Below are positions 1 to 64,000 of a stretch of 64,000 nucleotides of DNA, piece after piece (the stretch's first letter is position 1; each line of letters opens with the position of its first letter). Both the position numbers and the translations under genes were made by a program. The DNA lies in assembly GCA_947184155.2 (NCBI GenBank), contig CAMXCT020002358.1, forward strand, positions 35,001 to 99,000, read 5' to 3'. Source of the stretch: Cladocopium goreaui. Lineage: Eukaryota; Sar; Dinophyceae; Suessiales; Symbiodiniaceae. Below the pieces are notes generated by a model. The model did no database searches and was not told where the DNA came from. It saw only the letters and a list, made by a program, of their open reading frames with translations.

Positions 1-290
1 TGCCAACGAATACTTTACAACAAACACAGGAAACAACTTACCAACAAAAATTACCGCACAACACTTTACAAAACAAAACTTATAAAAGGTAACCACGGAA
101 TATTATTTCCAAAAAAACTAAAAATATTATTTTATTAAAATAAAATATTTTTTCAAACTATTATTTTATAAAATAACTACGCGACATCGTTAAAATAATA
201 ACCAACCATGACTGGATTATTGGTTGCTTTGTCTCGGTGATGGAGAAACCATGTCACCATGTCACCATAAGCAGATTTCCATCTTTGAGT

Positions 291-383
291 ATATATACAT
301 ATATGTATATATATATAATGTAATGTATATATAATAAATACAATATATATATAATATATATATATATTTTATATAATATATGT
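291..383. repeat. AT-rich (TA)n microsatellite
   Basis: Alternating TA/ATAT run inside a strongly AT-rich first 400 bases. No coding signal is visible in positions 1-600. Confidence 0.8.
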
Positions 384-615
384 ACCTCAGAGTTTTTCAG
401 TGATGCGTAAAGCACCATGTCCAGTGCGCCGCCTGTATGCGGCTAAATGTAGCAACTGAGTTTGGACGGAAACGGTAGAGACAGCGATCTGGCTCACTTT
501 ATTTTTGTTTGCCCCTTTGGGCAGAGCTACTCTTAGTTACACTGATACAATCGCTGAAAAACTGTCCACAATGTCAGGGTCTCACCTCAACATCTCAGGA
601 CTATCAGCTTGAGAG

Positions 616-792
616 ATGGCACTGAAGGACCTTCGAAACGTGGAGATCTCGAAAAAAAACTGGTTGCGAAGCAGATGGATCCACTTCGGATCCAACCAGC
701 TGCAAGTCCAACTTGATTTTGGCCAGCTGAAACTTGGAATTTTGGCCAAACATGTTTCATTGCAGAATTCATCAGAACTGGTGTCCAATTAA
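616..792 (+). CDS. Possible exon or short ORF, 58 aa, unknown
   Basis: An open frame from ATG to TAA, beginning MALKDLRNVEISKKNW and rich in W, L and Q, reads like real protein. It could be a first exon that ends before the TAA. Opposite-strand frames are also open, so strand is not certain. A second open stretch at about 872-956 (ATEMVDISAEAQRC) may be the next exon. I do not recognise the product. The rest of 400-2500 shows no feature beyond the inverted-repeat element at 1598. Confidence 0.35.
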   Translation: MALKDLRNVEISKKNWLRSRWIHFGSNQLQVQLDFGQLKLGILAKHVSLQNSSELVSN

Positions 793-1597
793 TCAAAGAT
801 TTTTCACCGGCAATTCCTCCACACATTTCACCAATGCCGCAATTTTGGGCTCCCAGATTTCCCCAGTGTTTTTTTTGGGCGACGGAAATGGTGGACATTT
901 CAGCGGAGGCCCAGCGGTGTTTGGCTCCTGATGATTCCGGCGCGAAGTCTTGCTCTTAGCATGGTACAACAGCGAGATTTGCGAGATTTGCTGAATTTAG
1001 AGCTGAACATTTTCGTGATATTCAATCATAAATCGTTTTTTTGGTTGATATTTACTGACATTTCGTGGTGTTCTGGCCCCAAAATCCAGCCGGATGAAGT
1101 GTTCAGCTGTTTTAGCGAGGTTCATGTCGTTATGGTGATGGAAGTGACTTCAAGAATGGCCTCAGGATGGTGATGTCGGATGTTTGCCATTCAAACTCTG
1201 CAAAGATGTTTGCATCCTTCCAGGTCCTTCCAGTCCTCCAGTTGCTGCACAGTGATGCTGTGACTGTGCCGTTTTCAGGAAGAATGTGGGTCTTGATTTG
1301 GGGTCTGGACCTTAACTTGGCCCTAACTAAATTGGCGACAATTTTTGACTTCCGTCCGATTTTTCAAGTCCCGGTTTTTTCACTTCTGGAGACTTGAGGA
1401 GACGTTTGTTGGTGGTCCTCAAAACGTGCTGGCCTCGGACTTCACCCTCCAGATTTTTTCATGGCGATGCTGATTGTCATGGCTGCAGGGCCAAAGTGGA
1501 TGAAACCCAGGACCACTGTGGGAAACGACACGGGAAACTCTGATGAAAACTGTGCCGAAATTTTTGTGGGATTCACCGCATCCCATTTTATCACCAT

Positions 1598-1721
1598 TAC
1601 CCTCTGGTTATGACTAACATAGCCATGGTATAGATGGCCCATAGAAATAGATGGTTTACCTATTAATAGCATGGGTGGATCTTTCCATGGCGAACTGTTA
1701 GTCATAACTAACCAGATGGTA
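1598..1721. mobile_element. TACCCTCTGG-family TIR element (introner-like)
   Basis: Left end TACCCTCTGGTTATGACTAA and right end TTAGTCATAACTAACCAGAT(GGTA) are imperfect inverted repeats around a core containing ATAGATGGTTTACC. No coding capacity, so non-autonomous. Confidence 0.7.
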
Positions 1722-2276
1722 ATTTTTAAATCATTGAGTCGCTACCATCCACAAATTTTCAAGGTTTATGGCAGGCTTTTTTTCCCACATTGGCTCGCCA
1801 GGCCATTCGTGTAGTGGACCATGGTGAACAGCAGAAGGAGGCCTTTATTGGACTGAGGAGGAGATCTTGGCGATAAATCTGCTTTTTTCAACCATTCACC
1901 TTAAGAGGACTTCCAGGAATGGAGGACACGGGTTTTTCACCATCATTTTTTAACATCAGTTTGAAGTAATGATTAAAGATTTTTTGAAACATCATCATAT
2001 CATATTCCTGAAAAGAGCTTTACCACCCATCTTCCCTCGAAGCAGGCACTGCGACGTCTCTATGATGCTCAAGTCTTGCTTCAATCGTACGAGGACTAAA
2101 GCTGTTTTGGCCACGGACGTATCACATGGTGATACATGGTGTAACATGGTATACAGCAACCAACGAAAAGATGCAGAACAAGACACTCCAATTCTAAATT
2201 TAGGAGTGGCAGATGACTTTTCTACATTTTTGCTCATTTTTTGGGGAGTAGCAGTGGCAAATTATGTCTTTAAATA

Positions 2277-2387
2277 TACCCTCTGGTAAATTAACAGTTT
2301 GACCCTGAAAACAGCCTAGTTTTAATGGTTTCACTAATCTTCCAACCCCGATGACTGCCAGGGTCTATGTTAATTTACCAGAGGGTA
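2277..2387. mobile_element. TACCCTCTGG-family TIR element
   Basis: 111 bp from TACCCTCTGGTAAATTAACA to TGTTAATTTACCAGAGGGTA, with near-perfect 20 bp terminal inverted repeats and a core unlike other copies. Confidence 0.8.
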
Positions 2388-2516
2388 ACATCCATCAACA
2401 GCCTCATCAATATCATCAATCCCTTTCTTCCACCACCATCAATACCATGTCAGGGTATTTTTTTTGGAATGAAACTTGACATCATCACTTTTCGAAGGTC
2501 CGAAAAAATCGGCCAG

Positions 2517-2590
2517 GAACAATTGAGTTCAAGGGATGAACAACTGCAAAGTATCATGGCCTGTGTGAAGAAGGCCATCGTTGCAGCTGG
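2517..2590 (+). CDS. Candidate exon, coiled-coil-like
   Basis: The segment follows a CAG|GAA acceptor-like site and ends before GTTCAC. The frame reads EQLSSRDEQLQSIMACVKKA and continues with IVAAG. It is in the same strand and style as its right-hand neighbours. Product unknown. Confidence 0.45.
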
Positions 2591-2773
2591 GTTCACAACA
2601 ACAACTGTGGCTAATAATTGGGATATTCAGGTGGATATCATGAGATATAGCCAACTACATCACATTGGAAATGGTTTTGAGATATTCGGATATTCATCTG
2701 GATATACTGAGAGATATAGTTGATATAACCATCGACATTTCGAAAAAATCGAGCCTTGCCAGACGTCAGCCAG

Positions 2774-2854
2774 GCCATTCGAGAAACCAATGGAGAATCT
2801 CTGCGAGATCCAGTGCTGGTGAGGTGTTTGGGCTTGAGTGAGGAAGAGTTGCAG
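2774..2854 (+). CDS. Candidate exon, acidic helical segment
   Basis: After CAG|GCC the frame reads AIRETNGESLRDPVLVRCLG and ends SEEELQ at CAG|GACGG, an apparent GA donor. Phase is 0 at both ends. The following intron is almost entirely an inverted-repeat element (2866-2997). Product unknown. Confidence 0.5.
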
Positions 2855-2865
2855 GACGGAGAAGA

Positions 2866-2997
2866 TACCCTCTGGTAAACATACAAAAAACTATCTGATA
2901 ACTATGGAAACTCACCATTTTAAATAGGTAAAGCAATGTAAATCAACTATTTCTATGGGCCATTTTCAATCGCAAACTGTTAGTTTACCAGAGGGTA
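2866..2997. mobile_element. TACCCTCTGG-family TIR element filling an intron
   Basis: 132 bp bounded by TACCCTCTGGTAAAC and GTTTACCAGAGGGTA-type ends (the right arm reads TTAGTTTACCAGAGGGTA). It makes up about 80% of a candidate intron at 2855-3019, which is bounded by AG|GA on both sides. Confidence 0.8.
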
Positions 2998-3161
2998 GCT
3001 GTGCATTTTTGCTCCTCAGGAACTTGGGATGTCCAAAACTTTCAAAAATCCAAAGTGAAAAAGTGAAGAAAGAGCCGAACTTTTTCGACTTGCGCTGGGA
3101 GTTTTAACTCCCAGACCACTTTTCTTGGGACTTGGATGTTGAAATATGTTGACATATGATG

Positions 3162-3337
3162 TACCCTCTGGTTATGTCAACAGTTTGCTATTGAAGCCAT
3201 GGTGATTTTCCCAGTCGAAGTCTTGTGGATTTTCCCAGCTAGATAGCATGGTGGATCTTTCCATCGTTTTTTGGGTTTCCCATTCAAAATGGTGGATCTT
3301 TCCGAGTCGTTTTTTGGGACTGTTTACCAGGCCGGGT
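3162..3337. mobile_element. TACCCTCTGG-family element, long subtype
   Basis: Begins TACCCTCTGGTTATGTCAAC. The right end is degenerate (TTTACCAGGCCGGGTA, then GGCCGGGTAG repeats). The core with CCCAGCTAGATAGCATGGTG is shared with the inverted copy at 14139-14371. Confidence 0.7.
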
Positions 3338-3373
3338 AGGCCGGGTAGGTCATCGCGGGGTCCATTTTTCCAG

Positions 3374-3430
3374 GAGGAAGGCATCCTGACCGTGGAGAAG
3401 CGTTCGGGTGGGAAGCTGGCCCGCTTTGAG
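3374..3430 (+). CDS. Candidate exon, 19 codons
   Basis: A textbook acceptor (CATTTTTCCAG) opens the frame EEGILTVEKRSGGKLARFE, which ends at GAG|GTGCAC. It is phase 0 on both sides and in frame with the next exon at 3756. Product unknown. Confidence 0.55.
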
Positions 3431-3755
3431 GTGCACCATATTTTTTTAAGGTCACCCTATGGGCGACTCTCGTTCCAGTGAAGCATGAAACATATGAAAC
3501 CCATCATGAGATTTTTTTAAATGTTTTTCTGACGGTTTTTTTTTGTGATGTTTTTCTGATGGTTTTCTTGCTGTTTTTCTGATGGTTTTTCTTTTTTTTT
3601 TAAAAAAAAATTGACACATCATTAAACAACATCATAAAAAGCCATCATTTAATCAGCATATGTCATATGTCACACACAACATCCCAGCTTTTTAAGGAGC
3701 ACTTTTTGGGAGCCAAACGTACGACCTGATGTCACCTGGTGTCACTCTGGTCCAG

Positions 3756-3860
3756 GCTATGCCGGATGAAGCTTTTGAGAACCAAAAGTGGGAGGAGCAG
3801 CAGGACCGCGACCGCAAGGCCCGCGGACTGCGCGAAATGCAGGCGCGGAAGCTGCGGGAG
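3756..3860 (+). CDS. Candidate exon, charged coiled coil, 35 codons
   Basis: Acceptor CTGGTCCAG|GCT and donor CGGGAG|GCG (a GC donor, common in dinoflagellates). The frame begins AMPDEAFENQKWEEQQDRDR and ends EMQARKLRE. It is phase 0 at both ends, with high G/C in third positions unlike the AT-rich surroundings. It probably continues from the 3374-3430 exon. Product unknown. Confidence 0.6.
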
Positions 3861-4365
3861 GCGATTTCAGGCGATTTTTCATGGAAGTGGATATATCTTC
3901 CTGATGTTTTCTTTACATGGTAAACATATGTAAACATGAAAATCTTTCTGGTAAATATGGGTAAATTAACATAGCTGAAAATTAGTTTTTTTTTTGAGTA
4001 GAGACTAATCTTCCAAGCGCTATCTGGCAAAATCTATCTTAATTTACTCAGAGGAAATCCTGAACATTCCCTAAAATCATCGGAGTTGTGCTGGCCAGAT
4101 GAGTCACCTCGATGTCCGAGGTAACTGGAAGCCTCTCCATCCCTGCCAGTCCTCAGAGTATCTTTGGGGCGGAGCATGAACTGAGTTGGTTCAAGATCCC
4201 CTATTGGTTGAAGGGCGATGAGGAAACAAGGCGGGTAAATCCCCCTGTTTCCCTGGCTCTGGTGTTTAGATGGGAGGATTTCATGACCTCCAATGGATGG
4301 GTTAGTGGAAAGGTTTATGGCCTTGGCCACCAGAGTTTCTACAAGGTGGTGCCCCCCCAGTGATG

Positions 4366-4444
4366 TTAGTTGGTTTATAATCCCACTAACTATAGACTAT
4401 AGATATATCTACCATAAGTCCTAGTTATTAGAGTTATAAACCAA
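4366..4444. repeat. Small inverted-repeat element
   Basis: TTAGTTGGTTTATAA at the left is inverted at the right as TTATAAACCAACTTA, about 80 bp in all. It lies just before the candidate exon at 4476 and is presumably an intronic non-autonomous element. Confidence 0.55.
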
Positions 4445-4475
4445 CTTAGCTATCTTGGGGGCCCCACTTTGTAAA

Positions 4476-4547
4476 GATGAAGCATTTGTGGGTGTCAACG
4501 AATGGCGCACAAATTGGAAGGGCATTTTCGAGCAGACAGTGCTTGAA
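4476..4547 (+). CDS. Candidate exon, 24 codons
   Basis: The frame DEAFVGVNEWRTNWKGIFEQ continues TVLE and ends at GAA|GTTTGT. It is in phase 0 with the exon at 4586. Product unknown. Confidence 0.5.
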
Positions 4548-4585
4548 GTTTGTGCTTCTCTTTCCTTTTTCGGTGCTTCCCCCAG

Positions 4586-4648
4586 TGGATTTGCAGGGCG
4601 ATCATTCACAACATGAAGAACCACTTCGTGGACGAAATGAACGCCAAG
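4586..4648 (+). CDS. Candidate exon, 21+ codons
   Basis: Pyrimidine-rich acceptor CTTCCCCCAG. The frame begins WICRAIIHNMKNHFVDEMNA and reaches a phase-0 AAG|GC donor at 4648. The frame stays open to about 4694, so a later donor is possible. Joins in frame with the exons at 4476 and 4753. Confidence 0.5.
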
Positions 4649-4752
4649 GCCAGCCGGCCAGTCTCCAAATCCATCCATATGGCTCTTTTGGTTTAGTCGG
4701 CTTGGGAACTCTCCCAACTGCCTAGGGGCATTTTGACCACAACAACTTCCAG

Positions 4753-4908
4753 GAGCACTTATGGCAGGCCTGGCAGCTGATAAAAGCTGGGCATTGTGAA
4801 AAAAACCATAAAAAACCTGCCCTGTTTCTGCCGCCCAGTGTGGTCTGCAAGTCGCTCAACGTTGGGCGGGAGTTCCAAACCAAGAGCTCATCAAACAAGC
4901 TGAGGCAG
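4753..4908 (+). CDS. Candidate exon, 52 codons
   Basis: Acceptor AACAACTTCCAG|GAG. The frame begins EHLWQAWQLIKAGHCEKNHK and passes through LFLPPSVVCKSLNVGREF to a CAG|GC donor. It is phase 0 and one of the longest exon-like frames in the left half. The frame stays open to 5067, so the 3' end is uncertain. Product unknown. Confidence 0.5.
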
Positions 4909-5072
4909 GCTCCAGGGAAAGTCCAGAGTTTATGGCTCCTGTCTTTCCCACAAGTGGAAGGGGGAAAAATCCCAAATTCGATTGGTACGAGAAGGGTAAA
5001 CCGGGTAAACACTGGTAAATGCCAAGGGTTTCCACATTTTCCAGTTTGGAATCTTGATGAAAAGTGAGACAG

Positions 5073-5117
5073 GCAGCCGAACAGAAAGCGCGCGCGGTTC
5101 AACGTGAATCTCTCCAG
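5073..5117 (+). CDS. Candidate exon, 15 codons
   Basis: GAGACAG|GCA acceptor and CTCCAG|GTT donor enclose AAEQKARAVQRESLQ, phase 0 on both sides and coiled-coil-like. Confidence 0.45.
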
Positions 5118-5244
5118 GTTTCGCCGCCGAGTTCGGGAGATCGAAAGTTGTTTTTTTTGACACCCAAACAGGTGCAAACAAATATATACAATGTATGAAA
5201 TACCATGGAAATATCATGGAACTATCATGGAAATATCATGATGT

Positions 5245-5368
5245 TACTTGGTGGCTCATCCCACTTAGTAAGTGGGTTATAACCTCAGTTATAAGTGGAT
5301 TAACCCTAATTATCCCTTTTATAACTGGGGTTATAACCCACTTACTAAGTGGGATGAGCCACCAAGTA
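5245..5368. mobile_element. Fold-back (hairpin) MITE
   Basis: TACTTGGTGGCTCATCCCAC at the left is repeated perfectly inverted at the right, ending GAGCCACCAAGTA. The arms are about 37 bp around a short loop containing TTAACCCTAATTATCCC. It lies directly upstream of the candidate exon at 5399 and has no coding capacity. Confidence 0.8.
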
Positions 5369-5398
5369 TACAAAAGAATTCTGGTACCCGATGTTTTT

Positions 5399-5553
5399 CC
5401 ATAACAAAACTCGCAAAATTTCTGGACCCAAAACTGCCGTTGAACCAGGAAACCTCCATGCTGCGGCAGCACATCAAGCGAGTAGAGAGAAAGTGCCCTG
5501 GAGTTTTCCACATTTTCCACTGGTTCACGGCCATGGGGATAGATCAAAGCTAC
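5399..5553 (+). CDS. Candidate exon
   Basis: The frame reads KLAKFLDPKLPLNQETSMLR then QHIKRVERKCPG, and stays open to a TAG at 5554. A donor within it (GGA|GTTTTC near 5504) is possible, so the 3' end is uncertain. Codon choice differs from the AT-rich flanks. Product unknown. Confidence 0.45.
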
Positions 5554-5725
5554 TAGAACCGACCGAGCCCTGGATTTTTGTGGTTTAAATTTTGGGAAAT
5601 CACATGAAATCATCCCCATTCATGGCCGAACTATTCAGGTTCGTGACTTTTTTTTAATCATTTACATTCAGAAATACCCAGATATTTGTCGGGAATGCCA
5701 ACTATCTTGGTCTTCACCCAGGGTC

Positions 5726-5847
5726 TTGACCCACAGTCATATGGCTATGGATCAATACCTATTAATACCATTTTTAGGGGGATGAACATCCATTTACCAG
5801 CTATTTTGATGTTCACTAGGTACCAGGGTCTTGACCCACAGTCATAT
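5726..5847. mobile_element. ATATGRCTRTGGRTCAA-type TIR element, copy 1
   Basis: The core ATATGGCTATGGATCAA pairs inverted with TTGACCCACAGTCATAT. The middle GGGATGAACATCCATTTACC recurs at 15341 and 31711. The block is also flanked by a direct repeat, CAGGGTCTTGACCCACAGTC, at about 5720 and 5824. Confidence 0.7.
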
Positions 5848-6257
5848 TTTCACAGCCTTTTCTAGCAGCACTTTACACATAACATCTGGTCATTTTAAGC
5901 ATATCATCCTGCACAGAGTTGGAGAATTGGCAGGACCCCCACCATGGCTTTCTTGCAGAGTTCCTTAGATTGTCTTGAATTGAAATATCATCCTGATTCA
6001 TCCAGAATGATCCAAGAAGTGCAACTCCATCTATCAAACATATCAAAGCAACCCATTTTCATATCCAGTCATCAACTTTTCAGAAGCATAGATTTTCATA
6101 GATTTTCATATTTCCCCATAAATCATCAGGGGTTGGTAACTGTCCCATTTTGGGAATCTTGGACATCACCTTATAGTAGTAGCCATTTAATGACCCATGA
6201 ATCATCCGAAGACTTTTTCACCATGCCATCACATCCCCCATGATCCCATTGGCCCAG

Positions 6258-6299
6258 AGGTACAAAGAGTTGCAGAGCAACGTGGGCAAGATGCAAAAG
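6258..6299 (+). CDS. Candidate exon, 14 codons
   Basis: GGCCCAG acceptor-like site, frame RYKELQSNVGKMQK, then an AAG|GC donor. Phase 0 and coiled-coil-like. It lies between inverted-repeat elements. Confidence 0.4.
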
Positions 6300-6320
6300 G
6301 CATCTCCTTCGAGTTGACCC

Positions 6321-6509
6321 GGCCTGGTAAACGTTAACAAAAAACGATGGAAATCTATGGATATTCACAATTTTTTATGGGTAAATCCATGATTTCTATG
6401 GCTAAACTAGCATAACTATGGAAATCTATGGAATTTCACCATTTTTTATGGGTAAATCCACTATTTCTATGGCCATTTTCAATAGCTATTTTGACATAAC
6501 CAGAGGGTA
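6321..6509. mobile_element. TACCCTCTGG-family element, composite
   Basis: The left end is degenerate (GGCCTGGTAAACGTTAAC). The right end is typical (TTGACATAACCAGAGGGTA). The core GGTAAATCCACTATTTCTAT is present twice, so this is two nested or tandem copies. Confidence 0.65.
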
Positions 6510-6561
6510 ACGAGTCTATCCGAACACTTTTACTTTGCCTGAATCGCAGTCAGTCAAGTCA

Positions 6562-6765
6562 CTGGTAAACGTTGAATCAGTTTGCAAACTGGAAAACCAA
6601 CAGTATCTAAGTTCGGTAAATCAACTATTTCTAGCCATGGCTTCAATAGCAAACTGTTAGTTTACCACAAAACTATCTGATAACTATGGAAACTCATCAT
6701 TTTAAATAGCTAAATCAATGTAAATCAACTATTTCTAGCCATGTTCAATAGCAAACCTGTTGGGT
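6562..6765. mobile_element. TACCCTCTGG-family remnants, tandem
   Basis: Two core copies (AATCAACTATTTCTAGCCAT) with degraded ends. Only internal family sequence is recognisable. Confidence 0.5.
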
Positions 6766-7008
6766 GGGAACATTTGGATTATTTTCCATTTCATATATGG
6801 GATATTATCCTTCCCATTGACTTACTCCATCATTTTTCAAGATGGTTAAATTCACCAACCAGAAATCGTTTTTCAAACACCAACACATGGCCAGGTCTGT
6901 GTTAACTGGATGGATGGTCATTATTAATGTCATGATCAGTTTTTTCCTAAGTCGAAATTTGACCAGTATCGACTTAGTCATTACCATGGAGGGTATCAAT
7001 CACTGCCA

Positions 7009-7170
7009 TGCAGCCATGCCGGAGGCCATGGCCACCATGGCGAATCAGCTCACAGAGGCCCGTGAGACCGCCGCGATGTACGGCATGAAGATGCCAGCAC
7101 CGCACGAAGCCGAACGACGACCTTCGGTGACTTTCCCCCCACCCTGGCGGCCTCCGGAGATGTGGAGCGA
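7009..7170 (+). CDS. Candidate exon, about 54 codons
   Basis: The frame reads MPEAMATMANQLTEARETAA, then MYGMKMPAPHEAERRPS and a Pro/Trp-rich segment. G/C-rich third positions support coding. Acceptor CATGCAG|CC is possible; a GT donor at about 7119 (TCG|GTGACT) would shorten it. A neighbouring frame around 7390-7425 (GPFFGDVSWFKRDW) may be the next exon. Product unknown. Confidence 0.45.
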
Positions 7171-7721
7171 TTTTGTTTGGGTCAGAAAATTTGGGGACAT
7201 TTTTCGGGAAAAACAATCCCCGATTTTTTTGGGATGATCATCACTTTTCCAGATCAATTTGGATGAATTTTGGTGTATTTTTCAACCAAAAAAACACATT
7301 TTTCAGACACCCCCATTTTATGTGGATTTCAGTGTGCTGGCCGCTGTTTTGTTGATTGAAATTCCGAGTTTCTTGGTGATCTGTACGGCCCCTTTTTTGG
7401 AGACGTTTCCTGGTTCAAGCGCGACTGGTGACCATGGATCGCCAGGACCTTGGCCTAGGATTTTGAGAGATTGGCTAGCAGCAAAATGGTGAATCCATGG
7501 CATAATTTTCATATTTTTGCTTGGAACATATCAAATCATATTGAACATTAATAATATGAGTGTGGCTTTTCTATGAATCACATCGTCATATCAGTGATTT
7601 TTCGGGGTTTCAATTATGTTGGAAGCCCCAAACAAATTTTATATAATGGGTTTGATCACCATTTCCATCGATGGTCAAGAGGACTCATGGGGCCCATGGC
7701 CCGCCTTTTGAGACCCGCCAG

Positions 7722-7856
7722 GACCTCTTAGAGACACCGACATATGTCCGACTGAAATTCTTTGCGGAAGGTGCCGCTGTGGATCGCTGTGGCCATGGTG
7801 GCCCCTGGCCATGGGTAGCCAACTGGTGGCTTCATGCCTGGGATGATGCAGAGAAG
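7722..7856 (+). CDS. Candidate exon, 45 codons, possibly terminal
   Basis: Acceptor CCCGCCAG|GAC opens DLLETPTYVRLKFFAEGAAV and continues to a Trp-rich end (WPWVANWWLHAWDDAEK), followed directly by TGA. Either this is a C-terminus, or a donor GAA|GTGACC lies at the end. Product unknown. Confidence 0.5.
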
Positions 7857-8094
7857 TGACCCCCAACTGGTTGCTGGGATGATTTATGGCATTGAGTTTA
7901 CCGGGACCTATAATAGATGTTTTTGTAGATGTTAATACACTATAGATCTATAGATTTAATAATGTATTGTTGGGTATATCATGTATATCATTATATATAT
8001 CATTATAATGGTTGGGTATATCATGGTTCATAGATTTTAATACACTATACTCATGATATACCCACCCATTGCAACCATTGCGTTCCTGGTTCCT

Positions 8095-8235
8095 TAACGG
8101 TGACCCGACGATGCGCCTCACAGGACGGGACGGAAAAGCACCTCCGATCAAAGGCAGCTTCAGAGATGTGCAGATCAAAAGCCAAAGCATCGAGGCCGGC
8201 GACTCGGAGCTGCATCAGCGGCCCACAGTTAGCCA
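8095..8235 (+). CDS. Possible exon, strand uncertain
   Basis: Plus frame contains DPTMRLTGRDGKAPPIKGSF. The minus frame (LMQLRVAGLDALAFDLHIS) is equally open. The G/C-rich block stands out from its surroundings and is followed at once by an inverted-repeat element. Confidence 0.3.
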
Positions 8236-8239
8236 TAGT

Positions 8240-8348
8240 TACCATCTGGTAAACGTTAACAAAAAACTATGGAAAATCACCATTTTTAATGGGAGAATCC
8301 ACTATAAATGGTCATTTTCAATAGCTATTTTGACATAACCAGAGGGTA
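8240..8348. mobile_element. TACCCTCTGG-family TIR element
   Basis: 109 bp from TACCATCTGGTAAACGTTAA to TTTTGACATAACCAGAGGGT(A). The left and right arms belong to different subtypes (GGTAAACGTTAAC against GACATAACC), so the inverted repeat is only partial. Confidence 0.75.
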
Positions 8349-8601
8349 GCCATAGTTCATATGGGATGAAATGGGATGAAACTACAGTTGAAGTGACCCA
8401 ATGACCCAATGGTTGGCATTCGAACACATCCCAACCGAGCCATGAAAAATACCTGTCTTGATTGGGTACTGCAATGGATGATTATATGGTAAGCCATGGC
8501 AAGTTAGCAGAACTCTTAGCTGGTAGTTTGTCATCCACTCTTACTTTTTGAGGTTACAAGGCCTTGGTGAGTTGGTGCCCCATTTGGTGGATGATTTCAT
8601 T

Positions 8602-8715
8602 TACCCTCTGGTAAACAAACAGTGTGCGAACTTGAAAATGGCCATAGAAATAGTGGATTTTCCCATTAAAAATGGTGATTTTCCATAGTTTTTTGTTAAC
8701 GTTTACCAGAGGGTA
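8602..8715. mobile_element. TACCCTCTGG-family TIR element
   Basis: 114 bp between TACCCTCTGGTAAAC and GTTTACCAGAGGGTA, with perfect 15 bp ends. Confidence 0.85.
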
Positions 8716-8887
8716 TCAAAGTGGCTATTTTTTGACAGATGGGAGCATCCACCAACTGGATAAAGAAAGATGGTGAAGTGTTTTCACTCATAACAGTGAC
8801 GAAAAAAACTGACTTAAAACTTACTTATAGCCATTTAGTGGCAGTGTTCCCAGTTCAATGGCCATTTCAGGTACCTAAATTGGGGTA

Positions 8888-8981
8888 CCAATTGATTGGA
8901 GGTACCTACCATATGTAAGGGAATATCTCCACAATTCATATGGCCAGAAATATGGTACGTTTACGTACCTCCATCAATTGG
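8888..8981. repeat. Fold-back element
   Basis: CCAATTGATTGGAGGTAC is inverted as GTACCTCCATCAATTGG, about 94 bp in all. It is a different family from the TACCCTCTGG elements. Confidence 0.65.
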
Positions 8982-9019
8982 ATCTCCAGTAACCCCAGTA
9001 ACCCGACCAGCCACCGGAG

Positions 9020-9130
9020 GAGCTGTCGGAGGTGGTGGTGCAATGGCTGGGTTCCCCCGGTGCGTGGCAGCTGGCCACGGTGGCCAACTGGCCCTTGACG
9101 GCGGAGGCCATGCGGAGACCCACCACGGAG
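9020..9130 (+). CDS. Candidate exon, 37 codons
   Basis: CCGGAG|GAG acceptor-like site. The frame ELSEVVVQWLGSPGAWQLAT continues VANWPLTAEAMRRPTTE with strong G/C third positions. Product unknown. Confidence 0.5.
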
Positions 9131-9141
9131 AGGCCGCGGGG

Positions 9142-9212
9142 GGATGGGGATGGGATGGGGATGGGATGGGGATGGGATGGGTTAGGGATGGGGGGGATGG
9201 GTGGGATGGGAA
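9142..9212. repeat. GGGATG microsatellite
   Basis: Imperfect GGGATGGGGATGGGAT repeats, purine-rich on the plus strand. Confidence 0.85.
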
Positions 9213-9304
9213 CTTTGGAGAATTTCGGAGTGTGCGAAGTGATTTTTTGGGGTTAGGGCTGGAGGTCGGATGATTGTTTGGGCGACATTTTTTTTTTGTT
9301 TCAG

Positions 9305-9370
9305 GACGTTCCTAGAGATCCCAGTTTGTTTTTTGTAGTCGGATGCAACGATAGCCAGTGGCCGGACGCA
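9305..9370 (+). CDS. Candidate exon, 22 codons
   Basis: Strong acceptor TTTTTGTTTCAG|GAC, frame DVPRDPSLFFVVGCNDSQWP, donor GCA|GTTCGC. Phase 0. Confidence 0.5.
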
Positions 9371-9589
9371 GTTCGCTGACGTTTTCCACCCTGAGGATCA
9401 GCCTGCTTAGATGCAACCAGGTATAGAAGATGCTACCCGGTAGAAATTCGGAGACTAAGCCATGTAGAACAATAGACTCAATAGACATCTGCATAGAATA
9501 TTGTCGATTGATGATCCTTGTCCCCATGAAAATGGCCATAAATTTGAGATCTCCCGCCCAAATCACTTCACAGCGGCTGGCTTTTTCAG

Positions 9590-9676
9590 GTGCCCTTTGG
9601 TGGTGCATGTGTGGAATAGCCAGGACAGAAACCACAGAAACCGGCTGGTTTTTGGCTTCAAATGTGAATCAACCAG
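9590..9676 (+). CDS. Candidate exon, 29 codons
   Basis: Acceptor GGCTTTTTCAG|G and donor ACCAG|GTACATCC. The frame reads CPLVVHVWNSQDRNHRNRLV then FGFKCEST. Length is a multiple of 3. It sits about 220 bp after the 9305 exon and probably belongs to the same transcript. Confidence 0.55.
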
Positions 9677-9737
9677 GTACATCCAGATGTATCCAGGTCT
9701 ACTTAGCCCTGGCAGTTCCGCCCCTAAAAAGAGTGTT

Positions 9738-9762
9738 GTGAAACATGGGGACACCCCATGTT
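9738..9762. repeat. Short perfect hairpin
   Basis: GAAACATGGGG and CCCCATGTTTC face each other across ACA. It could fold in RNA; no terminator role is implied for a eukaryote. Confidence 0.5.
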
Positions 9763-10128
9763 TCAATCGATGCTTCAATCGCGATGTTTCGCAGAGATTC
9801 CTCTAAAGACAGATCAAAAGCATTCAAAACTACCATGTTTGGGGCTTATTCACATCATGGCAGCTGCTTTTGTCCTGTAGGGGACAGGGTTTTGACCCAT
9901 CCCCAAATCTGAGAATAAGAGATTAGATGATTTATATGATGATAGTATACTGTAGCTGTCGGATGATGAGATTAGCTGATTAGCTATCAATCATAATTAT
10001 CATCATACAGCTGCATTATCTACATTATCATCTTACATCAAACATATTATCATACATTAGTTACATTAGTATCAGCTCATGATCATCAGATTCCTCCAAA
10101 TCTTACAACAAACCCTGTGAAAAACAAG

Positions 10129-10209
10129 GAGAAGCTGGCTGAAGATGTCAAGAAGCTGAAAGAGTTCATGGCAACTTTCGGAGCAGCTGGAGCTGAATTT
10201 TCCTGCAGG
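10129..10209 (+). CDS. Candidate exon, 27 codons, helical
   Basis: AAG|GAG acceptor-like site and AGG|GTTTTT donor enclose EKLAEDVKKLKEFMATFGAA and GAEFSCR. Phase 0. Confidence 0.5.
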
Positions 10210-10488
10210 GTTTTTTGATGATTTTCCCAGCTAGAAACCTCCATTTATAATGGATTTTCTATAGCTATATATGTTAAAACCTCCATTTATAATGGTTTTA
10301 GCTGTGTTAAATAACCATAACCATATATAAAACGATGATTTACCTATTGGACAACTAGAGTCGGCTCCCATTTTTTTGGGGATGCTATGCCGCAAAAAAG
10401 CCCATGATCATCGATCCATATCGATCCATTTTCCGAGGCTCTAAGGATCCGCATGAGATGGATGACCAGAAACCCATGGTGATGATGC

Positions 10489-10598
10489 TACCCTCTGGTT
10501 ATGTCAAAATAGCTATTCAAAATGGCCATAGAAATAGTGGATTTACCCATTAAAAATAGTGAATTTTCCATATTTTTTTGTATGTTTACCAGAGGGTA
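10489..10598. mobile_element. TACCCTCTGG-family TIR element
   Basis: 110 bp. The left end is TACCCTCTGGTTATGTCAAA and the right end TTTACCAGAGGGTA, so the arms come from two subtypes. Confidence 0.8.
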
Positions 10599-10796
10599 CC
10601 AAGAACAATCACAATAAAAATTCCATCAAAATGATGATGAAAAAACATACGAATACATATATAATGATGATAAGAATAAGCATAAGAATGGACATGGGTA
10701 AGTATTATACAGCATAGCAATCATGAATGACACTAATGTGGTAAACTCAATGACGTAAACCTACCATTTGCGGATGATGTTTAGCACCAACATGGC

Positions 10797-10876
10797 AATG
10801 CCAAGGATGAGATGGAGAAACGCCTGAAGGATATGGATGCAGCAACTGACAAGAAGGCGAGGAGTCACTGGCTACA
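10797..10876 (+). CDS. Candidate exon, coiled coil
   Basis: The frame NAKDEMEKRLKDMDAATDKK continues ARSHWLQ. Exact ends are uncertain (AAG|GAT at 10805, CTACAG at 10876). Coiled-coil character matches the exon at 11082. Confidence 0.45.
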
Positions 10877-10904
10877 GAAACCACTCACAAAAGAAACCCA
10901 TGAC

Positions 10905-11020
10905 TACCCTCTGGTGATGTCAACAGTTTGCTATTGAAGCCATGGTGATTTTCCCAGTCGAAATAGTGGATTTTCCCAGCTAGATAGCATGGTGGATCTT
11001 TCCATAGTTTTTTGATCTTT
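10905..11020. mobile_element. TACCCTCTGG-family element, left half only
   Basis: TACCCTCTGGTGATGTCAAC and the CCCAGCTAGATAGCATGGTG core are present, but the right terminal repeat is missing. An inverted half copy ends at 11478. Confidence 0.65.
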
Positions 11021-11081
11021 TGGAAACGCGGTGAAGTTCCAAACGCTGCCAGAAACTTGCGTGGACAGTTTCCACTGGTAG

Positions 11082-11147
11082 GTGAAGAATGTGGAAGATC
11101 AAGTGAGGCAAGCTGAGGCGGCTCTTCAAACATCCCTGCTTCACCAG
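11082..11147 (+). CDS. Candidate exon, 22 codons, coiled coil
   Basis: Acceptor GGTAG|GTG and a canonical donor CACCAG|GTATGA enclose VKNVEDQVRQAEAALQTSLL then HQ. Phase 0 on both sides, and it joins in frame to the exon at 11524. Confidence 0.6.
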
Positions 11148-11184
11148 GTATGATGAAACATGGGCTTGTCCAAAAATGGGGGGG

Positions 11185-11311
11185 TACCCTCTGGTAAACT
11201 AACATATTATGGCTACAGTATTGAACATGGCCCATAGAAATAGTTGATTTACCGTTCTAAAAAATGGTGATTTTCCAGTTCGCAAACTGTTTACAAGTTT
11301 ACCAGAGGGTA
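11185..11311. mobile_element. TACCCTCTGG-family TIR element in an intron
   Basis: 127 bp from TACCCTCTGGTAAACTAACA to AAGTTTACCAGAGGGTA. It lies inside the candidate intron 11148-11523. Confidence 0.85.
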
Positions 11312-11424
11312 TCCTGGATCTCCTAAATGGCTGTTTTTATGGGGATGGGGGGATCATGAACCCATCGAAATTTGTTTTTTTTTTTGGGACCAACACAGAT
11401 CTCGAGACATGCAGAGACACAGGC

Positions 11425-11478
11425 ACTGGGAAAATCACCATGGCTTCAATAGCAAACTGTTGACATCACCAGAGGGTA
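11425..11478. mobile_element. TACCCTCTGG-family element, right half only
   Basis: AAATCACCATGGCTTCAATA through TGACATCACCAGAGGGTA is the inverted counterpart of the half element that starts at 10905. Confidence 0.6.
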
Positions 11479-11523
11479 GTCACGCGTTTAGTCATCTCAC
11501 TTGTTGCATTTCCACATTTCCAG

Positions 11524-11574
11524 CTGGAGGACTACTTCAATCAAACCTACCTGGCCGGTGGAAATTCGGTGGAT
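11524..11574 (+). CDS. Candidate exon, 17 codons
   Basis: Acceptor CATTTCCACATTTCCAG and donor GAT|GTGAGC, both strong, enclose LEDYFNQTYLAGGNSVD. Phase 0, in frame after the exon ending at 11147. Confidence 0.6.
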
Positions 11575-11776
11575 GTGAGCCATATTAAAACCCAGGCGAG
11601 GAGCTTCGGGGAGCTTTGGCTTCCCATTGATCCCATTGATCTGGGTCAACAAATCATGGCTCGTCACGTCGCGAAAAAAAAGCCCTGGAATCATGGTTAA
11701 AAAAAAAGGGGAATCATCCCCAAATAGATGGCTGCAAGATTCAGATGAGTGAAATATTATCATCTACCCAGATTGA

Positions 11777-11881
11777 TACCCTCTGGTAATTTAACATAGC
11801 TATTGAAAATGGCAATTTTTCATGGGAAATTCCACTATTAATGGTCATTTTCCATAGTTATGTTAAATTACCAGATTGATA
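11777..11881. mobile_element. TACCCTCTGG-family element with altered right end
   Basis: Left end TACCCTCTGGTAATTTAACA; right end TGTTAAATTACCAGATTGATA. CCAGATTGATA also stands immediately left of the element, so the right end is a duplicate of the flank instead of the usual CCAGAGGGTA. Confidence 0.7.
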
Positions 11882-12150
11882 GTCACTTAGTCTGATCTGC
11901 AAGGCTGGAGTTCGAAGGCAATTCTTCGTCATGCAGGTGCCGATTATTGGCGACATGATGGGCGACCGCCTTTTTTAGCAACTGACATCATAATCAACAA
12001 CCTGATGGCATCACCAGCTAGACGACTCACATTAGATTCATCAAGCAAAACTATGATTCAGATGATTCAGTGGTGATGTGCTTTCATCAACCTTGGGTGA
12101 TTTATAAATTTACAACCATATTTTCAGCATATTTCACCATCCCTTAATTT

Positions 12151-12321
12151 ATGGCCATCAAAGCCCCGAAGATTTGGCAAGGCTTCCGTGACCAGGCCTG
12201 GATGGTGATTTTGGTGAACATCTTCATCGCACTTTGTATCGGAAGTGTCTCAGTGATTGCACTTGAGAAGGCCACGTCGTCGTTTTCTCGTCGATCGTTG
12301 ATGACCGTTTTTTCGGGGTGA
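12151..12321 (+). CDS. Candidate exon with a membrane helix, 56 aa
   Basis: The frame opens MAIKAPKIWQGFRDQAW and runs into a hydrophobic stretch (WMVILVNIFIALCIGSVSVI) of transmembrane length, then a basic Ser-rich tail to a TGA. It may be a complete small ORF or an exon of a membrane protein. There is no clear acceptor at the ATG. 12322-12950 contains only low-grade open frames. Confidence 0.45.
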   Translation: MAIKAPKIWQGFRDQAWMVILVNIFIALCIGSVSVIALEKATSSFSRRSLMTVFSG

Positions 12322-12954
12322 TGGCAGTGATGGCAGTGATGGTTAAGTCTCTGGGAAACTTGTACACAGTTTGCGAAGTGCAAAAATCACCATATCTGAA
12401 TAAGTAAATCAACCAGCAAAATTGGGGAAAATCACCAAATCACCATGACTTTTTATATGACAAAAAGTTCGGTAAACCAAGTATTTCTAGCCATGTTCAA
12501 TAGCTATTTTGATATCACCAGAGGGTCAAATCCATGGGGCCCAATAGAGGATGAAAGGCTCTGCCGCAGCTGTTTTTTTTGCCACTCATGGGCTCCGGAG
12601 CCTCGCGAAAGAAGAGGCCTGGCGACCGAAAAAAAACCGGGGGGTTCCAAGGAGGTCCGGTATGATGAAGCTCTGGTTTTTTCGACATCCAAAATTTCAA
12701 AACCAAAAGCATCAAAAAATCGAAAAAAAACCAGAGAATTTCGACATCGATTCCTGGGTTTTCACCTGAGTTTTTCAGATTTTCATGGAGATCTTCATAG
12801 ATCTCCATGGATTCCATACCTTGGAAACTGGATGGTTTTTGGCATTTTCGCAGGCCAATACCTGCGGACCTGGATTGGTGGTATTCTACACCCCTGGAGT
12901 ATGGCTTTCAAGGTCGGACCCGGGAGAAATCCATGGTGAATTTCCATGGTGAGA

Positions 12955-13217
12955 GACCTTCTGGTGATGTCAACAGTTTGCGAACTTGAAGCCATGGGGA
13001 TATTTTCCCAGTCGAAATTTCGTGAGTTTTCCCAGCTAGATAGAAAATGGTGGATCTTTCCATCGTTTTTTGGGACTGTTTACCAGAGGGTATTCCCAAC
13101 AAAGTGGATGGTTGAAGCCATGGTGATTTTCCGAGTCGAAATAGTGGAGTAGTGGATTTTCCCAGCTAGAAAATTGTGGATCTTTCCATATAGTTATGTT
13201 AAATTACCATATGATTC
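12955..13217. mobile_element. TACCCTCTGG-family element pair, first copy of a duplication
   Basis: The element (CTGGTGATGTCAACAGTTTG to TTTACCAGAGGGTA at 13092) is followed by a second, rearranged piece with CAGCTAGAAAATTGTGGATC. The whole block recurs at 13225-13484. Confidence 0.7.
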
Positions 13218-13224
13218 AATGATG

Positions 13225-13484
13225 TACCCTCTGGTGATGTCAACAGTTTGCGAACTTGAAGCCATGGCGATATTTTCCCAGTCGAAATTTCGTGAGTTTT
13301 CCCAGCTAGATAGCATGGTGGATCTTTCCATCGTTTTTTGGGATTGTTTACCAGAGGGTATTCCCAACAAATTGGATGGTTCAAGCCATGGTGATTTTCC
13401 GAGTCGAAATAGTGGAGTAGTGGATTTTCCCAGCTAGAAAATTGTGGATCTTTCCATATAGTTATGTTAAATTACCAGAGGGTA
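13225..13484. mobile_element. TACCCTCTGG-family element pair, second copy
   Basis: The complete element at 13225-13360 plus the rearranged piece ending AAATTACCAGAGGGTA at 13484. Very similar to 12955-13217, so a roughly 265 bp segmental tandem duplication. Confidence 0.75.
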
Positions 13485-13672
13485 TAGAATCCATTATTAT
13501 CCATTATTACCATAAATATATGATGGTATATGATGGTCATATCCAACTATGATCGTATGGGCAATATTGCCATTATATCCATCATTACCATCATATACCC
13601 CATTATTGGCTTTTCCACATCACATATAAAAAAAATACCAGAGAAGAACTGTGGAATAACTGCTATTTACAG

Positions 13673-13860
13673 GGCAAACCAGCATTGGTGAAGTTTGCCA
13701 AGTCGACTTTGTCCGATTGACTTCTGCCACAGACTCCGCCCAAAGGTCCTCTGCTCCTTCGAGAGTCATCTGTCAGGCTACTGGGATTTGTCAGAGCTTG
13801 CTTCAACATGGGTCATTAAATGTCCCCATTGAACATCACCCAACCGGTATATATGGTCTA
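13673..13860 (+). CDS. Candidate exon, up to 62 codons
   Basis: Acceptor CTGCTATTTACAG|GG opens QTSIGEVCQVDFVRLTSATD, and the frame remains open for about 60 codons without ATG. The true donor is probably earlier than 13860. Product unknown. Confidence 0.4.
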
Positions 13861-13923
13861 TAATGGCTACTTTTTCAGGTGATGTCCAATATTCCCAAAA
13901 TGGGACAGTTACCAACCCCTGTT

Positions 13924-14087
13924 CAAAGAATTAACTGGCCCCAAGATGGCCGGTCAAAATGATGCGTTGCAACAAACAGAACCAGCCATGGGTTCCCATG
14001 GTGGAACCCAGCTGTTTGAGCTGCAGCACCTGAGGTTTCCCCTGCAAAGTCTAGGGGATTCGAAAGATGTGGCAGCCGAGGTTCGGT
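13924..14087 (+). CDS. Candidate exon, unknown
   Basis: The frame reads ELTGPKMAGQNDALQQTEPA then MGSHGGTQLFELQHLRFP, to a TAG at 14088. The minus strand is also open. The exon edges cannot be set. Confidence 0.35.
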
Positions 14088-14138
14088 AGCTGGGTTTTGT
14101 TCATGGCACATCATGGCACATCCTGAGGAATTTTCGAT

Positions 14139-14371
14139 TACCCGGCCTGGTGCATTTGCAGTCCCAAAACACCATGGAAAGATCCACCATTTTGAATGGG
14201 AAACTATGGAAAACTATGGAAAGATCCACCATTTTCTAGCTGGGAAACCCAAAAAACCATGGAAAGATCCACCATGCTATCTAGCTGGGTAAATCCACAA
14301 GACTTCGACTGGGAAAATCGCCATGGCTTCAATAGCTATTTTGATAAATAACCAGAGGGATCCAGAGGGTA
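14139..14371. mobile_element. TACCCTCTGG-family element, long subtype, inverted
   Basis: Begins TACCCGGCCTGG and ends with a double GATCCAGAGGGTA. It is the reverse complement of the long subtype at 3162-3337, including CACCATGCTATCTAGCTGGG. Confidence 0.7.
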
Positions 14372-14611
14372 CCATCTTTGATGATGCCCGCCTTGTTCCT
14401 TGATGATCTCGTTTTGACTTTGAATGGAGACTGGCAAGACCAACCTGAAGATGGGGCTACCGGGCTACCATATCCACATCCTTCACATCCTTCACAGCCT
14501 TCATGACAGGAGCCTCAGGAGACAGGCTTGCCCAAGTCTCACGGCTGCACAGATTTTTGCGGTAAAGCAAAAATCAAGCAATCAAGATCAATCAAGCATA
14601 TTTTGACGCTT

Positions 14612-14666
14612 TACCATGCATTTACCATGCATTTACCATGCATTTACCATGCATTTACCATGCATT
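14612..14666. repeat. 11 bp minisatellite
   Basis: CATTTACCATG repeated about five times in perfect register. Confidence 0.9.
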
Positions 14667-14825
14667 TTTTGTTTGGGATAGTTTACTATTGCTTTACGGC
14701 TCTACGGTTACAGTGCCACGTGTTTTTGTGTTTTTCCCTCTCGCTCCCGAGGGATACAGATCCAGATGGTGAGACTGGTGCAGAGGCTTGTTTTTGTTGA
14801 TGGATTCATCAGAAACAAGAAAACT

Positions 14826-14932
14826 GGTTGGTGGTTTGGAACATTTGGATTATTTTCCCCAATAGTTGGGATGATGATCCAATCTGACTAACTCATATTT
14901 TTCAGGGGGGTAGGTATACCACCAATTAGAAA
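14826..14932. repeat. GGTTGGTGG-type inverted-repeat element, copy 1
   Basis: CTGGTTGGTGGTTTGGAACA opens a 107 bp block ending TATACCACCAATTAG. The same left end recurs at 15816, and an internal part (AACATTTGGATTATTTTCC) at about 6770. Confidence 0.6.
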
Positions 14933-15127
14933 ACTGTTTGATGATGACAAAAGATGGAAGAAAACTCTTGGCGAACTTGAAGATGTGAAACTTGAATGCA
15001 TTCGCTACTGTCCAAGAACCAGAAGATTCTGAAGGTTTGAAGATGTCTCTGTTCAGGAAAGCCTTCTTCCAGCATATTCTAGCTACGAGCAACTCGACGA
15101 AATGCACTGGGAAGTTGGCTCATGCTG
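14933..15127 (+). CDS. Possible exons
   Basis: KLFDDDKRWKKTLGELEDVK is open from about 14935. A second frame further on reads EDVSVQESLLPAYSSYEQLD. A frame change is needed, so an intron or noncoding sequence separates them. Low certainty. Confidence 0.3.
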
Positions 15128-15340
15128 AGTAAATCAAGTGGATTTCTACCCGATACCCTACAGCTTTCTGGAGCATAATTCATGGGATCGATTTCAAGGA
15201 AATTGTATTTTTCTTTTTTTTCAATCCCATGAATTCTTGGACATCATCTTTTCAGACGCTCATTTTAGAGGGGCTCCTGTAAATGAGCCAAGGGTTTCCA
15301 TCAATACAATTGGATCCCAGCAAAGTTGACTTCATTTGGG

Positions 15341-15449
15341 TATGGATCAATACCTATTAATACCATTTTTAGGGGAATGAACATCCATAAATCCCAGCTA
15401 TTTTGATGTGAACAAAAGGGGTACAAGGTTTTGACACACTGCCATTTGA
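15341..15449. mobile_element. ATATGRCTRTGGRTCAA-type TIR element, copy 2
   Basis: TATGGATCAATACCTATTAA to GACACACTGCCAT, matching copies at 5726 and 31711, with the right end partly degraded. Confidence 0.7.
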
Positions 15450-15547
15450 CAACTTTTTTTTGGAACATTCAAGAAATCCCCAAAGTCTCCAAGTCGTGCA
15501 GTGGGTTTCCAAGCCATCCCATCATCTCAGCAGCAAGCAAAGTCCAG

Positions 15548-15646
15548 GTTTCTTTGCGAGCGCATGCAGCAGAGGATGACTAATCTGCAGGAAGCCTTAC
15601 GGCAACTTGAGGAGGAAGCAGAGGAAGCAGTTGAGGATACGACCAG
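15548..15646 (+). CDS. Candidate exon, RFL-type coiled coil, 33 codons
   Basis: Acceptor AAGTCCAG|G, donor GACCAG|GTTGG, length 99. The frame, counting the split Arg codon, reads RFLCERMQQRMTNLQEALRQ then LEEEAEEAVEDTT. It is homologous in length, phase and motif to the exon at 19115 and resembles the one at 25440, so these are duplicated exons. Confidence 0.6.
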
Positions 15647-15815
15647 GTTGGAACCGGCTAATTTTTCAAAGTCTGTGTTTTTTTTTTTTGGTGACATTTA
15701 TCCAGTGAAATAATCCCAAAAATTGGGGGATTTGAATTGGCACAATGGGTGATTTATCCAGTGAAATTAGATTAAATTTGAGGGATTTAGCATGCTTCAG
15801 CTAGTACTCGAATAC

Positions 15816-15935
15816 TGGTTGGTGGTTTGGAACATTTGGATTATTTTCCGATTGGGAATGGAATAATCCTCCCAACTGATGAACTCACTCCATCATTTTT
15901 CAGAGGGGTGGCGAAAAACCACCAAGCAGTTTTTG
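15816..15935. repeat. GGTTGGTGG-type inverted-repeat element, copy 2
   Basis: CTGGTTGGTGGTTTGGAACA at the left; AAAAACCACCAAGCAG at the right forms the inverted arm. 120 bp. Confidence 0.65.
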
Positions 15936-16342
15936 ATGATTTTCCCATTTAGTTCGATGATTTTCCCGGCTATAAAGCTCTATTCTTCACCAGCATTTAT
16001 ACATATTTATAGATTTTTGTTGGTTGATGATATGTGAATATGATATGTAAATGGCTGATTGATCCAGCAGCTACTCAGTTGACCTGGCCACGTCCTCCAT
16101 CGGATCTGTGACCCCGCCGCAGGTTGCCTCCCAAAACAGCCGTAGCCGAGGAGGCGCTGCAAGTTGTGATCCAAGTTGTGCAATCCATTGACCCTTTTTT
16201 AATGGGCGGGGGTCATGTGAAATCACCATTTGTTTTTCTGGTTATATAAACGGTTCCAACTATGTAAAAAAAACGAAAAATCATTTTTTTTCCATGACCA
16301 TCATGATGGGTCATGATTTTTTCACGATCTTTTGCTACTCAG

Positions 16343-16421
16343 AAACCCAGCATTGCCAGGAATTTGTGGAACAGCGCGCAGCGCCGTTTGAACGTGAAGA
16401 GCTTGAAGCGACAGAGCCAAG
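16343..16421 (+). CDS. Candidate exon
   Basis: Acceptor TTGCTACTCAG and donor CCAAG|GTGGTC. Two frames are open: KPSIARNLWNSAQRRLNVKS, or TQHCQEFVEQRAAPFEREEL, the latter more coiled-coil-like. Confidence 0.4.
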
Positions 16422-17074
16422 GTGGTCAACTTGTTGGTCGTTTGGAGCTTGGATCATTGACATGTAAAAAAATCGGAACATTTATGATAGATGATGATAT
16501 AGATGCATGGGATATGATAGATGATGATATAGATTTATGGGAAATCTATGATCATCTATGGGACATGAAAAAAACAGATTTTCAATCTTGGGACCGCTTG
16601 TTTTTCAATCTTAGGAAGCTGTTTGCGGATCCCAACGCTTTGAAAACACCCAAGGAATCAGTTGTGTTCTCAAGTTTCAGACATTTGGGGGCTTCTCAAG
16701 AGCCACATTGCATGCAAGTTTCGTAGCAAGCTCCGGTCAGGTTAAGCCATCTTTTGCCACATTAGTGGCTGCTACAGCTCTGGTGATATACTTGATATCT
16801 TGAGATCATGGTCATCCATGAACTGTGAATTCGTTCTGAACCATTGGTTCAGTAGAGTGGAACTAGGATAGAATCCCAAACTGCTACATCTTGTGTTATT
16901 TTTGGAATGTTGTTGAAATCCATTTCGCTGGATAACCGGTTCCGCTGGATAAATCACCGTAAATCATCATAAATCCCCTAGGTTTGAGGCTTGAATGACC
17001 ATTTTCTCGGCACTTTTCCCTCGTTTTCCCGTTTTTTTGGCCATCATTTTTTGGGTGTTGCAACTGCCAGGCAG

Positions 17075-17158
17075 GACCCAAACATCGACCCACACGTCGA
17101 CGAGGTCGACGCAGCCGTCGCGGATGGGAGCAGCGTTGCGGCAGAGACCCGACTGGAG
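17075..17158 (+). CDS. Candidate exon, 28 codons, acidic
   Basis: GGCAG|GAC acceptor and CTGGAG|GTGTAA donor enclose DPNIDPHVDEVDAAVADGSS and VAAETRLE. Phase 0, GC-rich. An inverted-repeat element starts 31 bp downstream, inside the next intron. Confidence 0.55.
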
Positions 17159-17189
17159 GTGTAACGGGTTTCGGAGATGAAGCTCCAGT

Positions 17190-17309
17190 TACCCTCTGGT
17201 AAACAGTCCCAACAAACTATGGGAAGATCCTCTCCATTTTATAGCTGGGTAAATCCATTATTTCGACATGGCAATTTTCAATAGCAAACTGTTAGTTTAC
17301 CAGAGGGTA
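17190..17309. mobile_element. TACCCTCTGG-family TIR element
   Basis: 120 bp, TACCCTCTGGTAAAC to GTTAGTTTACCAGAGGGTA. It begins shortly after the exon ending at 17158. Confidence 0.85.
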
Positions 17310-17679
17310 TTTCGGAAATGGGGATGGGTCAAGTTACTTTTGAAATGACACGAGGGGAACACACATCCAGCAGCGAAAAAAAAAAGGGTCCGGGTGCCAG
17401 GGTTTTGACTGCCAAATAATGATTGGACTTTTCAAATTCAATGCGATTGAGGTACATTTCTTCATGATTGGAATGTTTCTATCATGATAGTATAAGTATG
17501 TATAAGTTATGATTAGTGTATGTAACTTAAAACCAGCTATGATTGGAAGATACTTTTTGACAATGGAACATCACCTATGAATGGAGGTTTATAGCTGGAA
17601 AAATCATCGAACTAAATCGGCCATTTTCCATCGCCACGATTGATTCCCAGAGGGCAGTTATTTTTCAAGGTACAATGGT

Positions 17680-17880
17680 ATATAAAATTAAACCAACAAT
17701 ATACTATGATATAGTAATATATATATATACATACAATATAACGGAACTATGATTGGTTATTTTCCAAGATATTAGTTTGGTTATTTTTCAAAGTTATATA
17801 AAACATATAACCGAACTATGATTGGAATATGTTTATACTATAAACCAACAATATACTATGATATAGTAACTACATAAAAG
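17680..17880. repeat. AT-rich direct repeats
   Basis: AAACCAACAATATACTATGA followed by TATAGTAA occurs at about 17690 and 17841, with an intervening (TA)n run. Apart from this, 17310-19080 holds little; a possible exon or C-terminus (KAALEDSGSLLLFEPLSEWL, then TGA) lies near 18370-18433. Confidence 0.55.
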
Positions 17881-19114
17881 ACGTAGAACCATGATTTCCA
17901 AATTTTACCAATTTCCGCATTTTCTTTTGGATTACTATCAATAAACACTGGGGATTTAACATGATTTAACTAGTCAAGCTGGCCACTTATCCACTAAATT
18001 TAGTTTGTAAACAAACACGCGGAATATCTCTGACCAAGAACTAACTTCCCTGGCTGACCAGTGGGAAGGCCATCGCGGTTTTTTTCACAAAGGGATAGAT
18101 AATGAGGAGATCCCAAAGTGGGGTCTCCCAAGAAAAACTGCAGAAATTGGAGTTCCGATGTCATCCAGATTTTTAATGGGTTATGATAGAAGCCACCAGC
18201 TCAGAGCTGGTGAACGGGATGATTTTTCATGAGCTGTCGAAATTAACATTGACATCATTGACCCAAGTCTGCTTTTCCAAAAGGAACTCGCCCATTGTGA
18301 AGGATGATGAAAAATTGGGCTAGGACTTTTTCTTCATGAAAAACTGGCGGAATCTCAAAAAAATTCTTTGAAGGCCGCCTTGGAGGATTCTGGCTCGCTC
18401 CTCCTCTTTGAGCCGCTGAGCGAGTGGCTTTGACACGGAGATTCAGCAGCCTATGGGGGGCAAGACTGGTGAAAACCTATGACATTTGATGAGACATGTG
18501 ATAAACATATGTGTTTTCGTGTAGATTTCATAAGATTTCATGACACAGCCAAAAAAACAGCCACTAACACATAGTTCACCATGACAACATCTATGATGTT
18601 AGTATATTTTAGTGATATGAGTGGCTAAATACAACAATTCACATCATCCAAATGGACTGGATTGATATGGCAATCAGTCCGTGCGGCAATATTGCAAATT
18701 GGTGAACTATCATAGTTCCGCCAGAGCAACAACTGGATGTACCAACAAAAAATCCCACAATCAGATCAAAAAGCATGGAGGATTTATGATCAACTCCTAT
18801 GATTTGCCGTGGAAGGGGATGACCATCCAATGAGCACAAACTATGTTGGTTACATCACATCCCATAGTGTCATTAGTGTTAGATGTGTTAGACAGTTTCG
18901 CTATCGAGTCGACAGTTTAACGCACGCTCAAACTTTTTTCCCACAGCTGGTTTTGGCTGAAGATTTTTTAGACTTGACCATTTTCATCCATTTTCCCACT
19001 TTTTTTTGGTGCGCCGAAAATATGGGTATCTGATGGTATCTGCAGTATCCCAAACCATTGCCTTTCCCATTGCTAAACCAATAACTTGGATGCCTTGGAC
19101 AACCGTCCGGTCAG

Positions 19115-19213
19115 GTTTCTGCGCAACCAGCTGCATGAAAAAATGGCGGCCATGCAGCAAGCCTTAGAAGCCTTGGCCACGCCCAGAGCAACACCGGAGC
19201 TTCAAGCGGAAAG
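19115..19213 (+). CDS. Candidate exon, RFL-type coiled coil, 33 codons
   Basis: Acceptor CGGTCAG|G and an AAAG|GC donor, length 99. The frame reads RFLRNQLHEKMAAMQQALEA then LATPRATPELQAE. Same length, phase and heptad pattern as the exon at 15548. Confidence 0.6.
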
Positions 19214-19310
19214 GCCGGTTCCACAACCTTTGATTCACCAAACAGCAAGCCCGGCAGGTTCAAAAATAATAGTCATTTAATAGGGGTTTTAAGCATCAAA
19301 CTAGGAGGAT

Positions 19311-19380
19311 ATAAGTGGATATAACTGGTAAATGATGGTTGATGATTAGTTCAGGGATTATACCAACCAATACAATTGAT
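19311..19380. repeat. Left copy of an inverted repeat flanking the 483 bp array
   Basis: GTGGATATAACTGGTAAATG and GGTTGATGATTAGTTCAGGG recur in inverted orientation at about 23754-23828, on the far side of the tandem array. Confidence 0.6.
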
Positions 19381-19496
19381 GACTATCATAATCCACGAAC
19401 TGGGAAATCCACTATGATTCACCAAACAGGATTTGGTTTCATTTTGATGAAGAACATCATGATGGTGCCCCATTTTGGGTAAAACCAACTGTTGTG

Positions 19497-22400
19497 AACA
19501 AGCAAGCACCACGATGCAAACTTTGGCATCAAAATGATCAAAATGATCTCCAACTGATCTTGACTGCTCAGGGATAGCTCGTGCTCCGATGTCAAACCCA
19601 GTCTGGAGGAGGCTCTGCAAATGTGTTCAGGGACACTGTGATTGGCAAACTCTGACACTCTTGGATACTTTTGGATACTTTTGGAGTCTTGAGCTAATGT
19701 TTGACAGTTTTGTTATGTGATGAGTTGAAACTCTGCTGTGCTATCTTGCATCAGATGCTTTTCCAGCTTCTGATATTTAATGTGTTGAATGTCCTTTTTG
19801 ATTCACTTTCCTCTGTCAGTCAGTGTCTTTGCATGTCGTTGTCAAAACATGATGTTTGTTTCCAAGCTTCCATGGAAGAGGCTGTACCTTCCAAAGAGGC
19901 TGAAGAAGCATCCGACGAGAAGAGGCGTGAGCCGTTCTTTGTATTGAGGTGTCTGGCTGTCTGGCTGTTGTGAACGAGCACCACTACCATGCAAAGCTTC
20001 CAAGTTTGGCATCAAAATGATCAAAATGATCTCCAACTGATCTTGACTGCTCAGGGATAGCTCGTGCTCCGATGCCAAACCCAGCCTAGAGGAGGCTCTG
20101 CAAATGTGTTCAGGGACACTGTGATTGGCAAACTCTGACACTCTTGGATACTTTTGGATACTTTTGGAGTCTTGAGCTAATGTTTGACAGTTTTGTTATG
20201 TGATGAGTTGAAACTCTGCTGTGCTATCTTGCATCAGATGCTTTTCCAGCTTCTGATATTTAATGTGTTGAATGTCCTTTTTGATTCACTTTCCTCTTTC
20301 AGTCAGTGTCTTCTGCATGTCGTTGTCAAAACATGATGTTTGTTTCCAAGCTTCCATGGAAGAGGCTGTACCTTCCAAAGAGGCTGAAGAAGCATCCGAC
20401 GAGAAGAGGCGTGAGCCGTTCTTTGTATTGAGGTGTCTGGCTGTCTGGCTGTTGTGAACGAGCACCACTACCATGCAAAGCTTCCAAGTTTGGCATCAAA
20501 ATGATCAAAATGATCTCCAACTGATCTTGACTGCTCAGGGATAGCTCGTGCTCCGATGCCAAACCCAGCCTAGAGGAGGCTCTGCAAATGTGTTCAGGGA
20601 CACTGTGATTGGCAAACTCTGACACTCTTGGATACTTTTGGATACTTTTGGAGTCTTGAGCTAATGTTTGACAGTTTTGTTATGTGATGAGTTGAAACTC
20701 TGCTGTGCTATCTTGCATCAGATGCTTTTCCAGCTTCTGATATTTAATGTGTTGAATATCCTTTTTGATTCACTTTCCTCTGTCAGTCAGTGTCTTTGCA
20801 TGTCGTTGTCAAAACATGATGTTTGTTTCCAAGCTTCCATGGAAGAGGCTGTACCTTCCAAAGAGGCTGAAGAAGCATCCGACGAGAAGAGGCGTGAGCC
20901 GTTCTTTGTATTGAGGTGTCTGGCTGTCTGGCTGTTGTGAACGAGCACCACTACCATGCAAAGCTTCCAAGTTTGGCATCAAAATGATCAAAATGATCTC
21001 CAACTGATCTTGACTGCTCAGGGATAGCTCGTGCTCCGATGCCAAACCCAGCCTAGAGGAGGCTCTGCAAATGTGTTCAGGGACACTGTGATTGGCAAAC
21101 TCTGACACTCTTGGATACTTTTGGATACTTTTGGAGTCTTGAGCTAATGTTTGACAGTTTTGTTATGTGATGAGTTGAAACTCTGCTGTGCAATCTTGCA
21201 GCAGATGCTTTTCCAGCTTCTGATATTTAATGTGTTGAATGTCCTTTTTTATTCACTTTTCTCTTTCAGTCAGTGTCTTTGCATGTCGTTGTCAAAACAT
21301 GATGTTTGTTTCCAAGCTTCCATGGAAGAGGCTGTACCTTCCAAAGAGGCTGAAGAAGCATCCGACGAGAAGAGGCGTGAGCCGTTCTTTGTATTGAGGT
21401 GTCTGGCTGTCTGGCTGTTGTGAACGAGCACCACTACCATGCAAAGCTTCCAAGTTTGGCATCAAAATGATCAAAATGATCTCCAACTGATCTTGACTGC
21501 TCAGGGATAGCTCGTGCTCCGATGCCAAACCCAGCCTAGAGGAGGCTCTGCAAATGTGTTCGGGGACACTGTGATTGGCAAACTCTGACACTTTTGGATA
21601 CTTTTGGATACTTTTGGAGTCTTGAGCTAATGTTTGACAGTTTTGTTATGTGATGAGTTGAAACTCTGCTGTGCAATCTTGCAGCAGATGCTTTTCCAGC
21701 TTCTGATATTTAATGTGTTGAATGTCCTTTTTGATTCACTTTCCTCTGTCAGTCAGTGTCTTTGCATGTCGTTGTCAAAACATGATGTTTGTTTCCAAGC
21801 TTCCATGGAAGAGGCTGTACCTTCCAAAGAGGCTGAAGAAGCATCCGACGAGAAGAGGCGTGAGCCGTTCTTTGTATTGAGGTGTCTGGCTGTTGTGAAT
21901 GAGCACCACTACCATGCAAAGCTTCCAAGTTTGCATCAAACTGATCAAAATGATCTCCAACTGATCTTGACTGCTCAGGGATAGCTCGTGCTCCGATGCC
22001 AAACCCGGTCTGGAGGAGGCTCTGCAAATGTGTTCGGGGACACTGTGATTGGCAAACTCTGACACTTTTGGATACTTTTGGATACTTTTGGAGTCTTGAG
22101 CCAATGTTTGACAGTTTTGTTATGTGATGAGTTGAAACTCTGCTGTGCAATCTTGCATCATATGCTTTTCCAGCTTCTGATATTTAATGTGTTGAATGTC
22201 CTTTTTGATTCATTTTTCTCTTTCAGTTAGTGTCTTCTGCATGTCGTTGTCAAAACATGATGTTTGTTTCCAAGCTTCCATGGAAGAGGCGGTACCTTCC
22301 AAAGAGGCTGAAGAAGCATCCGACGAGAAGAGGCGTGAGCCGTTCTTTGTATTGAGGTGTCTGGCTGTCTGGCTGTTGTGAATGAGCACCACTACCATGC

Positions 22401-23140
22401 AAAGCTTCCAAGTTTGGCATCAAAATGATCAAAATGATCTCCAACTGATCTTGACTGCTCAGGGATAGCTCGTGCTCCGATGCCAAACCCAGTCTGGAGG
22501 AGGCTCTGCCAATGTGTTCGGGGACACTGTGATTGGCAAACTCTGACACTTTTGGATACTTTTGGATACTTTTGGAGTCTTGAGCCAATGTTTGACAGTT
22601 TTGTTATGTGATGAGTTGAAACTTTGCTGTGCTATCTTGCATCAGATGCTTTTCCAGCTTCTGATATTTAATGTGTTGAATGTCCTTTTTGATTCACTTT
22701 CCTCTTTCAGTCAGTGTCTTCTGCATGTCGTTGTCAAAACATGATGTTTGTTTCCAAGCTTCCATGGAAGAGGCTGTACCTTCCAAAGAGGCTGAAGAAG
22801 CATCCGACGAGAAGAGGCGTGAGCCGTTCTTTGTATTGAGGTGTCTGGCTGTCTGGCTGTTGTGAACGAGCACCACTACCATGCAAAGCTTCCAAGTTTG
22901 GCATCAAAATGATCAAAATGATCTCCAACTGATCTTGACTGCTCAGGGATAGCTCGTGCTCCGATGCCAAACCCAGCCTAGAGGAGGCTCTGCAAATGTG
23001 TTCGGGGACACTGTGATTGGCAAACTCTGACACTTTTGGATACTTTTGGATACTTTTGGAGTCTTGAGCCAATGTTTGACAGTTTTGTTATGTGATGAGT
23101 TGAAACTCTGCAAGATTGCATCTTGCAGCAGATTTTTTTT
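19497..23140. repeat. Tandem array, about 7.5 copies of a 483 bp unit
   Basis: Units begin with GAGCACCACTACCATGCAAA near 19974, 20457, 20940, 21423, 21897, 22380 and 22864; the first (19497) is diverged. Within each, the plus frame carries a short segment MEEAVPSKEAEEASDEKRRE and the minus strand has a 99-codon frame. One unit (near 21890) lacks 8 bp, and single-base indels (TCTTTGC/TCTTCTGC) break longer frames. A diverged version of the plus segment outside the array (23193) keeps the peptide, so an exon on the plus strand is the better guess. Function unknown. Confidence 0.85.
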
Positions 23141-23192
23141 CCAGCCTTTTTGGATATGGTATGTGTCCACTGAGTCCACCGCAACTCTCCAG

Positions 23193-23260
23193 GGCCCTTC
23201 GGAGGCTGTACCTTCCAAAGAGGCTGAAGCCTTCGGCGAGAGAAGGCCGGCTTCACCCAG
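23193..23260 (+). CDS. Candidate exon related to the 483 bp array
   Basis: Acceptor AACTCTCCAG|GGC. The frame GPSEAVPSKEAEAFGERRPA keeps the EAVPSKEAE motif of the array units while the DNA around it differs, which suggests selection on the protein. Confidence 0.45.
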
Positions 23261-23455
23261 CTGTTGTGAAAGAACTCAAATATCAGCTTCGGATCACTTT
23301 CCATATGGCTTTGTTGGCAATTTTTCTGGGAAAAAAATACGATAAAACTATAAAACAACGTTTTTTTTTTCTGGGATTTCCCATGTATTTTCAGACAAAC
23401 CCATATCCTACTCTAACTTCTTCTTGTGCAAGTTTGAGGCACATTTTTTCAACAG

Positions 23456-23495
23456 GCCTGCGGTTCCTGACGCTGAAATCTTTGTGGAGGCGAGG
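23456..23495 (+). CDS. Candidate small exon
   Basis: Acceptor CATTTTTTCAACAG and donor GAGG|GTATGT enclose PAVPDAEIFVEAR. Very short. Confidence 0.35.
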
Positions 23496-23527
23496 GTATG
23501 TTGGAATTGGCCAATCACCAATTATAT

Positions 23528-23545
23528 TACCCTCTGGTTATTTAA
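23528..23545. mobile_element. Solo TACCCTCTGG end
   Basis: TACCCTCTGGTTATTTAA without a matching right end. Degenerate GATGGTTAATAATGG repeats follow to the next full element. Confidence 0.5.
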
Positions 23546-23636
23546 TGATGTTGGATGATGGTTAATAGTATCTAATGATGGTTAATAATGGATTGTAATG
23601 GATGATAATAATGGATTATAATTGATAGTAAACAAT

Positions 23637-23753
23637 TACCCTCTGGTTATTTAACATAGCCATGGTATAGATGGCCCATTTATAGATGGTTTACCTGGGT
23701 TTACCTATTAGAAATGGTGATTTTCCATGGCTATGTTAAATAACCAGATGGTA
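23637..23753. mobile_element. TACCCTCTGG-family TIR element
   Basis: TACCCTCTGGTTATTTAACA to TGTTAAATAACCAGATGGTA, 117 bp. Shares the ATAGATGGTTTACC core with the copy at 1598. Confidence 0.85.
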
Positions 23754-23835
23754 TATTGGTTAGTATAATCCTTGAACTAATCATCAACCATATTCAACCA
23801 ATGAAAAGTTACCAGTTATATCCACTGAAAAATCC
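23754..23835. repeat. Right copy of the inverted repeat flanking the array
   Basis: TATTGGTTAGTATAATCC through AACTAATCATCAACC to ACCAGTTATATCCACT is the reverse complement of 19311-19380, with a short insertion. Confidence 0.6.
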
Positions 23836-23994
23836 CCCTGTTTGATGGTTAAAACCTCGATTGTCGAAGGAAGTTTAGAAGTCAAACTTCCGACGATATG
23901 GACAGATGGAAAAACAGAGGTGGGAAGAGTCAGCGAAGAGAAAGAGTCAGTAGAAAGAACATCAGAGAAGAGAAACAGTCAGAAGAAAGAAGAT

Positions 23995-24284
23995 GCCGGT
24001 GGGCGAAAAGGTAGAAAAGTCGCGAAACACAGTGTTTTTCCAATGTTTTGTGGCTCCGGAGGGTCTAAAAGTAGGCTCGCTAAAGGGTGCGGAGCCATTT
24101 GGGCAGATGAAAGATGAACAATTGCGCGCCGTTGTGGTGCGAAGCACGTTTCCGCGTCAAAATGCCAAAAGAACCACTTTGGAGGTTGAGATGTCGAAAA
24201 AGTGCACGCCGTTTTGGCGCGAAGCAAACTTCGAAGTCAAACCGTTAAAAACACCAGGGGTTCGGACCACTTTTGGACATTGAA
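23995..24284 (+). repeat. Translated dispersed repeat (dinoflagellate type)
   Basis: Frames contain VVVRSTFPRQNAKRTTLEVE and MSKKCTPFWREANFEVK. The two halves repeat each other (GCCGTTGTGGTGCGAAGCA and GCCGTTTTGGCGCGAAGCA). From memory, similar strings are common in Symbiodiniaceae predicted proteins; I cannot verify this here. Probably a repetitive sequence and not a gene. Confidence 0.5.
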
Positions 24285-24295
24285 CTGCGCCACGC

Positions 24296-24780
24296 TACAC
24301 CACACTACACCACACTACACCACACTCACACTACACCACACTACAGCTACGGCTACAGCTACAGCTACAGCTACAACAACAACAACGACAACGACAAGGA
24401 CAACGACAACTGCAACTGCAACTACAAGTACAACTACAGCTACTACAGCTACAAGAACTACAACTACAACTGCAACTACAATTACAACTACAACAGCAAT
24501 AACTACAGCCACAACTACAACTACATTACGCTACAGCTACAGCTACAGGTACAGCTACAGCTCCAACTCCAACTCCAACTCTACACGACACTACACGACG
24601 CTACACGACACTACAACTACAACTACAACCGCGACTAACTGCAACTGCAGCTACCGCTACAACTCCACTACTCTCCACTCTCCACTCTCCACTTCACCAC
24701 ACTACCACTACACCAAACTACAACTACAACTACAACTGTACATGGCACTACACTACACCACACTACATCCAGCAGTTGTG
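24296..24780. repeat. CTACAA/CTACAC low-complexity block
   Basis: Nearly uninterrupted CTACAACTACAA, CACTACACCA and GCTACAGCTACAG trinucleotide-like repeats over 480 bp. Open frames across it are caused by the lack of TAG/TGA in this composition. Confidence 0.9.
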
Positions 24781-25129
24781 GTTGAGGAGGCCACTGCAAC
24801 CACTCCCAAAAAACACAACGCGAACCAACTTTCGGTCCATCTTTGACACTTCCGCCACCGCCTTGCGCGGTACTACTGGAATACTCAATACCAGACGCGA
24901 TCAGTTTATTGAAACCCCCAAACCGATTTTTAAGTCCTTCTTAACTCATCATTATTTTAGAATCGGATTTTCCATTTCCATTTTTTTAAGGGTTTGCTAT
25001 AGCCAATTTAAAAGCGCACAATTTTCCAAGCGGAAAATAACCACAGGAACCTTGGCTGCGCCTGGATTGCGCCAACTCGTGCAGCTCTCAGGGAGGGCTG
25101 AAGGACCCCATTTTGGCAGTTGCAGCCCT

Positions 25130-25225
25130 TACCCTCTGAGTATTTACCATAGCCATTGCATGGATGGTCCATTTATAGATAACCATGATTATTTACATCT
25201 TGAACATGGTGATTTTCCAGTTCGC
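25130..25225. mobile_element. TACCCTCTGG-family element, degraded
   Basis: Starts TACCCTCTGAGTATTTACCA, with the core ATGGTGATTTTCCAGTTCGC. The right end is lost. Confidence 0.5.
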
Positions 25226-25439
25226 TGTGTTGAAGAATTAGAGGCTACTATATTTCCCCATGAGCAGATGGGGATAGATGGGGTATATCGCTAGATAACA
25301 TTTAATAATGAAGTTGAGATGTAATGCATACTTGTAAGATCTTGTAAGATTTTGATTCTGTTACCTAGAGGAAAATGGTCACTTAGAAAATTTCATGTTC
25401 CCAAGACATTTTTCACCATCACTGGCTGACTGGCTTCAG

Positions 25440-25526
25440 GTTTCTCCAGCAGCGTCTACAGGAGGATCTGGCATCACTGGAGGATGCCGTGGGACGCATC
25501 GGCGACTTCCACGAGGAACCATCCAG
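25440..25526 (+). CDS. Candidate exon, RFL-type coiled coil, 29 codons
   Basis: Acceptor CTGGCTTCAG|G and donor ATCCAG|GTGGAA. The frame reads RFLQQRLQEDLASLEDAVGR then IGDFHEEPS. Third member of the RFL exon family (15548, 19115). Confidence 0.6.
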
Positions 25527-25834
25527 GTGGAAGTTGCCTGGATTTTGGTCGATTTTTGTCCAAAACAGATTGGGGATCCAGGAGAACTATGATTCTTCGG
25601 ATGTGAAGCATGTTTGACCAGCAAAAATTGTGAGTTGAGCAAAAACAGAAAAAAATCAAGCAGCAAAAATTGCAAATATGGCTGCGTGTAGGCACATGTG
25701 GGCAATTGTCTTGGAAGATCCAGGAAGATCTAAATCAGAATCCCAATTCTTCCAGATTCTTGGTTGATCCCACATTCTGTTGGGGGGTCTCCATGGTATC
25801 CTCTGAAGTCATTGTGAGAAGTCAGCAGCACCAG

Positions 25835-25916
25835 GTGTACTTCACCAATGGAGGCGACTTTTGGAGCCCTGCGGGCGCGATTGCAGGACATTGCAACTGC
25901 TGAAAGGCACAGCGAG
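25835..25916 (+). CDS. Candidate exon, helical
   Basis: Acceptor AGCACCAG|G. The frame CTSPMEATFGALRARLQDIA continues TAERHSE. The 3' end is uncertain. Confidence 0.5.
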
Positions 25917-26091
25917 ATGCATGAACATTCATATTGAATTTAGATCAGATGTAGTAAAACCATGTAAAACCCAAACTATAAAATCCATAAACCATCCAGA
26001 AACCATTCAGAGATTTTCTCAGAAATGACTTGGTAGAATCCCCGCTAGGAGATGACTTGGGATAGTTATTGTGGCACCACATCTCTGAGAG

Positions 26092-26172
26092 GACAATCTG
26101 CGAGAGGAAGAGTTCACTCGCTTCCTGGATGTCTTGAAGGGACAGGCAGAAAAGTGCAGAAAAGTCGAAGAC
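26092..26172 (+). CDS. Candidate exon, charged coiled coil
   Basis: GAGAG|GAC acceptor-like site. The frame DNLREEEFTRFLDVLKGQAE continues KCRKVED. The minus strand is also open but less protein-like. Confidence 0.5.
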
Positions 26173-26219
26173 AGTTGGATGATTTTGTCGCCATGTTTTG
26201 TTCAATGATATAAACCATA

Positions 26220-26370
26220 GTCCATAGTCCTTGTCATGATTATGATAATCATGATCATGATAACAACAATAGCAATAACAACAACAATAATAGTACTAGT
26301 AGTAACAACAATAGTAGTAATAGTAACAAATCAATAATAATTATAATCATCATCATCAGTATCATGGTTA
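26220..26370. repeat. AT-rich CAACAATAA/AATAGTAGT microsatellite
   Basis: Degenerate trinucleotide repeats of the AAC/AAT/AGT type with no coding signal. Confidence 0.75.
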
Positions 26371-26435
26371 TTGATGGTTATTGTGACTCTTGCTCTTATT
26401 TGACGATGATGGTGACCATGATCTCTGAAATTTAG

Positions 26436-26534
26436 GCCTTGCAAAATCGGCAGGTGGATCGCCCGGAGCCGTGCTTCACGGCCACCCAGTGTAGCTTTCC
26501 GGTGGCCCAGCGAAGTTTGTTTCTCTGGGAATGG
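26436..26534 (+). CDS. Candidate exon, 33 codons
   Basis: Acceptor GAAATTTAG|GCC and donor GAATGG|GTCAAA, length 99, phase 0. The frame begins ALQNRQVDRPEPCFTATQCS and ends QRSLFLWEW. Product unknown. Confidence 0.55.
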
Positions 26535-26702
26535 GTCAAAATTTCCTGCCCAAAACCGCAGATTCTGTTCTTTTTTTGTTAAACAGCCAACTTTTAAGAG
26601 GTCGAATTTTGACCTACCCATTTTGATGCCTTAGGTCTGCTGTAAGTTGACTTCTTACAGCAGATTGGTAGTAAATGATCAGCGTGGCTCAGTAGTTACC
26701 CC

Positions 26703-26782
26703 CGCATGAAAGTGATTCCATCTGTTATCAAACTGGTCAGAAAGGTCGTTGATGAATTGCGACGGTTGCCCCCCCAAACCAG
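26703..26782 (+). CDS. Candidate exon
   Basis: Donor AACCAG|GTATTC is strong. The frame RMKVIPSVIKLVRKVVDELR continues RLPPQT. The 5' end is uncertain: AACTGGTCAG at 26740 is an alternative acceptor. Confidence 0.5.
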
Positions 26783-27113
26783 GTATTCGTTCCCTAACAA
26801 CATGGCACAGTTTCTGTCGATGGAGATATGATTTGCCATTTGAAGAGCAGGCTTAAGCATTCATGTTCGGAGTTGTCTCAAAATTTGGAGCCCCCAAATC
26901 TCATGGGTTGATCATCCGGAAAATCCATGAAAATCCTATGGCTTCTCATCATTTTCCGCATTGAAATGGGCATCTGAAAAACCCTCGTGGGGCGGGCTGA
27001 AAGCTTCAGGCCTGGACGAGCGGACCCTGTCAGCATCCCTACGAGGGGATGAACTGATCTCAGAGTCAGATGTGGCCACAGATGGAGTTGGATGAGATGG
27101 AAGCCATTCATTT

Positions 27114-27240
27114 TACCCTCTGGTTATGACATTCACAGTTTGCCATAGAAAATCACCATTTGTAATAGGTAAAACATCTATAAATCTATGGGCCATCGAA
27201 AAACCATGGCTAATTATGTGAATGTCATAACCAGAGGGTA
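27114..27240. mobile_element. TACCCTCTGG-family TIR element
   Basis: TACCCTCTGGTTATGACATT to AATGTCATAACCAGAGGGTA, 127 bp with perfect 20 bp inverted ends. The best-preserved copy in the window. Confidence 0.9.
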
Positions 27241-27364
27241 ATAGTCATCATAGTCATCATAGTCATCAATCCACCCCAGTTTGGGGATGTGATCATGGCA
27301 CAGCTGTCTTGATCAACTTGATTTTGGCATCTTTTTGGGCTTACGACAGCTGGATTTCTGGCAG

Positions 27365-27497
27365 AAATGCTGCGAGGCCGCTGCCGGAGCTTCCAATTTT
27401 AGGATCGCTCCGACTACGGGAAGCTTCACAGGCGAAAGAAAGGGGGCACCTGATGTTCAACGTGACATGGACCTATGATGCAATGGAGCTGACTTGA
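27365..27497 (+). CDS. Candidate exon, possibly terminal
   Basis: After TCTGGCAG the frame reads NAARPLPELPILGSLRLREA, then SQAKERGHLM, to a TGA at 27495. A donor before the stop is possible. Confidence 0.45.
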
Positions 27498-27952
27498 TAT
27501 AGTTTCTAACTATGGCAAAGCTGGCTTGAATTCTGTGGTGTGCCCAAGTTTTCCATCAATTCTTTCCTTCAGTAGGTGCCATCGCAATGCAGAGTGCCGC
27601 GAGCGCCGCGGGCGCTGCAGTTCACGGTGCCTCACATGGACTTCGGTAGAGCTGCGGATGTCGGGGGCTCAGTGTGGTGATTGATGTTTGGGTTTGGGGT
27701 GAAAAATGGGTAGATTTCCGTGATTTTTTCCATCCCAAATCCACTGGTTATAGAAGATTATTGGTGTTAATTGATGTTAATTCATGAGATTCAAGAATTC
27801 TGATGGCCATAAATCAGTCTTTTTTCAGTACACTTCAGCATCTTTGGTACTACTACACCCAATTTTCACACAGCGGCATCGCAGCTGTTGGACGCCGCAA
27901 AGATCCTTGTCACAGCGGGGCCAGTAGATTCGTGCGGAGTAGCCACATTTGA

Positions 27953-28062
27953 TACCCTTTGGTAAACATCCAAAAAGCTATTGAACATGGTCATTTATAG
28001 TTGATTTACCCAGCTAGAAAATGGTGATTTTCCATCGTTTTTTGTATCTTTACCAGAGGGTA
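27953..28062. mobile_element. TACCCTCTGG-family TIR element
   Basis: TACCCTTTGGTAAACATCCA to CTTTACCAGAGGGTA, 110 bp. A further degenerate end (TACCCTCTGATTTG) is at 28115. Confidence 0.8.
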
Positions 28063-28357
28063 TAAGGCAGGAATGCATGCGATCTTGCCAGGGGTTCAGT
28101 ATCTTCAAGTCCGATACCCTCTGATTTGCTGAAACCTGGTTTTCCGAGATCCACACCAAGTTAAAAAACCTCATTTTTTCAGATTTTTCCATTTTTTAAC
28201 CCATCATTAAATGATGAAGACCATGGGAAATAGATGCTTTCCCCAGGTTTTAATTAATCGTGGGAACCCAGGTTTCTATTAAACTCACCATTAAAATAGA
28301 TGCTTCCCCCATTATCTTTCCCAGCTAGAAACCTCCATTTTCTGTGGGATTTCCCAG

Positions 28358-28510
28358 CGGAGCTGATTTCCCGAAGTATTTTGAGGCAGTCCTGGAGTTC
28401 TCCTATGCTGGTGTTCATCGGCAAGAAGCCGTGACCAAGTCTGACTCCCCATGGCCAGTTTTCCCGCAGTTTGCCAAGCAGTTTTCGGCCTTTGATGAAC
28501 TTGAAACCAG
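28358..28510 (+). CDS. Candidate exon, 51 codons
   Basis: Acceptor GGATTTCCCAG and an AACCAG|GAGAAT (GA-type) donor. The frame reads GADFPKYFEAVLEFSYAGVH, later PVFPQFAKQFSAFDELET. Among the clearest exons of the left half. Product unknown. Confidence 0.6.
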
Positions 28511-28539
28511 GAGAATTCGTTTTTTTGATTATCTTGGAT

Positions 28540-28680
28540 AATCTTGGATGATGTTGGATGGTTTGGATTGGATCAGATTGGATGATTTCATATCGATCTT
28601 GGATGATATAGGATGATATTGGAAGATACAGTAGTGGATTTTGATGATATTGGACGATATTGGATGATGGTAAGAAATGC
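28540..28680. repeat. TTGGATGAT degenerate repeat
   Basis: Repeated GATGATATTGGATGATGTTGG-like motifs directly after the exon ending at 28510. Confidence 0.65.
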
Positions 28681-29063
28681 GTGACAACCCAAAGCCCGGA
28701 GTCAAGATGCCCTAGGTTGTTGGAGAACAGGCACATGGCAGGGGCATGATGTCGAGCAGCAGTTTCCCACGACTGGGTGGGAAAGATCTGGGGAAAGTTA
28801 CAGAAATTCGATGGTTTAGAACATCATGTCCCCTACTGAAGTAACTAAAGTTACTAAAGTCATCTTGAATATAGCAATTGTATGGAGATACACCATATTT
28901 TCAGCCCAGTTTGATTCATTGATCGATTAATCATCGCTGTGCCATGTTCTCTACAGTATGCCCCAAACAAGTATACTCCAAAGTCACCAGCAAAGTGATG
29001 AGTATATTCCAAATTCACCATCGGACTGCTAGTTTGCACCATCCAGACCCCTTTGGTTTTCAG

Positions 29064-29157
29064 GCCCTTGCTGCTGCCACTGACAGATGCCAAGAAAAGC
29101 TGCAGATCGCTGGGCAGGCGGAGTTAACTGGACCATGGATGACCTTGGATGGAGTTT
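29064..29157 (+). CDS. Candidate exon
   Basis: Acceptor TTGGTTTTCAG|GCC, frame ALAAATDRCQEKLQIAGQAE then LTGPWMTLDGVS. The 3' end is approximate. Confidence 0.5.
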
Positions 29158-29276
29158 CTGATCATGAGCCCTTAATTCTGGCTGATCCATTGATCACCCA
29201 TTGATCCATAGGTCAATGGCTATGATTCATCATCCCAGATGGAAACTGAGGAAATTGCTGCCATGATGCCAGGCAG

Positions 29277-29400
29277 GGCATCCACGTCTCCCTTTTGCGA
29301 CTCTGCGAAACGGCCAACTTTGTGCTGTGGGGCCCTCACTGCTCCCGGGAATTTCGATGGGATTCTTTTTTTCGGGGCCATATGGGTCTGAAAACCTTGA
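29277..29400 (+). CDS. Candidate exon, frame uncertain
   Basis: After CCAGGCAG one frame reads GIHVSLLRLCETANFVLWGP then HCSREFRWDS; another (METEEIAAMMPGRASTSPFC) is open from 29239. One is real at most. Confidence 0.4.
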
Positions 29401-29525
29401 GAAAACTCTCAAAGTTGATGGTTGACCATGATTTTCACATATTTTCACCAAACATCCCATGGATTTTGGGGCTATAGCATGGTAGACCCTATTTCCAAAC
29501 ACAGTCAGAGGGTGTTTTCGGGTAG

Positions 29526-29611
29526 ATTTGAGGCACCCTGGCTGTTCGGTCTACACCTGGAGCTCTGGGTTGGGAGCCTAGGAGATAATCAGCTGCAGGG
29601 AGATTTATGGT
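29526..29611 (+). CDS. Candidate exon
   Basis: TTCGGGTAG acceptor-like site, frame FEAPWLFGLHLELWVGSLGD then NQLQGDLW, closed by TAG at 29612. Confidence 0.4.
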
Positions 29612-29736
29612 AGAATATGTCGCATTCAACATCTCATAAATCCGGGGCTTCCAAAGTGGAAAAACTATGAAACCTCTGAGTTTGAATGGACAAAAGTTTT
29701 TTTTTTTCATGGTCGGATTGGATATTTTGATGGATG

Positions 29737-29928
29737 ATCGATGCCGTAGGCCCACTAAGATTGGCTTCCGGCTGTCTGACCCTAAGTGCTGTGGTGGAAG
29801 CCGTGGGTCTCCGACTTCGGATGTTTGGTGTTTCGCTGGAGTCCAAGGTCGGGACGGGAGACGCGGAGCAAGGCGGGTGCGGGCAGCCCGGCCAAGCTCG
29901 ATGGCTTTTCTGTTTGAAAACATGGTGA
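29737..29928 (+). CDS. Possible exon
   Basis: Two plus frames and one long minus frame are open in this GC-rich block. The frame DAVGPLRLASGCLTLSAVVE has the best codon composition. Unresolved. Confidence 0.3.
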   Translation: MDAVGPLRLASGCLTLSAVVEAVGLRLRMFGVSLESKVGTGDAEQGGCGQPGQARWLFCLKTW

Positions 29929-30078
29929 ATTTGATGGCATCAGCTGCCAGGACATGATGCAGTGGCACATGAGGCAGAGAGATCCAGGGGATCCAGGGAG
30001 GGGGGATCTGGGAAGCTTCACTTTGATGACTTTCATGTTTGGAAGTAGCAACTCGCACCATATTTGGAGACTGGACAG

Positions 30079-30188
30079 GTACATTGCAGGGCTGCTGGAA
30101 GCAACTCTCCTTGAGAGGCGAGATGTGCGAAAACTTCGATTTGCAACTCATCTCATGCGGTTTTTTCATGAACTTTCCAAGCTTTGGG
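30079..30188 (+). CDS. Candidate exon, about 36 codons, helical
   Basis: Acceptor AGACTGGACAG|G. The frame, counting the split Arg codon, reads RYIAGLLEATLLERRDVRKL then RFATHLMRFFHELSKLW. It leads directly into a degraded inverted-repeat element (30191-30290). Confidence 0.55.
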
Positions 30189-30309
30189 GCTCTGGTTATG
30201 TCAAAATAGATATTGAACATTATTGAACATGGTCATAGAAATCGTTGATCTATCTGGTACAAATGGTGATTTTCCAGTTCGCAAACTCTAAACGTTTCTG
30301 CTGGTCAGG

Positions 30310-30357
30310 CCAAAGAATCCCTTCAGTTTCATGGCAGACTTGGTCGCGTGCTGCCAG
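30310..30357 (+). CDS. Candidate exon
   Basis: CTGGTCAG|GCC acceptor, frame AKESLQFHGRLGRVLP, donor TGCCAG|GAGG. Short. Confidence 0.4.
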
Positions 30358-30403
30358 GAGGTGGGAAGACAATGATGGGACATCCCCTTCCGATTTTTCA
30401 GCC

Positions 30404-30521
30404 TACTCTCTGGTATAAACGTTTACAGTTTGCGAACTTGAACATGGCCATAGAAATAGTGAGTTTTACCATTAAACATGGTGATTTCCCATCGTTTTTT
30501 GTATGTTTACCAGAGATGGTA
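30404..30521. mobile_element. TACCCTCTGG-family element, slightly degraded
   Basis: TACTCTCTGGTATAAACGTT to TGTTTACCAGAGATGGTA, 118 bp with the standard core. Confidence 0.7.
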
Positions 30522-30930
30522 AATATCCCCAAATAGTGGAGGAGACTGGGAAGGACCACATAAAAAATGATGAAAAAAGACAGAGATCAGTCGTAAAAAT
30601 CATGACTTTTCCGTGACTTTTACTCTCGGTTCTCACGGGAATGACCCAACTCCAGTGGTGAATCATGTTCAATCATCAGATTCCCAGAGATTTTCCAGAT
30701 ATTCCCACGTGTTCCCCATTTTTCATAGCCTAAAATTGATGTCCCCCACATTGTCCACACAAAAAAATGTCAGCACTATCACCATTCATCATATCATCCC
30801 CTATTTTTCACCTACTGGTTGATGGTTGAACCGTGTTCACCCTCTATTTTCAGGCCTTAGCCATCCTTAATCCCTGAGGCGCCAGAAACCGCCAGAAATC
30901 GTTCCATGTTTTTTTCCACCTGTCCAACAG

Positions 30931-31050
30931 GTTCCCAAGGAAACCGGCCTGGAGGGTGCGCGATGCTTCCACCTGCTCTGGGCTGAAGGGTTTGGATCGC
31001 CCAGCTGGTCCTGCGATGGGCCAGTGATGAAGCCATGCATTGGGGGATGG
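30931..31050 (+). CDS. Candidate exon, about 40 codons
   Basis: Acceptor CCTGTCCAACAG. The frame VPKETGLEGARCFHLLWAEG continues FGSPSWSCDGPVM. The 3' end is uncertain. 31060-31700 shows nothing further on the plus strand. Confidence 0.5.
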
Positions 31051-31710
31051 TCATGAAAACTCCAGCGTTTTTTCATGTGAAAAATCAGTAGAAAAAAACC
31101 AACTTAAATGGGTATTCCCATCATGGGAGGGTGACATGAACATCAATGAAGCCATTTTCATGGGGGATTGATTCAGAACAACAGATTAGGGATTCCCCAT
31201 GGCATGTTATCGGATGACCATCAACTACCATCTTTTTGACCGCATTTTTCTGGGATGAAAACCTATCAACCAAACTGGGATGAACATATCTGTACACACT
31301 ATTGGGATCTATGGGGGATTCTTTTGTTTGGGATTGTTTGATGCTTTCGGGACAAACCTTACATCCGTTCATCATCATCCGTTAATCCGACAGTTTGGTA
31401 TGGTATATCCTACAGGCAAAGCTTTTTAAATGGTCATCTGCGGGTCGACATTTTTTGACATTTTGTGAGGGACCATTTACGTGAACATCATGAACCTCGG
31501 GACCACCATAGGAGCTAAAATCCACTGGCTTCAAGCCATTGCTTTCAGGTTGCCTCCACAAGCGTTGGTTTCGGTACGATGTGGTCAGAAGTCTCGACAG
31601 GTCTGATGGGCCTGGGTTTGTGGCTTCCAGTTGGTTTCACCAATACTAGAAATACATAGAAGTACTCCACTGGGAAATGAAATTAAGATAATTAAGGTCA
31701 TAAGGTCACA

Positions 31711-31822
31711 TATGGCTATGGATCAATACCTATACATACCAATTTTTAGTGGGATGAACATCCATTTACCAGCTATTTTGATGTGAACAAAAGGGGTACA
31801 AGGTTTTGACCCACTGCCATAT
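31711..31822. mobile_element. ATATGRCTRTGGRTCAA-type TIR element, copy 3
   Basis: TATGGCTATGGATCAATACC to GACCCACTGCCATATT, about 112 bp, matching copies at 5726 and 15341. Confidence 0.75.
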
Positions 31823-31863
31823 TGGAAAGTCACAACAAAATCCGACGGGTTTTTCCGAGCCAG

Positions 31864-31935
31864 GCCTCGGTGGAAGATCTCCTTGCTGGCCGGAAGAGGT
31901 TGGGTTCTCTAAAATTGTCGGCTGGATGGGTCCAG
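31864..31935 (+). CDS. Candidate exon, 24 codons
   Basis: Acceptor GAGCCAG|GCC, frame ASVEDLLAGRKRLGSLKLSA. The 3' end is approximate. Confidence 0.45.
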
Positions 31936-32046
31936 ATCTCCATGTCTCCAGACTTTTTTGCATGGGAACATGGTGATTTCATTATAAAACAGGTGGAGTT
32001 AAGATATGTTAAGATGATTTAGATCCAGCTATAGCTGTTGTTTTAG

Positions 32047-32113
32047 AGACACTTCTGATCTCGCTTTGGATGAGACGGACAGGCTCGAGATTGGCGAAGG
32101 CTCGCTGGTGCAG
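32047..32113 (+). CDS. Candidate exon, 22 codons, acidic
   Basis: Acceptor GTTGTTTTAG and donor GTGCAG|GCC enclose DTSDLALDETDRLEIGEGSL and VQ. Confidence 0.5.
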
Positions 32114-32361
32114 GCCAGGTCTGGATGTATCCCCCCAAAAAAGATCCCATATTTTTCATGGCCATAAATTTGTTCGGCATCTCCGAACGATGCTCGATTC
32201 TCAGATTTCCGCGGGCTTCTGACAGAAATTTTTGGCTTCTGACTGATCCAGGTGCAGGTGTTGGTGAGAGAATCCATGATGGGTTTACCTCCACCGTCGC
32301 TTGGCTCAAAAAATCTGGCTATTTGTTGAAGGGGATTCAGCTGGCTTTTTTTCATCCCAAG

Positions 32362-32391
32362 GTTTGTGGAGGAGCAACTGCATCAAGTTCA
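32362..32391 (+). CDS. Candidate exon, RFL-like
   Basis: Acceptor TTTCATCCCAAG|G then the frame RFVEEQLHQVQFP. The start resembles the RFL exon family. The frame upstream (ERIHDGFTSTVAWLKKSGYL, about 32260-32355) may instead be coding. Confidence 0.35.
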
Positions 32392-32943
32392 GTTCCCTAG
32401 GCCGGAGATTTGTCCATTTTTTTCTGAGTTCCACTGGACAAATCCGTTGTTACTTAAGGGAAGTTCAAGGGAATATTTTTGGGATTTATCACGGGGTCAT
32501 TTTCCAATCACTACGCACTTGAACAATTGGATTTCCCAATTTCTTGTTTTTTTTTTTTCGGATTTTCAATCGTTTTCCAGTCATTTAAGTGTCTCTCAAA
32601 ATCAGGTTATGCGGTATACCCTATCTGGTTGCCATTGAATGGGAAAGAATGGAACCACACTCTTCAGGGTTTTCCCATCATTTTTCCAGAAACCTATTTA
32701 TGAATCCCCGCTCATAGCTCATTGAATCTCAGTTTTTTCGTGTTTTAAACCATCAATATATCACTAGATTCCCATTTTGTATGGTGAAATTCCCAATTAA
32801 GTTGCATAGCAATGGAACATCACCATGTTTCGGCGGCCTCGCACTCCATGGGGGAATTGAACGATCAAAACATGTTCCCTCCAAGCAGGATGTTCGCCCT
32901 CCCAATCATGTCACCCATCATGATAATATGTTGAATGGGTTAT

Positions 32944-33006
32944 TTACCCTCTGGTAAACTAACATAGCTATTGAAAATGACCATTTATAGTGGATTTACC
33001 CATTAA
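32944..33006. mobile_element. TACCCTCTGG-family element, truncated by satellite
   Basis: TACCCTCTGGTAAACTAACA and half the core, cut off at about 33006 where unrelated sequence leading to the TTTTACACACAGA satellite begins. The last copy of the family in the window. Confidence 0.7.
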
Positions 33007-33164
33007 CTAGACGACGGATGGCCCGAGAGCGTAGAGGAGCAGGGTCTTCTGTTGTTAGTATGGAGACACCATATTAGAAACAATATATTAAAGATGTGTG
33101 ATATGCAGTCGAGAAGAGGAGTATTAAGACAAAATAGTAGAAGTGCAAGACAATAGTTTGCATC

Positions 33165-34080
33165 GCAAACACTTTTACACACAAAAGCTTTTACACACAG
33201 AAGCTTTTACACACAGACGCTTTTACACAGACACTTTTACACACAAAGTTTTTACCCACAGAAGTTTTTACATACAGAAGCTTTTACACACAAACGCTTT
33301 TACACAGATGCTTTTACACACAGACACTTCTACACAGACACTTTTACACAAAGCTTTTACCCACAGAAGCTTTTGCATACAGAAGCTTTTACACACATAC
33401 GCTTTTACACAGATGCTTTTACACAGACACTTTTACACACAGACACTTTTACACACAGACACTTTTAACAAAGAGCCTTTTACACACAGGAGCTTTTACA
33501 CACAGAAACATTTACACGCAGACGCTTTTACACACAAACACTTTTACACACAAACATCTTTACACAGCACTCTTACACACAAACCCGTTTACACAGACAC
33601 ACTTTTACACACAGAAGCTTTTACACACAGACACTTTTACACAGATGCACTTTTACACACAAACACTTTTACACACAAACATCTTTACACAGAAACACTT
33701 TTACACACAAACACTTTTACACACAAACATCTTTACACAGAAACACTCTTACACACAAACCCGTTTACACACAAAGACTTTTACACACAGAAGCTTATAC
33801 ACACACATTGCCGCTGTCACACAGAAACACCTTTTACACAGAAACCCTTCTGCACTCACACCACTTTACACAGAGACGCTTTAACACACAAACCCTTTTA
33901 CACACAGACACGTTTACACACAAAAGCTTTTACACACAAACCCTTTTACACAGATTCACTTTTACACACAAACACTTTTACACACAAACATCTTTACACA
34001 GAAACACTCTTACACACAAACCCGTTTACACACAAAGACTTTTACACACAGAAGCTTTTACACACAGACACTTTTACACA
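33165..34080. repeat. 15-16 bp minisatellite CTTTTACACACAGAAG
   Basis: About 60 variants of CTTTTACACACAGAAG over 0.9 kb. One plus frame stays open for 318 codons (HTEAFTHRSFYTQKLL-like) because the unit lacks stops in that frame. I recall such peptides from Symbiodiniaceae gene sets, but this is not evidence of a functional protein. Confidence 0.9.
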
Positions 34081-34083
34081 GAT

Positions 34084-34732
34084 GCTCCGGGACAAGTAAA
34101 ATCGCAATTTTACCTCATTTTTTGACGATCAACACTCATTTCGTGCGAAAGGGTTGCTCCGGGACAAGTAAAATCGCAATTTTACCTCAGTTTTTGACGA
34201 TCAACACTCATTTCGTGCGAAAGGGTTGCTCCGGGACAAGTAAATTCGCAATTTTACTTCAGTTTTTGACGATCGACGCTCATTTCGTGTGAAAGAGTTG
34301 CTCCGGGACAAGTAAAATTGCAATTTTACCTCAGTTTTTGACGATCGACGCTCATTTCGTGCGAAAGGGTTGCTCCGGGACAAGTAAACTCGCAATTTTA
34401 CTTCAGTTTTGGCCGATCGAACCTCATTTCGTGCGAAAGGGTTGCTCCGGCACAAGTAAAATTGCAATTTTTCCTCAGTTTTGGCCGATCGAACCTCATT
34501 TCGTGCGAAAGGGTTGCTCCGGCACAAGTAAAATCGCAATTTTACTTCAGTTTTTGATGATCGACTCTCATTTCGTGCGAAAAGGTTGCTCCAGGACAAG
34601 TAAAATCGCAATTTTACTTCAGTTTTTGCCGATCGACCCTCATTTCGTGCGAAAGGGTTGCTCCAGGACAAGTAAAATCGCAATTTTACCTCAGTTTTTG
34701 CCGATCGACCCTCATTTCGTGCGAAAGGGTTC
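34084..34732. repeat. 72 bp satellite, 9 copies
   Basis: The unit runs from GCTCCGGGACAAGTAAAAT to TTTCGTGCGAAAGGGTT. 72 is a multiple of 3, so both strands give 24-residue repeat peptides (plus: CSGTSKIAILPQFWPIEPHF...; minus: NPFARNEGRSAKTEV...). The unit contains an AAAATCGCAATTTTA near-palindrome. Confidence 0.92.
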
Positions 34733-34771
34733 ACGTTTCGTGACTCCCCGCCGGCACCACCCTCGGCCTAA

Positions 34772-34989
34772 CGAGAGAAAGATAAAGAAGGCGAGAGAGA
34801 GAAAAGGGAGAGAGAAAGGAGAGAGAGAAAGGAGAGAGGAAAGAGGAGAGAGAGAGAGAGAGAGAAAGGAGAGAGGAAAGAGGAGAGAGAGAGAGAGAAA
34901 GGAGAGAGGAAAGAGGAGACAGAGAGAGAGAGAGAGTGAGTATGTGAAGGTGTGAAGGTGTGAAGGTGTGAAGGTGTGAGTGCGAGTGC

Positions 34990-35020
<31 letters not shown>

Positions 35021-35022
35021 GG
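34772..35022. repeat. GAGAGA purine microsatellite
   Basis: GAGAGAGAAAGGAGAGAGGA-type runs with embedded GTGTGAAG repeats, almost purely purine on the plus strand. Confidence 0.9.
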
Positions 35023-35280
35023 TGTGAGTATGTGAAGATGTGAAGATGAGCAGTTGTGAAGATGAGAAGATATGAAGATAAGAAGATGTGAAGATGAGCA
35101 GATGTGAAGATGAGCAGATGTGAAGATGAGAAGATGTGAAGATGAGAAGATGTGAAGATGAGAAGGTGTGAAGATGAGAAGATGTGAAGATGAGAAGATG
35201 TGAAGATGAGCAGATGTGAAGATGAGAAGATGTGAAGATGAGAAGATGTGAGAGAAGGTGTGAAGATGAGAAGATGAGAT
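35023..35280. repeat. GATGTGAAGATGAGAA 18 bp minisatellite
   Basis: GATGTGAAGATGAGAA/GCA units repeated about 14 times. This is the last satellite of the stack before the minus-strand gene. Confidence 0.9.
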
Positions 35281-35401
35281 ACAGACCCCCACTAGACTAT
35301 TGGAAGAACCCTGCGCTCAGACGCTCTCGGGAAAAATATTGAAACATATTGAAAAATATTGAAAAATACTCTCGGACTGGCTGACAAGTGCTGAGCCTGT
35401 C

Positions 35402-35725
35402 CTTTCCCGCAGCCTGTGCTGAAGCTATGGCCACTGCTGCTTTGGACTCCTCAAGTTCTGTTGTCAGAGTAGCCTCAAATGCTTGCGCTTCTTGTAGCTT
35501 TGTTTGTGTTGCAGCTTCAGATGCCAGTACTTGCGTGAGCCTCGCTTGTAAAGTATCGCTGGCTTCTGCTTGTTCATCTAACAATTGCCTTTGTTGATAA
35601 AGTTGGTCTTCAAGCGATGCTGATGTGTTCTTCTGTTCTTCCAAGGCTTTCTCCAGGGCTGTCTTTGACGCCTCCAAGGAATTTGCAGCTGATTTGGCGG
35701 TCTCCAGCTCTTTTTGCAGAGCTTC
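35402..35725 (-). CDS. Exon 11 of the multi-HAD gene, coiled coil (108 codons)
   Basis: Phase 0 on both sides: acceptor GGCAG|GAAGC, donor GGGAAAG|GACAG. The frame begins EALQKELETAKSAANSLEAS and ends AIASAQAAGK: a long Ala/Glu/Gln/Lys coiled coil. It is part of an 886 bp unit that also holds exon 10. No downstream exon is visible before the satellites, so the model stops here. Confidence 0.65.
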
Positions 35726-38700
35726 CTGCCAAACTGGATTAACCCAACAAGTGTATGCGCACAAGCCAACTCAACACTAACCAAGACACTTGATACATTC
35801 ACGTTGTATCACTATTTCAAAATATTTCGAATGCCTTTGGATCGTTTAAGCGCGACGCCCATCAGAAACCACGAAAAGACTTTCATGGAGTTCCAAGATA
35901 GCCTGGATCATCGACCTAGGACTTGTTCAATTCATTTCGTATCATGGAATCAGAGGAAAGATCCTCAAACCAAATCGTCCAAATACATCCAAATACCAGG
36001 CAACCATTCTAAGAGTTCTAGTCAAAGGAGACCTTTGGACTCATCCCCATCTGTGGGAACATCTAACTAGGTGGCCTTGCTTGCTGACACTATTTACTGA
36101 GGAAACCGCTGCCATCTCAATATGTCGAAATTGGGTACCAAAGAATTGGATGATGCAACAGTTGCTGATGATCAGCACTTTAACCGGACAGCTCTTGTGG
36201 TATCCTGACACCCAATGTGAAACATATTAAATATTGAAAAAATATTGAAAAATACTCTCGGACTGGCTGACAAGTGCTGAGCCTGTCCTTTCCCGCAGCC
36301 TGTGCTGAAGCTATGGCCACTGCTGCTTTGGACTCCTCAAGTTCTGTTGTCAGAGTAGCCTCAAATGCTTGCGCTTCTTGTAGCTTTGTTTGTGTTGCAG
36401 CTTCAGATGCCAGTACTTGCGTGAGCCTCGCTTGTAAAGTATCGCTGGCTTCTGCTTGTTCATCTAACAATTGCCTTTGTTGATAAAGTTGGTCTTCAAG
36501 CGATGCTGATGTGTTCTTCTGTTCTTCCAAGGCTTTCTCCAGGGCTGTCTTTGACGCCTCCAAGGAATTTGCAGCTGATTTGGCGGTCTCCAGCTCTTTT
36601 TGCAGAACTTCCTGCCAAACTGGATTAACCCAACAAGTGTATGCGCACAAGCCAACTCAACACTAACCAAGACACTTGATACATTCACGTTGTATCACTA
36701 TTTCAAAATATTTCGAATGCCTTTGGATCGTTTAAGCGCGACGCCCATCAGAAACCACGAAAAGACTTTCATGGAGTTCCAAGATAGCCTGGATCATCGA
36801 CCTAGGACTTGTTCAATTCATTTCGTATCATGGAATCAGAGGAAAGATCCTCAAACCAAATCGTCCAAATACATCCAAATACCAGGCAACCATTCTAAGA
36901 GTTCTAGTCAAAGGAGACCTTTGGACTCATCCCCATCTGTGGGAACATCTAACTAGGTGGCCTTGCTTGCTGACACTATTTACTGAGGAAACCGCTGCCA
37001 TCTCAATATGTCGAAATTGGGTACCAAAGAATTGGATGATGCAACAGTTGCTGATGATCAGCACTTTAACCGGACAGCTCTTGTGGTATCCTGACACCCA
37101 ATGTGAAACATATTAAATATTGAAAAAATATTGAAAAATACTCTCGGACTGGCTGACAAGTGCTGAGCCTGTCCTTTCCCGCAGCCTGTGCTGAAGCTAT
37201 GGCCACTGCTGCTTTGGACTCCTCAAGTTCTGTTGTCAGAGTAGCCTCAAATGCTTGCGCTTCTTGTAGCTTTGTTTGTGTTGCAGCTTCAGATGCCAGT
37301 ACTTGCGTGAGCCTCGCTTGTAAAGTATCGCTGGCTTCTGCTTGTTCATGGGATGTAGCTGGGTCTTTTTGTGCTCTGGTGGCCGATCCTTTTGGCTCAG
37401 CCGGTGCAGTTGCAACAGCAGAGGGCATTTGCTTGGGAGCTGCTGTGCTCTTGGCTTGGGCTGCTTCTTTTTGGACTCCTACCATGGATCGCAACTCCTG
37501 CATTTCTCCTGCAGTCATGCCCTTCCGCTCTGACACAAAGACACTGCGACAAACACCTTTGACAGAAGCTATCTCTGCTGCGTCATCCTCCACCAAAGCA
37601 GCCTCGTTCGTGCTCAGACCTGCCTGAGACATCAGTGCTTGAATCAGATTTACCTTCATGTCTGGAAGTTGACAGTCTGGAGTACCTTCCAACTCGGATG
37701 GCTGCTTGTTCTCTTGATCGAACTCAGACTCACCATAGAACTGGCCCAACATGCCAAAGACCTTCTCGAAAAATCCCAGTAGACCCTCTTCTTGGAGTAA
37801 AAAGCGGCAGGCACCCACATTGCCCTTGGTTATGATTGTGAGCTTGGCGCCAGCTGCTTTCAAATCGGAGAAAAAAACACGTAGCTCTTCCACTCGGTCA
37901 GGTCCTGCCCAATGTGCTACCGTCACCCGGCCAAAAAGAAGAAACACCCAATATGGAGAAAACACACATCCAACTCATCCAACGAACTAGCCTTGATGCA
38001 TGTTCAATATCATTCATATCGAACTCAAAAAGAAGAAACACCAATGGAGAAAACACACACTGATCCAATGAAAAAATGAGACCCTGAAAGGAGCAAAATC
38101 AAGTTAGGTCAACAAAGATGTATCAGTTGAACAGTAACCAAAAAGACACGAGGCGTCGCATACTCTCACTTGCTTTCAGTACGCATCATAGCAACAGACT
38201 CCAACACAAACTAGTCTCAGGAACAACCACAAACAATTGCTTCAATTGCCTCAAATCAACGCTGTAGAATTTCAGTTTGAGTTTGGATTCAAATGTGTAA
38301 AGGAGGAGTGTGCAAGAACAATATGAAGGAGATTCAAATTCCTCACAAGTTCAGACTCTCAGAAAGGTCCTCCCAAAGCACCAGCTGTCCACGATGCAGC
38401 CCCCTTCACACCAGCTGGACAAGGCACCACATGGCCATTGGGCTGGTACTGATACTGAGTTGAATCATTCAGAAGCTTCAACCGATGAATCTGTCCCCGT
38501 TCCGACAAAGAATGTTGTCCTGCAACACCAGGCTCCCATCCAGCCAGTTGCTTGAAGACGTGCACTTTGGAAATCGTCTGGTCGAAATCAAAATACACAT
38601 GCTTCACCGATGAAGACGCCTCTTTCGCAACTTTTGGCTCAGCCGGTGCAGTTGCAACAGCGGAGGGCATTTGCTTGGGAGCTGCTGTGCTCTTGGCTTG

Positions 38701-41700
38701 GGCTGCTTCTTTTTGGACTCCTACCATGGATCTCAACTCCTGCATTTCTCCTGCAGTCATGCCCTTCCGCTCTGACACAAAGACACTGCGACAAACACCT
38801 TTGACAGAAGCTATCTCTGCTGCATCATCCTCCACCAAAGCAGCCTCGTTCGTGCTCAGACCTGCCTGAGACATCAGTGCTTGAATCAGATTTACCTTCA
38901 TGTCTGGAAGTTGACAGTCTGGAGTACCTTCCAACTCGGATGGCTGCTTGTTCTCTTGATCGAACTCAGACTCACCATAGAACTGGCCCAACATGCCAAA
39001 GACCTTCTCGAAAAATCCCAGTAGACCCTCTTCTTGGAGTAAAAAGCGGCAGGCACCCACATTGCCCTTGGTTATGATTGTGAGCTTGGCGCCAGCTGCT
39101 TTCAAATCGGAGAAAAAAACACGTAGATCTTCCACTCGGTCAGGTCCTGCCCAATGTGCTACCGTCACCCGGCCAAAAAGAAGAAACACCCAATATGGAG
39201 AAAACACACATCCAACTCATCCAACGAACTAGCCTTGATGCATGTTCAATATCATTCATATCGAACTCAAAAAGAAGAAACACCAATGGAGAAAACACAC
39301 ACTGATCCAATGAAAAAATGAGACCCTGAAAGGAGCAAAATCAAGTTAGGTCAACAAAGATGTATCAGTTGAACAGTAACCAAAAAGACACGAGGCGTCG
39401 CATACTCTCACTTGCTTTCAGTACGCATCATAGCAACAGACTCCAACACAAACTAATCTCAGGAACAACCACAAACAATTGCTTCAATTGCCTCAAATCA
39501 ACGCTGTAGAATTTCAGTTTGAGTTTGGATTCAAATGTGTAAAGGAAGGAGTGTGCAAGAACAATATGAAGGAGATTCAAATTCCTCACAAGTTCAGACT
39601 CTCAGAAAGGTCCTCCCAAAGCACCAGCTGTCCACGATGCAGCCCCCTTCACACCAGCTGGACAAGGCACCACATGGCCATTGGGCTGGTACTGATACTG
39701 AGTTGAATCATTCAGAAGCTTCAACCGATGAATCTGTCCCCGTTCCGACAAAGAATGTTGTCCTGCAACACCAGGCTCCCATCCAGCCAGTTGCTTGAAG
39801 ACGTGCACTCTGGAAATCGTCTGGTCGAAATCAAAATACACATGCTTCACCGATGAAGACGCCTCTTTCGCAACTTTTGGCTCAGCCGGTGCAGTTGCAA
39901 CAGCGGAGGGCATTTGCTTGGGAGCTGCTGTGCTCTTGGCTTGGGCTGCTTCTTTTTGGACTCCTACCATGGATCTCAACTCCTGCATTTCTCCTGCAGT
40001 CATGCCCTTCCGCTCTGACACAAAGACACTGCGACAAACACCTTTGACAGAAGCTATCTCTGCTGCGTCATCCTCCACCAAAGCAGCCTCGTTCGTGCTC
40101 AGACCTGCCTGAGACATCAGTGCTTGAATCAGATTTACCTTCATGTCTGGAAGTTGACAGTCTGGAGTACCTTCCAACTCGGATGGCTGCTTGTTCTCTT
40201 GATCGAACTCAGACTCACCATAGAACTGGCCCAACATGCCAAAGACCTTCTCGAAAAATCCCAGTAGACCCTCTTCTTGGAGTAAAAAGCGGCAGGCACC
40301 CACATTGCCCTTGGTTATGATTGTGAGCTTGGCGCCAGCTGCTTTCAAATCGGAGAAAAAAACACGTAGCTCTTCCACTCGGTCAGGTCCTGCCCAATGT
40401 GCTACCGTCACCCGGCCAAAAAGAAGAAACACCCAATATGGAGAAAACACACATCCAACTCATCCAACGAACTAGCCTTGATGCATGTTCAATATCATTC
40501 ATATCGAACTCAAAAAGAAGAAACACCAATGGAGAAAACACACACTGATCCAATGAAAAAATGAGACCCTGAAAGGAGCAAAATCAAGTTAGGTCAACAA
40601 AGATGTATCAGTTGAACAGTAACCAAAAAGACACGAGGCGTCGCATACTCTCACTTGCTTTCAGTACGCATCATAGCAACAGACTCCAACACAAACTAGT
40701 CTCAGGAACAACCACAAACAATTGCTTCAATTGCCTCAAATCAACGCTGTAGAATTTCAGTTTGAGTTTGGATTCAAATGTGTAAAGGAGGAGTGTGCGA
40801 GAACATGAAGGAGATTCAAATTCCTCACAAGTTCAGACTCTCAGAACGGTCCTCCCAAAGCACCAGCTGTCCACGATGCAGCCCCCTTCACACCAGCTGG
40901 ACAAGGCACCACATGGCCATTGGGCTGGTACTGATACTGAGTTGAATCATTCAGAAGCTTCAACCGATGAATCTGTCCCCGTTCCGACAAAGAATGTTGT
41001 CCTGCAACACCAGGCTCCCATCCAGCCAGTTGCTTGAAGACGTGCACTTTGGAAATCGTCTGGTCGAAATCAAAATACACATGCTTCACCGATGAAGACG
41101 CCTCTTTCGCAACTTTTGCCTCAGCCGGTGCAGCTGCAGTTTTAGCCTTCGGTGTGGCTTCTGCTTTGAAGACTCCACTGAAACCTTCCGGTGGTGGAGG
41201 CGGTGCTTTGCCCTTGGCTGCTGCATGACAAATTCCTGTGAAACCAGTGGGAGGTGGCGGCGGCACAGCTGCTGATTGCACTTTGGATGTTGCTGGAATT
41301 TCCTTGGGAGCTGCTGTGCTCTTGGCTTGGGCTACTTCTTTTTGGACTCCTACCATGGATCTCAACTCCTGCATTTCTCCTGCAGTCATGCCCTTCCGCT
41401 CTGACACAAAGACACTGCGACAAACACCTTTGACAGAAGCTATCTCTGCTGCGTCATCCTCCACCAAAGCAGCCTCGTTCGTGCTCAGACCTGCCTTAGA
41501 CATCAGTGCTTGAATCAGATTTACCTTCATGTCTGGAAGTTGACAGTCTGGAGTACCTTCCAACTCGGATGGCTGCTTGTTCTCTTGATCGAACTCAGAC
41601 TCACCATAGAACTGGCCCAACATGCCAAAGACCTTCTCGAAAAATCCCAGTAGATCCTCTTCTTGGAGTAAAAAGCGGCAGGCACCCACATTGCCCTTGG

Positions 41701-44700
41701 TTATGATTGTGAGCTTGGCGCCAGCTGCTTTCAAATCGGAGAAAAAAACACGTAGCTCTTCCACTCGGTCTGGTCCTGCCCAATGTGCTACCGTCACCCG
41801 ACCAAAAAGAAGAAACACCAATGGAGAAAACACACACTGATCCAATGAAAAAATGAGACCCTGAAAGGAGCAAAATCAAGTTAGGTCAACAAAGATGTAT
41901 CAGTTGAACAGTAACCAAAAAGACACGAGGCGTCGCACACTCTCACTTGCTTTCAGTACGCATCATAGCAACAGACTCCAACACAAACTAATCTCAGGAA
42001 CAACCACAAACAATTGCTTCAATTGCCTCAAATCAACGCTGTAGAATTTCAGTTTGAGTTTGGATTCAAACGTTCAAAGAAGGATTGTGCAAGAACAGTA
42101 TGAAGGAGACTGACGGAGGTATCAAATTCCTCAAAAGTTCAGACTCTCAGAACGGTCCTCCCAAAGCACCAGCTGTCCACGATGCAGCCCCCTTCACACC
42201 AGCTGGACAAGGCACCACATGGCCATTGGGCTGGTACTGATACTGAGTTGAATCATTCAGAAGCTTCAACCGATGAATCTGTCCCCGTTCCGACAAAGAA
42301 TGTTGTCCTGCAACACCAGGCTCCCATCCAGCCAGTTGCTTGAAGACGTGCACTTTGGAAATCGTCTGGTCGAAATCAAAATACACATGCTTCACCGGTG
42401 AAGACGCCTCTTTCGCAACTTTTGGCTCAGCCGGTGCAGTTGCAACAGCGGAGGGCATTTGCTTGGGAGCTGCTGTGCTCTTGGCTTGGGCTGCTTCTTT
42501 TTGGACTCCTACCATGGATCTCAACTCCTGCATTTCTCCTGCAGTCATGCCCTTCCGCTCTGACACAAAGATACTGCGACAAACACCTTTGACAGAAGCT
42601 ATCTCTGCTGCATCATCCTCCACCAAAGCAGCCTCGTTCGTGCTCAGACCTGCCTGAGACATCAGTGCTTGAATCAGATTTACCTTCATGTCTGGAAGTT
42701 GACAGTCTGGAGTACCTTCCAACTCGGATGGCTGCTTGTTCTCTTGATCGAACTCAGACTCACCATAGAACTGGCCCAACATGCCAAAGACCTTCTCGAA
42801 AAATCCCAGTAGACCCTCTTCTTGGAGTAAAAAGCGGCAGGCACCCACATTGCCCTTGGTTATGATTGTGAGCTTGGCGCCAGCTGCTTTCAAATCGGAG
42901 AAAAAAACACGTAGATCTTCCACTCGGTCAGGTCCTGCCCAATGTGCTACCGTCACCCGGCCAAAAAGAAGAAACACCCAATATGGAGAAAACACACATC
43001 CAACTCATCCAACGAACTAGTCTTGATGCATGTTCAATATCATTCATATCCAACTATACCGTCTCAAGAGGCATTCATTGCTGGCCCTTCTGTCAGCCGA
43101 TCCAACAAGAATGAGCACCCTGAAAGGAGCAACATCAAGCTAGGCCAATAAAAATGTATCAGTTGAACAGTAACCAAAAAGACACGAGGGCTCGCACACT
43201 CTCGCTTGCTTTAAGTACACATCATAGCAACAGGCTCCAAAACTCACGGCTTCAAAACTCCCAAAGGAGCAAGTAAACACAACCAGTTTGGATTCAAACG
43301 TTCAAAGAAGGATTGTGCAAGAACAGTATGAAGGAGACTGACGGAGGTATCAAATTCCTCACAAGTTCAGACTCTCAGAAAGGTCCTCCCAAAGCACCAG
43401 CTGTCCACGATGCAGCCCCCTTCACACCAGCTCGACAAGGCACCACATGGCCATTGGGCTGGTACTGATACTGAGATGAATCATTCAGAAGCTTCAACCG
43501 ATGAATCTGCCCCCGTTCCGACAAAGAATGTTGCCCTGCAACACCAGGCTCCCATCCAGCCAGTTGCTTGAAGACGTGCACTTTGGAAATCGTCTGGTCG
43601 AAATCAAAATACACATGCTTCACCGATGAAGACGCCTCTTTCGCAACTTTTGGCTCAGCCGGTGCAGCTGCAGCTTTAGCCTTCGGTGTGGCTTCTGCTT
43701 TGAAGACTCCACTGAAACCTTCCGGTGGTGGAGGCGGTGCTTTGCCCCTGGCGGCTGCATGACAAATTCCTGCGAAACCAGTGGGAGGTGGCGGCGGCAC
43801 AGCTGCTGATTGCACTTTGGATGTTGCTGGAATTTCCTTGGGAGCTGCTGTGCTCTTGGCTTGGGCTGCTTCTTTTTGGACTCCTACCATGGATCTCAAC
43901 TCCTGCATTTCTCCTGCAGTCATGCCCTTCCGCTCTGACACAAAGACACTGCGACAAACACCTTTGACAGAAGCTATCTCTGCTGCATCATCCTCCACCA
44001 AAGCAGCCTCGTTCGTGCTCAGACCTGCCTGAGACATCAGTGCTTGAATCAGATTTACCTTCATGTCTGGAAGTTGACAGTCTGGAGTACCTTCCAACTC
44101 GGATGGCTGCTTGTTCTCTTGATCGAACTCAGACTCACCATAGAACTGGCCCAACATGCCAAAGACCTTCTCGAAAAATCCCAGTAGACCCTCTTCTTGG
44201 AGTAAAAAGCGGCAGGCACCCACATTGCCCTTGGTTATGATTGTGAGCTTGGCGCCAGCTGCTTTCAAATCGGAGAAAAAAACACGTAGATCTTCCACTC
44301 GGTCAGGTCCTGCCCAATGTGCTACCGTCACCCGGCCAAAAAGAAGAAACACCCAATATGGAGAAAACACACATCCAACTCATCCAACGAACTAGTCTTG
44401 ATGCATGTTCAATATCATTCATATCCAACTATACCGTCTCAAGAGGCATTCATTGCTGGCCCTTCTGTCAGCCGATCCAACAAGAATGAGCACCCTGAAA
44501 GGAGCAACATCAAGCTAGGCCAATAAAAATGTATCAGTTGAACAGTAACCAAAAAGACACGAGGGCTCGCACACTCTCGCTTGCTTTAAGTACACATCAT
44601 AGCAACAGGCTCCAAAACTCACGGCTTCAAAACTCCCAAAGGAGCAAGTAAACACAACCAGTTTGGATTCAAACGTTCAAAGAAGGATTGTGCAAGAACA

Positions 44701-47700
44701 GTATGAAGGAGACTGAAGGAGTGATCAAATTCCTCACAAGTTCAGACTCTCAGAAAGGTCCTCCCAAAGCACCAGCTGTCCACGATGCAGCCCCCTTCAC
44801 ACCAGCTGGACAAGGCACCACATGGCCATTGGGCTGGTACTGATACTGAGATGAATCATTCAGAAGCTTCAACCGATGAATCTGCCCCCATTCAGAAGCT
44901 TCAACCGATGAATCTGCCCCCGTTCCGACAAAGAATGTTGCCCTGCAACACCAGGCTCCCATCCAGCCAGTTGCTTGAAGACGTGCACTTTGGAAATCGT
45001 CTGGTCGAAATCAAAATACACATGCTTCACCGATGAAGACGCCTCTTTGGCAACTTTTGGCTCAGCCGGTGCAGCTGCAGCTTTAGCCTTCGGTGTGGCT
45101 TTTGCTTTGAAGACTCCACTGAAACCTTCCGGTGGTGGAGGCGGTGCTTTGCCCCTGGCGGCTGCATGACAAATTCCTGCGAAACCAGTGGGAGGTGGCG
45201 GCGGCACAGCTGCTGATTGCACTTTGGATGTTGCTGGAATTTCCTTGGGAGCTGCTGTGCTCTTGGCTTGGGCTGCTTCTTTTTGGACTCCTACCATGGA
45301 TCTCAACTCCTGCATTTCTCCTGCAGTCATGCCCTTCCGCTCTGACACAAAGACACTGCGACAAACACCTTTGACAGAAGCTATCTCTGCTGCATCATCC
45401 TCCACCAAAGCAGCCTCGTTCGTGCTCAGACCTGCCTGAGACATCAGTGCTTGAATCAGATTTACCTTCATGTCTGGAAGTTGACAGTCTGGAGTACCTT
45501 CCAGCTCGGATGGCTGCTTGTTCTCTTGATCGAACTCAGACTCACCATAGAACTGGCCCAACATGCCAAAGACCTTCTCGAAAAATCCCAGTAGACCCTC
45601 TTCTTGGAGTAAAAAGCGGCAGGCACCCACATTGCCCTTGGTTATGATTGTGAGCTTGGCGCCAGCTGCTTTCAAATCTGAAAAAAAACCACGTAGCTCT
45701 TCCACTCGGTCTGGTCCTGCCCAATGTGCTACCGTCACCCGACCAAAAAGAAAAAAAACAGTACGGAGAAAACGCACATCCAACTCATCCAACGAACTAG
45801 TTTTGATGCATGTTCATATCATTCATATCCAACATTATCGAACTATATCGTCTCAAGAGGCATTCATTGCTGGCCCTTCTGTCAGCCGATCCAACAAGAA
45901 TGAGCACCCTGAAAGGAGCAACATCAAGCTAGGCCAATAAAGATGTATCAGTTGAACAGTAACCAAAAAGACACGAGGGGTCGCACACTCTCACTTGCTT
46001 TAAGTACACATCATAGCAACAGGCTCCAAAACTCACGCCTCCAAAACTCCCAATGGAGCAAGTAAACACAAACTGTTTGGATTCAAACGTTCAAAGAAGG
46101 GTTGTGCAAGAACAGTATGAAGGAGACTGAAGGAGTGATCAAATTCCTCACAAGTTCAGACTCTCAGAAAGGTCCTCCCAAAGCACCAGCTGTCCACGAT
46201 GCAGCCCCCTTCACACCAGCTCGACAAGGCACCACATGGCCATTGGGCTGGTACTGATACTGAGATGAATCATTCAGAAGCTTCAACCGATGAATCTGCC
46301 CCCGTTCCGACAAAGAATGTTGCCCTGCAACACCAGGCTCCCATCCAGCCAGTTGCTTGAAGACGTGCACTTTGGAAATCGTCTGGTCGAAATCAAAATA
46401 CGCATGCTTCACCGATGAAGACGCCTCTTTCGCAACTTTTGGCTCAGCCGGTGCAGCTGCAGTTTTAGCCTTCGGTGTGGCTTCTGCTTTGAAGACTCCA
46501 CTGAAACCTTCCGGTGGTGGAGGCGGTGCTTTGCCCTTGGCGGCTGCATGACAAATTCCTGCGAAACCAGTGGGAGGTGGCGGCGGCACAGCTGCTGATT
46601 GCACTTTGGATGTTGCTGGAATTTCCTTGGGAGCTGCTGTGCTCTTGGCTTGGGCTGCTTCTTTTTGGACTCCTACCATGGATCTCAACTCCTGCATTTC
46701 TCCTGCAGTCATGCCCTTCCGCTCTGACACAAAGACACTGCGACAAACACCTTTGACAGAAGCTATCTCTGCTGCATCATCCTCCACCAAAGCAGCCTCG
46801 TTCGTGCTCAAACCTGCCTTAGACATCAGTGCTTGAATCAGATTTACCTTCATGTCTGGAAGTTGACAGTCTGGAGTACCTTCCAGCTCGGATGGCTGCT
46901 TGTTCTCTTGATCGAACTCAGACTCACCATAGAACTGGCCCAACATGCCAAAGACCTTCTCGAAAAATCCCAGTAGACCCTCTTCTTGGAGTAAAAAGCG
47001 GCAGGCACCCACATTGCCCTTGGTTATGATTGTGAGCTTGGCGCCAGCTGCTTTCAAATCTGAAAAAAAACCACGTAGCTCTTCCACTCGGTCTGGTCCT
47101 GCCCAATGTGCTACCGTCACCCGACCAAAAAGAAAAAAAACAGTACGGAGAAAACGCACATCCAACTCATCCAACGAACTAGTTTTGATGCATGTTCATA
47201 TCATTCATATCCAACATTATCGAACTATATCGTCTCAAGAGGCATTCATTGCTGGCCCTTCTGTCAGCCGATCCAACAAGAATGAGCACCCTGAAAGGAG
47301 CAACATCAAGCTAGGCCAATAAAGATGTATCAGTTGAACAGTAACCAAAAAGACACGAGGGGTCGCACACTCTCACTTGCTTTAAGTACACATCATAGCA
47401 ACAGGCTCCAAAACTCACGCCTCCAAAACTCCCAATGGAGCAAGTAAACACAAACTGTTTGGATTCAAACGTTCAAAGAAGGATTGTGCAAGAACAGTAT
47501 GAAGGAGACTGAAGGAGTGATCAAATTCCTCACAAGTTCAGACTCTCAGAAAGGTCCTCCCAAAGCACCAGCTGTCCACGATGCAGCCCCCTTCACACCA
47601 GCTCGACAAGGCACCACATGGCCATTGGGCTGGTACTGATACTGAGATGAATCATTCAGAAGCTTCAACCGATGAATCTGCCCCCGTTCCGACAAAGAAT

Positions 47701-48004
47701 GTTGCCCTGCAACACCAGGCTCCCATCCAGCCAGTTGCTTGAAGACGTGCACTTTGGAAATCGTCTGGTCGAAATCAAAATACACATGCTTCACCGATGA
47801 AGACGCCTCTTTCGCAACTTTTGGCTCAGCCGGTGCAGCTGCAGTTTTAGCCTTCGGTGTGGCTTCTGCTTTGAAGACTCCACTGAAACCTTCCGGTGGT
47901 GGAGGCGGTGCTTTGCCTGGTGCACCAGGTGCAAATGCGTCAAGTTGTGCTCGCGGCTCTCGCGGCGGAGCTACAAGTCCGCTCTGTCTCGGAGGGATGG
48001 CCAT
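35402..48004 (-). CDS. Multi-HAD-domain gene built by tandem exon duplication (11-exon model)
   Basis: Proposed joins, 5' to 3': 48004-47557, 47098-46175, 45716-44761, 44309-43386, 42934-42158, 41775-40852, 40389-39613, 39146-38370, 37904-37174, 36611-36288, 35725-35402. Each internal HAD exon carries the C-terminal half of one HAD-like domain, a linker, then the N-terminal half of the next; splicing restores HAD motifs I, II and IV in order. Exon lengths (448, 924, 956, 924, 777, 924, 777, 777, 731, 324, 324) preserve phase everywhere except the 956 exon. Introns are 382-562 nt with AG|GA at both ends. HAD proteins are typically phosphatases using the first Asp of DxDxT; substrate unknown. 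As read, a frameshift in exon 3 would end translation after 739 residues. No 3' terminal exon was found. Confidence 0.72.
35403..37180. repeat. 886 bp tandem duplication of the coiled-coil exon and intron
   Basis: 35402-36287 and 36288-37173 are nearly identical over exon and intron (EALQKE against EVLQKE at the exon start). A third, partial copy ends at the fusion point 37349. Confidence 0.85.
36288..36611 (-). CDS. Exon 10 of the multi-HAD gene, coiled coil (108 codons)
   Basis: EVLQKELETAKSAANSLEAS to QAAGK, with heptad-like spacing throughout (LYQQRQLLDEQAEASDTLQA in the middle). 324 nt, phase 0 on both sides, so any number of copies keeps the frame. Confidence 0.7.
37174..37904 (-). CDS. 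Exon 9 of the multi-HAD gene: HAD C-half fused to coiled coil
   Basis: The first 37904-37350 encodes the HAD C-half (GPDRVEELRVFFSDLKAAGA, LTIITKGN, LVEDDAAEI) and a linker ending KGSATRAQKDPATSH. From 37349 the sequence is identical to the inner part of exons 10 and 11 (EQAEASDTLQARL). It enters in phase 1 and leaves in phase 0 (731 nt), the phase change needed to link the two exon families. Confidence 0.7.
38370..39146 (-). CDS. Exon 8 of the multi-HAD gene, short type (259 codons)
   Basis: HAD C-half, short linker (AAPKQMPSAVATAPAEPK), then HAD N-half with YFDFDQTISKVHVFKQ. The short type lacks the 49-residue proline-rich linker. Variant: EDLRVFF. Acceptor GGGCAG|GACCTG, donor GGGAG|GACCTT. 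Confidence 0.72.
39613..40389 (-). CDS. Exon 7 of the multi-HAD gene, short type (259 codons)
   Basis: As exon 8 but EELRVFF and TISRVHVF (R for K after motif I). HAD motif II Thr is at exon residue 26 and the motif IV Asp pair at 107-108. Confidence 0.72.
40852..41775 (-). CDS. Exon 6 of the multi-HAD gene, long type (308 codons)
   Basis: Contains the long linker with two PPPPP runs (AAVPPPPPTGFTGICHAAAK, KAPPPPPEGFSGVFKAEA). Variants: LQEEDLLGFF, ALMSKAGL, PAEAKVAK. Motif I lies at about exon residue 235. The preceding intron is the shortest (382 nt). Confidence 0.72.
42158..42934 (-). CDS. Exon 5 of the multi-HAD gene, short type (259 codons)
   Basis: Variants: CRSIFVSERK and ASSPVKHVYFDFDQ. 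Same splice sites as the other copies. It lies between two long-type exons, so the types are interspersed. Confidence 0.72.
43386..44309 (-). CDS. Exon 4 of the multi-HAD gene, long type (308 codons)
   Basis: Variants: EDLRVFF, TGFAGICHAAARGK and PCRAGVKG. All HAD motifs intact. Confidence 0.72.
44761..45716 (-). pseudogene. Exon 3 of the multi-HAD gene, frameshifted by a 32 bp duplication
   Basis: Long type, but 956 nt in place of 924. ATTCAGAAGCTTCAACCGAT plus 12 more bases is duplicated in tandem at about 44858-44921 (plus strand), so after RLKLLN the frame changes to GGRFIG and stops at 44869. The HAD C-half, linker and motif I (KHVYFDFDQTI) upstream of the break are intact. Confidence 0.7.
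46175..47098 (-). CDS. Exon 2 of the multi-HAD gene, long type (308 codons)
   Basis: Starts GPDRVEELRGFFSDLKAAGA; motif II in KLTIITKGNV, motif IV in LVEDDAAEIA. After the proline linker comes KHAYFDFDQTI (A where others have V). Variant ALMSKAGL. With exon 1 it completes the first HAD domain. Confidence 0.75.
47557..48004 (-). CDS. Exon 1 of the multi-HAD gene: start codon and first HAD N-half
   Basis: The ATG at 48004 opens MAIPPRQSGLVAPPREPRAQ, a unique leader that runs into the shared linker KAPPPPPEGFSGVFKAEA. DxDxT motif I is at residues 77-81 (YFDFDQTI). The exon ends ALGG in phase 1 at GGGAG|GACC. The first 30 residues match no other copy, which supports this as the true 5' exon. There is no signal peptide. 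Confidence 0.72.
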
Positions 48005-49465
48005 GATTTTGTGGCGCGGTGATACTCATGGCATTTTTGGCAAATTCCATGTTTCAATCATTTTTCAAACGATTCCATCTTTGAACATCAAACATATGTC
48101 CCATCTGGCATCTCACAGCAAGTCTTGAGCCAGCGTGAATGTGACGTCAAAGCAATTGTGACAGAATGTGCTTATTTGAGTTCCGTGACCACACATCAGC
48201 TAGACTAAACTTCAACTTTCAACCGTTGAATCAGGCTTCAATTCTGAGTACAGTTTGAAACGGCCTAAACAGCAGCCAAATCCTATAGCTTGCGCCTGTC
48301 AAGCGGGCGGATTGTCTTTTAGCTGTCAAAGAGGCACTTGCTTTCCTGCTGAAAATCCGACATGAATGAAAATGGCCTTCAAAGATTGTTGGGCCATCAT
48401 GGGTCAATATGGGCAATAAACATCAACATTGTCGCTGGAGTCAAGAGAAACAGCACGGCCTTGCCTCTGTGCGTGCGCGGTCAATTTTGACATCGAAGAC
48501 TGCAGCGATCATCAAAACAGTCTTTCTCTGAACGTTGCTGAGGTGCTACGCTCGTAGGAGAGTGATGCATTTGCATGCGTTTGCAATAAAGTTTTGTCTT
48601 TGCGACTGAAAAGCTCCTTCCTCTCTGGGGAATCAGCCGCTCATCAGCATTGTAAAAAAATCAGCAGCAGCAAGATGACGATGACGATGTTCAGAAACAG
48701 ACAATCAAACAAAGAGGCCCAAATGATCCCTTCATGAAACTCCGGCTTTTGGACGGTTTGCTCAGATCTTTATTCCTAAATCCTAAAAGTCCTAATCGTG
48801 GGCTAGGCAGGTTTTTTGATGGAAACGGCCTCGCTTGTGCCCGTGGATTTGTCTCGCTTGTGCCAGGGTAACCACTTTCCACTTGAGCTACTGTCCCCTA
48901 AAAGTAGACCCAAAATGATTGTTTTTCAATGTCCCTATTGCCTGTGTGCATCATGTTGCTGCATGCGCGCCCATCCCCCCCCATGTCCCCTAAAAGTAGA
49001 CCCTAAAGGGTTGTTTTTTCCACATAAAATGTTCAGGTCAATCTGGGCGCAAGTGAGTCGTTTTTATGGGCGCAAGTGAGGCTGGTACCTTTTTGATAGG
49101 TCGCTCGTGTTCTAGCCCAGATCTTTTCTCCTCAGTCAGCGCTAGATTCCGCTAGATCGGTTTTTGGAGAGCTTTGTTGAATAGAAAAAGAGGAACGCCC
49201 AAAGGAAGTATATATCTCATGGTGTGATGTATTCCAAAGATAGGAATTCTTAAGACATGTATCACAAACAGTATGATAGAATCTGATAGAAAGGCGCAAT
49301 ATTGCTTTGGCAAATTCTCGTAATTCTAAACAGTTAGCACTCACAAGAAGTACCACGTCGACGCTTGCGCGTTCAAAGACGCTAGTCGTAAATGAAAGTC
49401 ATCATGCGTCAGTATTAATCTACACATCATTACCTTAATCATCATCTTGGTCATTATCTCAATAT
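48005..49465. other. Intergenic, presumed 5' flank of the multi-HAD gene
   Basis: No convincing ORF. Contains a direct repeat GTCCCCTAAAAGTAGACCC at about 48891 and 48983, and GGGCGCAAGTGAG twice near 49045 and 49069. No spliced-leader relic (the GGCTCAAG end of the dinoflagellate leader) was seen near the ATG. Confidence 0.5.
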
Positions 49466-49596
49466 ATATCTATCAGGTGGTTGGTAAACTCTTAGTAGCT
49501 CCTTGGCTCCCCATATGATACTGATAAGGCATATAGATGAATATAGATACCCATAGCCACAGCTCCTTAGCTCCTTCTCAACCACTGGATAGATAT
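49466..49596. mobile_element. TATCTATC-type inverted-repeat element
   Basis: TATCTATCAGGTGGTTGG is inverted as TCAACCACTGGATAGATA, 131 bp. Inner AGCTCCTTGGCTCC and AGCTCCTTAGCTCC are direct repeats. Confidence 0.6.
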
Positions 49597-50667
49597 AAAC
49601 TTGTACTATTAATCACTATGTATGCTTATCCTTGACGTGCCGGTGGAAGTGCTGAGTACCAGCTCTGAAATTGACCGGTTCCATGCTTCTCTACTCTACC
49701 GTTTGAGCATCGTTTGAGCATCGTAAGAGCATAGTCAGCACAGTGTTCGCATGGAGCCATGGAGCCAGGGCCCTGCGGCCCTGCGCAATGGAAGAACTGC
49801 ACAAGCGGTAATGAAATTTATGGGAGAATGATGGAGAATGCGGAGAATGAGACGATAAATCACCTTGCCTGGCGGAACCAACTCAAATCTCATCACGGAT
49901 ACACCATGGCTATCCATGGCTGATCTTGCGCGAATCCAAGAGCGAAGAATAAACGAAACTGATACACGTAGTTCTGCTCCAAATGAAGCCACTTTTTCAA
50001 GCACTTCTCATGCTAGCAGAAAATGTGGAAAAAATATGGAACCTTAACCACCACATCCAAAGCACCCAGAAACAGGAGAATAGGGCCTCACATCTTTCCT
50101 TGTGGTATCGACCTGCACAATCTTTTCCGGCTAAAAACAGCAACGTCTTGCCAATGCAGGCGCAAAGAAAAAGGGATGTGAAAGGATAAAGGACATTCTT
50201 CAAACCCGAATATCCGCAATAATCACGAAGATTTGTGAAACACCTAATGGACGAAACTGACCACTCAAAATCAAAAGCAAACTAAAGCAAGATATCCGGG
50301 AAGTATATCCAGGAATGACTCGCTTGACACGCCATACCTGATCGCTGTTCTGCAGGTTGTCTGAGCCTCGAGACAATGGCATTTTGCATGTTTGCGCGCG
50401 TGTGTCACACAGTTCTCCTTTCAACACGAACAAGTCCAAGCAACAGCAATTGCGAATGATGCATTCAGGAGCACCTATGTGCTTGAGCTGCAGCCGTTCC
50501 TCGCAATGCGGGCATTTTTTCTTTCACCACGGCTCAAAAGTACACGAAGTGAGCTGACGTCTTCACAAGATTACCCTTAAAAATGCGCTGCCTGGCTGCA
50601 TCTCATCACGCAGCCGGAGAGCCGGGTAGAGCCGGGTAGAGCACAACCACAACTACAGACTTCCCCC

Positions 50668-52059
50668 TCACAAATTCACAGTTTTCCACAGCTGTTTCTT
50701 GTGATCTGGATGGCTTTTTGGGGCCCTCTTGGCCAAATGACACTTGGTGCCATTTCCACCATCCCCTGCCATGGTCAGCACATAGGTGGGATCAGCTGCC
50801 AAGGCGATGTAGCCGTCATGGAAGAGAAAGAGCTGGTTCTTCTCACATGGGTCACTGCGGCCATGTTCCTTCCAGAGATGCACCGGTTCACTGTCCGAAA
50901 GAGGATCCATAGGCCCGCTCTTCTTGGAGAACACGATGTCTGGCCGACTGCTCAGGCGGATTTTGCCGTCCGCAGACCACTTCCATACATTGTTGTCCAC
51001 GTGATCGTGGCCGGCCCCTCGTTTCTCCCACAAGTGAACCACGGTGCCATTGCGAGCATCGCGGGCGTGGCCCAAAGTGTGAATGCTGTGGCTGTCCCGT
51101 AGCACGGGAACGATCATCAAGCCCTTGCCAATCTCCACATCAGTGACAGGTGGCAAGGGCACCATCGCCCCACCCCACTGCGCAATGCATCGCACCATCG
51201 CCACAATATCATTTGTGTTGACCAAGGCGTCAATGGCACTGGCCCGGAAGGCTCCAGTGGGATCATAGTCTTGTGGCAGGTGGACCAGCTTCCCGGTGAG
51301 CCTCTGCCGACGATCTTCACTGAGACGGAGGAGCTTCATCATCCAAGACCACAAGGATGGGGCCAGCATGCCTCGCTTCTCAGCCTCATGGAGGACGCCG
51401 AGCTGGAGAACGAAGACAACCGGGGAAGGATATCCCGAGAGGGCATAGTAATCCAGAATTGCTGCCAAAGCATCGAGGGTCTCAGACGGTTTGGTGCTGG
51501 GCCCTTGTCGGAAGATGAAATTCAGGATGACCTCAGGTGAAGTGCCGGCCCTCAGCTTTCCAATGACAGCTTTCACCAGCGGCTTCTCGAAACCCGAGAG
51601 GAATCCGACAAGAAAGTTCTGACCCGCAGCGTAGCTTCCTTGGGTGCACAGAGTTTGGGCTTGGTCTGCCGCATGATCCATGCAAAAGCAGATCTCGTTG
51701 CTGGCTGTCCCCAACAAGATTTTCCCTTCTGTGCCAACCTGCTTCACCACAGTGATGGCGCTGCCCTCAGCAGTTTTCATCAAGCTTTGCCCCTGCACAG
51801 CGGCGTGGTCGACACCTTGATAGACTTCTTGCGCAGTGGCCTTCATCAAAAAATGGGCAAGCTGGGCACCATTCCCCATGACGTTCTGTGCATGCTGGGC
51901 ACCATTCAACATGACGTTGTTCACATGGTGGGCACCATTCCCAATGACGTTGTTCACATGGTGGGCACCATTCCCCATGACCTTGTTTGCCTCCGCGCCC
52001 ATGGGTTGGACCACATTCTTCACCTGTTGCTTGACAAATCCATTCCATGCATTGCCCAT
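50668..52059 (-). CDS. 11-mer-repeat and beta-trefoil-like protein, copy 1 (463 aa)
   Basis: A single open frame from ATG to TGA without introns. Residues 20-73 hold about four 11-residue repeats (GAHHVNNVIGN, GAHHVNNVMLN, GAQHAQNVMGN), the spacing of lipid-surface 11/3 helices. MGNAWN at the start could be N-myristoylated. Residues 150-300 are a helical region unlike anything I know. Residues about 305-461 have three QxW-like lobes (NNVWKW, NQLFLF, KKQLWK), as in ricin-type beta-trefoil lectin folds, so carbohydrate or lipid binding is a guess. This copy has Cys291 and Arg321 where the others have Arg and Leu. Confidence 0.75.
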   Translation of the reverse strand: MGNAWNGFVKQQVKNVVQPMGAEANKVMGNGAHHVNNVIGNGAHHVNNVMLNGAQHAQNVMGNGAQLAHFLMKATAQEVYQGVDHAAVQGQSLMKTAEGSAITVVKQVGTEGKILLGTASNEICFCMDHAADQAQTLCTQGSYAAGQNFLVGFLSGFEKPLVKAVIGKLRAGTSPEVILNFIFRQGPSTKPSETLDALAAILDYYALSGYPSPVVFVLQLGVLHEAEKRGMLAPSLWSWMMKLLRLSEDRRQRLTGKLVHLPQDYDPTGAFRASAIDALVNTNDIVAMVRCIAQWGGAMVPLPPVTDVEIGKGLMIVPVLRDSHSIHTLGHARDARNGTVVHLWEKRGAGHDHVDNNVWKWSADGKIRLSSRPDIVFSKKSGPMDPLSDSEPVHLWKEHGRSDPCEKNQLFLFHDGYIALAADPTYVLTMAGDGGNGTKCHLAKRAPKSHPDHKKQLWKTVNL

Positions 52060-52589
52060 GGCTGCGAATCGAGAGAAGGGTGAGCTTGGGTGAAGTCGCT
52101 GTTTAAAGAAAAGGCTCCGGAGGGCTGAAGATTCCTGAGAAACAATGTGGTCTCCAAGGCCCAGCTCATGATGCGTTCGGCCGGTACACCTTGTGCAGTG
52201 GATGCTGACTACACACGAATCTGTTGAGCTAGGCTAAGGATGCAACAGAGGCATCCAAGATAAAGGACCATCAGCATCTCATCATTGAAATCCACTGGCG
52301 AACTTCGAAGAAACCTTCCGCACCAATCAGCACGCAATCAGAACAGCCCAGAAATTCTGCCATGTTTGGGAAAAATACATAGGTTTAAACCACCGCACCC
52401 ACACTGAACACCCACTAAAGTCCACACTTTGCCGGAATGTTGCACTGTGGTTGCTTTCAAACATAAGCTCCTGGTTTCCAAAGAACAAAGCCGGATAGTT
52501 TCTGAGCTGTGAAAAGAGGCGATGAGGTATGATCAGAAGGCGTTGCGCACAAACAAGCGGCCATGCATTTTTGGGCCGCCCCAGACTTT

Positions 52590-52910
52590 TTGGGCTGCAA
52601 TTTTTCCCGGCAACTTGGGAACATGGAAGTATTTGGAAAGCTGGAACGTGGGAAGCTGGGGAATCTGGGATCTGGCACCTTTAGGAACCTGCGCACTTGG
52701 AAACCTAGGAATCTAGGACTTTGGGAACTTGGGACCCTTAACCTGACTTTGGAACCTTATCGTGGAACCTGACTTTGGATTTGTTTGTCGGCAGTTGGCA
52801 ACATTACTTGGGAACATTACTTGGGAATCTTGCATTCTTACTTGGGAATCTTATCTGGGAACTGGAAACAGCACTTGGGAACCTGGAACGTGTGTGGAAC
52901 TGCTTCGGAG
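52590..52910. repeat. TTGGGAAC-type degenerate minisatellite
   Basis: Repeated ACTTGGGAACNT/GCTGGAAC motifs upstream of the copy 1 gene. Recurs in units 2 (about 55936-56256) and 3 (about 59280-59600). A related TTGGAACGCT repeat is at 63440. Confidence 0.7.
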
Positions 52911-53254
52911 ACCTTTACCATGGCTGCAAACCCAAAGCATTGTGAGAAGGGTGTTTGGGAAGAGGTTGCCTGGTGGGAGGCTGGGGGATCTGGTGAAGCT
53001 GGAGACACCCCAAAGCATTCTGCTTTACCGACAAACAAGACCTTGAAACTTGCTCAGGCATAATGGAACGCGGAAGAAAAGAGGAGCGACAAAAAACGCC
53101 TGCCCATTTTCATTGGAGGAAAGCTGGTAGGTGAGAGGCGAGCGGTTGCAGAATTGTCGAGGCTGCCTCTGTGGGACATACGAACATACGAAACATGTCC
53201 AAAAAGGGAAACAGAAAATTCCTGGGCGTGAAAAAGAAAGACACGGCAGCAGAC

Positions 53255-56200
53255 TATCCAAGGCTGGTCTTGCGCGAATCCAAGAGCGAAGAATAAACGA
53301 AACTGATACACGTAGTTCTGCTCCAAATGAAGCCACTTTTTCAAGCACTTCTCATGCTAGCAGAAAATGTGGAAAAAATATGGAACCTTAACCACCACAT
53401 CCAAAGCACCCAGAAACAGGAGAATAGGGCCTCACATCTTTCCTTGTGGTATCGACCTGCACAATCTTTTCCGGCTAAAAACAGCAACGTCTTGCCAATG
53501 CAGGCGCAAAGAAAAAGGGATGTGAAAGGATAAAGGACATTCTTCAAACCCGAATATCCGCAATAATCACGAAGATTTGTGAAACACCTAATGGACGAAA
53601 CTGACCACTCAAAATCACTAAAGCAAACTAAAGCAAAATATCCGGGAAGTATATCCAGGAATGACTCGCTTGACACGCCATACCTGATCGCTGTTCTGCA
53701 GGTTGTCTGAGCCTCGAGACAATGGCATTTTGCATGTTTGCGCGCGTGTGTCACACAGTTCTCCTTTCAACACGAACAAGTCCAAGCAACAGCAATTGCG
53801 AATGATGCATTCAGGAGCACCTATGTGCTTGAGCTGCAGCCGTTCCTCGCAATGCGGGCATTTTTTCTTTCACCACGGCTCAAAAGTACACGAAGTGAGC
53901 TGACGTCTTCACAAGATTACCCTTAAAAATGCGCTGCCTGGCTGCATCTCATCACGCAGCCGGAGAGCCGGGTAGAGCCGGGTAGAGCACAACCACGACT
54001 ACAGACTTCCCCCTCACAAATTCACAGTTTTCCACAGCTGTTTCTTGTGATCTGGATGGCTTTTTGGGGCCCTCTTGGCCAAATGACACTTGGTGCCATT
54101 TCCACCATCCCCTGCCATGGTCAGCACATAGGTGGGATCAGCTGCCAAGGCGATGTAGCCGTCATGGAAGAGAAAGAGCTGGTTCTTCTCACATGGGTCA
54201 CTGCGGCCATGTTCCTTCCAGAGATGCACCGGTTCACTGTCCGAAAGAGGATCCATAGGCCCGCTCTTCTTGGAGAACACGATGTCTGGCCGACTGCTCA
54301 GGCGGATTTTGCCGTCCGCAGACCACTTCCATACATTGTTGTCCACGTGATCGTGGCCGGCCCCTCGTTTCTCCCACAAGTGAACCACGGTGCCATTGCG
54401 AGCATCGCGGGCGTGGCCCAAAGTGTGAATGCTGTGGCTGTCCAGTAGCACGGGAACGATCATCAAGCCCTTGCCAATCTCCACATCAGTGACAGGTGGC
54501 AAGGGCACCATCGCCCCACCCCACTGCGCAATGCGTCGCACCATCGCCACAATATCATTTGTGTTGACCAAGGCGTCAATGGCACTGGCCCGGAAGGCTC
54601 CAGTGGGATCATAGTCTTGTGGCAGGTGGACCAGCTTCCCGGTGAGCCTCTGCCGACGATCTTCACTGAGACGGAGGAGCTTCATCATCCAAGACCACAA
54701 GGATGGGGCCAGCATGCCTCGCTTCTCAGCCTCATGGAGGACGCCGAGCTGGAGAACGAAGACAACCGGGGAAGGATATCCCGAGAGGGCATAGTAATCC
54801 AGAATTGCTGCCAAAGCATCGAGGGTCTCAGACGGTTTGGTGCTGGGCCCTTGTCGGAAGATGAAATTCAGGATGACCTCAGGTGAAGTGCCGGCCCTCA
54901 GCTTTCCAATGACAGCTTTCACCAGCGGCTTCTCGAAACCCGAGAGGAATCCGACAAGAAAGTTCTGACCCGCAGCGTAGCTTCCTTGGGTGCACAGAGT
55001 TTGGGCTTGGTCTGCCGCATGATCCATGCAAAAGCAGATCTCGTTGCTGGCTGTCCCCAACAAGATTTTCCCTTCTGTGCCAACCTGCTTCACCACAGTG
55101 ATGGCGCTGCCCTCAGCAGTTTTCATCAAGCTTTGCCCCTGCACAGCGGCGTGGTCGACACCTTGATAGACTTCTTGCGCAGTGGCCTTCATCAAAAAAT
55201 GGGCAAGCTGGGCACCATTCCCCATGACGTTCTGTGCATGCTGGGCACCATTCAACATGACGTTGTTCACATGGTGGGCACCATTCCCAATGACGTTGTT
55301 CACATGGTGGGCACCATTCCCCATGACCTTGTTTGCCTCCGCGCCCATGGGTTGGACCACATTCTTCACCTGTTGCTTGACAAATCCATTCCATGCATTG
55401 CCCATGGCTGCGAATCGAGAGAAGGGTGAGCTTGGGTGAAGTCGCTGTTTAAAGAAAAGGCTCCGGAGGGCTGAAGATTCCTGAGAAACAATGTGGTCTC
55501 CAAGGCCCAGCTCATGATGCGTTCGGCCGGTACACCTTGTGCAGTGGATGCTGACTACACACGAATCTGTTGAGCTAGGCTAAGGATGCAACAGAGGCAT
55601 CCAAGATAAAGGACCATCAGCATCTCATCATTGAAATCCACTGGCGAACTTCGAAGAAACCTTCCGCACCAATCAGCACGCAATCAGAACAGCCCAGAAA
55701 TTCTGCCATGTTTGGGAAAAATACATAGGTTTAAACCACCGCACCCACACTGAACACCCACTAAAGTCCACACTTTGCCGGAATGTTGCACTGTGGTTGC
55801 TTTCAAACATAAGCTCCTGGTTTCCAAAGAACAAAGCCGGATAGTTTCTGAGCTGTGAAAAGAGGCGATGAGGTATGATCAGAAGGCGTTGCGCACAAAC
55901 AAGCGGCCATGCATTTTTGGGCCGCCCCAGACTTTTTGGGCTGCAATTTTTCCTGGCAACTTGGGAACATGGAAGTATTTGGAAAGCTGGAACGTGGGAA
56001 GCTGGGGAATCTGGGATCTGGCACCTTTAGGAACCTGCGCACTTGGAAACCTAGGAATATAGGACTTTGGGAACTTGGGACCCTTAACCTGACTTTGGAA
56101 CCTTATCGTGGAACCTGACTTTGGATTTGTTTGTCGGCAGTTGGCAACATTACTTGGGAACATTACTTGGGAATCTTGCATTCTTACTTGGGAATCTTAT

Positions 56201-56600
56201 CTGGGAACTGGAAACAGCACTTGGGAACCTGGAACGTGTGTGGAACTGCTTCGGAGACCTTTACCATGGCTGCAAACCCAAAGCATTGTGAGAAGGGTGT
56301 TTGGGAAGAGGTTGCCTGGTGGGAGGCTGGGGGATCTGGTGAAGCTGGAGACACCCCAAAGCATTCTGCTTTACCGACAAACAAGACCTTGAAACTTGCT
56401 CAGGCATAATGGAACGCGGAAGAAAAGAGGAGCGACGAAAAACGCCTGCCCATTTTCATTGGAGGAAAGCTGGTAGGTGAGAGGCGAGCGGTTGCAGAAT
56501 TGTCGAGGCTGCCTCTGTGGGACATGCGAACATACGAAACATGTCCAAAAAGGGAAACAGAAAATTCCTGGGCGTGAAAAAGAAAGAGACGGCAGCAGAC
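53255..56600. repeat. 3.35 kb gene-bearing tandem unit 2
   Basis: Nearly identical to unit 1 across gene and spacer. The few differences include a small insertion near 53620. Confidence 0.9.
54014..55405 (-). CDS. 11-mer-repeat and beta-trefoil-like protein, copy 2 (463 aa)
   Basis: Translation identical to copy 3; differs from copy 1 at residues 291 (Arg) and 321 (Leu). Same start context and same flanks, about 2 kb of spacer on each side. The copies are independent full-length genes, not exons: each has its own ATG and stop. Confidence 0.75.
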   Translation of the reverse strand: MGNAWNGFVKQQVKNVVQPMGAEANKVMGNGAHHVNNVIGNGAHHVNNVMLNGAQHAQNVMGNGAQLAHFLMKATAQEVYQGVDHAAVQGQSLMKTAEGSAITVVKQVGTEGKILLGTASNEICFCMDHAADQAQTLCTQGSYAAGQNFLVGFLSGFEKPLVKAVIGKLRAGTSPEVILNFIFRQGPSTKPSETLDALAAILDYYALSGYPSPVVFVLQLGVLHEAEKRGMLAPSLWSWMMKLLRLSEDRRQRLTGKLVHLPQDYDPTGAFRASAIDALVNTNDIVAMVRRIAQWGGAMVPLPPVTDVEIGKGLMIVPVLLDSHSIHTLGHARDARNGTVVHLWEKRGAGHDHVDNNVWKWSADGKIRLSSRPDIVFSKKSGPMDPLSDSEPVHLWKEHGRSDPCEKNQLFLFHDGYIALAADPTYVLTMAGDGGNGTKCHLAKRAPKSHPDHKKQLWKTVNL

Positions 56601-59600
56601 TATCCATGGCTGGTCTTGCGCGAATCCAAGAGCGAAGAATAAACGAAACTGATACACGTAGTTCTGCTCCAAATGAAGCCACTTTTTCAAGCACTTCTCA
56701 TGCTAGCAGAAAATGTGGAAAAAATATGGAACCTTAACCACCACATCCAAAGCACCCAGAAACAGGAGAATAGGGCCTCACATCTTTCCTTGTGGTATCG
56801 ACCTGCACAATCTTTTCCGGCTAAAAACAGCAACGTCTTGCCAATGCAGGCGCAAAGAAAAAGGGATGTGAAAGGATAAAGGACATTCTTCAAACCCGAA
56901 TATCCGCAATAATCACGAAGATTTGTGAAACACCTAATGGACGAAACTGACCACTCAAAATCAAAAGCAAACAAAAGCAAGATATCCGGGAAGTATATCC
57001 AGGAATGACTCGCTTGACACGCCATACCTGATCGCTGTTCTGCAGGTTGTCTGAGCCTCGAGACAATGGCATTTTGCATGTTTGCGCGCGTGTGTCACAC
57101 AGTTCTCCTTTCAACACGAACAAGTCCAAGCAACAGCAATTGCGAATGATGCATTCAGGAGCACCTATGTGCTTGAGCTGCAGCCGTTCCTCGCAATGCG
57201 GGCATTTTTTCTTTCACCACGGCTCAAAAGTACACGAAGTGAGCTGACGTCTTCACAAGATTACCCTTAAAAATGCGCTGCCTGGCTGCATCTCATCACG
57301 CAGCCGGAGAGCCGGGTAGAGCCGGGTAGAGCACAACCACGACTACAGACTTCCCCCTCACAAATTCACAGTTTTCCACAGCTGTTTCTTGTGATCTGGA
57401 TGGCTTTTTGGGGCCCTCTTGGCCAAATGACACTTGGTGCCATTTCCACCATCCCCTGCCATGGTCAGCACATAGGTGGGATCAGCTGCCAAGGCGATGT
57501 AGCCGTCATGGAAGAGAAAGAGCTGGTTCTTCTCACATGGGTCACTGCGGCCATGTTCCTTCCAGAGATGCACCGGTTCACTGTCCGAAAGAGGATCCAT
57601 AGGCCCGCTCTTCTTGGAGAACACGATGTCTGGCCGACTGCTCAGGCGGATTTTGCCGTCCGCAGACCACTTCCATACATTGTTGTCCACGTGATCGTGG
57701 CCGGCCCCTCGTTTCTCCCACAAGTGAACCACGGTGCCATTGCGAGCATCGCGGGCGTGGCCCAAAGTGTGAATGCTGTGGCTGTCCAGTAGCACGGGAA
57801 CGATCATCAAGCCCTTGCCAATCTCCACATCAGTGACAGGTGGCAAGGGCACCATCGCCCCACCCCACTGCGCAATGCGTCGCACCATCGCCACAATATC
57901 ATTTGTGTTGACCAAGGCGTCAATGGCACTGGCCCGGAAGGCTCCAGTGGGATCATAGTCTTGTGGCAGGTGGACCAGCTTCCCGGTGAGCCTCTGCCGA
58001 CGATCTTCACTGAGACGGAGGAGCTTCATCATCCAAGACCACAAGGATGGGGCCAGCATGCCTCGCTTCTCAGCCTCATGGAGGACGCCGAGCTGGAGAA
58101 CGAAGACAACCGGGGAAGGATATCCCGAGAGGGCATAGTAATCCAGAATTGCTGCCAAAGCATCGAGGGTCTCAGACGGTTTGGTGCTGGGCCCTTGTCG
58201 GAAGATGAAATTCAGGATGACCTCAGGTGAAGTGCCGGCCCTCAGCTTTCCAATGACAGCTTTCACCAGCGGCTTCTCGAAACCCGAGAGGAATCCGACA
58301 AGAAAGTTCTGACCCGCAGCGTAGCTTCCTTGGGTGCACAGAGTTTGGGCTTGGTCTGCCGCATGATCCATGCAAAAGCAGATCTCGTTGCTGGCTGTCC
58401 CCAACAAGATTTTCCCTTCTGTGCCAACCTGCTTCACCACAGTGATGGCGCTGCCCTCAGCAGTTTTCATCAAGCTTTGCCCCTGCACAGCGGCGTGGTC
58501 GACACCTTGATAGACTTCTTGCGCAGTGGCCTTCATCAAAAAATGGGCAAGCTGGGCACCATTCCCCATGACGTTCTGTGCATGCTGGGCACCATTCAAC
58601 ATGACGTTGTTCACATGGTGGGCACCATTCCCAATGACGTTGTTCACATGGTGGGCACCATTCCCCATGACCTTGTTTGCCTCCGCGCCCATGGGTTGGA
58701 CCACATTCTTCACCTGTTGCTTGACAAATCCATTCCATGCATTGCCCATGGCTGCGAATCGAGAGAAGGGTGAGCTTGGGTGAAGTCGCTGTTTAAAGAA
58801 AAGGCTCCGGAGGGCTGAAGATTCCTGAGAAACAATGTGGTCTCCAAGGCCCAGCTCATGATGCGTTCGGCCGGTACACCTTGTGCAGTGGATGCTGACT
58901 ACACACGAATCTGTTGAGCTAGGCTAAGGATGCAACAGAGGCATCCAAGATAAAGGACCATCAGCATCTCATCATTGAAATCCACTGGCGAACTTCGAAG
59001 AAACCTTCCGCACCAATCAGCACGCAATCAGAACAGCCCAGAAATTCTGCCATGTTTGGGAAAAATACATAGGTTTAAACAACCGCACCCACACTAAACA
59101 CCCACTAAAGTCCACACTTTGCCGGAATGTTACACTGTGGTTGCTTTCAAACATAAGCTCCTGGTTTCCAAAGAACAAAGCCGGATAGTTTCTGAGCTGT
59201 GAAAAGAGGCGATGAGGTATGATCAGAAGGCGTTGCGCACAAACAAGCGGCCATGCATTTTTGGGCCGCCCCAGACTTTTTGGGCTGCAATTTTTCCTGG
59301 CAACTTGGGAACATGGAAGTATTTGGAAAGCTGGAACGTGGGAAGCTGGGGAATCTGGGATCTGGCACCTTTAGGAACCTGCGCACTTGGAAACCTAGGA
59401 ATCTAGGACTTTGGGAACTTGGTACCCTTAACCTGACTTTGGAACCTTATCGTGGAACCTGACTTTGGATTTGTTTGTCAGCAGTTGGCAGCATTACTTG
59501 GGAACATTACTTGGGAATCTTGCATTCTTACTTGGGAATCTTATCTGGGAACTGGAAACAGCACTTGGGAACCTGGAACGTGTGTGGAACTGCTTCGGAG

Positions 59601-59933
59601 ACCTTTACCATGGCTGCAAACCCAAAGCATTGTGAGAAGGGTGTTTGGGAAGAGGTTGCCTGGTGGGAGGCTGGGGGATCTGGTGAAGCTGGAGACACCC
59701 CAAAGCATTCTGCTTTACCGACAAACAAGACCTTGAAACTTGCTCAGGCATAATGGAACGCGGAAGAAAAGAGGAGCGACAAAAAACGCCTGCCCATTTT
59801 CATTGGAGGAAAGCTGGTAGGTGAGAGGCGAGCGGTTGCAGAATTGTCGAGGCCTCTGTGGGACATACGAAACATGTCCAAAAAGGGAAACAGAAAATTC
59901 CTGGGCGTGAAAAAGGAAGAGACGGCGAAAGAC
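56601..59933. repeat. 3.35 kb gene-bearing tandem unit 3
   Basis: As units 1 and 2. Similarity ends at about 59926-59933 (after GAGACGGC), where an unrelated open frame begins. Confidence 0.9.
57358..58749 (-). CDS. 11-mer-repeat and beta-trefoil-like protein, copy 3 (463 aa)
   Basis: Same protein as copy 2 in every residue. It is the 5'-most copy in transcription order. The near-identity of spacers as well as genes implies very recent amplification or gene conversion. Confidence 0.75.
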   Translation of the reverse strand: MGNAWNGFVKQQVKNVVQPMGAEANKVMGNGAHHVNNVIGNGAHHVNNVMLNGAQHAQNVMGNGAQLAHFLMKATAQEVYQGVDHAAVQGQSLMKTAEGSAITVVKQVGTEGKILLGTASNEICFCMDHAADQAQTLCTQGSYAAGQNFLVGFLSGFEKPLVKAVIGKLRAGTSPEVILNFIFRQGPSTKPSETLDALAAILDYYALSGYPSPVVFVLQLGVLHEAEKRGMLAPSLWSWMMKLLRLSEDRRQRLTGKLVHLPQDYDPTGAFRASAIDALVNTNDIVAMVRRIAQWGGAMVPLPPVTDVEIGKGLMIVPVLLDSHSIHTLGHARDARNGTVVHLWEKRGAGHDHVDNNVWKWSADGKIRLSSRPDIVFSKKSGPMDPLSDSEPVHLWKEHGRSDPCEKNQLFLFHDGYIALAADPTYVLTMAGDGGNGTKCHLAKRAPKSHPDHKKQLWKTVNL

Positions 59934-59934
59934 T

Positions 59935-60191
59935 GAGTTGCTGAACTCAGTGTGCGTCACTATCTGTAAATCATACAAGTACAGCAACAGCTCCTGATAC
60001 AGAGGCATGTAAGGATCGGGTTGGTTTGACAATTTGGACAGCCGTGCCTTGTTGTCGAGTAACCAATGAACCCAGTCATCTTCAGGCCTCGTAAGACCAA
60101 CACTAGCAGTAACGATGTGATCTTTCAAGCTTGGTTCCAAGGGACTGGTCCGCCTGTGAGGTGCGCTCTCGGGACACCCAAAGCTTCTCAT
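59935..60191 (-). pseudogene. Gene fragment cut by the array edge
   Basis: From the ATG at 60191 the frame reads MRSFGCPESAPHRRTSPLEP, later WVHWLLDNKARLSKLSNQ and YQELLLYLYDLQIVTHTEF. It is protein-like until the array boundary at about 59934 and then runs into spacer sequence. Either an exon or a gene truncated by the amplification. Product unknown. Confidence 0.4.
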
Positions 60192-60296
60192 CCGTTCAAC
60201 ATTTGCTCAATTGATCTCAGTTTGACTTCTTAGCATTTTCACTCTTGCGTAGGTCCAAGTGGACAAATCTTCAGCAAACGAGGAGCAATATCTAGG

Positions 60297-60488
60297 ATCT
60301 CATCGGATTTCCCGTGAAAAGGTGCAACCATTGCCATTGGCTTCAACTAAGCTGCGGAAAAAAAGTTTGGTCTCTGTCAAATGATCAAGCAGAATCGTTG
60401 CATAACTTGACCATTGCCTAGAAACATTGTGTTGCCATGCGCCTCCATTGATTGATGAGCCAAGCTCTAAGGTACAGGTGAGCTGCAC
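60297..60488 (-). CDS. Possible exon or ORF fragment
   Basis: The frame MQLTCTLELGSSINGGAWQH continues SSYATILLDHLTETKLFFRS and ends at a stop near 60300. It could belong with the fragment at 59935-60191. A further weak minus frame lies at 60501-60725. Low certainty. Confidence 0.3.
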
Positions 60489-60809
60489 GACTTCAACATA
60501 TCAAACATTGACACGTCTATCAGGTGGTGAATTGAGGTCTGACGGTGAGCAATAATCCGGAGAAGGCTTCTGCCAACTATCTGTGACTACGTTGCCCTTT
60601 AGCAAACATGAACGATTCTTCTTTGCGCAGCATGACTTTAGCAGAAACATCAAACAATTGTGAGCCCCTGCGATCCCTTCTAGGCCAGTCTTTTCTGCTT
60701 TCAAGTTCTGAAGTTCAGACCACACCGGCCAGCGCAGATAGTGATGAACGCCCTTGGCACTTGACCAATAGACTGTCAGAGCTCCAGCATCTGCAGATCA
60801 GGGCACCCC

Positions 60810-62864
60810 TCAGTGGTCCTGGGATGTCATGTCATGAGGTTGTTTGCCATACTTTTCCCAAAATCGGTCTCTGTGCTTTTTGCCTCTTTTGGTCCCACCA
60901 CGTTGCGGACGTCCAAATACATGGCATTGGCAATGGCAGCGTTGCTCAACCGTACAATCATCCCGAAGGTGCAAGCAAGTGTTGCAAAGAAAGCAAAAGT
61001 TCCCCAGGCGCTTGGCTGCGCACCTGGTGTGACTGGAATCTTGACTTTCGGCGTCCAGTCTGTGCCACAAGTCTCTGTTTGCGTACTCACAGGGTTTGCA
61101 CTCCTTGTCGGAACACGAACAATTCCCCAACCCAGGAGTCGTCAAATCCACAAGTTCGGCTCTTCCAAAGAAACCATGGTTATCCGAAGGGCAAGGGACG
61201 TAGCTAGGCATGAGAGAGTTGTGGCAAGCAACTAACGTCACTATCTCTTGGCTGCACTGACTGTCCAGAAACACGATACGTAGCCGATTGTCATGGTGTG
61301 GTTTGTCCCCTGCCTCCTTGATGTTTCCAAGCTGATCCATAAGTTTGCAAAGTTGGTCGGGCGAAGCAGATCGAATGGTTCCTAGGTGGAAATCTCTCCG
61401 CTCAGATGCTGCCATGGTGGACAGGTCAGGTAGATAGTGCAAAGCATCCTCTGAGCGTCCAGAAATCAGTACTATCTTCCCCCTCGCATGCTTGACCTTG
61501 GTCACAGCAGCTCCGATCTTGCGGTCATCCATCGAAAACCACCAAAGCACATTACTCCAGGAGCTCTCAATATATTCGAAGGCTGCTTTTGTGTCCTTGC
61601 TGGGATTCATCAAGAAGATGAAAACAGCCTCAGTCGGCTGAGAACTCAAAAAGCTGCGGCAAACAGTCATCACAGCCATCAATTCCTCCAAAGTGTCGAA
61701 GGGGGCCTCAAATGCTCGTTTTCCTCCCTGCAAGTGATACATGACATCACCCAGTGTCTTCTTGTTGTGGTAAATCCCGGGGATGATCAGTTGCGACAAA
61801 GCCACGTTGTCTTTGATTTGCACCATCCAGTCTTGTGAGGAAAACTGGACAATTCGAAATATGTTGTGGGATGCTGCGCTGAATTGAATTGCAACGTGTA
61901 AAAGCGATTTGACATGTCCATCATGTCCATTGCACCAACTCACTGGCAAAGCATGCAAGTAAAGGCTATGGTCATCAGTTGAAGTGAAGGCCTTTTGGTT
62001 GCAACGGAAAATCAATTCAATCCCAGTGACCTCAAATCTGAATGTCACTTGGCTGAGCCTGCGGGGACTCGAAAGATAACTGGATGTTGAGGACTTTGCT
62101 TCAATCCACTCCTTGGGATTGTTTGGCAGAAACCTTGTTGTGCTTCCCTCCTGCTCTATTACTGCCTGGAGGTGTAGAGAGGTGGCATTTGCAACTTCGA
62201 TTTGCGTGGCAACTGATGCCATGGTATGCATTGGCTCAGTTGTCTTCAGCATGCGACCAGCTATATTCCGAAATTCAACTTGATGCGGTTGTCTGCAAAG
62301 CCGCTTTGCCAAAGCCTTTCGGACAGTAGCTACTGTGTCGACTTCGGTGCATGGAATGACAAAGTCTGGACCACCAAGAACCCCGCACCAAACTGTGAAA
62401 GGCAAGCGTTCCTTTTGACCGAACAAGAGCCCACAGACCACAGTTATGCGAGTCTTGTAGCAGGTTTTCCAGCCGTTGGAAATTAAATACGGCACAGGGG
62501 GTCCTGTGCCTCTCCATATGCCTTCTTGCCCCGAATATTGCACAGAAGTAGTTCCTGAAATCTGAAAAATATTCCTCGGAGGCCAATGTCGAACCAGCTG
62601 AGCGTCGTAACTCAATCCACCTTTGCCTGTGAGAGTGTTCACATGAACGCCCACGCAAGCAGGGTCTGCCAAAGCTCTCCTCATGAGGTTCACAAGAAAG
62701 TCTTCATTGCAAGACTGTTTGGGAGTCCACTGGCAAGTCAAATAGAAGTCGCCATCCTCAGAAACGAGAATACCTTGAAAAGCTCTGGAAAAATGCGCAC
62801 CAGCGTCCATCTCCTGCAAAGCAAGGCACTTTGGCATAATCGCTTTGGGCGAGTTCCATGTCAT
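60810..62864 (-). CDS. 684-aa protein with PI-PLC X-like domain and Cys-rich tail
   Basis: Intronless frame; an in-frame TAA lies 15 bases upstream of the ATG, so the start is well supported. Residues about 345-470 resemble a PI-specific phospholipase C X region: DWMVQIKDNVALSQLIIPG matches the strand before the first catalytic His, FLSSQPTEAVFIFLMN matches the FLxxxPxExV helix-strand, and RGKIVLISGR matches the later GKI strand. The usual IPGTH is IPGIYH, so the first His is displaced, and activity is doubtful. Residues 582-648 are Cys/His-rich (CSCSDKECKPC, CFLCNTC, CHCQCH), likely metal-binding, followed by a basic end. Residues 160-235 are unassigned. Confidence 0.6.
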   Translation of the reverse strand: MTWNSPKAIMPKCLALQEMDAGAHFSRAFQGILVSEDGDFYLTCQWTPKQSCNEDFLVNLMRRALADPACVGVHVNTLTGKGGLSYDAQLVRHWPPRNIFQISGTTSVQYSGQEGIWRGTGPPVPYLISNGWKTCYKTRITVVCGLLFGQKERLPFTVWCGVLGGPDFVIPCTEVDTVATVRKALAKRLCRQPHQVEFRNIAGRMLKTTEPMHTMASVATQIEVANATSLHLQAVIEQEGSTTRFLPNNPKEWIEAKSSTSSYLSSPRRLSQVTFRFEVTGIELIFRCNQKAFTSTDDHSLYLHALPVSWCNGHDGHVKSLLHVAIQFSAASHNIFRIVQFSSQDWMVQIKDNVALSQLIIPGIYHNKKTLGDVMYHLQGGKRAFEAPFDTLEELMAVMTVCRSFLSSQPTEAVFIFLMNPSKDTKAAFEYIESSWSNVLWWFSMDDRKIGAAVTKVKHARGKIVLISGRSEDALHYLPDLSTMAASERRDFHLGTIRSASPDQLCKLMDQLGNIKEAGDKPHHDNRLRIVFLDSQCSQEIVTLVACHNSLMPSYVPCPSDNHGFFGRAELVDLTTPGLGNCSCSDKECKPCEYANRDLWHRLDAESQDSSHTRCAAKRLGNFCFLCNTCLHLRDDCTVEQRCHCQCHVFGRPQRGGTKRGKKHRDRFWEKYGKQPHDMTSQDH

Positions 62865-63430
62865 GCATCTTGAAGCTTATACAACAAAGCACTTGCTGTA
62901 CGCACCAACTTGGACAAGATCCTTGTTGGGCTACCTGATTCTCTTGGCGGCATCTTTAGGGCCCCGGCAATTTAAGGTATTCTTCACGAATGGGTCCCAA
63001 AAACACTTGTGCGGTCAAATGGTTGAAGAGCCTTTGCTACTATTCATGGACAAAATCCTACATCAGTTGATAGGCGCTTTACCCCACTGGATGTGCATCC
63101 ATCCCAAGTGGTGCTGGATCAACCATAGCTCGACTCGCGTGTTTGTTTCTGGCCGCAAAGGGGTGGATACTACTTAGGCTTTGAACGTCTCTTGGTCAGT
63201 TCCGAGGGTCAACCGTTTGCAGCCACCCAACAACAAGCGCAAACTCATCAATGAAAATAACATCATGACATGCGACGCGCGAAGGCGAAAGGAACACAAT
63301 AATCATAAAGCTACAGCTTTTCCGATTACGAAAACGAATTCCGAGGGTAAACTTCATGGCTACTGAAACTTGACCGAACGCAAAACAGTAAAGGCTAGCA
63401 ATGATTGAGAGTTGCGAGGTTCTGGCCCGA
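62865..63430. other. Flank of the PI-PLC-like gene; no supported gene
   Basis: A plus-strand frame of 110 codons at 62845-63177 overlaps the gene start and has no coding character I trust. Nothing else is visible. Confidence 0.4.
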
Positions 63431-63439
63431 TCAGCGGCC

Positions 63440-63592
63440 GAATGGTTGGGGCCTGGAACGTTTGGAACACTTGAAACGCTTGGAAGTTTGCCTCAAACGC
63501 TGCTAAATCTTGGAACACTCAGATCGGTTGGAACGCTTGCAACAATTGGAACACTTGGAAGGCTTGCAACACTAGAAAGTATAGGTGTCAGA
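63440..63592. repeat. TTGGAACGCT degenerate minisatellite
   Basis: TTGGAACACTTGAAACGCTT-type 9-10 bp repeats. The plus frame reads as GTLETLGSLPQTLLNLGTL, a by-product of the repeat. Confidence 0.75.
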
Positions 63593-63669
63593 ACAAAACC
63601 AAATGAACGTCTTAGAGAGATTTAAACGAAAGCCGGATCTTTTGCAACTGAAGCTGTTGAAGTTGAATG

Positions 63670-64000
63670 TTAAGAGCCGTTGCAAAGAAATGTTGACGCT
63701 ACCGAAAAAGAAGCCATTATTTTTCAAAGAAAACGGATCGATCAAGTAATGTCATGTCAAGTCTAAAGCAAGCGTCGAAGACTATCAAATGATTATGTCT
63801 GTCTCTTAGAAAAAACTTAGATTCAGGTTTGAGAAATGACAACGTAAATGGTACCAAAATGGAAGCCGGCATGATTAAAGAAAAGGTATTCAAACAAAAA
63901 ATGAAAATCTTGGGTCATTTTCATCGAACACATATTATGCTGTAGAGTTCAAACTGTTGCAAAGAAACGTTAGCGGTACCCAAACGGAAGCAAGTTGTTC
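63670..64000. repeat. Diverged direct repeats at the right edge
   Basis: GTTGCAAAGAAATGTTGACG and GTTGCAAAGAAACGTTAGCG, each followed by TACC(G/C)AAA.GGAAGC-like sequence, at about 63674 and 63955; a third partial copy is near 63850. The last probably continues beyond the window. Confidence 0.5.

Follow-up and report, generated by a model that had tools for sequence, protein, structure and literature searches.

A segment of the minus strand at positions 35402-48004 probably represents a single predicted protein-coding dinoflagellate gene (we put the probability at about 0.65), in which HAD-like units would have been multiplied by crossing-over in their linkers and which would end in a coiled-coil tail. 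The segment lies in a window of 64,000 nucleotides from Cladocopium goreaui (contig CAMXCT020002358.1, positions 35,001 to 99,000), and all positions given here are those of the window. Eight copies of the HAD-like domain precede the coiled coil (Table 1). The first-pass annotation had placed one gene of repeated HAD units between the same coordinates. The coordinates stood, and the single gene remains the best reading, although exon 3 of the assembled copy has a broken frame. A search of Rfam at the gathering threshold gave no match.

Table 1. Predicted features of the candidate gene (HAD 1 to HAD 8, successive HAD-like domains)
Feature	Position	Strand	Content
Exon 1 (448 nt)	47557..48004	-	ATG, proline-rich N-terminus, linker, motif I of HAD 1
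Intron 1	47099..47556	-	AG|GACC...GCAG|GACC; model for introns 1-8 (382-466 nt)
Exon 2 (924 nt)	46175..47098	-	HAD 1 motifs II-IV, long linker, HAD 2 motif I
Exon 3 (956 nt), frame broken	44761..45716	-	HAD 2 motifs II-IV, long linker, HAD 3 motif I
32-nt tandem duplication (2.2 copies) in exon 3	44857..44925	-	shifts the frame
Exon 4 (924 nt)	43386..44309	-	HAD 3 motifs II-IV, long linker, HAD 4 motif I
Exon 5 (777 nt)	42158..42934	-	HAD 4 motifs II-IV, short linker, HAD 5 motif I
Exon 6 (924 nt)	40852..41775	-	HAD 5 motifs II-IV, long linker, HAD 6 motif I
Exon 7 (777 nt)	39613..40389	-	HAD 6 motifs II-IV, short linker, HAD 7 motif I
Exon 8 (777 nt)	38370..39146	-	HAD 7 motifs II-IV, short linker, HAD 8 motif I
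Exon 9 (731 nt)	37174..37904	-	HAD 8 motifs II-IV, linker, coiled-coil start; last 174 nt identical to exon 10
Intron 9 (562 nt)	36612..37173	-	AG|GACAGG...GCAG|GAAG; identical to intron 10 (35726-36287)
Exon 10 (324 nt), coiled coil	36288..36611	-	
Exon 11 (324 nt), coiled coil	35402..35725	-	
Possible C-terminal extension of exon 11	35297..35401	-	34 codons, then stop 35299-35297, if splicing ends there

Each HAD-like domain is split by an intron, with motif I in one exon and motifs II-IV in the next. As had been proposed, exon 1 leaves phase 1, exon 9 changes the phase (1 + 731 = 732, ending in phase 0) and the two coiled-coil exons fit the phase so reached. All seven internal HAD exons (exons 2-8) start after a phase-1 joint. 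Their lengths had been described as multiples of 3 throughout (777 or 924 nt), which holds for six of the seven; exon 3 is the exception. When exon 3 is left out, the remaining 10 of the 11 exons join into a frame of 2310 codons without a stop. The annotation had considered this agreement of phases hard to obtain by chance. It is indeed not due to chance, but neither is it independent evidence, since the phases are equal because the units are near-identical copies of one another.

HAD domains are defined by motif I, DxDx(T/V), after a hydrophobic strand, and by motifs II (T/S), III (K) and IV (an acidic pair) downstream in this order. The string HVYFDFDQTIS, or a variant differing in one residue, was found in all eight domains, and so were IITKG, MKV and VEDD, in order, which we assigned to motifs II-IV by eye and which an alignment with E. 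coli HADs supports; the earlier count of about eight domains therefore agrees with the motif strings. Motif I aligned to DADET of YjjG, but the motif I half alone scored 16.29 in hhalign, at the level of shuffled sequences. The spliced product matched PF00702 with an E-value of 2.7e-4, but its 21.8-22.0 bits fall below the Pfam curated cut-off of 26.4, and the 16.3-16.6 bits for PF13419 below that of 23.8. Two weak NCBIfam matches, also below the curated cut-offs, were both to HAD-type families, one of them so named. The best two matches in the PDB were to the CopB P-type ATPase, which we take to be a member of the HAD superfamily. Exon 1 alone matched no Pfam family, and hhalign against six E. 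coli HADs gave a probability of 16.9%. Taken from motifs and profiles, the repeated domain is likely a HAD domain. No score tells the spliced from the unspliced order of the motifs (28.05 versus 28.04; 7.9 versus 8.0 bits in hmmsearch), and single-sequence structure prediction failed for exon 2, taken in its encoded form as a permuted HAD unit, with a pLDDT of 36.6.

The splice sites annotated as AG|GACC (the bar marks the junction) were all recovered, with eight donors and eight acceptors of that form. The predicted introns start with GA inside this repeated motif, and on the AG|GA reading all ten inferred introns have GA at the start and AG before G at the end. Excerpts of PMC4083563 and PMC7789003 report GA donors and AG followed by G in Symbiodinium, and identically repeated boundary sequences in dinoflagellate introns; the candidate gene resembles these GC/GA-donor introns in its GA donor, in AG then G and in carrying the same motif at both ends. 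The join of ALGG to PDRVEE through AG|GACC, on which the annotation relied, fits in boundaries and phases, but a GT donor lying 12 nt further upstream does so just as well and keeps the phase. The HAD introns can hence also be read as ordinary GT-AG introns of one gene, with the donor ACAGCTG|GTGCTTTGG, a possible but somewhat unlikely alternative. The GT donor occurs in 8/8 units with the same phase, and the HAD score is the same with either junction (PF00702, 22.0 bits with GT versus 21.8). The site, however, lacks the usual GTRAG extension, and the coiled-coil introns too have AG|GA at both ends, which favours one GA rule for all introns; the repeated boundaries in the excerpts cited above likewise count against the GT donor. 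With the GT donor, SWTAG would be joined to PDRVEE without GALG, so that the junction differs and the architecture stays the same, and to that extent this alternative overlaps with the preferred single gene with GA introns. The heptad register at the coiled-coil joins, judged by a crude hydrophobicity score, did not tell GA from GT donors.

Two further readings of the introns were rejected. Read-through would meet a stop within 4 codons past the join. Introners of the Amoebophrya type have, according to the same excerpts (PMC4083563, PMC7789003), inverted repeats of 8-20 nt in addition, which are absent here: when the first 60 nt of each of the ten introns were compared with its last 60 nt, complementary words reached 4-6 nt at most, and we therefore do not call them introners. 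According to a review, introns are few or absent in many highly expressed genes of dinoflagellates, which counts against a gene with ten.

The frame of the assembled gene is broken in exon 3, where the 32-nt tandem duplication extends the exon to 956 nt and shifts the frame, so that translation of the joined exons would end after 739 residues (stop at 44871-44869). We consider it unlikely that the whole locus is a copy in decay or wrongly assembled. On that reading the array would be a recent expansion, no longer translated or translated only in part, the duplication would reflect decay or an assembly error among near-identical repeats, and the true number of units might differ. Besides the frameshift itself, the near identity of the units points in that direction (exon 9 tail 174/174 and intron 9 562/562 against exon and intron 10), as do further tandem arrays and satellites adjoining the gene. 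However, the frame stays open through the remaining ten exons, the motif strings are intact in all eight domains, and pN/pS among the copies is 0.37 (9 synonymous and 11 non-synonymous variants, Fisher p 0.029; the motif I half of exon 3 was left out, and any variants shared by descent are not independent).

It is highly improbable that the units are separate short genes in tandem. Each such gene would be trans-spliced at the conserved CTCCTTTCAG within the presumed intron and would terminate at the stop that lies shortly beyond the donor. In favour of this, CTCCTTTCAGGGT is found in 8/8 introns, and dinoflagellates are known, as excerpted literature describes, to have genes in tandem arrays whose transcripts receive a spliced leader by trans-splicing. 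But the open blocks start in mid-domain, as the annotation had claimed, and in 8/8 units the conserved block is not preceded by an in-frame ATG; downstream of the block, an in-frame ATG first appears beyond motif II, so that separate products would be permuted or partial domains; and the N-terminal exon 1 and the hybrid exon 9 occur once each, as gene ends would. A search for spliced-leader relics with a 15-nt piece of the spliced leader at up to 3 mismatches gave 2 matches against 3.96 expected, hence no excess; such relics are reported but not universal in dinoflagellates.

Under the preferred reading of a single gene, the repeats themselves suggest how it grew. The repeated exon halves are 97.7-100% identical and the units about 98%. 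The length difference between the two exon forms, 777 and 924 nt, is 147 nt and thus divisible by 3, whereas intron lengths differ by 1-84 nt without respect to frame. The linkers of exons 1 and 9 have an exact 21-mer in common, and at its position exons 5, 7 and 8 change over from resembling exon 9 to resembling exon 1; intron 5 is a mosaic of both intron groups. An in-frame fusion of exon 9 to exon 1 by unequal crossing-over at this 21-mer could have produced the internal exons. The annotation had proposed tandem exon duplication; the repetition of units stands, but unequal crossing-over inside linkers describes it better than copying of whole exons. The ancestral gene would have encoded a single HAD-like domain, with one intron within it, and a coiled coil behind it. 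The alanine/proline-rich linkers on either side of the domain would then have been the sites of unequal crossing-over, by which the 3' exon of one copy would have been fused in frame to the 5' exon of the next, giving internal exons in the order motifs II-IV, linker, motif I, and repeated events would have led to eight units. Splicing would pair every motif I half with the following motif II-IV half, and the resulting protein would consist of HAD domains strung together by flexible linkers and of a coiled-coil tail that may serve in assembly or anchoring. Judged by their motifs, the domains may be Mg-dependent phosphohydrolases with an aspartate nucleophile.

Since all seven internal HAD exons follow a phase-1 joint and six of them have lengths that are multiples of 3, skipping of one such exon would keep the frame. 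Because every internal HAD exon closes one domain and opens the following one, its loss would take out exactly one domain's worth and leave whole domains on both sides. That splicing sets the number of phosphatase-like domains in the chain, up to eight, is a tentative and rather doubtful proposal, for which the symmetrical exons offer a direct test case. Skipping of exon 3 would avoid its frameshift and leave seven domains, and, if it takes place, the gene would be buffered against a frameshift in a single unit.

The annotation had known of no described family with this architecture. We found no multi-HAD dinoflagellate protein among the matches listed in CC-licensed literature, and the 9 articles naming both haloacid dehalogenase and dinoflagellates, judged by title, included none on such a protein. 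In scans suited to close relatives, of contig collections without eukaryote genomes, 5 viral-contig and 61 genome-contig pattern matches were obtained outside the window, none confirmed by tblastn. The gene nevertheless fits a known dinoflagellate habit. In its closest comparison, by analogy, it looks like a multi-coding-unit (polyprotein) gene, a variant with another domain and with units split across exons. Compared with HAD superfamily phosphohydrolases (PF00702, PF13419), the candidate shares DFDQT, IITKG, K and VEDD in order once spliced, and weak profile matches; it differs in scores below the curated cut-offs and in eight copies in one predicted chain.

HSP70 and form II RuBisCO of Prorocentrum cordatum are multi-coding-unit genes, according to excerpts of PMC10666404, and have near-identical units in one frame, set apart by spacers and uninterrupted by stops; the candidate resembles them in this for 10 of its 11 exons, exon 3 being frame-broken. 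The HSP70 gene, like the candidate, also contains introns; each of its exons holds a full unit, however, whereas here the unit is split by an intron and internal exons straddle two units. The candidate further differs in its HAD-like domain and coiled-coil tail, and is known from genomic sequence alone. If it is transcribed as one unit, an enzyme-like family would join the short list of dinoflagellate multi-unit genes, and a different route to such genes would be suggested, namely in-frame unequal crossing-over in the linkers of an intron-containing gene, with exons straddling domains. Dinoflagellate polyproteins such as the light-harvesting protein and luciferase likewise carry several catalytic or binding units per chain; for these, excerpts of PMC11453091 describe cleavage into single units, whereas the candidate, with its HAD-like unit, is so far a predicted chain.

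The multi-HAD candidate gene, which extends from a proline-rich start through eight HAD-like domains to a coiled-coil tail, has every part on the minus strand. Motif I of each domain lies in one exon and motifs II-IV in the next. The HAD introns (n = 8, 382-466 nt) have the boundaries GGGAG/GACC...GGGCAG/GACC, and the coiled-coil introns (n = 2, 562 nt) have AAAG/GACAGG...GGCAG/GAAG; GC content is 51.4% in coding sequence vs 42.4% in introns. Beyond exon 11 the frame stays open for 34 codons, after which a stop follows at 35299-35297. A block of simple satellites (33166-35276; 16-nt, 72-nt and 8-nt units) adjoins exon 11 downstream and would mask any further exons. No further copies of the HAD domain or coiled-coil exon were found in the window (all other matches E 2 or worse).

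Exons of the multi-HAD candidate gene (window positions)
Exon	Position	Strand	Length (nt)	Boundaries
1	48004-47557	minus	448	AG/GACC
2	47098-46175	minus	924	AG/GACC
3	45716-44761	minus	956	AG/GACC
4	44309-43386	minus	924	AG/GACC
5	42934-42158	minus	777	AG/GACC
6	41775-40852	minus	924	AG/GACC
7	40389-39613	minus	777	AG/GACC
8	39146-38370	minus	777	AG/GACC
9	37904-37174	minus	731	
10	36611-36288	minus	324	
11	35725-35402	minus	324	

Judged from its sequence, the repeated domain is probably HAD. Comparison of the spliced product with HAD profiles, proposed in the first-pass annotation, gave a match of the joined domain to PF00702 over motifs II-IV, but below the cut-off (E 2.7e-4, 21.8 bits; cut-off 26.4). 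PF13419 (E 0.011) and, in NCBIfam, TIGR02253 (HAD-type hydrolase, E 0.0022) and TIGR01454 (E 0.043) matched weakly, exon 1 searched by itself, motif I included, matched no Pfam family, and the PDB search returned CopB P-type ATPase twice (E 0.056, 0.11) and PINK1 (E 1.8). In hhalign, a profile built from six HAD proteins of E. coli aligned across motifs I to IV of the joined domain, pairing DFDQT with DADET of YjjG and TIITKGN with IITNG; the score was 28.05 (E 0.0015, probability only 16.9%) and the top of 60 shuffles 16.69. Since the motif I half alone scored 16.29, at shuffle level, and the unspliced order 28.04, this alignment is no proof of the join. With hmmsearch the joined domain scored 7.9 bits, the unspliced order 8.0 and motifs II-IV by themselves 8.8, with 300 shuffles at 3.2 or lower.

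A GA donor would be odd in most eukaryotes. In 8/8 units a GT donor lies 12 nt upstream of the AG/GACC site; its use would keep the phase and cost four residues, and the HAD score does not discriminate between the two donors. Excerpts from the literature describe GC and GA donors besides GT in Symbiodinium, with G frequently after AG (PMC4083563), 25-74% GC/GA-AG introns in Symbiodiniaceae (review, PMC11453091), identically repeated boundaries of dinoflagellate introns (PMC7789003, citing Mendez 2015) and strikingly few introns in many dinoflagellate genes (review, PMC5029490). An acceptor-like CTCCTTTCAGGGT, distinct from the inferred acceptor, occurs mid-intron in all eight HAD introns (47300-47288 and matching places in introns 2-8) and might represent either a relic or a site of trans-splicing. 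The window contained no spliced-leader relic above chance. Donor type, repeated boundaries, base composition, the shared strand of the long ORFs at 50 to 63 kb and the adjacent tandem genes make a dinoflagellate the probable source; the spliced-leader result and the intron-poor genes stressed in PMC5029490 weigh against it.

The phase agreement, which had been considered hard to get by chance, is less surprising than stated, because equal phases among units were inherited by copying (repeated halves 97.7-100% identical). The phases of exons 1 and 9 do fit their neighbours, the exon 1-2 and 9-10 joins both being in frame. These joins are among the more independent points, together with the linker indel that distinguishes the 777-nt from the 924-nt form (147 nt, a multiple of 3), the HAD motif strings kept in 8/8 domains, and the codon variants among copies (9 synonymous, 11 non-synonymous; pN/pS 0.37, Fisher p 0.029; counted without the exon 3 motif I half, variants shared by descent not being independent). 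In contrast to this indel, HAD introns 1-8 vary freely in length (458, 458, 451, 451, 382, 462, 466 and 465 nt).

That every internal exon is a multiple of 3 (777 or 924) holds for the internal HAD exons other than exon 3. There, repeat search and alignment revealed a 32-nt stretch in tandem duplicate (44857-44925), so that the joined frame hits a stop at 44871-44869, after 739 residues and inside domain 3. As assembled, two complete HAD domains precede this stop; with exon 3 omitted, the other ten exons give 2310 stop-free codons and seven HAD domains. The duplication may be real, allelic or an assembly slip.

Introns 1-4 and 6-8 fall into two groups, with 80-82% identity between them; intron 5 resembles the first group at its beginning and the second further on, and a stretch close to its 3' end is missing. 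The 21-mer CTGCACCGGCTGAGCCAAAAG occurs in identical form in exons 1 and 9. Exons 5, 7 and 8 resemble exon 9 before it and exon 1 after it, as crossing-over at the 21-mer would produce; exons 2, 3, 4 and 6 have the longer linker. The final 174 nt of exons 9 and 10 are the same and introns 9 and 10 are identical at 562/562 positions; the tail duplication is therefore very recent. Intron divergence is blockwise and synonymous exon divergence low, and therefore homogenisation or block replacement was part of the history.

The product would most likely be a chain of HAD-like phosphohydrolase domains with proline/alanine linkers between them, plus a coiled coil that might serve in assembly or anchoring; from the motif strings we infer that the domains would be catalytic. 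Because internal HAD exons sit between phase-1 joints, skipping one would drop one domain's worth, a prediction read from exon anatomy. In one dinoflagellate, 77% of alternative splicing events are exon skipping, according to a passage in a review (PMC11453091).

The longest ORFs at 50 to 63 kb are likewise on the minus strand. Beside the array, 50600-60640 holds three head-to-tail units of ~3.345 kb with 99.3-99.5% identity. Each unit contains a minus-strand ORF of 521 aa in which 11-residue repeats occur close to the N-terminus. Searches with the first of these ORFs gave no Pfam or NCBIfam match and a PDB match at chance level only; a 688-aa minus-strand ORF (60810-62876) matched nothing in Pfam, NCBIfam or PDB. 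Another tandem array (19522-23111) has 7.4 copies of a 483-nt unit (97% matches).

The architecture had been noted as not known from any described family, and we found no description of such a multi-HAD protein in the openly licensed literature searched; it nevertheless resembles the dinoflagellate multi-coding-unit genes, the nearest known kind. Portions of published accounts give as examples an HSP70 gene and RuBisCO models of up to 5197 aa (PMC10666404), and luciferase and light-harvesting polyproteins (PMC11453091). Each HSP70 unit has its own exon, whereas in the candidate gene an intron splits each unit, exons reach from one unit into the next, and the domain that recurs is HAD-like.
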